28,370 nucleotides of DNA from the IMG/VR virus record IMGVR_UViG_3300010885_049282, positions 1 to 28,370 of that record. The stretch is one strand, 5' to 3'. The notes beneath the pieces were generated by a model. It was given only the letters and a program-made list of their open reading frames with translations. It was not told where the DNA came from and did no database searches. Position 1 is the first letter of the stretch, and every line of letters begins with the position of its first letter. Positions 1-28,370 of the stretch are shown here, piece after piece. Position numbers and translations under genes: made by a program. Source of the DNA: a virus.

Positions 1-68
1 GCCTGCTTGATTTCTCTCACATCGCTGGCGATCTGCTCGCGTAACCCTTGTTGCTCCTGTTCGCTCAT
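1..68 (-). CDS. 5' end of a small phage gene, running off the left edge
   Basis: An ATG at 68 on the minus strand opens a frame through the window edge. It lies five bases after the stop of the preceding gene, as expected in the same operon. The 22 visible codons start MSEQEQQGLREQ and are polar, charged and probably helical. An N-terminus of this kind is seen in small coiled-coil phage proteins such as XhlA-type lysis accessories, but too little is visible to name it. If the window is circular, the frame continues from base 28370 and stops after 29 residues, overlapping the start of the 1840-residue gene by 20 bases. Confidence 0.5.
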   Translation of the reverse strand, partial: MSEQEQQGLREQIASDVREIKQ

Positions 69-73
69 AAGCA

Positions 74-727
74 TTATTCCCAACCCGTTGTGATGTTAGC
101 CACGCCCCAAAACCTCATTTGTCCTGGAGGCTGATTCGTGAAACTACAAAGTTTTTGTATGTTTGTGCCGCCTGTGAAATTCGTTTCCATGCCCGTCAGC
201 CAGAGTTCTCCGATGCGGTTGGATGGCCACAATGCGGGGATGGATTCGATGCCTCCCAGCATGGCATATACGGCGTAGTGCGTGCCGTTCGTGACGTTGA
301 ACTGGTTCGTGCTGACTGACGCGCTGTTAGTCCAACTATACCTAGCTCCACCCCATGCGACTCGGTTAGATGCGCCGAGAGGGTTGTCCCACGTAAGCAC
401 CGTTTGCTTGAACGTCGCAGTAGATGTTGGAAGCGTCAGGCTGGATGTCGTTGCCATCTGAACTCCGGGAACAACCTGCGCGGCGTTTGAACACATAACC
501 AACGCGACAAGAGGAATGAACACCGTCCAAATGTTGACCAGCTTCCTCACCCGATAATGCAGCGCACACGCATCAGTCCTCGTTGCCACTCCACAAACGC
601 GACAATGCTTGAACGAATGTTTGCTGCGAGGAGATTTCATCTTGAACACCTTTTTCATGCGCGAGTGATCACCACCCCATTTGTCAGGATGATTCTCGAT
701 GCGTAGTTTGCGTTCGCGGGAGGTCAT
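74..727 (-). CDS. Membrane-anchored protein with HPD motif, zinc-finger-like cysteines and a beta-rich C-terminal domain
   Basis: This 217-residue protein combines unlike parts. Residues 10-24 carry a J-domain-like HPDKWGGD motif (HPD at 13-15), but the helices that precede HPD in a true J-domain are missing. Residues 42-57 hold a CxxC...CxxH set (C42, C45, C54, H57) that could bind one zinc. Residues about 63-85 form one hydrophobic segment. The rest is rich in Thr, Ser, Asn and Trp and resembles a fibronectin-III-like beta sandwich, which would place it outside the cytoplasm. The start overlaps the stop of the fibre gene (ATGA), so translation is probably coupled. The position beside the fibre suggests a virion or host-envelope role. 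Function is unknown; the domain readings are by eye. Confidence 0.75.
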   Translation of the reverse strand: MTSRERKLRIENHPDKWGGDHSRMKKVFKMKSPRSKHSFKHCRVCGVATRTDACALHYRVRKLVNIWTVFIPLVALVMCSNAAQVVPGVQMATTSSLTLPTSTATFKQTVLTWDNPLGASNRVAWGGARYSWTNSASVSTNQFNVTNGTHYAVYAMLGGIESIPALWPSNRIGELWLTGMETNFTGGTNIQKLCSFTNQPPGQMRFWGVANITTGWE

Positions 728-2562
728 CTTCCAAGTGCTGTGTTGAGAATCTGCCAGCGAGAAATTCGACGTGCCGCCGCCGACGCATTTAATCCACCAC
801 CAACCTCAAAACCCGCACACGTATAAGCTGAAAATTGGAAATTGCCTGCGTAATTATGTGCGCCAATAACCATTTCGGCGTTTGGCAATGAGGTTGTGGC
901 GGTGGCCGACAACCCCACAGCGAGATTGTTTAGGTATATCGCTTGATTTGTGGAGGATGTTCTTGAAGTCAACAACACGCCACGATGGTCGGTCGTTCCC
1001 ACGCTGCCCGCGTTTCCTTCGCCATTGTGAAGACCGCCTGTTATGATAGTTGACGACCTTGATAGATGCGCTCTTGATGTTCCGTCTGATTTTGTAACTC
1101 CGACCAGTGTTGTGAAATCAGCAATCGGAAACGCCGAAGCTGTTGGCGATGCAATCAAAATGTGCGCTGAATTTTGAAGATAAATTCCGCCGCCGTCAGT
1201 TGACGGCGTAAATCCAGTGCCTGAATAATCGTCAACTCCATCGAATGTGACTCCGTTCGCGCTGTGCGAAGGATAACCGCCAGAACTCCCCAAAAATGTC
1301 AGGTTTCCGCTGCCTTTAAGATAGACCCTGTGTGCGTTTGATGAGCCTCCAATAAACGGAGCGAGATAAACTATGTTCGTCCAATCACCGTCGGCCTTTG
1401 TGCTGATAACGAATGTGTTGATAGCCTGCTTCTGGCTAATTGATGTTATTCCCGCCGCTGCAATATAGGACTGGGCGTCGCTATCAATTCCAACAGATGT
1501 AAGCAGCCCGCCTGTAAAATTTGCAAATGTGACATTTGTATTGCCATCAAGGTAGCTCACTGAAATCGTCTGACCGACATTTGCACCAACGGCGAACGGT
1601 ATTCCTATCGCGGCTTGAATGGCATTTGTTGAAGCTCGGAAAGTTTCAAAGCCAAGTTCTGTTGGATTATCTACGTCTCTGTTGTTCTGCGCCCAGTGTG
1701 GGGTGTCTGCATAAAATCTAAGCGTTCCGTTTTCTGTCACGCCAGCAGTGTCTAATTCTGACGTTCCAACGATTCCGGGATAATGAAATTGGCGATTTGT
1801 TTTGTTTACAGAGACGAACCTTAGCGGGTGCGAAAAACCAGTGATTAAAGTGGAGTTTGTTCCTAATGCCGCTGGGTCTGCGGCGTATTGAATGTGAATC
1901 CGATTGCCAGAATCTCCAGTTACCCCAATTTGAATAACGCCATCGCTCAATGTGGGATTCAACACAACGTCGCCTTGATTTGCGCCAAGCAACACGATGC
2001 CATGAGATGCGCCGTGAGCGGTTGTGTTGAAAGCTAAAGTTCCGGGATCAGCATTTGTGGTTTTGAATATGTAGTTATTGCCAACAATCTGCACACCGTT
2101 CACGGTGAGATTGTTAAAGATGTTGGTTAATCCTAGTCCATTTCCCGCAATCGCATAACTCCCCGCCGCGAGGCCGGATTGGGTGACGTCTCCAGAAGAA
2201 CTCCTGTTGGTCACCAGGTTGTAGAACGTGCTGTCGACGTTGTTGGTGGTGATGGTGGTGGCGGCGATCTGGCTGGCGGTGATGCCGCTCAGGCGCGCCA
2301 GTGGCACGGTGCCGCTACGCAGTTCGGTGGCGTTCAGGTTGGTGATGGCTGCGCCGTCGCCCGTATAGTTCGTGATGACCGTGTTGTTGGTGGTCAAAAA
2401 GCCCAGCGAGGTCCGCACCGCCGCGCTGTCTGCGCCGCGCAACATCGTGCGCGTAAAAGCCGTGGTGGCGATGGGTGTTCCTTGCGCGAGCAAGGAGATA
2501 GGGGATAGGAGATAGGAGAGGGCCATCCAGAACGCCCATCGGAATGGTGTGGTCATTGTCAT
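724..2562 (-). CDS. Fibre-like or surface protein with a hydrophobic, signal-like N-terminus
   Basis: 612 residues. Residues 1-28 look like a Sec signal peptide: a few polar residues, a hydrophobic run, then LLAQG. That is unusual for a tail fibre. Residues about 60-100 contain the GDGAAITNLNATELRSGTVPLARL pattern common in phage fibre stalks. The middle is beta-rich, with many Thr, Asn and Gly. The last 200 residues, with IYLNN, EMVIGAHN and a final ISRWQILN, resemble a LamG/concanavalin-like lectin domain that would bind glycans. The start overlaps the upstream stop (ATGA). Base composition changes abruptly at about 2160-2200: the first 130 codons are GC-rich and the rest much richer in A and T, as expected if the receptor-binding part was exchanged by recombination. 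A host-surface protein is the alternative. Confidence 0.7.
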   Translation of the reverse strand: MTMTTPFRWAFWMALSYLLSPISLLAQGTPIATTAFTRTMLRGADSAAVRTSLGFLTTNNTVITNYTGDGAAITNLNATELRSGTVPLARLSGITASQIAATTITTNNVDSTFYNLVTNRSSSGDVTQSGLAAGSYAIAGNGLGLTNIFNNLTVNGVQIVGNNYIFKTTNADPGTLAFNTTAHGASHGIVLLGANQGDVVLNPTLSDGVIQIGVTGDSGNRIHIQYAADPAALGTNSTLITGFSHPLRFVSVNKTNRQFHYPGIVGTSELDTAGVTENGTLRFYADTPHWAQNNRDVDNPTELGFETFRASTNAIQAAIGIPFAVGANVGQTISVSYLDGNTNVTFANFTGGLLTSVGIDSDAQSYIAAAGITSISQKQAINTFVISTKADGDWTNIVYLAPFIGGSSNAHRVYLKGSGNLTFLGSSGGYPSHSANGVTFDGVDDYSGTGFTPSTDGGGIYLQNSAHILIASPTASAFPIADFTTLVGVTKSDGTSRAHLSRSSTIITGGLHNGEGNAGSVGTTDHRGVLLTSRTSSTNQAIYLNNLAVGLSATATTSLPNAEMVIGAHNYAGNFQFSAYTCAGFEVGGGLNASAAARRISRWQILNTALGR

Positions 2563-2942
2563 ACTTTTCGGTAGGAGAGGGTGACGACGGCGTCGTTGGC
2601 GCTTCCAGCCGTCACGGTGCTGTTGGCGTCCGCCGGAGCTCCGGTGGCTACCACGGCGTAGATGCCGCTGTTGAAGGGGATGCCGGTGCTGAAGCTGAGC
2701 TGTGCGGTCAGGCCGTAGGGACAGGGCAGTACGAGGATGGGTGCGACGCTGCTGGCGCTGCCCGCGGCCGCATCGTAGAGGCAGAGGAAACGGTCCGCGG
2801 CGACGGCCGCTCGCACGTGGATGACCGCCTCATACACGACGGACTTCACGGCGCTGGTCTGTGTGGCGGCGGCGTAGTTGCTGCCGCTCACGTTTGTGCC
2901 GGCCACGTCGGCGTTGCTGATCCTGATCGTTCCTAGACTCAT
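2559..2942 (-). CDS. Small beta-rich phage structural protein, unknown
   Basis: 127 residues starting MSLGTIRISNADV. It is rich in Ala, Val, Ser and Thr, with alternating hydrophobic stretches and no helix-forming blocks, as in a small beta-sandwich virion protein. It contains no signal peptide or membrane segment. It lies between the adaptor and the fibre, and its stop overlaps the fibre start, so a connector, decoration or fibre-base role is likely from context. No family was recognised. Confidence 0.65.
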   Translation of the reverse strand: MSLGTIRISNADVAGTNVSGSNYAAATQTSAVKSVVYEAVIHVRAAVAADRFLCLYDAAAGSASSVAPILVLPCPYGLTAQLSFSTGIPFNSGIYAVVATGAPADANSTVTAGSANDAVVTLSYRKV

Positions 2943-2970
2943 AAATTGTGTTCTTTTCGTTGTTCTTTTT

Positions 2971-3990
2971 CTATCGCGTCATAACCACGGTCTTGACGCG
3001 CTGAGATTGGTGTCCCACGACGAGTGTCTTCTGGTCGTCGAGTGCGGCGGTGGCGTAGGCCTCGTAGGCCATGGACTCCTCCAACGTGCCGCCCCCAGGG
3101 CCGCGCACCCATGAGCTGGCCATGCCATGCACGAGGGGCTTGTGAAATATTCTGGGAATCTCCAGCAGCGTCCACTTCGAGGGCTCGCTGGTGGGCGTTT
3201 GGTTGGCGCTCGTGGCCGTGGCGCACTCATAAAAGTTTCCGCGCTCTGCACCGCCGGTGTAAAAGACCTGGTCGCCCACGGCGTAGGCCTCGGTGACGTC
3301 GAATTCGTCCCCAATAAGTTTGTGGCAGCGGACGCGGAAGGTGATCCAGACGGAGGCGGCGGCGTCTTTGACCTGCACGCCGTTCTGGCTGAGGCTCCAG
3401 TTCAACTCGTTATACGTCGTATGAATGCGCGGATTGCTATTTGTGACCGTCTCGACCAGCCCAATGGCGGTCTGTCCGGTCTGGGTGTAGCTGACGTAGC
3501 GATCGAACTCGATGAGCTCTCCAAAGTAGTTGGTGTCTGTGGGGGTGTTGCCTGTGCTCGCGGTGTGACATTGATAGTTCCGGCCAGCATAGGAGACCGC
3601 GTCTCCGGGCGCATAGGAGGTGGAGGCGGCGTAGTCGGAGGGCGTGTAGCTGGTCTGGCACTCGGCCCAGTAGGCGGTATTGGTGACATCGGATAAATCG
3701 GCCGGCGCTTCTCCGGTGCTGGATCGGAGTGCGAGGTAATACGTCTGGGCCGGCGCGTAGAACACCTCTGAGCCGGAGGCATAGGTGGTGACGCTGTCCC
3801 AGTCCGCCCGGAAGTGCCGCTCCTCCACGCGCTGTAACACGGGCCAGAAATGGTAGTCCCAACACTTCTCGAGCCATTTGCGCGCCGCGCGGCGCAGTGT
3901 GGCAAAGTCGCCCACGCTCAACGACGCCGGATCGAGCGATACTTCTTCGCCCGCGTCATACAGCACATCGATGAAGTCTGTGGTCTCCAT
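2971..3990 (-). CDS. Head-tail adaptor-like protein carrying three CBM5/12-like repeats
   Basis: 339 residues. The N-terminus (1-62, LRRAARKWLEKCWDYHFWPVLQRVEER) and the C-terminus (277-339, IPRIFHKPLVHGMASSWVRG...EESMAYEAYATAAL) look like the helical parts of a short-tail connector or adaptor that docks under the portal. Between them are three copies of a chitin-binding type-3-like motif, with the pattern aromatic-x4-Y-x2-G-x-V-x-Y, then Y-x-C/A and a distal P and W/F, at about 63-110, 117-160 and 229-278. In CBM5/12 modules these aromatics stack on sugars. The gene sits between capsid-proximal genes and the fibre. Its stop overlaps the upstream start by one base. The adaptor assignment rests on pattern and position and is moderate. 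Confidence 0.65.
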   Translation of the reverse strand: METTDFIDVLYDAGEEVSLDPASLSVGDFATLRRAARKWLEKCWDYHFWPVLQRVEERHFRADWDSVTTYASGSEVFYAPAQTYYLALRSSTGEAPADLSDVTNTAYWAECQTSYTPSDYAASTSYAPGDAVSYAGRNYQCHTASTGNTPTDTNYFGELIEFDRYVSYTQTGQTAIGLVETVTNSNPRIHTTYNELNWSLSQNGVQVKDAAASVWITFRVRCHKLIGDEFDVTEAYAVGDQVFYTGGAERGNFYECATATSANQTPTSEPSKWTLLEIPRIFHKPLVHGMASSWVRGPGGGTLEESMAYEAYATAALDDQKTLVVGHQSQRVKTVVMTR

Positions 3991-4397
3991 TATCCGTAAC
4001 TCTTATGAAATCTCTGCGGCCTCTGTGTCTCTGTGGACGTCCCTGCTGCCCCGATCTGTATCCGGGTGCCGGCGGCCTTGATGCGTGCGGCGGGGTTGTC
4101 CCGTTTGAACTCGGCCAAAAATTGTTTGTCACGCCAGCAGGCGTAACCGTCTCCGATATACTTGCCCTGGTCGTCGTAGCTGAAGCGTTGTCCCCAGTAG
4201 TGGTAGGCCTCGGGCGTGATGCTTAGCGTGGGCGCGCCCAGTCCGTCCAGGCTTTTCCAATCGACGTTGTTCGATTGCGCCACGCGCAGCTGGTTCTCGG
4301 GCGCGCGTAGCGCCGTCATGGTGTCGCGGGCGTGGCGGCCACGGACCAACTCGTCCGCCAGGGCGGCCGGCAATTCACTGAGATCGACTTGCATCAT
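3990..4397 (-). CDS. Small head/connector-region protein, unknown
   Basis: 135 residues starting MMQVDLSELPAALADELVRG, with a good ribosome site (GGAG five bases before the ATG). The N-terminal half is helical. The middle (EAYHYWGQRFSYDDQGKYIGDGYACWRDKQFLAEFKRDNP) is aromatic and charged. The last 15 residues are encoded by a CACAGAGACACAGAG-type repeat also found just upstream of the gene, so the C-terminus may have been replaced by repeat DNA. It lies just after a terminator and before the adaptor gene, which suggests a head-completion or connector role. No family was recognised. Confidence 0.65.
   Translation of the reverse strand: MMQVDLSELPAALADELVRGRHARDTMTALRAPENQLRVAQSNNVDWKSLDGLGAPTLSITPEAYHYWGQRFSYDDQGKYIGDGYACWRDKQFLAEFKRDNPAARIKAAGTRIQIGAAGTSTETQRPQRFHKSYG
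4021..4036 (-). repeat. CACAGAG-type repeat, copy inside the 3' end of a gene
   Basis: On the minus strand this reads CCACAGAGACACAGAG and is followed by GCCGCAGAGA. It matches the copy at 4403-4418 in 15 of 16 bases and in the same orientation. It encodes the end of the 135-residue protein. Repeats of this type occur between genes in many environmental bacteria (general knowledge, not checked here). Confidence 0.6.
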
Positions 4398-4402
4398 GCT
4401 TA

Positions 4403-4418
4403 CTCCGTGTCTCTGTGG
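4403..4418 (-). repeat. CACAGAG-type repeat, copy in the 5' leader
   Basis: Reads CCACAGAGACACGGAG on the minus strand. It runs into the GGAG ribosome site of the 135-residue gene, so it supplies part of that gene's translation signal. With the copy at 4021-4036 it brackets the gene. Confidence 0.6.
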
Positions 4419-4419
4419 T

Positions 4420-4454
4420 AAAAATCTCTCCCCGGAGGTTTGCCCCGGGGAGAG
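4420..4454 (-). terminator. Rho-independent terminator after the decoration-like gene
   Basis: Read on the minus strand, a perfect 10-bp GC-rich stem (4445-4454 with 4426-4435) with a 9-base loop is followed by one A and five Ts. It lies eight bases after the stop of the 152-residue gene. It would reduce transcription from the abundant capsid genes into the connector and fibre genes. Confidence 0.8.
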
Positions 4455-4462
4455 GTGATGGA

Positions 4463-4921
4463 TTATTTGGCCAAGTTTGCACCGTCAACCAGTTGCAGGA
4501 AGATGTGCATCTCGCCTGCCGTGGTCTTGGTGGGGTCACCGCTCGCGCCGAACGTGGGCGTGAACTTGATGATGTCGCTCGCGGGGATCAGGTTCGTGGT
4601 CTGAGCGCCCTTAATCCAGCCGGCGGTCTTGATGGTGGTGCTGGCCACGTAGGCGTTGGCGGTCGAGCCGTCGCCCACGGTGATGACGAGTGTCACCGCC
4701 GTAGTGCCATCGGACTGGAACGCGTTGAACGCGGTCTCCACATAGACGGCTGCGTCCTTGACGAGCAGGTTTGCGTCCGTGGATGACGAGTTGAACGCCG
4801 GGAACAGCGAATACGCTGTGGCGCTGGTCAGTGCGGCGACGTCCGCCGCCTTGACTGTGATCTTGTGGGTATACCCGGAGCTAGCTGCTTCGAGTGCCGT
4901 CAGACATGTTATTGATGCCAT
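4463..4921 (-). CDS. Probable head decoration or minor capsid protein
   Basis: 152 residues starting MASITCLTALEAASSGYTHKI. Composition is typical of a beta-rich virion protein (Ala, Thr, Ser, Val), with few charges and no membrane segment. It lies immediately after the major capsid gene and is followed by a strong terminator, so it is probably made in large amount with the capsid. AAAGGA lies 11 bases before the ATG. The decoration role is inferred from position, size and composition; no family was recognised. Confidence 0.7.
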   Translation of the reverse strand: MASITCLTALEAASSGYTHKITVKAADVAALTSATAYSLFPAFNSSSTDANLLVKDAAVYVETAFNAFQSDGTTAVTLVITVGDGSTANAYVASTTIKTAGWIKGAQTTNLIPASDIIKFTPTFGASGDPTKTTAGEMHIFLQLVDGANLAK

Positions 4922-4955
4922 AAACTGTTGGTCCTTTATTCGGGGTTAAGGTGGG

Positions 4956-5966
4956 TTAGGAGGTCGCGGCGAATTTGCCGAGCACTTTGGGGTTCTTCGC
5001 GACGAGCGCGACGACTGCTTCGATCATGGCGCGAGGACCAGAACCGTCGTTGGCGAGCGGGGTCACCTTGGGCTGCCAACCCCAGTTGATGCACAGGCGG
5101 TCCATGGGCAACACGTAGCCACGGCATTTGCCCGTGGTGCTCGGTGTGGCCGTGCCGGTGTTCGCGAGGAACAACGAGGTGTGCAACTTCACCGTGTTGA
5201 AGTCGCCTTCATACACGAGGATGTTGCTGGTGATCTTCTTGTCGGCGATGTCCTGGTTAAAATGGCGCATCGTGAAGTAGGCGTTCGTTCCGCTGGCGGC
5301 CTGGGTGAACCCTGTGACGGTCTTCTTCAGCGTGGTGCCGCAGACCAAGTCGAGGTCTTGCGCCTTGCCATACTGAGTGAAGATGCTTTCGAGCACGCCC
5401 TTGAACAGGGATTCGGTGAGCGATGCCGTGGCGGTGGAGTCGATGCTGCCGCTTGGCGTGAGGAAGTTGCTATCGATCGGCAACACGGTCTGGGCGGTGC
5501 TGCTGATGAAGCTGCCTAGGCCGCGGAGTTTGTAGGGCTTGCCCGAGCTGACCTCGGCCTGCGTGTCGTTGTCCGAGCCGATGGCGCATTCGATGTCGCG
5601 AGAAATTTCTTCCAATTTCTTGTCGATGCTGCGGGCCATCTCTCCTTCGCTTGCCCCAGCCACGTTGCTGATCTCCTCAGCGATTGTGCCGACGCCTGCG
5701 GTGCGGCGGAATTTCTGTCCATACACGTAGGCGCGGACGCGGTTCTCGGCGGCGTTCTCGATGGCCGTGACCGGTTCACCGTCGGCGCTGCCGGCGGTGT
5801 CGGGCGTGGCGTAGCTGTCGAGCTGCCAGCTGACCTGCATGTTCTGCAGTTTCTGTTCCTTGGGCAACATAGCGAGCAAGGGTTTATCCTTGTAGTCGTC
5901 GAGTGCGATGATGTCGAAAAGCTGTTCGCGCTTGCCGACCTGATTTGGTTCTACTAGTTGAGACAT
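4956..5966 (-). CDS. Major capsid protein, SU10/DUF5309-like
   Basis: 336 residues. The start MSQLVEPNQVGKREQLFDIIALDDYKDKPLLAMLP has the pattern of the DUF5309/SU10 capsid family, in which an opening 'dii...kPll.ml' segment is followed by an N-arm aligned with 'WQLDSYATPD', then 'ENRVRAYVYGQKFRRTAGVGTIAEEI' and a helical 'SIDKKLEEISRDIECAIG' spine. The C-terminal part (GYVLPMDRLCINWGWQPKV) fits the end of the fold. An AAAGGAG ribosome site precedes the ATG by seven bases, consistent with high expression. The scaffold gene is immediately upstream and the putative decoration gene downstream. The subunits form an HK97-like shell. The protein is complete. Confidence 0.85.
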   Translation of the reverse strand: MSQLVEPNQVGKREQLFDIIALDDYKDKPLLAMLPKEQKLQNMQVSWQLDSYATPDTAGSADGEPVTAIENAAENRVRAYVYGQKFRRTAGVGTIAEEISNVAGASEGEMARSIDKKLEEISRDIECAIGSDNDTQAEVSSGKPYKLRGLGSFISSTAQTVLPIDSNFLTPSGSIDSTATASLTESLFKGVLESIFTQYGKAQDLDLVCGTTLKKTVTGFTQAASGTNAYFTMRHFNQDIADKKITSNILVYEGDFNTVKLHTSLFLANTGTATPSTTGKCRGYVLPMDRLCINWGWQPKVTPLANDGSGPRAMIEAVVALVAKNPKVLGKFAATS

Positions 5967-5981
5967 GTTTGACTCCTTTCC

Positions 5982-7121
5982 TCAGCCGAATTTCGGCACG
6001 AGGGATTGAATGAATTTCATACGGGCGTTCTTATCTCCTCCGATTGCTGCGGAAACGGTTTCGTCGCTGACCTCGTTGGCGTTTCGCTTCTGGACGGGCG
6101 GCGCTGTGGCACGGGGTGACGGTATCTTGACCGGCAGCTCCAGCTTGGCCTTGGGCTTGGGCGGCGTGGCCTGCTTGGCGCGCGCTTCCAATGCCTCGAG
6201 TCCTAACACATGCACCGCCGCGGCGATGGGCCAGTCCGGTATGCGGCGCAGTTCCGGGAACGCCTTGATGACGTCCTGAAACTTTTGTGCGCGTGCGCTC
6301 TTGGCGTCCACGAGCTCGGGCACGACGGCCTGTGCTTGAGTCCACGCCTGGGCGCTGCGTTCCAGATACTGGGCCTGCTGCGGGATGGCTCGCTCCACCA
6401 TGTTGCGGGCCTCGCGTCTTACACTGCGCAAGAATTTTCCCATCCTTGCGGCGCTGTAGTCTTCGTTGCCCTCGGAATCGGCGAGCTGCACCTTGGCGCT
6501 GCGCAGTGCCGACTCGACTCGCCCGGGATCGTCTTGCAACGATTCCAGCAGCTCGTCTGCCTGGTCCTGCGCCTGCACCGCGTTGTCCCGTTCTACCTGT
6601 AACTGTTTCATGTCAGTCACGTGCAGGAGCGGATTCGCTGCGGTCGGCACGATCTGCGGGGCGGCGGATGTCTCGGCCTGTTTTTGTTCCAACTGCTGTT
6701 GTAACTCGGCCAGCTTGGTCTCCAGTCCTGCCTTCGCTTCCTGTGCGGCCTTGGTCTTGGCCACCTCTTTGGCGATGCGCCGGTTGATGGCCTGCTGGGT
6801 GTGATCGTCCAGCTTGCCCTTCGTTCCGTCATCGTCCTCGGACTCGTCCACCGCGTCCTCGGCCGTGGCCTCGGGCGCGACTTCTGTTTCCTCTGCGTTC
6901 GGTTGAGAAAGATCGCTCTGTTTTGCGTCAGTGGCCTCTTGCGCGGCGGTATTATCCACCGTGCCGTCGTCCGGGTTGACGCCATCTGCTGCGGCCTTTG
7001 CCAGGTCTCTTCCCAGTGCCAATTTGGCGAACTGGTTCAATACCTCGGCGCGTCCCGTAGCGTTCAACGCTTCTTCCACAGTTGTTAAAGCGGGGGCTGT
7101 TGCCGCTGTTTCGTTGTTCAT
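5982..7121 (-). CDS. Capsid scaffolding-like protein
   Basis: 379 residues from the ATG at 7121 (MNNETAATAPAL), chosen because AGGA lies upstream. The frame is open a further 27 codons, to 7202, but that part crosses a terminator. The first 110 residues are acidic and low in complexity (Glu, Asp, Ala, Gln). Residues about 125-155 and 175-200 look like coiled coils (EAKAGLETKLAELQQQLEQKQ). The C-terminus is basic (KRNANEV...KNARMKFIQSLVPKF), as in scaffolds that hold the capsid protein through a basic tail. The position between portal and capsid genes is the normal place for a scaffold. No protease domain is visible. Confidence 0.75.
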   Translation of the reverse strand: MNNETAATAPALTTVEEALNATGRAEVLNQFAKLALGRDLAKAAADGVNPDDGTVDNTAAQEATDAKQSDLSQPNAEETEVAPEATAEDAVDESEDDDGTKGKLDDHTQQAINRRIAKEVAKTKAAQEAKAGLETKLAELQQQLEQKQAETSAAPQIVPTAANPLLHVTDMKQLQVERDNAVQAQDQADELLESLQDDPGRVESALRSAKVQLADSEGNEDYSAARMGKFLRSVRREARNMVERAIPQQAQYLERSAQAWTQAQAVVPELVDAKSARAQKFQDVIKAFPELRRIPDWPIAAAVHVLGLEALEARAKQATPPKPKAKLELPVKIPSPRATAPPVQKRNANEVSDETVSAAIGGDKNARMKFIQSLVPKFG

Positions 7122-7152
7122 GTCTTTGTCCTGACAAGTCGGATGACCGTCC

Positions 7153-7166
7153 CGGGCGGATGCCCG
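7153..7166 (-). other. Short hairpin in the leader of the scaffold gene
   Basis: A 5-bp GC stem (7153-7157 with 7162-7166) with a 4-base loop lies between the terminator at 7184 and the scaffold ATG at 7121. There is no T-run after it, so it is not a terminator. It could act on mRNA stability or processing at the start of the head gene message. Support is only the base pairing. Confidence 0.35.
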
Positions 7167-7183
7167 TGCATGAGAGAAACCAC

Positions 7184-7210
7184 AAAAAAAATCCCCGCGC
7201 AAAGGCGGGG
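7184..7210 (-). terminator. Rho-independent terminator between the portal-side and scaffold-capsid genes
   Basis: On the minus strand, CCCCGC and GCGGGG (7205-7210 with 7093+100 to 7198) pair with a 6-base loop, followed by an A and a run of eight Ts (7184-7191). The pairing segments are 7205-7210 and 7193-7198. This separates terminase-portal transcription from scaffold-capsid transcription, so a promoter or antitermination must act downstream. Confidence 0.85.
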
Positions 7211-7246
7211 CTGAGGATTGCGGACTGTTGCGGAGTGTTGCGGACT
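7199..7246 (-). repeat. 48-base repeat, copy A (upstream of the scaffold gene)
   Basis: Matches 9801-9848 in 45 of 48 bases and in the same orientation. It contains three tandem 10-base units of TGCGGA(C/G)TGT type. Its end forms one arm of the terminator at 7184-7210. Together with copy B it is the only long intergenic repeat seen in the window. Confidence 0.8.
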
Positions 7247-7258
7247 GTTTCGCGAGAA

Positions 7259-7492
7259 CTATGCCCGAGGCGCAGAGGACTCGTTGACGAGCGCGGTCAG
7301 TGCGTTCTGAATATCTCGCGCGTGCGCCAGGCGGCCCGCGTTGAACTGACGCGCGCTGTCGGTCAAACCCGGGTTGGTGACGGCGTTGACCTCGTTCTCC
7401 ACGGCGTCTCGCAGCACGGATTGAACGCCTTGCCAGAAGGGATGCGTGGGGTGAAGCGAGGCGAGGGCGGATTTGATTTCGTTTTCGCTCAT
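7259..7492 (-). CDS. Small helical protein between portal and scaffold, unknown
   Basis: 77 residues (MSENEIKSALASLHPTHPFWQGVQSVLRDAVENEV...). The sequence is mostly helical and polar, with no membrane segment. The start lies one base after the portal stop, so translation is probably coupled. Small helical proteins in this slot are common in podovirus-like head modules and are often of unknown function. Context favours a head-assembly or portal-associated role. Confidence 0.7.
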   Translation of the reverse strand: MSENEIKSALASLHPTHPFWQGVQSVLRDAVENEVNAVTNPGLTDSARQFNAGRLAHARDIQNALTALVNESSAPRA

Positions 7493-7493
7493 A

Positions 7494-9767
7494 TCACGCT
7501 AGCTGTTTTACGCCGGTCCGACCGACCATCTTGTTCTGCTGCTGCGCCACGCCCTGTTGCAAGTTCTTGAAGTAGTTCTGGACGAGGACGCTGAACCGTG
7601 GGTTCGGCTGCTGGCCCGTCTGCGCGGCCTGTTGTGCGGCCTGCTGTGCCATCTGCGGGCCAAAGATTTCGGCAAGCACTTCGGGCGCTAGGCTGCTCAT
7701 GTAGTTCGGGTTGCCCTGGAGGATGGACTGCGCGTTCTTCATCTTTGTGGGCGCGGCGGCGTCGTTGCTGGCGTCCGCATACACGGGCTCGCTGCCGGCG
7801 AACATGTTCAGGATGTCTCCCATGACGTCCTTCAGGATGCGGACGCTGGCCGGACCTTTCTGCATGACGAGCTCCTTGGCCATGGCCGGGTCGATCATGC
7901 GGGCCTTGAGCGCAATGAGCTGGGTCTTGTCGATCACGCCTTCGCTGTCCTCCGGTATGAGGTTGCTGAACGCCTGCAGCTTTGCCTCCATCAGCTCCGG
8001 CTGGAATTGCGTGCTGTCAAAATGCATGACGTAGTGGAAGTCAGAGTCGCCGCTGGGCCGAGTGCCCGTGACGCGCTCAACCTTTTCGGGCGCAAACTTG
8101 ACGGTCATCTCATACGCCATCTGCAGGGCCTCGCCCCACATGATGAGAAACTTTTTGACGAGCGGCTGCTGCAGGATGGCGCTCAGTTGGGGGGGCACTT
8201 CGGGGTGGAACAGGCCGGCGTAGCGCGCGACCTTGCGCTGCACTTCACGCATGACTTCCGTGGCCACGGGCACGCCGCGGGTGGGCATGTCCATGAACTT
8301 GGCCTCGCGTCCGGGTACGTATTCGTTCTGGACGGCCGGTCCGATCTTGTAGCGCGTCGAAATGCCTTTGGGCACGTTCAGCGGGGGCACGACGCTGATG
8401 GACGCGAGGTCCACGACGCTGTCGATCATGTTTTTCTCGACGCTCTGGTAGGTGCTGAGAATCTCGGGCAGTCCGCGGCTCGCCAGCCAGGACCGATCGA
8501 ACCGTTCGCGCCGGCCGACGATGATCGGATACTCTGCGCGCGGGTTGTTCAGGATGCCGTGCTTGCCCGCGAGCTCATCGCCCTGAGCGTTCCTGGTGAC
8601 GTGGGGATTAAACACGGTGTAGACGATCTGCGTGACGCCGTCTTCGTCCACCTGTTTGCGATACGCCCACACGGTCTCGATATACCAGCTGCGGCCGTCC
8701 ACGCTGCGCCAGCTCCATGTGCCGCTGGGCTGGTATGGGTTGTTGAGCTCCCAGGTGCTGAACTTACCCTTGGTCTTGATGGCCTCTTCGACCCACTCGG
8801 AGTCCCACTCGTCTGAAAGAACTCGCTCGCGCAAATCCACCTCGGTCATGAGTTGGCGCACGAACACGATCGGGCTGTTCTGCACCTCGCCCGCCTCGGT
8901 GGGCATGATAAAATCGCGATACGGCTTGAGCGCGCGGATCATGGGCTGGTTCTTGCACAGATAGGGCATGGGGAACTCTGCGTCCCCGTCCTCGCGCAGG
9001 TCGCGGATGGCTTCCTTGGCGCGCTTGTCTGACAGGAGCATGACGTCGCTCTCCTGGAGCTCGTCGTCCTGCGCGATGCTGCGCCGCACGTAAGCGTCGT
9101 AGATATATTTTATGGCGTCCACGGCGGAGGATTGCAGCGTGGGGTCTGCTAGGAGCTGTGGGAACACGGCGAGGACTTGCGCGAGCTCGGCCTCCGGGCC
9201 TTGTGCGCCCTGCTGCACGGCCTGCTGGGCGGCTTGGCTCATGGCCATGAGGTCCTCCAATTTGACGCGCACGATCTTGCGGCCGACCTCGCGCTCCCAC
9301 CATACGCCGAGGCCTACGCTGCCGTGGGCGTTGAAGTATTGGGCGCTGAGTTCGACCTCGGTATCGAGCTGGCGATGGAGTTCGTAGTGGACCATCCAAT
9401 CAAGGTAGCTCGTCGCGGTGGCGCTGTCGTCCACGTCGTCCGGGCTCGAGCCGGCCAACTTCATGACGGAGTTCCAGAAGCTCATGTAGAGCAGCGCAGA
9501 GATTTCGTTGACGGCGCCGTCGCTGGTGTGGTTGCGCATGTCGCTCGCGCCCTCCCAGGGGAATACTTCCTTGCCGTCGGGCATTGAGGCGGCGTGCTTC
9601 TTGCCGTCCTCGGACTGACCGACCCAGCGCGAGAGCCGTGTGTCCTCGGTGGATTGGATGCGCCCGAAGTGGTCGCCCTGCGCGCCGCAGCGCTTGAATT
9701 CGACGATGAGTTCGCCAACCTGAACGGAATCAGGGTTGACCTTTGACAGTGTAGATTGCGTATCCAT
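7494..9767 (-). CDS. Portal protein
   Basis: 757 residues from the ATG at 9767. A TTG at 9797 would add ten residues but lies inside the leader hairpin region. The size and order (TerL upstream, scaffold and capsid downstream) fit a large podovirus-type portal. The sequence has the usual alternation of acidic helical segments, a central region (WLASRGLPEILSTYQSVEKNMIDSVVDLASISVVPPLNVP) matching the conserved portal 'G...l...Q...n...d..l.......p' pattern, and a Gln/Ala-rich C-terminal barrel-like tail (MAQQAAQQAAQTGQQ). The dodecamer forms the DNA entry ring and binds TerL and the adaptor. No frameshift is seen. Confidence 0.85.
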   Translation of the reverse strand: MDTQSTLSKVNPDSVQVGELIVEFKRCGAQGDHFGRIQSTEDTRLSRWVGQSEDGKKHAASMPDGKEVFPWEGASDMRNHTSDGAVNEISALLYMSFWNSVMKLAGSSPDDVDDSATATSYLDWMVHYELHRQLDTEVELSAQYFNAHGSVGLGVWWEREVGRKIVRVKLEDLMAMSQAAQQAVQQGAQGPEAELAQVLAVFPQLLADPTLQSSAVDAIKYIYDAYVRRSIAQDDELQESDVMLLSDKRAKEAIRDLREDGDAEFPMPYLCKNQPMIRALKPYRDFIMPTEAGEVQNSPIVFVRQLMTEVDLRERVLSDEWDSEWVEEAIKTKGKFSTWELNNPYQPSGTWSWRSVDGRSWYIETVWAYRKQVDEDGVTQIVYTVFNPHVTRNAQGDELAGKHGILNNPRAEYPIIVGRRERFDRSWLASRGLPEILSTYQSVEKNMIDSVVDLASISVVPPLNVPKGISTRYKIGPAVQNEYVPGREAKFMDMPTRGVPVATEVMREVQRKVARYAGLFHPEVPPQLSAILQQPLVKKFLIMWGEALQMAYEMTVKFAPEKVERVTGTRPSGDSDFHYVMHFDSTQFQPELMEAKLQAFSNLIPEDSEGVIDKTQLIALKARMIDPAMAKELVMQKGPASVRILKDVMGDILNMFAGSEPVYADASNDAAAPTKMKNAQSILQGNPNYMSSLAPEVLAEIFGPQMAQQAAQQAAQTGQQPNPRFSVLVQNYFKNLQQGVAQQQNKMVGRTGVKQLA

Positions 9768-9800
9768 CCACGTTCTTTTTGAGACAGCCCGGCGCAAGAA

Positions 9801-9848
9801 GCAAAGTCGGGGCTGAGGATTGCGGACTGTTGCGGACTGTTGCGGAGT
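9801..9848 (-). repeat. 48-base repeat, copy B (upstream of the portal gene)
   Basis: Second copy of the element at 7199-7246, 45 of 48 bases identical. It lies in the 93-base gap between the small DNA-binding gene and the portal start. On the minus strand it is followed by an imperfect AGCCC/GGGCT hairpin (about 9783-9815) without a T-run, so the terminator of copy A is degenerate here. Confidence 0.8.
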
Positions 9849-9860
9849 ATTATCTTGCGG

Positions 9861-10145
9861 TCAGAGCTTGAACCCGGTCATCCGGGCGATCTCGCGTTTG
9901 TAATACCAGCGCTGTCCGCCGTCTGGTTTCTGGTAGGCCTCGATGTGGCCGGACCTGACTTCGTCGTCGAGCTCTTCGCGGCTCAGCCCGGTCCACTCCA
10001 TGAACACGCTCGCGCGCAGCAGACCGGGCAACTTGTTGAACTCGGACTGTGTGCAGTCGTTCACTCGCGCTAGGCGCGGGTGGCCCAACATGCGGCGCGT
10101 GGCCTCCATGAATTCGTCCAGTTTAGCTTCCTGTGCTTTTGTCAT
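9861..10145 (-). CDS. Small winged-helix-like DNA-binding protein next to TerL
   Basis: 94 residues. The N-terminal 45 residues are helical. Residues 47-93 (SVFMEWTGLSREELDDEVRSGHIEAYQKPDGGQRWYYKREIARMTGF) have the MerR/excisionase-like order of a short helix-turn-helix, then a G-x2-Y wing and a final helix. The start lies 19 bases after the TerL stop. Such a protein could be the small terminase or a packaging-site recogniser placed after TerL, or a late regulator. No Shine-Dalgarno site is visible. Function beyond DNA binding is not shown. Confidence 0.7.
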   Translation of the reverse strand: MTKAQEAKLDEFMEATRRMLGHPRLARVNDCTQSEFNKLPGLLRASVFMEWTGLSREELDDEVRSGHIEAYQKPDGGQRWYYKREIARMTGFKL

Positions 10146-10164
10146 ATTTTTTGGGGCGTTCCGT

Positions 10165-11895
10165 TTAGTAGCTCCCTCCGCCTGAGCTGCGCAGCGTGGT
10201 GTCGTGGTAGTGCTCGAGCTCGGCGAGCGCCATATAGCGGACGAGGTCGGCGAAGTCTTTTGCGCCGGCCTTCTCTCCTCCGCGGCCTGTGTAGTTGGTC
10301 ATGGTCCAGATGATCTGTTTGCACTCGCGGCTGACGAATAGACGGGGCGAGTTGGTGACCATGTCCAGCGGCTGGGTGTTGTCCCACCAGAGCAGATCGT
10401 TGACGACGCTCAGCCCGCGCTCCACGTCCACGCCGCTAGCCGGGGTCAGGATCATGGGGTGCTTGCCGTCCGCGAACTGGTCCACCAGGCACGTGCCGCC
10501 GTGCAGTTCCATGTGCGGATTGCGGCCCGCGCGCGGGTCTATGAATCGCTGGAACACGTCCTCCTTGCCAGCCGTCTCAAGGGATAGCCAGGTCTGTTTC
10601 AGCTGGTCCACTCCGAGTCCTAGGCTGCGCTGCGCGCTGCCGGGCTTGCCGTCCGGCTGCGAGGGGTCATCCGCCGGCACGGCCCACTCGCCGTAGGTCT
10701 GCGCGTCCGGCCAGTCCCGGTATATCCAGACCTTGCCGCCGGGCGTGACGCGCACCCACAGCGTGGCCCAGTTCCGAGCGCCGGCGGGGTCGGTAAACAT
10801 GTAGTTCGTGCCCGCGCGAGGGATGTGTTTTGGATCCACGATGTTCCATTCTCCGAACATGGGGAACGCCTTGTTCATCACGTCGCGCGCGTAGCCGTAG
10901 GCGTTCTCCTCGATGTAGTGGCTCGGGCGGCCTTGGCACAGGGATTTGACGCCGGCGTAGTTGTCCCCGAACACGTTGAACTCGGTATAAAAATAGATTG
11001 CCGCGGTCTTGGGCCGGGTGCAGCTCTGGATGTAGGGCATGTGGCCCACGGGCAGTCCGGGGATATTAACGCGCGACGGTAACAGTTCCGAGGGCCGGCT
11101 CTCTAGCGTCTGCGGTGTGCCGAGGACCTCCTTGATGGTGGTGGTGATGCCCTCTGTGGTGGAAAACGTCCACAGGATTTTTGCGCTTCGGGTGGTGCTC
11201 CGGAAGTCCAACGTCTCCAGCCAGGGCAGTGTCAGGTTCTCGTCCGCCCACGCGCCTATGTTGGCGACCTCTGGGGAGGCGTCGTTGAGGTTCGCGCCGA
11301 TCTCCCACCCCTGAAATTCTTTGACGTCCTGGTTGTAGGTCAAAAAATGGATTTCGGTGCGGCTCGGCAGCACGATGATGCCGTTGGCGAAACCGTTGGC
11401 GGGCGTGTAACTGATTTTAAATACTTTGCGCCGGTCCTCTTTTCCGTTGAGTCGTTTCAGTTCTGGCGGCAAAAACTTCCAGATGAGTTTCTGCTGGGTG
11501 CTGATGCTAGTGCGCACGTTGTCCTGCAAGCACCAGATGATGCCCCGCGGGTGGGCCAGGGCGGACTGCACGACGCGCTTGGCGGCCCACTCCGATTTGC
11601 TCGCGCGCTTGCCGCCGGCCACGTAGAGGAGTTTGTTGTCTCCCAGCAACCTGTCTGCGTCGGGCCAGTTCTTGAGCTCGAACCCGAACCGCAGCGGGTC
11701 TCCGTCCTCGCCCGCCAGGGCAATGCGCTCCTCACGCTCCTTGAACAGCGCGGCCACCCGGGCCGGGCCGTCCACCTGACGCAGCGCGCCCACGAGCTCG
11801 GCGTCCGTGAACCAGGGCAGGAACGGGTGCGGCGTGGGACGCCACGTGGCGCGTGCCACGGCGAGGAGCTCGGTGTCTGTGACGGTGTCGGTCAT
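10165..11895 (-). CDS. terL: Terminase large subunit (DNA-packaging ATPase and nuclease)
   Basis: 576 residues. The Walker A-like loop is GGKRASKS at 94-101. A Walker B-like segment with the catalytic acid is ANIGAWADEN at 211-220 (D218, E219). The coupling motif is in LWTFSTTEG (241-249). The RNase-H-like nuclease begins at YMFTDPAGARNW with D369 as a probable metal ligand. The enzyme drives DNA into the head through the portal and cuts the concatemer. The start overlaps the stop of the 66-residue gene (ATGA). The complete length fits a TerL with both domains. Confidence 0.9.
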   Translation of the reverse strand: MTDTVTDTELLAVARATWRPTPHPFLPWFTDAELVGALRQVDGPARVAALFKEREERIALAGEDGDPLRFGFELKNWPDADRLLGDNKLLYVAGGKRASKSEWAAKRVVQSALAHPRGIIWCLQDNVRTSISTQQKLIWKFLPPELKRLNGKEDRRKVFKISYTPANGFANGIIVLPSRTEIHFLTYNQDVKEFQGWEIGANLNDASPEVANIGAWADENLTLPWLETLDFRSTTRSAKILWTFSTTEGITTTIKEVLGTPQTLESRPSELLPSRVNIPGLPVGHMPYIQSCTRPKTAAIYFYTEFNVFGDNYAGVKSLCQGRPSHYIEENAYGYARDVMNKAFPMFGEWNIVDPKHIPRAGTNYMFTDPAGARNWATLWVRVTPGGKVWIYRDWPDAQTYGEWAVPADDPSQPDGKPGSAQRSLGLGVDQLKQTWLSLETAGKEDVFQRFIDPRAGRNPHMELHGGTCLVDQFADGKHPMILTPASGVDVERGLSVVNDLLWWDNTQPLDMVTNSPRLFVSRECKQIIWTMTNYTGRGGEKAGAKDFADLVRYMALAELEHYHDTTLRSSGGGSY

Positions 11896-12092
11896 CCGCG
11901 TTTGGGCGGTGGGATGCGCAGCGCGATGCGTTGCAGTTCAAAGGCGTGACAGTGGAGGTCGGAGGCGTAACGCACCACAGCGTGGGCCTCGTCCGGCGTC
12001 AGATCGCGCGCGTCGTCGATAGCGGCCTCGATGAGGTTCAGCGCCTCTTGTGCCGCCGCCGCCGCGTTCAATAACTTCATCGCGGTGGTCAT
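11892..12092 (-). CDS. Small helical protein upstream of TerL, unknown
   Basis: 66 residues (MTTAMKLLNAAAAAQEALNLIEAAIDDARDLTPDEAHAVV...), two predicted helices and a Pro/Lys-rich end. The start overlaps the stop of the 83-residue gene and the stop overlaps the TerL start, both as ATGA, so all three are probably translated together. Directly before TerL is a common place for a small terminase, but this protein is shorter than usual and shows no clear helix-turn-helix. Confidence 0.65.
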   Translation of the reverse strand: MTTAMKLLNAAAAAQEALNLIEAAIDDARDLTPDEAHAVVRYASDLHCHAFELQRIALRIPPPKRG

Positions 12093-12340
12093 AGATTTTC
12101 ATCCAACAGTTTCAACACGCTCAACCAATTCTCCTTGGTCTTGAAGTAAATCTCCATGGTGGTTGCTCCGCCTTTCTCGTTCATCAGATACACGTCAATC
12201 CCATACAGGCTAGTGTCGTCTTTGTAGGAGTAGTAGCCTTTGAAGTCGATTTGGTTGAAACAAAAACTCACATACCCGTCGATGTAAACTTTGCAACGAC
12301 CGTTATAGATTTTGAAATCGAATTTGTGTTTAGGGTTCAT
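12089..12340 (-). CDS. AT-rich small protein, unknown
   Basis: 83 residues (MNPKHKFDFKIYNGRCKVYIDGYVSFCFNQIDFKGYYSYKDD...), rich in Tyr, Phe, Lys and Asp, with predicted beta strands and a C-terminal helix. Its DNA is much richer in A and T than the flanking TerL and DnaB genes, which suggests a recent arrival. It overlaps its neighbours by four bases on both sides, so it is fitted into the operon. No family was recognised. Confidence 0.65.
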   Translation of the reverse strand: MNPKHKFDFKIYNGRCKVYIDGYVSFCFNQIDFKGYYSYKDDTSLYGIDVYLMNEKGGATTMEIYFKTKENWLSVLKLLDENL

Positions 12341-12663
12341 TTCGTGCTCATTTCGATGACATGAGGGAGGGAGTTGTAGGCTTCTCGTGCCGTGATATGG
12401 TCATTCAACGAAGCGTGAGGACTTGTAATGTGCATAAGGGCATCCGCAACCTTCCTGAGTTGGTCGCGTTCTGATTCCAGCCTCGCAATGGTAGCTGACG
12501 CCATGCTTGTGGCGGCGAAGGCGGCGGTGTTCCAATCTTTCGACGAATTCAACTCTCGTTCGAGTTGTTGTGAGTGTTTAATCAGGTCAATAATGAATCT
12601 AGAGTCGCCCATGTCGATGGATACTACCTTATCCGTTCGTGGTGTTGGTGTTTCGTTATTCAT
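12337..12663 (-). CDS. Coiled-coil phage accessory protein
   Basis: 108 residues from the ATG at 12663, which has AAAGGAG 11 bases upstream; the upstream extension to 12711 is not needed. The sequence NNETPTPRTDKVV...QQLERELNSS...ARLESERDQLRKVADALMH matches a widespread class of phage accessory protein that opens 'TPRTDa' and has an 'a.qLERELa' coiled coil. Function of this class is unknown. The stop overlaps the next start. Confidence 0.7.
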   Translation of the reverse strand: MNNETPTPRTDKVVSIDMGDSRFIIDLIKHSQQLERELNSSKDWNTAAFAATSMASATIARLESERDQLRKVADALMHITSPHASLNDHITAREAYNSLPHVIEMSTK

Positions 12664-12696
12664 TTCGTTTTGCTCCTTTCGATGACGTTGGAGCGC

Positions 12697-12731
12697 GCTG
12701 AAAGCGTCCATTGGCTTGCCATCGCTTCAGC
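12697..12731 (-). other. Stem-loop in the 78-base gap before the coiled-coil gene
   Basis: Between the genes at 12742 and 12663, bases 12697-12706 pair with 12723-12731 (nine pairs with one bulge), and a smaller TGGC/GCCA hairpin (12712-12715 with 12718-12721) lies inside. No T-run follows. It could be an mRNA processing or stability element upstream of the ribosome site. Confidence 0.35.
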
Positions 12732-12741
12732 TCTAGGCGTC

Positions 12742-13068
12742 TTATTCACCAAGCGCGTTATATTCCTGGAGATATTTCCGCACGACCACCATGGTCTTAC
12801 GCTTGGATGATTCTGAGACTTCCGGCACGCCTCGATCATCAACTTGGCTGAGCGCGGCCTCCACGTCGCAGTAGAAGGTTTCACGCAGGTTCTGCCCTTC
12901 CGTTATGTAAGATTCGATTTCAGCGGCCTCGTGGATTAGTAGTGTCACGATGTCCGAACTGGTTTTGAGCTGCATGGCTTTTTCAAAACACCATTTTCGG
13001 AGTTGCTTACGTTCGTCAACAACCTCATTCGACTGCGCTGATGATTCAATTTGTTCTTCGGTTTTCAT
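12742..13068 (-). CDS. Hypothetical helical phage protein
   Basis: 108 residues (MKTEEQIESSAQSNEVVDERKQLRKWCFEKAMQLKTSSDIVTLLIHEAAEIESYI...). The sequence is helical and highly charged, with no membrane segment. Its start overlaps the stop of the zinc-binding gene (ATGA). It sits in the block of small accessory genes between replication and packaging. No family was recognised. Confidence 0.65.
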   Translation of the reverse strand: MKTEEQIESSAQSNEVVDERKQLRKWCFEKAMQLKTSSDIVTLLIHEAAEIESYITEGQNLRETFYCDVEAALSQVDDRGVPEVSESSKRKTMVVVRKYLQEYNALGE

Positions 13069-13379
13069 TTAGTTTGGTTCAGTTTTTCTTGGAGTGCGTC
13101 TAGGCTGCCCCAGCCTGGCGAGGCGTTGGGCAACCAGAATTCGAGCTTGCGACGCCAAAAGCGTGCGCCGGCGGTCTCGGGCTCGGCTTCTTCCCACTTG
13201 GCTGAGTATTGCCGACGGCACAGGACCTCTTTCTTCTGCTCGAGTTCCCAGCAGCGGTTGCATATGCCGTCGCTGCCGCATGAGATGCGGCCGGCCTTCT
13301 GGCCGCACGCGCAATAAACGCTGACACAGCGACGGCGGCGTTGCATGTATTCCCGCATGTAGTCTCTGGGTGATCCCAT
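13065..13379 (-). CDS. Small zinc-ribbon-like protein
   Basis: 104 residues from the ATG at 13379 (MGSPRDYMREYMQRRRR), chosen for the AAAGGA upstream; a longer frame exists to 13454 but would overlap the neighbour. Cysteines at 18, 23, 25, 34, 40 and 43 form CxC and CxxC pairs typical of a zinc ribbon, after a strongly basic helix. Probably binds nucleic acid or a protein partner. It is the second of two zinc-type genes directly after the helicase. Confidence 0.65.
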   Translation of the reverse strand: MGSPRDYMREYMQRRRRCVSVYCACGQKAGRISCGSDGICNRCWELEQKKEVLCRRQYSAKWEEAEPETAGARFWRRKLEFWLPNASPGWGSLDALQEKLNQTK

Positions 13380-13393
13380 AGTTTTTTCCTTTT

Positions 13394-13597
13394 TCACAAA
13401 AACCGTTTCTTCATCCAACCCCTGTTCCATTCGGGACGGCCCAGGCGTGTCCAATGCACCACTTGGCTGGCGTGCGACTTATCCACCAACGGCGGCTCTG
13501 TCTCGCGCCATTTATCGGCGCAGAACTGACTGCACCACCGCCCGCGCCGCACTGGCACGCCGCAGAACTGACATTGTTTTTCGTTTTTTGATGTCAT
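13394..13597 (-). CDS. Small CxxC...CxxxC zinc-finger protein
   Basis: 67 residues. C9xxC12 and C22xxxC26, with basic residues between (CQFCGVPVRRGRWCSQFC), form a compact treble-clef-like zinc site. The rest is basic and aromatic (WKKRFL end). The start overlaps the DnaB stop (ATGA), so it is translated with the helicase. A role in replication or transcription is inferred from position only. Confidence 0.65.
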   Translation of the reverse strand: MTSKNEKQCQFCGVPVRRGRWCSQFCADKWRETEPPLVDKSHASQVVHWTRLGRPEWNRGWMKKRFL

Positions 13598-15207
13598 GGG
13601 ATGTCGTCGTCATCGATGATGGGAGGCTGTCTCAATACTTGGTTCTCGCGCTCGCCGTCCTTGAGCTGCTCGCAGCCGTGCTGGACTTTGAACAGATGCC
13701 AGTCCTCGAACTTGGTCAGGTTCGTGAAGAATACTTCCTTGGCATGGCCGAGCGGGCCATAGCGGTTCTTGGCCACCACGATCTCCATGAGCTTGGGCTT
13801 CTTGCTCCAGTCCCACCCTGCGGTGATGCGCTCCATGACGTCCTCGTCTGTCTCGCCGTCGCCCTGTTTCTTGAACTTGGTCGCCGGCTTGTTCAGGAAC
13901 AGGATGACGTCCGCGTCTTGCTCCAGCGCGCCGCAGTCCTTGAGGTCGGACATGACGGGGCGGCGGGTCTTCTCGGAGGTCTCGATGTTGCGGTTCATCT
14001 GGGCCAGGACAATCCACGGGACTTTAAGTTCTTTCTTCAAACGCATTATGCCGCGTGAAATTTTCGTGAGCTCTTTGACTCGGTCGATGCCCTTGCCGTC
14101 CTCGATCTCGACGAGTTGCACGTAGTCTAGGATGAATAGTTTGATGCCCTTCTCGCGCGCAATCTGTCGTGCCTTGGCGGCGATCTGGCTGATGGTCTGG
14201 CCGGGGGTGTCGTCTACATACACCTGCGCGGCGCTGAGCTTTCCGGCGACCTTGATGAGGTTGGTGTTGTCCTCGGCGCTGGCGAATCCCTGGCTGAACT
14301 CTGCGGTGTCCACGCCGGCGCGGCCGAACAGCAGACGGTAGCCGAGGCTGGTGCTGTCCATTTCTATGCTGAACACGGCCACAGGAATACCTTTTCGCTC
14401 GAGGGTCTCCGGGTATTCCTCGTTGGTCTCGTGGTTGAGCAGCTTGTTGCCTGTCGGCTCGTGCCACACGTAGTCCATGGCGAGGTGTTCGAGTATGTTC
14501 ATGGCCTTGGTGGTCTTGCCGTCGCCCGGGCGGCCCGCCAGCACCATGTAGTAGGTCTCGCGGATGCCGCGGATGAGCTTGTCCAGGTAGACGCCGTTCG
14601 GTCCGGTGGGAAGGCCGCGGAGCTGTGTCTTGCCCCGCACGTAGCGGAACTCTTCCATGTCGGTGATGACGTCCTGCACGATGTCCCGCATGGGCTTCCA
14701 CGCGGTCTCGGCCTGACCCACGGTCGCGAGCTCTAGGAGTTCGCCCGAGGCGTCGGCGATGACCTTGCCGACGTCATCTGCCTCGAGCGCGCGGCGCTGT
14801 AATTCACCGCACTTGTTCACGAATGCTCTTACGAGCGCCTTGCCGCGCACGACGCCGGCGTAGTGCGCTAGGTTCACGGCAGACGTGACGCTGTCCTGCA
14901 GCTCGTTGAGGTAGGTGACGCCGCCGATGTCTTCGAGCGTGCCGCCGTCCTTGAGGGTCTGCTGCAGGGTGATGATGTCCACGGGCCGGTTGGCCTCGCG
15001 CAGCTTCAGCATGCCCTCGAACACCGTGCGATGCCGTAAGTCGTAGAAGAATTCGGGGTCGAACTTCTGCGCGGCCAGCTTGTCCAGGGACGCGGCGGCT
15101 GAGCCCATGACGTCCAGCACGCACCCCAGAATGCCCTGCTCGTCTGGAGAGGAGTGAGGCGGTAGGCGGTCCGGAGGTGATTGGCTTAAAGCGCTCACTC
15201 GTTGCAT
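13594..15207 (-). CDS. dnaB: Replicative DNA helicase, DnaB family
   Basis: 537 residues from the ATG at 15207; the open frame runs further upstream but lies inside the neighbouring gene. Residues 15-125 match the DnaB N-terminal domain (FYDLRHRTVFEGMLKLREANRPVDIITLQQTL...GGVTYLNEL). The RecA-like motor has Walker A AGRPGDGKT at 224-232, IPVAVFSIEM at 274-283, Walker B LFILDYVQL at 357-365 and DLKDCGALEQDADVILFL at 421-438. An insertion of about 25 residues (248-273) separates Walker A from the next strand. The hexamer unwinds DNA at the phage fork. The start overlaps the initiator-like gene by 13 bases, in keeping with joint synthesis of loader and helicase. Confidence 0.9.
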   Translation of the reverse strand: MQRVSALSQSPPDRLPPHSSPDEQGILGCVLDVMGSAAASLDKLAAQKFDPEFFYDLRHRTVFEGMLKLREANRPVDIITLQQTLKDGGTLEDIGGVTYLNELQDSVTSAVNLAHYAGVVRGKALVRAFVNKCGELQRRALEADDVGKVIADASGELLELATVGQAETAWKPMRDIVQDVITDMEEFRYVRGKTQLRGLPTGPNGVYLDKLIRGIRETYYMVLAGRPGDGKTTKAMNILEHLAMDYVWHEPTGNKLLNHETNEEYPETLERKGIPVAVFSIEMDSTSLGYRLLFGRAGVDTAEFSQGFASAEDNTNLIKVAGKLSAAQVYVDDTPGQTISQIAAKARQIAREKGIKLFILDYVQLVEIEDGKGIDRVKELTKISRGIMRLKKELKVPWIVLAQMNRNIETSEKTRRPVMSDLKDCGALEQDADVILFLNKPATKFKKQGDGETDEDVMERITAGWDWSKKPKLMEIVVAKNRYGPLGHAKEVFFTNLTKFEDWHLFKVQHGCEQLKDGERENQVLRQPPIIDDDDIP

Positions 15208-16073
15208 CCTTGAACGGAATCCAACTCGGCCATGAGTTTTTCGACCGCAAGTTTTTCGGCGCGGTAGTCCTGCCCTAAAGCACGCATGTTTTCGACCTCG
15301 GCGCGGCCCGCACGGATGGCGGCCTGCAGCGCAGCCACGCGCTTGCCGTCCTGAATGGCCTGCACGTTGGCGGATAGCTCGGAGACGTTCGGCGAACCTT
15401 TTTCGCCGCCGTTTTTCCATTTTTTGGCGCGGACGTCTTCCTCGAACCAGACGATCCAGAGCCGTTGCCAGCCGATGAGCCGGCCGTTGCGCTCCCAGCC
15501 GTTGTTTCCGGTGGTCATGAGCCACTTGCGCTCAGCCCAGTCCGGATGCACCCGGCCACTGGCGGTAGCCCAGGTCCTGACCTCCTCGATGCTGGGTATC
15601 GACACCTCGCGGAATTGAGCGAGCGCCTCTTTCGTTTCATTCCGTTCCGTTCCGTTCCGTTCCGTTATGGAGTCGGTAACAGACTCGCTGCTGGTATCGC
15701 TGGCGGCATCGGAGTGCGATTCGGAGTGCGATGTTGTCTCAGGTTTTTTACCCCAGCGGCGCTTGTTTCCTATGATGCCGCCGCGGCGCTTGGCGCGGGT
15801 CTCTTTTTCGGCCTGCTCGGGGTAGAAGTTCACGACTAGGTCGTCTCCGTCCCATGCCCAGAGTTCGGTGGCGCGTGTCACTTCGTCGGCGGTGACCTTG
15901 GCGAGCTGTTGCCAGCGGCGATCTGCCCACGCCCGACACCCGGAAATGATCCCGCCGTTCTCCTGACCGCAGCAAAACGACAACAGCGCCAGCCAGGTGG
16001 CCCGCTCGATGGGTTCTGCGCCCACAAACTCCGCGCCGTCCAAGACGCTCCGGTGGATGTTTATGTATTCCAT
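15195..16073 (-). CDS. Replication initiator or helicase-loader-like protein
   Basis: 292 residues from the ATG at 16073 (MEYINIHRSVLDG). The N-terminus (20-105) has the look of phage replisome-organiser winged-helix domains: 'RATWLALLSFCCGQENGGIISGCRAWADRRWQQLAKVTADEV'. A low-complexity linker of Ser, Thr, Asp and a TERNGTERNETK repeat follows. The C-terminal half (about 160-215) has a 'RTWATASG...HPDWAERKW' segment like the DNA-binding part of primosomal proteins. A final coiled coil ends the protein. Position just before dnaB supports loading of that helicase. Exact family is not proven. Confidence 0.7.
   Translation of the reverse strand: MEYINIHRSVLDGAEFVGAEPIERATWLALLSFCCGQENGGIISGCRAWADRRWQQLAKVTADEVTRATELWAWDGDDLVVNFYPEQAEKETRAKRRGGIIGNKRRWGKKPETTSHSESHSDAASDTSSESVTDSITERNGTERNETKEALAQFREVSIPSIEEVRTWATASGRVHPDWAERKWLMTTGNNGWERNGRLIGWQRLWIVWFEEDVRAKKWKNGGEKGSPNVSELSANVQAIQDGKRVAALQAAIRAGRAEVENMRALGQDYRAEKLAVEKLMAELDSVQGCNE
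15641..15665 (-). repeat. (TCCGT)5 microsatellite inside the initiator-like gene
   Basis: Five perfect copies of a five-base unit. The unit length is not a multiple of three, so gain or loss of one copy would shift the frame. It encodes the ERNGTERNE linker, a kind of repeat often seen between domains of phage replication proteins. Confidence 0.85.
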
Positions 16074-16092
16074 AAAATAAATGCTCACCAAG

Positions 16093-16584
16093 TCACCACC
16101 TACCCATGCGCCGAGGGCACGGGCCGAGTAGCTCATACAGATCGGCCTGGACATGGCGCGCCGGCAGGGTCATCGGTAGGCCATCGCCGCCGGTCTTGAT
16201 GAAGTTCGCCGCCTTTTTCACGATGACGCGCACGATGTTGAACCTATAAGCCGGGTCTTTTTCGGGGAAGAACGCTTCAATGATGTGCGGGTTCTTGGTC
16301 TGCCTCCACACACACAGGCGCACAGTGCCTATTGCAGGCGTGGGCTGGTCGGCGCTGGATATGGCGGCATCGGGCTCGGCGGCAGACGTCGCCTCCGCTG
16401 GGGGCGCAGGAACGCGCAGGGCGGTCGCGAGTTTTTCAACTGCGGAGGACGTCAAATGGATGCGTTTGGAGCTCGTGATGTAATCGACTCCCTCCGTCAG
16501 CAGCTCCAGACGGAAACGGCGCATGTTGTCGCGGCTTAAACCAAGCCTGCCAGCGACCTTTGATTCCCAGTGTGTAAAATCCAT
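16093..16584 (-). CDS. Hypothetical protein with an N-terminal DNA-binding-like region
   Basis: 163 residues. Residues 1-55 (LGLSRDNMRRFRLELLTEGVDYITSSKRIHLTSSAVEKL) look like a helix-turn-helix followed by a beta wing. A Pro/Ala linker spans about 58-85. The C-terminal part (LCVWRQTKNPHIIEAFFPE...FNIVRVIVKKAANFIKTG...MTLPARHVQADLYELLGPCPRRMGRW) is a compact beta-rich domain with a conserved-looking end. It lies between the HTH gene and the replication genes. Function unknown; a regulatory or replication role is inferred. Confidence 0.65.
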   Translation of the reverse strand: MDFTHWESKVAGRLGLSRDNMRRFRLELLTEGVDYITSSKRIHLTSSAVEKLATALRVPAPPAEATSAAEPDAAISSADQPTPAIGTVRLCVWRQTKNPHIIEAFFPEKDPAYRFNIVRVIVKKAANFIKTGGDGLPMTLPARHVQADLYELLGPCPRRMGRW

Positions 16585-16626
16585 GTTTTTGTTTTTGTGG
16601 TCTATCTCGCCAACCCATCACGTTTT

Positions 16627-17340
16627 TTAAATTGGTCCGCCGACTGAGACCCCCCCCCCCGCCTCCGTCGTCCCGGCCGCTCCGCCAGCGCCGGCGGCAA
16701 TCTCCACCACCCGACCCAATCCGACCGCGTCTCCTGGCATTACCTCAACAGCATCACTGGCAGCATCAATCACATCAGAAATCTCTTTTTGTTGGCGTTT
16801 TCCATCATTTGCACATAATGCCGTATCAACCGACGCCCGCTTCATGCTTGCCAGCTTGGCCTCGAAGTCGGCCACGCTGCCGCCTTGGACCGTGTGGCGG
16901 TGCTCGATCACCAGGGACGGATCACCATCGAGCGCGGCCTTTTTGTCGCTGAATATCCCGAACGACACGGGTATTTGCCCCACCGGAACAGCACCGGCGG
17001 CCAGCGCCTCCTCGTATCGGTCGGCTGACATCTTCAGGATTCTTCCGATCTGCCCGCTCAGCTGTTTCTTTTCTATGGCTACCAAATCGGGCCGAGCATC
17101 CCGCAGCGCAGACACCAAGTGATGCGACACTCCGAATGCCCGAGCGATCCGGAGCAGCCCATGTCCTTCGGCCAACGCCCGGCAAATCGCATCCCGCTTG
17201 GCCGTGTCCCTGGCCAAACTGACCGCCGTGTATTGGCGGCGCATCTCTGGCTGATCCAGCGTGAGCAACCGCAGTTCGTCCTCCGCGAACAGCGACGGCT
17301 GCCCCGACATCAACTCTTTGGAATCCTCAGACATGACCAT
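16627..17340 (-). CDS. Helix-turn-helix protein, terminase-small-subunit-like
   Basis: 237 residues from the ATG at 17340; an ATG at 17334 would give 235. The frame is open upstream but overlaps the winged-helix gene. The HTH (KRDAICRALAEGHGLLRIARAFGVSHHLVSALRDARPDLVAIEKK) is followed by helices and 'VGQIPVSFGIFSDKKAALDGDPSLVIEHRH', a pattern seen in phage HTH proteins related to terminase small subunits. The last 35 residues are Gly/Ala-rich and end just after an 11-base G run. Its position before replication genes, not next to TerL, fits a regulator as well. Confidence 0.65.
   Translation of the reverse strand: MVMSEDSKELMSGQPSLFAEDELRLLTLDQPEMRRQYTAVSLARDTAKRDAICRALAEGHGLLRIARAFGVSHHLVSALRDARPDLVAIEKKQLSGQIGRILKMSADRYEEALAAGAVPVGQIPVSFGIFSDKKAALDGDPSLVIEHRHTVQGGSVADFEAKLASMKRASVDTALCANDGKRQQKEISDVIDAASDAVEVMPGDAVGLGRVVEIAAGAGGAAGTTEAGGGVSVGGPI
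16650..16660 (-). repeat. 11-base poly-G tract (minus strand) near the end of the HTH gene
   Basis: Eleven consecutive Cs on the plus strand, eight codons before the stop of the HTH gene. One G fewer changes the C-terminus to SQSADQFKKRDGLAR and a new stop. One G more opens a frame that runs through the next gene's start. Such tracts are slippage-prone in replication and in sequencing. Confidence 0.9.
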
Positions 17341-17596
17341 TTTGAAAAAACTGCGGGGTGGTGTGGACTTGATGGGCGCGCTGCCAGCCCGAGATGGCTT
17401 CAGCCGAAATAAACCAACGACCACCATCGAAAAAAACCGGCCCGAATTCGCCGCGCTTGAACGAATCCTTGATCCACCGAGCACAGCGGCCGGGGAAAAA
17501 CCGCTCCCGCACTTGAGCCACCGTGAACACCGGCAACGGCTCCGACAGCGTGGCCGCCTGCGTCGTAGCATCGAGGAGCGCGCGACGGGCCATCAT
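17327..17596 (-). CDS. Small winged-helix protein, excisionase-like
   Basis: 89 residues from the ATG at 17596, which overlaps the previous stop (ATGA) and has GGAGG upstream. Residues 23-70 (PVFTVAQVRERFFPGRCARWIKDSFKRGEFGPVFFDGGRWFISAEAISGWQRAH) follow the MerR/Xis layout: helix, turn, helix, wing with GGRW, helix. It could be the excisionase that reverses integration, or an early regulator. The long frame extending to 18013 is not used because three better-supported starts lie inside it. Confidence 0.7.
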   Translation of the reverse strand: MMARRALLDATTQAATLSEPLPVFTVAQVRERFFPGRCARWIKDSFKRGEFGPVFFDGGRWFISAEAISGWQRAHQVHTTPQFFQNGHV

Positions 17597-17757
17597 TTCA
17601 GCCCTCCATTGACCTTCAACAAACGAGCCAATCGACGACCACGCCGATTGAGCGAGCGCCGCGGCGGACGTGGCAGCGGCCGACCCGCTGCCACGCACAA
17701 CCCCACCACCCATAACGCCGCCAGCACACAACTGGCGGAAACTATTGCCAAGATCAT
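17593..17757 (-). CDS. 54-residue single-span membrane peptide
   Basis: Starts MILAIVSASCVLAALWVVGLC; residues 2-24 form one membrane helix, followed by a strongly basic tail (PRRSLNRRGRRLARLLK). GGAGG lies eight bases before the ATG. The start overlaps the upstream stop and its own stop overlaps the next start (ATGA both). Shape fits a small holin-like or host-interaction membrane peptide. No function is shown. Confidence 0.6.
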   Translation of the reverse strand: MILAIVSASCVLAALWVVGLCVAAGRPLPRPPRRSLNRRGRRLARLLKVNGGLK

Positions 17758-17954
17758 CTCGCACCCTCCTTGAACGAAAAAAAACCCCGGCGAACGGTCG
17801 CAAGCGGCAACGCACGATCACACGACCGCGCGCCGCTAATGACCCGCTGCGCTGGCAATTCTGCCGGGGAAACTCTGACCGGCCGAGCCACACCGTCCGC
17901 ATCGCGACGCAGCGCCAGGCCAAACAAACGGAGGATAGAACGATCAGACAACAT
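17754..17954 (-). CDS. Small basic protein, unknown
   Basis: 66 residues (MLSDRSILRLFGLALRRDADGVARPVRVSPAELPAQRV...). The start lies six bases after the zinc-protein stop and its stop overlaps the next start (ATGA). There is no clear Shine-Dalgarno site. It is accepted because it closes the chain of overlapping genes; a non-coding spacer is the alternative. Confidence 0.45.
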   Translation of the reverse strand: MLSDRSILRLFGLALRRDADGVARPVRVSPAELPAQRVISGARSCDRALPLATVRRGFFSFKEGAR

Positions 17955-17960
17955 AAGTGA

Positions 17961-18254
17961 TTAGGCAGCGCTGACGTGGGGATTGAAGCCGCCAGTAGAA
18001 GAAGGGGCGGCAAGACCCACCGTGCCCCGATTTGACCCCGGCAAGGTCAGCGCCGCCAAAATATCCGCCGCCGTCGTGCGAGACTCAGCCAGCCAGCCGG
18101 CCAACGTCGTCGGCCTGAACGACGCAGTCTGGACCACGAAACAATCCGGACAAATCCCGTGCGATATCAACGCGCCGGCGGGCACGATGGGCGCGTTGAC
18201 AAACACTTGCCCAGCAAACCACCGCGAGCAATACGCGCAACAATGAGCACTCAT
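17961..18254 (-). CDS. Small zinc-binding protein in the early operon
   Basis: 97 residues. CxxC pairs at C6-C9 and C35-C38 form a probable zinc ribbon; the rest (TTLAGWLAESRTTAADILAALTLPG) is helical. AAGGAGGT lies four bases before the ATG, the strongest ribosome site in this block. Its start overlaps the RHH stop (ATGA). An early-gene or anti-host role is possible, but only zinc binding is supported. Confidence 0.65.
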   Translation of the reverse strand: MSAHCCAYCSRWFAGQVFVNAPIVPAGALISHGICPDCFVVQTASFRPTTLAGWLAESRTTAADILAALTLPGSNRGTVGLAAPSSTGGFNPHVSAA

Positions 18255-18424
18255 GCGACCTCCTTAATGCGCCTAGCGTCGCGATCCTGGAGGATCAGAA
18301 ATTCGAGGTAGTTCGAGAAACTGCGACAGTCTCGGCGGGCGAGGTCTAGCCCTATCGGGACTATGTCCTGTGAAAGTGAGATTTGCTTGCGCGCTTTGCC
18401 CTTAGTCCGTTTGCGTTGACTCAT
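18251..18424 (-). CDS. Ribbon-helix-helix regulator (leftward, first gene)
   Basis: 57 residues starting MSQRKRTKGKARKQISLSQD. A basic N-terminus precedes a beta strand (KQISLS), then two helices (DIVPIGLDLARRDCR and SFSNYLEFLILQDRDARR), the MetJ/Arc/CopG layout. Dimers of this fold insert the strand in the major groove. It is the first gene of the leftward unit and probably represses its own or the divergent promoter. There is no Shine-Dalgarno site and the predicted transcription start is about five bases upstream, so the message is nearly leaderless. The gene was found by direct translation. Confidence 0.8.
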   Translation of the reverse strand: MSQRKRTKGKARKQISLSQDIVPIGLDLARRDCRSFSNYLEFLILQDRDARRIKEVA

Positions 18425-18435
18425 CGTAGAGCCAA

Positions 18436-18463
18436 ATTAAACACCTCGCACAGCAATCGTCAA
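18436..18463 (-). promoter_or_regulatory. Leftward sigma70-like promoter
   Basis: On the minus strand: -35 TTGACG (18458-18463), 16-base spacer, -10 TTTAAT (18436-18441). Predicted start is about 18429, five bases before the RHH ATG at 18424. Confidence 0.65.
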
Positions 18464-18470
18464 CAAATAT

Positions 18471-18476
18471 GTGTAT
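18471..18476 (+). promoter_or_regulatory. GTGTAT half-site upstream of the leftward promoter
   Basis: GTGTATAAA, eight bases upstream of the leftward -35 and 33 bases from the palindromic site (about three helical turns). It shares its core with sites at 18504-18518 and 19410-19415. Confidence 0.45.
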
Positions 18477-18484
18477 AAAAATGC

Positions 18485-18512
18485 TTGTCGCGTCGGCTTA
18501 TTGGTGTATTCT
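18485..18512 (+). promoter_or_regulatory. Rightward sigma70-like promoter
   Basis: -35 TTGTCG (18485-18490), 16-base spacer, -10 TATTCT (18507-18512). It drives the DUF6573-like gene and those after it. The -10 lies inside the inverted repeat 18504-18518. Confidence 0.55.
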
Positions 18513-18518
18513 ATACAC
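18504..18518 (+). promoter_or_regulatory. Palindromic operator candidate
   Basis: GTGTATTCTATACAC: perfect 6-base arms with a 3-base centre, covering the -10 of the rightward promoter. Binding here would block rightward transcription. RHH dimers commonly bind such short inverted sites. Confidence 0.6.
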
Positions 18519-18572
18519 ACAAAGGCGTCAGCAGCCTTGAAAACATTGAGCAAAACAACAACACCAAAAAAC

Positions 18573-19037
18573 ATGAAAACACAAACAATCGAAGACGAAA
18601 ACAGCATGGAATCCCTATTTGGAGAAGTTATGAGCACCTATTCACGCGCCCAAGGCATCCAAGACGGCGTTCTGGTGGACGTGTCCGATGCCCTCACGCC
18701 ATGCCCCTTCAAATATCCCGTCGCCATGAGCCGAGCAGCCTACGAAGCCACCATTGCCATCGGCGGCGAATGGGTGGCCATAGAAAACCCCACGGATGAC
18801 ATGATCGAGAAATTGCAGTTGCCCGGCGGCCAAGACGTGGCAGGACGATTGCATGACGTCTTCAGCATGGCACTGGAGGCAATCCGGCGCGGCACGACCA
18901 CAGATCGCATCTGGTTCTCCGTCCTCGTCGACACCCACGGCAACGGGCGCAAAACCAAGGTCGATCTATATAGCGTCTGCGGCCCCGGCGACACCGCCGC
19001 ACCTGTCATCACCATCATGCTGCGTGGCGAAGACTGA
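18573..19037 (+). CDS. DUF6573-like protein
   Basis: 154 residues from the ATG at 18573, downstream of the predicted transcription start. A frame open to 18471 would begin upstream of it. Later starts are possible at 18606 and at 18630, where GGAG lies five bases upstream. The sequence LFGEVMSTYSRAQGIQDGVLVDVS...FKYPVAMSRAAYE...GRLHDVFSMALEAIR...WFSVLVD...VCGPGDTAAPVITIML matches the DUF6573 family, found in phages, plasmids and mobile elements. The family function is unknown. It is the first rightward gene, so it is expressed early or in the lysogen. Confidence 0.75.
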   Translation: MKTQTIEDENSMESLFGEVMSTYSRAQGIQDGVLVDVSDALTPCPFKYPVAMSRAAYEATIAIGGEWVAIENPTDDMIEKLQLPGGQDVAGRLHDVFSMALEAIRRGTTTDRIWFSVLVDTHGNGRKTKVDLYSVCGPGDTAAPVITIMLRGED

Positions 19038-19100
19038 CCCGCGTTCGCCGGGGCTGACAACGGCCACCGGCGACCGCGCGCCAGTAACGCGCCTACTACC

Positions 19101-19298
19101 ATGACCAAAAAAAATTGCGAAACACTCATCGAAGTCCTGACCCGTCAGAGCGCGGATTGCGCCCTGCACGCAGATCAAGCGGGCCAAGACCACCAACCCC
19201 ACGAGCAAGCATTTCAGACCGGCGCATCCCAAGCATTCCGGCTGGCCATCGAATACACCAAAGACGCCCTAGCCGGCATCCTCACCACCGCAAAATAA
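19101..19298 (+). CDS. Small hypothetical protein
   Basis: 65 residues (MTKKNCETLIEVLTRQSADCALHADQAGQDHQPHEQAFQTGASQAFRLAIEYTKDALAGIL...). It is helical, with several His and Gln residues and no membrane segment. The start is 63 bases after the DUF6573-like gene, with no Shine-Dalgarno site. It is accepted for its composition and place in the unit. Confidence 0.55.
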   Translation: MTKKNCETLIEVLTRQSADCALHADQAGQDHQPHEQAFQTGASQAFRLAIEYTKDALAGILTTAK

Positions 19299-19304
19299 AC
19301 ATTA

Positions 19305-19394
19305 ATGAAAATTGAAACAAAAGAACACCTAGAGAGCGCGGCCATAGCCCTGTGCTTCTGGCTCTTATTCCTTGCAGCAGTTGTGCTAGTTTGA
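19305..19394 (+). CDS. 29-residue single-span membrane peptide
   Basis: A polar N-terminus (MKIETKEHLES) is followed by an unbroken hydrophobic helix (AAIALCFWLLFLAAVVLV) to the stop. It starts six bases after the previous gene. The stop codon lies inside the -35 box of the next promoter. Peptides of this shape insert in the inner membrane; a lysis or signalling role is speculative. Confidence 0.5.
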   Translation: MKIETKEHLESAAIALCFWLLFLAAVVLV

Positions 19395-19418
19395 CACCTG
19401 CACCAAAATGTGTATACT
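19391..19418 (+). promoter_or_regulatory. Sigma70 promoter of the second RHH gene
   Basis: Consensus -35 TTGACA (19391-19396), 16-base spacer, TATACT -10 (19413-19418) preceded by TGTG. The predicted start is about 19425-19426, at the GTG start codon of the gene. Confidence 0.75.
19410..19415 (+). promoter_or_regulatory. GTGTAT half-site over the second RHH promoter
   Basis: GTGTATAC overlaps the -10 element. It shares its core with the elements in the divergent region, which suggests that one regulator, perhaps this RHH protein itself, controls all three promoters. Confidence 0.45.
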
Positions 19419-19425
19419 GTAGAGC

Positions 19426-19737
19426 GTGAAAACTCGTATCCAAGTCAGCATCCACCCCGAACTGGTCCAATGTGCCCATGACAATATGGCCGTGCGCAAA
19501 TACTCCTCGTTCAGCGCATACCTAGAAACGCTGATCCGCGAAGAATACGCGCGCACCACGGCCAAAACGGCGAGCCTCGCTCCCAGCCCCGCCTTCGAGG
19601 CTATTTGGAACGCCTCGGTAGCCGCTGCGAGCGCGAGCGCCGCACAACTTCCAAAGCAGCAATTAATTCTGACAAAAGAATCCGAAGCTGCTCCTGAGAA
19701 AGAGAAGAAACTTGGGAAGAAACAACGGAAGAAATAG
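19426..19737 (+). CDS. Second ribbon-helix-helix regulator
   Basis: 103 residues from a GTG. Residues 2-45 (KTRIQVSIHPELVQCAHDNMAVRKYSSFSAYLETLIREEYAR) form strand-helix-helix of the CopG/Arc type. A linker and a Lys/Glu-rich tail (EKEKKLGKKQRKK) follow, which could add non-specific DNA contact. No ribosome site is possible because the predicted mRNA begins at or just before the start codon; leaderless translation is likely. It has its own strong promoter, so it may be the lysogenic repressor. Confidence 0.75.
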   Translation: MKTRIQVSIHPELVQCAHDNMAVRKYSSFSAYLETLIREEYARTTAKTASLAPSPAFEAIWNASVAAASASAAQLPKQQLILTKESEAAPEKEKKLGKKQRKK

Positions 19738-19850
19738 AGTGACGAATGGGTGACTGCATAAATGTGATTAGTGATGTAACAATTACAGCCAACAAAAAAT
19801 CAGTCAACTGTAAATTTTGCTGCGGGGATAGATTTTTGAAACGGAAACAC

Positions 19851-20171
19851 ATGAAGACAAAAATGACAGCCATGGCACTTGTGATTGCGGCCACATCGTA
19901 TGCACTGAACAGCGAACCGAGTGCGCCAGCTGCCGTCTCAACGCCGGCGCGCTACACCCTGACCGCCGGTCCGATAACGTATGTAGACGGGGCACAGCTA
20001 ACCTTTCAGACCTTTGTGCGGATGGACACCACGACAGGGCAAGCGTGGATGATGCATTATGTGGTAAACAGCACCAACGCGCCCTTGCCGGAGTGGGTGC
20101 CCGTTCTCGAGCGATTTCCCAGCGTAGGCCCAACAGCATCAAAGGCGACACAAACTAACGCAACCCGTTGA
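19851..20171 (+). CDS. Small exported protein, possible lysogenic conversion gene
   Basis: 106 residues from the ATG at 19851 (MKTKMTAMALVIAATSYALN), chosen because it begins a clean signal peptide; the frame is open to 19746. The mature part (ARYTLTAGPITYVDGAQLTFQTFVRMDTTTGQAWMMHYVVN...LPEWVPV) is beta-rich with a DTTTGxxW motif seen in small periplasmic or secreted proteins. Placed next to repressor and integrase, it is likely expressed in the lysogen and may alter the cell envelope, for example in superinfection exclusion. That role is inferred. Confidence 0.6.
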   Translation: MKTKMTAMALVIAATSYALNSEPSAPAAVSTPARYTLTAGPITYVDGAQLTFQTFVRMDTTTGQAWMMHYVVNSTNAPLPEWVPVLERFPSVGPTASKATQTNATR

Positions 20172-20202
20172 TGCACAGTACAAGTCCCATTGCTCGTCAA
20201 TT

Positions 20203-21594
20203 ATGAAACCATCATTTACGCAAACCCCTGAAAATCAAAGGCGAATAGCCACAACACTCTGCGATGACAGTGTTTCTGTGGGTATTTTGCGCTTGCCACC
20301 TATGCGCAAGGTGGAAGAATCGACACCTCTCAGCACCATGTCAACAGCATCAAAGACAGCATCAACAGCAGCAGAGAAGTTTTATTTGCCCTACGGCGGT
20401 AGGCGCTGGCGCATCTTCAAGCGATCCACCTCTCCGAACTGGTATCTGGTGTTTCAGCGCGCCGGCAAACGATACCTGCTCAGCCTGGGCGCGACGAAGG
20501 AGACCGCCATCTCCGCCGCCAAGGTCAAGATACAGGCGTGGACCGAGGACCGTTTAGACGTTTTGCGGAAATCGATGGAGAGGCCCGGAGAGAAACAGTA
20601 TTCCACGCTCACCGAGTTCCTCACCGCGGCCAAGGCCGTGCCCTGTGGCAAGGAGGCATCGCGGCTCGAGGGATGCAACAAAATGAGGCTCGTCGTGAAA
20701 CGCGCTGGGCGTGATCCAGACACGGCGACCACTGCGGTGTTTGGCGACTCCACCGCCGCAGATTATTTCCGCCACATCGAGACCCAGGCGGCTGGCATCA
20801 ACAACCAGAAAGACAAGTCGCGTTTCATAAATTCAGCGATCTCCACGTTCATAGGGGCAAATGCCTTGCTTGCGGCCAACAAACTCCGGCATTACGAAGG
20901 CATCCGTCTGCCCGAAATGACGTCGTTTCGCGAGGCGCTACGCAGGAGCGGACTGAAACTACGCCGCACGGTAAAGTGTGACCCTTCTTGGCCGCTGATC
21001 CGCGACCTGTTCCGGGAATGGATCAAACTCGGCAAACGCTCCGACTACACTCCAGCGGCCGACCGTTGTGAGTTTGACCGGAGAAACGTGTGGCTTGCCA
21101 TGTCTATGGAGCTGACGTTTGGCCTGCGAATCAACGAAGTGCGCCAGGTCCGATGGGAATGGTTCACGGACGACGCCTACGGTCCGGTGTTGCGCGGTGA
21201 TGCCCTCGTCAAGAACGGCAGCGGCGAGCTACGCATGACCCCGCTCAATCCCTTCTGGAGGATATTTAATCTGATCCTCGACGCAAACGGATGGCGGAAG
21301 ACGTCTGGGCCGCTGCTCGAAGGCGACTGCATCAGCCGCACGCGCGACTACCCTTTCAAGCACATCGGAGCCATCCTACGCCGTGCGGGCTGGCAGACGC
21401 AGAAGACAAACCACGCGCTCCGGGATTTATCGGCGTCGCTCATCACCACCAAGTTCGGGGCGCAGAAGGCGCAGTGGTGGGCACGGCACAGCAGCGTCAC
21501 CACCACCGAGGCGCACTACTCGCGGTTTGTCGATCAGCGCGCCGCTCTCACGAGCGAGAACGTATTGCCCTGGCTACACTTCGCGAAGCGGTGA
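20203..21594 (+). CDS. int: Tyrosine recombinase, phage integrase
   Basis: 463 residues from the ATG at 20203; the true start may be ATG 20302 or 20338 (MSTASKTAST), as no clear ribosome site marks any. An N-terminal arm/core-binding region (60-250) precedes the catalytic domain. The catalytic set is visible: R309 in GLRINEVRQVRW, H404 and R407 in HALRD, H429 in ARHSS and nucleophile Y439 in AHYSRF. The enzyme joins phage and host DNA at att sites. It is the last rightward gene and overlaps the convergent 53-residue gene by 21 bases. The attachment site was not identified. Confidence 0.9.
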   Translation: MKPSFTQTPENQRRIATTLCDDSVSVGILRLPPMRKVEESTPLSTMSTASKTASTAAEKFYLPYGGRRWRIFKRSTSPNWYLVFQRAGKRYLLSLGATKETAISAAKVKIQAWTEDRLDVLRKSMERPGEKQYSTLTEFLTAAKAVPCGKEASRLEGCNKMRLVVKRAGRDPDTATTAVFGDSTAADYFRHIETQAAGINNQKDKSRFINSAISTFIGANALLAANKLRHYEGIRLPEMTSFREALRRSGLKLRRTVKCDPSWPLIRDLFREWIKLGKRSDYTPAADRCEFDRRNVWLAMSMELTFGLRINEVRQVRWEWFTDDAYGPVLRGDALVKNGSGELRMTPLNPFWRIFNLILDANGWRKTSGPLLEGDCISRTRDYPFKHIGAILRRAGWQTQKTNHALRDLSASLITTKFGAQKAQWWARHSSVTTTEAHYSRFVDQRAALTSENVLPWLHFAKR

Positions 21595-21735
21595 CCGGCG
21601 GCCATGCGCCCGGCTCACGACCACGCCGGACTCGGCCAGCACTTGCTCGTCGTAGAACAGTTTTGCGCGTTTTTTGCCTTTGGGGACAATTCGCTTGATG
21701 CGCTGCCGCACCTCGTGGTCACGCTTGGTGATCAT
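21574..21735 (-). CDS. 53-residue basic protein, convergent with integrase
   Basis: Starts MITKRDHEVRQRIKRIVPKGKKRAKLFYDEQ, strongly basic, helical start and short beta segment. The start overlaps the phosphoesterase stop (ATGA), so translation is coupled. Its last codons overlap the integrase gene on the other strand. Likely binds nucleic acid because of its charge; no family was recognised. Confidence 0.6.
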   Translation of the reverse strand: MITKRDHEVRQRIKRIVPKGKKRAKLFYDEQVLAESGVVVSRAHGRRSPLREV

Positions 21736-22754
21736 AACAGCTGACCGTTCAAGAGGCGCAGCGGCGTCACGCTGAACTGGCCGCGGGTCAATTCGACGAA
21801 CGCGGCCGAGTGCGTCCACTTGTTCACCCGGGCATACCGAGGCCACAGACCGCACAGACAGCCTGTGGACCAGGTCGTGATGAGTTTGCCGTTGGCCGTG
21901 GTCTCGGAATGCTGGCTGTCCTTGTGCAGGTGTCCCTGCAGACCGCATTCAATGGTCCGCATGAACAGGCCGCGCGCCGGGTTCACCGGCGGGGCGATGC
22001 TCCCCTTGCCGAGCTCGTGCCCGTGGTAGATGTTCAGCTTGCCGATCATTATCTTCTGCTGATCGTCCAGCCATTCGATGCCTTTTACGCCCTGCACGGA
22101 ATCTATTTTGGCGGTCGTCAGATGCTTCAGGCTGACGCCCGTGACGCCGTAGAGCTCCGGCGCTTTGCGGAACAGATATTTGTCGAACCACTCGTCGTGG
22201 TTGCCCAACTTGTAGACGATGCGCGCTTTGGGAAATGTCTGCCGCAACCACCCAAGGAACTGCCGCGTCAGGTCCAACTCTTTTTTAAGCGAGGACTCCG
22301 TGGGATTTTTATCAAACCGGGAAATCGAAAAGAAATCGCACAGATCGCCATTGATGAGGATGCAGTTGGGATTGAGTGTTTTGCTGCGCTCGATGACGGC
22401 CTCGATGGCCGCACGGTCGTGGAACGGAATATGGATATCCGACAAGATGAGCGTGCGTGAGGTATCCAGATGCACCGGCGCGTAAGACGGAGCGGACGAC
22501 TTTGGAAACTCCCAGACAAAACCTGCGAGCGAACAGGGACGCACCAGGGGACTGTTTGTCACGCGTTTTCGGTGCTCATTGCCGCGGTTGCCGCGGCGAT
22601 ATGTGACCGCGCATCTTGCCGCTTCCAACGACGGAAACAACCTCCTATGTTTTTTATACAGCACCCGCGCGAGCGTGAGTGATGGCAAGTCTTTGAACTT
22701 GGCGCACGCGGCCCTTACGATCTCCGACTTCTCCTTGCTTTTGATTTGCAGCAT
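21732..22754 (-). CDS. Calcineurin-like metallophosphoesterase
   Basis: 340 residues from the ATG at 22754 (MLQIKSKEKSEIV); the frame is open to 22874, overlapping the virion gene. The metal-binding motifs are complete and in order: D-x-H (DIH 106-108), GD (136-137), GNHDE (184-188), HGHE (244-247) and GHLH (274-277). The N-terminus (LARVLYKKHRRLFPSLEAARCAVTYRRGNRG) is typical of phosphoesterases in phages and their relatives. The two-metal site cleaves phosphodiesters or phosphomonoesters; the substrate is unknown. Possible roles are nucleic-acid processing or removal of host nucleotide signals. Confidence 0.85.
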   Translation of the reverse strand: MLQIKSKEKSEIVRAACAKFKDLPSLTLARVLYKKHRRLFPSLEAARCAVTYRRGNRGNEHRKRVTNSPLVRPCSLAGFVWEFPKSSAPSYAPVHLDTSRTLILSDIHIPFHDRAAIEAVIERSKTLNPNCILINGDLCDFFSISRFDKNPTESSLKKELDLTRQFLGWLRQTFPKARIVYKLGNHDEWFDKYLFRKAPELYGVTGVSLKHLTTAKIDSVQGVKGIEWLDDQQKIMIGKLNIYHGHELGKGSIAPPVNPARGLFMRTIECGLQGHLHKDSQHSETTANGKLITTWSTGCLCGLWPRYARVNKWTHSAAFVELTRGQFSVTPLRLLNGQLL

Positions 22755-22845
22755 GATTTTTGTTTGTTTCCCCAATCGATCCCGTCGTAGTTCGATTTGA
22801 ACTGCGGCGAGAAACAGCTGCGCGGTGATGAGCCCTTGCCGTTCT

Positions 22846-25800
22846 TCATTGGAGGATGGCCTGTTTTTGAGCAAGACGCTCGAGGTGCTGCTGGGCCGCC
22901 GCGCGGCCGCCCGACATCAGCGCGCCAAATGCCTCAGAGATGTCCGTCACTGGCGTAGACTCGGCCACCGACTTTATGCGCTCGAGTTGCAAAGTTCGCG
23001 CGAGGTCGCTGCCGCGGTTGAACTTTTTGTCGAGGTGATCCAGATAAGAGGACGCGATCCAGTGGTTGAGGTTATCAGGTCCGGGCGACTTCTGGGCGAG
23101 ATCGAACTCCGCTTGGGCTCGAAGCTGCTTATGGATCGCCACGTGAGAGACTGGGCCGGAGGCCGGCAGGAAACTTGCAAGGCGAGCCTTCGCCATGCCT
23201 TTGCCAGATGTGGAAGATTTTACACCGACCACATTTCCGCCGCGCTGGTGGGGATTGCCCCCGGCAGTTCGTCCGGTATTTCCGCCACCACCTCGGGATG
23301 CAGCGGGAACTCTGGAATCTCGCCCTGGAACATTGCGGCCACCCAACTGGACTTGGTCACCGGCAGCCCGTGGCGGCGTATCCAACCATGCAGGGGGGTT
23401 GATTCCGCCGGCGTGTTCAATGATTTGTTTTCTAAGTTCATTGGCAGTTGTTTCTCCTTTAGAATACTTCTTCCAGGCCGCTTTTGTCAAGTCCTTAAGC
23501 CCACCCCGTTTTGCCACCGCCGTGAACAATCCGCGCACAGCTTCCCATGTGATTGACTGCAATTCGCGGGGCAAAATGCCCAGTTCACCCGCAAGTTCAA
23601 TATAGGCTTCAGCATAGACCGGATACGTTCCACCTAATCCTGATGCTTTACTTTTTGATCCACTCATCGATGCTTTGACTTCCGGTGAAGTTCCACTGAG
23701 CGGCTCTAGCAACGCCGCTGCGTTGGCGTGGGTGTCGATGGTTACATACTTTCCGGGGCTATTTGGATTGGAAATGTTGTTAAAGAAATTGCGCACCTTG
23801 TGTTGGCCTCCCAATTGCCGGGAAATATTTGCCAGACTTCCATCGCTCAAGATTTCTAACGCCTTGCGAATTGTGCCGTAGTGTCCCCATGAAATTCTGG
23901 ATTCATCGCCGCCAAGGTTTCGAACCATTGGACCAAGATCGCCTTCGGGCGTCACAGCTTCGAATCGCGGAGAGTTGGTGGTCTCGTCCACCGCCCGCAA
24001 GAAGATCGCTTGCCCGTCTCGATCCATCGACTTCCAGTTTTTGTTCTGATAGTCCTTCCGGTTCGTTCCCCAAATTTTATCGAACTGCCGTTCCAGCGCG
24101 GCCGCCTTCTCGGGTGATTTCTTCTTGGCATCTTCCAAGCCAACGCGCGCGCGCTGGATAGCGTGATCCAGCAACTCCGGCGTGAATTGGGCATTGGTCT
24201 GCAAAAGTTTTTGGTTCAGCGCAATCACCCGCTTGCCGAGCGACACATTTTTGAACCAGTCCATCTGCGGCGACAGAACCGCCATGACTCCGGCCGTCTG
24301 TTCGTTGGTGAGTTTATATTCGCCGGCCAAATCGGTGACAATGCGGTTTGCGCCGTCATACCAAAGTTTGGCGCGCGCCCGCCATTCGGGTGGGTAATTG
24401 TCATAAAGGAACCGCAGGTTGTCCTTGGCCATGTCGATGAAACTGCGGATCACTTTGTCGGGATTTCGCAGTTGCTTATCGGAGGCTGTCAGGTGGGGAT
24501 ACTGGCGCAGTTCGGCGGCGATCTTCCCTTTATAGGACACGTCTTCATTGAGGGCGTCTAGGTCGGCGTTGAGAATAGCGCTGCGGGGTTTGGCCAGCAT
24601 GCCGGCGGGTTGCCGGGTGGAAACCGTGGCGCGACCATCTTCAAAGCCGGCCGGGGCAAGCTCCGTGCCAGCCTCAATCTTCGCTGGGAGAAACTGTGCG
24701 CCGGAAGTGATCTCTTTGCCGGCGTAGAACCGGCGAATCTGGCCTTCAATTTTTGCCGCTTTCGTTCCCTCATCCCACCACTGACCTGAGTTTCGTTTTC
24801 CATCGTAAACATCCAACGACACAGCCCCATTGTTGTGCTCGATCACTTCCCTGATGCGCGCCCACTGACTCGCGGTGGGGCGTTGGCGGATATCCAACAA
24901 GCCTTGGCCCGTGCGAATCGCCCCCAAGGATAAAAATTGTTCCATGGCGGCATCATTCGCTCCGCTCCGGCTCGGCCGATTTTTGTATTCAACCTCCCGG
25001 TGGTCGACTTGACGGTTGCCTCTGAGATAATCCGGCTGCCCGCGCTTTGGCCCGAACGCATATTTTCCCGTGCGCTCATACCCCATTGCCTGCGCGCGCC
25101 CGGAAAAGTCTAGGAGCTCTCCGTTCGGCAGGATGTAGCCTGCTTCATCAATGCGCTGGGTCACCCCGTGATTCCTTTTGGCCGAGTCGAAAATTAGCGC
25201 CGGATTTGGCGGCAGCAGTTGTGCGCCGCGCTGGTCTGACGCATTTTCAGGCGACATAAAATTCGCCTTCTGCAACTCGTAACGGATCGGGAACTTGTCG
25301 CCTGCGCCGGGCGTGATGCGGTTGATGCGGTCAAATCTTCGTGCGCGGATCAGGTTGTCTTTGTCGCCTCGAGTGCTGAGCTGCACCGGGTTCACGTCCT
25401 CGTTGCCCACGCCCTTTGGCACATTGAAGAAATCGTTGATCACGTTCTTTTTGTGGACCGCGGCGGCGGCGTCCGCGTCTAGGTTGACAGCGCCGGATCG
25501 TCCTGCCACGTGGTTGTCCAGATACGTGAACACGTCACGCATGAACGCATCGATGTCGCCGTTCCAGGCGTCGAACGCCTTGGGCTTGGTGGCCTTCCAC
25601 TGGCCCAGCTTCCGTGAGAAGTGTGCCGTGTCCAGCGTGGTCATATAGAAATTGCCCGCTTTCGAGATGTTGAATGTCAGGGGCACGGCCGCGCGCGTCG
25701 TGGGCGAGATGCCGCTGGAATACTTGCCGCCCTTTAGCGCGGCGTTGTAGTCGATTATGATCTGCTGTCCGTCTAGGCTGGCCAGTTCGTTGAGCTGCCG

Positions 25801-28368
25801 CAGCTTGGTCTTCATGGCCGGGGACAGGACATCGTCCGGTAGGGCGTCGAACGCCGCGAGCTGTTCCTCGGAAAACCGTCGTCCCTCCCACGCGCCGTTT
25901 GACTTGAGTGTGACGCTGTTCGGATCGCCTAGGCTGGGCAGCTTGGTCAGCGCATCGATCATGGCGTCCACGCGCCGGGTTTGGATCGCACGGATTTCGC
26001 GCTCGCTTAATAGCACCGGCACACCGCCCATCATCTTGACGCTGCCGTCTGGGTTCTTGGCAAAGATGTCGTGGTCCTTGAACGTGTCGATGAGGCCAGC
26101 ATTGTTTTGGCTTAGCAGGTCCTGCGGCCGCACCACCAGGTGCGGCTCTTCCGCGCCGTCGCCCGAGACAAGCCGGCGCGTCATGTTGTCCTTGGCCCGT
26201 AGGTAATCGCGCAGCGCAGCGTCCACGACGGGCGTGTTGGTGATGGGCTTGCCGTTCTTGACAAACAGTTCGCTCGGGTCACCGCTGCCGTCGAATTTGA
26301 CGCCCACGGCCTCGAGTGAGCGTCGCATCTTGCCGAGCATCGAGTCCGACTCGGCCAGCAGCAGCGCGTCCGCCACGCGCCGCTTGACGTTTCGGCTGCC
26401 CAGCACGCTGTCTGCGGACGGCGCGCCGTTCATGAGGTTTGCAAACGATTCCGATCGCACCTCAGACATGATCCTGGCGCTGCGGTCCTCGGGCGTGAGC
26501 AGGTCGAATTCGGCCTTGGCCTTGACGTTGAGACGGTCGCGGTATTGGCTGGTGAATTCGGCGAGGTCCGGCGCGCTATAGAGGCCCTTGCTGACCACAC
26601 GGCCGTCCGGCAGCGTCTGGTCGAACAAGATTCGGTTGAGCGCCTGACGTTGCGGGGCAAACCCATCGAGCGCGTCCAGGGCGTGCATCGTCTCGTGGAA
26701 CATCGAGCGTGATCCCGTGTATCCGGTGTTGACGAACACCACGGGTTTGTCCCCGTTGAGCAGCTGAGCGCCCTTGCCCACGCCGAACAGTTCGGTGAAT
26801 GTCTTGTCGGTGACGTAGCGGAACTCCACGTCCTGACCGCTGCCCTTGGCAAGGCGTTCCGTGTCCATCATGTTGACCGAGGCCTCGCGCGACAGCTTTA
26901 GGTTGGCGATGTTGGCGACCTCGTCCGGGCTTTTACGCGCGAGCCAGTTGGACAGGTCTCTGATCTGCAGCTCCTCGTTGTAGGCGCGCCCGCCCACCAC
27001 GCGTCCGAGCAGGCCCGCTCCAGAGCCGAGCGCTAAGCCCGATCCGAACCCGGCCGCTGCGCCCTCTTCGCCGTCACTGACTGCGCCCAAAACCGTGCCG
27101 ATGGCAGCACCCTCTGCTCCGCCCTTCACGGCGGATCCGGCCAAAGATGCCGCGCCGTCAAGCGGCTTGGCGGCGTTGGCGGCGCGCTTGAGCCACTCCG
27201 GTGAGGCCGCGTCCTTGCTGATGCGGTCGAACAGACCGTATCGGGACGGGCCTTCGCCCACGGACCGGCCCGCGGCGGCGGCGGCCTCGCCCACGCCCTG
27301 GATGGTTCGTCCGGCCACCTTGCCTCCGGCAATAGCCGCCGCGGTCTCGGTCAGTCCTGGCACACTGAGCCCGGCCGCACCCAGCGCGGCGGTGGGCAGG
27401 CTGCCGCGTTTGACCACGTTCTGGGCCGCCTTGCCCGCCTCGGCGCTGCCGGACAGCCATTCCACACCGCGTCCGGCCAGACGTTCCGGCAGTGCAGCCG
27501 CCTTGCTCACGGTCTCGCCGACCACCTCTGCTGCGCGTCCGCCCTTCTGCAGGACCTGTGCTACGGCGCCACGAGCCAACGAGTTTGCCGGGCTCATCGC
27601 CTTTCCAAACGGGACAAGCGCCATCGGGCTTGCGACGAGACTTACGCCCTCGGATAGGGCCGGATGGATGGCCGCCTCTTGGCCCGTCAGCACGCTGACA
27701 TTGCTCGCGGACCGCGCCATCTCCTCCACGGCGGTGGCGCGCTTGGCTAGTAAGTTTTCGTATTGTGTCTGGGGCACGAAGTCGTCGTCGTATTCCTTGC
27801 GCCACTGAGAGATCGTGGCGGCGGGAACGTCGCCGGCGGACTGCATTTGATTAAAGTTCTGCGGCGTCAATGGCTGGCCGTTGAGCGCGGCGTCGCGCAG
27901 CTGCACGCGTTTCATTTCGGCAAACTGGTCAAAGTTCACGATTCCGTCCGCGCCCCAGGACGACGGCAATAATTTTTTGGCGAGCTCCATGTCGCGCAGT
28001 GTGCCGCGCGCGACGCCCTCCGCGCCAGTCAGCAGCGGGTCATACTTCTCCGGGTCGCGTGCGGTTTCGTAGAGGCCTACGGCAGCGCGCTTGCCGGTCT
28101 CGTAGAGTCCCACGGCCGCGTTGCCCGCGGCGTTGGCAAAGTCTCCGACGTGCTGGCCTATCGAGCGGGCCTTAAGCGCGGCATGATAAACCTTAGATTC
28201 GGCCAAAGACGGCTTGTAGTTGGGATCAAGAAAGCGCTGAGCGATCTCGTCAGGATGTGCCGGCGAGGCCTCGTCCATGAACTCCACGCCGGGGGAATCC
28301 GCGCCCTCTATCCACGAGACACCGCGTTGCGTTTCGGGGGCGACTTCATCAATAAATTCGACGGCCAT
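22846..28368 (-). CDS. 1840-residue polyvalent virion protein, probably ejected
   Basis: The start ATG lies two bases from the window edge. The N-terminus has two related motifs, VEFIDE (3-8) and VEFMDE (28-33), and a short tandem AAVGLYET (84-101). Residues about 220-480 are Ala/Gly-rich and amphipathic or membrane-active, as in internal virion proteins. HETMHALD at 558-565 is an HExxH metallopeptidase-like site. Residues about 1300-1615 (FLYDNYPPEWRARAKLWYDGANRI...AVLSPQMDWFKN...DTHANAAALLEPL) resemble a domain found in large phage proteins (DUF7178-like). A Gly/Arg-rich disordered stretch follows (about 1660-1740). The protein is probably packaged and injected with DNA, to protect or process it. 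It lies upstream of the phosphoesterase. Confidence 0.7.
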   Translation of the reverse strand: MAVEFIDEVAPETQRGVSWIEGADSPGVEFMDEASPAHPDEIAQRFLDPNYKPSLAESKVYHAALKARSIGQHVGDFANAAGNAAVGLYETGKRAAVGLYETARDPEKYDPLLTGAEGVARGTLRDMELAKKLLPSSWGADGIVNFDQFAEMKRVQLRDAALNGQPLTPQNFNQMQSAGDVPAATISQWRKEYDDDFVPQTQYENLLAKRATAVEEMARSASNVSVLTGQEAAIHPALSEGVSLVASPMALVPFGKAMSPANSLARGAVAQVLQKGGRAAEVVGETVSKAAALPERLAGRGVEWLSGSAEAGKAAQNVVKRGSLPTAALGAAGLSVPGLTETAAAIAGGKVAGRTIQGVGEAAAAAGRSVGEGPSRYGLFDRISKDAASPEWLKRAANAAKPLDGAASLAGSAVKGGAEGAAIGTVLGAVSDGEEGAAAGFGSGLALGSGAGLLGRVVGGRAYNEELQIRDLSNWLARKSPDEVANIANLKLSREASVNMMDTERLAKGSGQDVEFRYVTDKTFTELFGVGKGAQLLNGDKPVVFVNTGYTGSRSMFHETMHALDALDGFAPQRQALNRILFDQTLPDGRVVSKGLYSAPDLAEFTSQYRDRLNVKAKAEFDLLTPEDRSARIMSEVRSESFANLMNGAPSADSVLGSRNVKRRVADALLLAESDSMLGKMRRSLEAVGVKFDGSGDPSELFVKNGKPITNTPVVDAALRDYLRAKDNMTRRLVSGDGAEEPHLVVRPQDLLSQNNAGLIDTFKDHDIFAKNPDGSVKMMGGVPVLLSEREIRAIQTRRVDAMIDALTKLPSLGDPNSVTLKSNGAWEGRRFSEEQLAAFDALPDDVLSPAMKTKLRQLNELASLDGQQIIIDYNAALKGGKYSSGISPTTRAAVPLTFNISKAGNFYMTTLDTAHFSRKLGQWKATKPKAFDAWNGDIDAFMRDVFTYLDNHVAGRSGAVNLDADAAAAVHKKNVINDFFNVPKGVGNEDVNPVQLSTRGDKDNLIRARRFDRINRITPGAGDKFPIRYELQKANFMSPENASDQRGAQLLPPNPALIFDSAKRNHGVTQRIDEAGYILPNGELLDFSGRAQAMGYERTGKYAFGPKRGQPDYLRGNRQVDHREVEYKNRPSRSGANDAAMEQFLSLGAIRTGQGLLDIRQRPTASQWARIREVIEHNNGAVSLDVYDGKRNSGQWWDEGTKAAKIEGQIRRFYAGKEITSGAQFLPAKIEAGTELAPAGFEDGRATVSTRQPAGMLAKPRSAILNADLDALNEDVSYKGKIAAELRQYPHLTASDKQLRNPDKVIRSFIDMAKDNLRFLYDNYPPEWRARAKLWYDGANRIVTDLAGEYKLTNEQTAGVMAVLSPQMDWFKNVSLGKRVIALNQKLLQTNAQFTPELLDHAIQRARVGLEDAKKKSPEKAAALERQFDKIWGTNRKDYQNKNWKSMDRDGQAIFLRAVDETTNSPRFEAVTPEGDLGPMVRNLGGDESRISWGHYGTIRKALEILSDGSLANISRQLGGQHKVRNFFNNISNPNSPGKYVTIDTHANAAALLEPLSGTSPEVKASMSGSKSKASGLGGTYPVYAEAYIELAGELGILPRELQSITWEAVRGLFTAVAKRGGLKDLTKAAWKKYSKGETTANELRKQIIEHAGGINPPAWLDTPPRAAGDQVQLGGRNVPGRDSRVPAASRGGGGNTGRTAGGNPHQRGGNVVGVKSSTSGKGMAKARLASFLPASGPVSHVAIHKQLRAQAEFDLAQKSPGPDNLNHWIASSYLDHLDKKFNRGSDLARTLQLERIKSVAESTPVTDISEAFGALMSGGRAAAQQHLERLAQKQAILQ

Positions 28369-28370
28369 AA

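Follow-up and report, generated by a model that had tools for sequence, protein, structure and literature searches.

The phage locus analysed here has two early transcription units that run away from each other, and it raises the question of which regulators set the one against the other. An earlier note on this DNA had proposed an Arc/Mnt-like switch, in which two small ribbon-helix-helix (RHH) proteins, here termed RHH1 and RHH2, flank a divergent promoter pair and run the main early switch in place of a Cro/cI-type HTH pair. We followed up this proposal computationally in the window, i.e. the whole stretch of DNA under analysis, which is the complete IMG/VR record IMGVR_UViG_3300010885_049282 of 28,370 nt; the record is linear and the phage extends past both of its ends.

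Gene order and promoters of the early region

The genes on which the argument rests are listed below.

10165-11895, minus strand: terminase large subunit (packaging), a name given by homology
13594-15525, minus strand: DnaB helicase (replication) of the leftward unit, Pfam E = 9.9e-62
17961-18254, minus strand: 97-aa protein with CxxC pairs, overlapping the RHH1 stop by 4 nt
18251-18424, minus strand: RHH1, 57 aa, ORF at the head of the leftward unit, by sequence a paralogue of RHH2, assigned with AlphaFold2 and Foldseek
18573-19037, plus strand: DUF6573 protein (PF20213, E = 4.7e-19), first gene rightward
19101-19298, plus strand: 65-aa ORF of the rightward unit, without significant match in family searches
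19426-19737, plus strand: RHH2, 103 aa, predicted N-terminal RHH and a charged low-confidence tail, assigned from the ORF, AlphaFold2 and the orthologue in the relative G001
20203-21594, plus strand: tyrosine integrase, 3' of RHH2, PHROG integrase E = 3.3e-6

Both ORFs that had been proposed as RHH genes were recovered in the ORF listing at 18251-18424 and 19426-19737, and RHH1 is indeed the first leftward gene, with a 4-nt overlap with the next one. The early region reads RHH1 (minus strand), the divergent promoters, DUF6573, the 65-aa ORF, RHH2, a small ORF and the tyrosine integrase, in whose sequence the catalytic set R309, H404-x-x-R407, H429 and Y439 is present. In the leftward unit, RHH1 comes first, and the unit also includes the DnaB helicase, a terminase-like protein and further genes for packaging and the head, whose names are drawn from homology and gene order; homologues of the terminase include a protein of Phage C75C1 that directly precedes its capsid genes, and were found at about 100 viral loci. 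The RHH genes therefore do lie on opposite sides of the divergent promoters, as claimed, but RHH2 is not adjacent to them, with DUF6573 and the 65-aa ORF intervening; in the divergent pair itself, the leftward gene is RHH1, but the rightward one is DUF6573 (18573-19037) and not RHH2.

The phage, which is uncultivated and tailed, is probably temperate, the integrase alone pointing to lysogeny. No prophage or host was found in scans of 84,980 species genomes with the integrase and the terminase, scans that reach relatives matching short conserved peptides. The terminase of another IMG/VR record, L025 (7253 bp), is identical to the one in the window. The interval between RHH2 and the integrase holds a 141-aa ORF (19746-20171, plus strand), which is maybe secreted from an inner start, has no counterpart seen in G001 and is a possible lysogenic conversion gene. 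At the end of the contig lies a 1840-aa polyvalent protein with DUF7178 (22846-28368, minus strand), preceded by a metallophosphoesterase at 21732-22874. Within the leftward unit, a terminator-like hairpin with a T-run at 7193-7210 (minus strand) separates portal-side from scaffold-side genes, so that the late genes may need more than the RHH1 promoter alone.

The layout of the window is the same in its close relative G001 (IMGVR_UViG_3300037493_002835), with identities of 95% for RHH1, 94% for DUF6573, ~57% for RHH2, 71% for the integrase and 85% for the 97-aa protein. The distant relative G003 (27% identity for both terminase and integrase) carries RHH1, DUF6573, RHH2 and the integrase in the order of the window. 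In G008, also distant (terminase 60%), RHH1 and RHH2 are directly divergent, and no related integrase was found. An RHH1-like gene is present in L029, and an RHH2-like gene near the integrase of L115. RHH genes were undetectable in the other terminase relatives, which confines the switch to a subset of them. DUF6573 was dropped as a marker of the system, as it is present without RHH genes in G002 and G006; at L114:8569-9366 it forms the C-terminal portion of a longer protein.

Three promoters serve the two RHH genes and DUF6573 in the window.

18436-18463, minus strand: RHH1 promoter, TTGACG-N16-TTTAAT, predicted leader of ~5 nt
18485-18512, plus strand: rightward promoter to DUF6573, TTGTCG-N16-TATTCT, predicted leader of ~55 nt
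19391-19418, plus strand: RHH2 promoter, TTGACA-N16-TATACT, predicted leaderless transcript from a GTG start

The claim that RHH2 has a consensus promoter of its own was confirmed, since TTGACA-N16-TATACT agrees with 11/12 consensus positions (sigma-70-like); it is the best match within 15-24 kb, and RHH2 begins 8 nt past its -10 box. The distance from the end of the -10 box to the start codon is 7-12 nt for the RHH genes in the window, G001, G003 and L029, the values for G003 presupposing inner start codons in both genes, and the RHH mRNAs are on this account predicted to be leaderless or nearly so. For DUF6573, the start codon lies 50-63 nt from the best-placed promoter; the rightward promoter of G001 is weak, and an alternative one is found there 32 nt before the DUF6573 start codon. 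In G008, the -10 box lies 10 nt from a leader ORF that precedes RHH2; this ORF, which has ~37 codons (L111:1519-1629) and overlaps the start of RHH2, is predicted to be near-leaderless, too. The lambda cI mRNA transcribed from PRM is likewise leaderless.

Paralogy and predicted fold of RHH1 and RHH2

By sequence comparison, RHH1 and RHH2 are paralogues: they share 44% identity over 36 residues (E = 2e-6), a search with RHH2 retrieves the RHH1 of a relative (E = 7.5e-4), and the comparison of their profiles gave P = 6e-5. In the predicted strand, the residues R, Q and S are common to both proteins (pattern R-x-Q-x-S).

The fold was approached by structure prediction. The AlphaFold2 monomer models, with modest pLDDT values of 69 for RHH1 and 65 for RHH2, consist of a short N-terminal stretch, to which no strand was assigned, and two helices at the RHH positions. 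The Foldseek neighbours of RHH1 were almost exclusively RHH proteins or plant TCP domains, every one of them with an E-value of at least 1; they include a MazE-type antitoxin, NikR, CopG, Arc, ParD, AtaR and Reg576, and most alignments had an rmsd of 1.2-3.5 A across 33-49 residues. The earlier assignment as RHH proteins hence stands insofar as helices and structural neighbours fit it, but the pLDDT of 65-69 is modest and the structural matches are not significant; on these models, both proteins likely have the RHH fold.

Searches with the sequences were less telling. Neither protein had a significant family match in Pfam, NCBIfam or PHROG, tblastn searches of phages and plasmids with the RHH proteins gave no signal over noise, and the PDB sequence search retrieved no RHH match, its top row (4hxt) being a designed repeat protein aligned past the RHH core. 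The RHH1-like homologue in L029 gave weak matches to the HicB and NikA RHH families, with E = 0.0013 for HicB PF05534, under the family cut-off.

A shared promoter word and its near-match at hicAB operons

The three promoters have one word in common, TGTGTATA.

18470-18477, plus strand: half-site A, TGTGTATA, abutting the RHH1 -35 box on its upstream side
18504-18520, unstranded: operator B, GTGTAT-TCT-ATACAC(AC), including the rightward -10 box (TATTCT), with minus-strand TGTGTATA at 18512-18519
19409-19416, plus strand: half-site C, TGTGTATA, overlapping the -10 box of the RHH2 promoter

Three copies of TGTGTATA occur in the window, against 0.18 expected, and none of 100 shuffles reached three; G001 also has three copies, placed at the corresponding promoters, and neither genome has the word elsewhere. 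The two copies of the divergent region face each other at 42 bp from start to start, i.e. about four helical turns. In an unbiased test for 8-mers that occur two or more times in the divergent region, one or more times before RHH2 and not elsewhere, TGTGTATA was the sole word to qualify, both in the window and in G001. The chance that any 8-mer qualifies was 0.14-0.3% (9/3000 and 8/3000 random placements, 7/5000 and 8/5000 shuffles). The footprint between the two genomes, which are related and whose agreement on the operators is not independent, consists of the retained blocks TGTGTATAAAA (site A, with diverged flanks) and GGTGTA.TCTATACACA, whereas the bases that separate the two TGTGTATA boxes are identical at 19/34 positions. 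Sites A and C are half-sites, and only B forms a full palindrome. GTGTAT alone was rejected as operator, as it is over-represented throughout the genome and thus unspecific.

The distant relatives carry variants of the word. At the place equivalent to site B, G003 has TGCATAA-TGG-TTATGCA, and G008 carries CTTGCATACTATTTCATAC twice. A TGYATA core, which was chosen after looking, is over-represented in the switch regions of the window, G001, G003 and G008; there is no copy of it at the RHH2 promoter of G003. As two of the three copies of GTGCATAA in G003 lie away from promoters, an exact set of GTGCATAA sites was rejected for this genome and the claim is limited to the palindrome at the divergent promoter. 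An 8-4-8 repeat in G003 (TGTCAAAT/ATTTGACA) was also rejected as operator, because it equals two back-to-back -35 boxes. The middle residue of the strand is T or S in G003 and G008, with TGCATA as half-site, which hints, from two cases only, that strand residue and half-site co-vary.

A search of the open literature turned up no paper with the operator string. In 2.9 million viral contigs of IMG/VR, site B (GTGTANTCTATACACA) was found at 38 loci besides G001. Six of these sites lie directly upstream of hicA, and these six are all the hicA genes detected in the 38 loci. In the control with a scrambled palindrome, hicA was present at 0/80 loci among the matches listed, and other phage loci amounting to 1.06 Mb had no hicA. 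The difference between 6/38 and 0/80 (80 being the matches listed) has a probability of 8e-4 in a simple comparison that includes some mutually related members of the six. All six hicAB operons (L124, L127, L132, L136, L138, L155) have TGTGTATTCTATACACA at their promoters, most of them together with a second copy or a half-site 30-45 bp upstream. PF15919 is matched by all five of the HicB proteins that were scanned, and three of these have RHH_1/RHH_5 matches in addition; the C-terminal strands of HicB read R-x-N/Q-x-S/T (R-V-N-M-T in L138), compared to R-x-Q-x-S in RHH1 and RHH2. RHH-class HicB is known to repress its own operon via palindromic operators (PMC10865869).

Taken together, the near-identity with the word at hicAB promoters, the strand pattern and the autorepression by HicB indicate that the TGTGTATA-containing word of the phage very probably serves as an RHH operator. 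Both this operator and the strand pattern R-x-Q-x-S are similar to the CopG/HicB side of the RHH fold, and RHH1 and RHH2 probably share the one DNA site, TGTGTATA. An RHH1 dimer would sit on GTGTATTCTATACAC, with contacts predicted from R12, Q14 and S16.

The near-identity of the phage operator with that of hicAB operons raises the question of cross-talk with toxin-antitoxin (TA) systems. It appears doubtful to us that the switch is wired into the TA control of the host such that the decision between lysis and lysogeny and the state of the TA system affect one another, a reading under which the phage RHH pair may derive from the RHH domain of HicB. If it held, the phage switch could be a target for RHH-type HicB from the host or from a co-resident element, and hicAB operons could be kept repressed by RHH1 and RHH2. 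The likeness to hicAB with RHH-type HicB extends to the operator, which is nearly identical (TGTGTATTCTATACACA), and to the strand pattern R-x-N/Q-x-S/T; in contrast, the phage switch has stand-alone RHH proteins, no HicA and no N-terminal (RNase H-like) domain of HicB, and the switch proteins gave no HicA or HicB match.

A two-repressor model, its alternatives and known switches

We consider it fairly probable that two paralogous RHH repressors read one set of operators and thereby set the rightward (lysogeny) unit against the leftward (lytic) unit. RHH1, expressed first in the lytic unit from the leftward promoter, would be the Cro/Arc-like member, and RHH2, transcribed separately from its own promoter as a leaderless or near-leaderless mRNA on the lysogeny side before the integrase, the Mnt/cI-like member. 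Dimers at operator B and site C would cover the -10 boxes from which DUF6573 and RHH2 are transcribed, and operators so placed imply that the rightward unit is repressed and that RHH2 represses itself. With these boxes blocked, RHH1 would turn off the lysogeny side in a Cro-like manner, and RHH2 would limit its own expression. Dimers at A and B, which lie on roughly the same helical face, would control the RHH1 promoter, where repression by RHH2 would silence the lytic unit. Protein binding, which protein prevails where, repression (not activation) at A, and lysogeny are what we infer in this model; site A sits upstream of the -35 box, and protein bound there could activate.

In agreement with the earlier note, no Cro/cI-type HTH pair was seen at the divergent region, nor was any single protein of this type among those scanned. 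The switch proteins had no HTH family match; the single match, weak and to HTH_23, belongs to a gene elsewhere (16627-17571, minus strand), which lies in the leftward unit near the switch and is conserved in most relatives mapped. That the RHH pair is the 'main' early switch is likely rather than proven, because the record lacks some of the phage genome.

It is conceivable, if rather unlikely, that a conventional repressor encoded outside the record, in the missing portion of the genome, holds immunity and that the RHH pair regulates itself locally to time the early genes and the integrase. Phage P22 shows just this split, with c2/cro for immunity and arc/mnt as second control, the record is linear with the phage running beyond both ends, and an HTH_3 gene lies near the RHH1-like gene of L029. 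On the other hand, RHH1 heads the replication unit and RHH2 is on the integrase side in the window, G001 and G003, the leftward genes of G008 beyond its polyvalent protein are of structural type (by position), and the scanned parts contain no HTH repressor.

Two further alternatives assign a different task to one of the proteins. RHH2 might be an accessory factor of integration or excision that bends DNA near attP and not a repressor, in keeping with its place upstream of the integrase in the window, G001 and G003 and near the integrase in L115. We regard this as very unlikely, given that the shared operator on the -10 box of its own promoter is the mark of an autorepressor and that RHH2 of G008 is directly divergent from RHH1, with no related integrase found. 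RHH1, in turn, might be an antitoxin paired with the overlapping 97-aa gene, the operators serving TA autoregulation; antitoxins often have RHH folds, the two genes overlap by 4 nt, and the operator equals that of hicAB. The 97-aa protein, however, has CxxC pairs and matches no known toxin, and a TA pair leaves unexplained both the operator at the RHH2 promoter and the place of RHH1 as first gene of the replication unit, which makes this reading highly improbable; as a toxin-antitoxin pair, RHH1 and the 97-aa gene found no support.

Compared to known systems, the proposed two-repressor switch is like Arc/Mnt of P22 (immI) in having two small RHH proteins astride divergent promoters, with one each for the lysogenic and the lytic side (PMC7549136). 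The designation as Arc/Mnt-like is borne out by this position of the RHH genes but not by kinship, for which hhalign gave a probability of <1%, and Arc and Mnt were absent from the P22 matches. In P22, Arc and Mnt control ant from separate operators, and c2/cro runs immunity; the pair of the window differs in heading the replication unit and the integrase side, with one operator word at three promoters. The direct divergence of RHH1 and RHH2 is seen in G008, whereas DUF6573 and a small ORF lie between them in the window.

The main keeper of the carrier state in the archaeal virus SSV1 is F55, an RHH protein of 55 aa, and an 11-nt word recurs there in several viral promoters, that of F55 included (PMC9608457). 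The phage studied here resembles it in the proposed RHH main regulation and the repeated promoter word; F55, in contrast, is a single protein of an archaeal virus with the word ATAGATAGAGT and no partner paralogue. The lysis-lysogeny system of the Bacillus prophage SP-beta includes YosL, predicted to be an RHH protein of the Arc type and thought to activate the lytic cycle, the master repressor being the non-RHH protein MrpR (PMC10516654). As far as the open literature that we searched goes, only F55 serves as main viral regulator of the RHH class, with side roles for Arc, Mnt and YosL. Viral switches controlled by RHH proteins are known, and the variant proposed here is a paralogous pair with one shared, hicAB-like operator in a bacterial tailed phage.

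To our knowledge, nearly all bacterial phage switches studied rely on HTH repressors. With lambda cI/Cro, the proposed switch shares its logic, i.e. two repressors, common operators and opposed promoters; it differs in the fold, and the window is without three-site OR/OL arrays. A conserved two-RHH switch with one operator word would, if true, be a compact alternative to cI/Cro, and the operator proposed here is a directly testable sequence.
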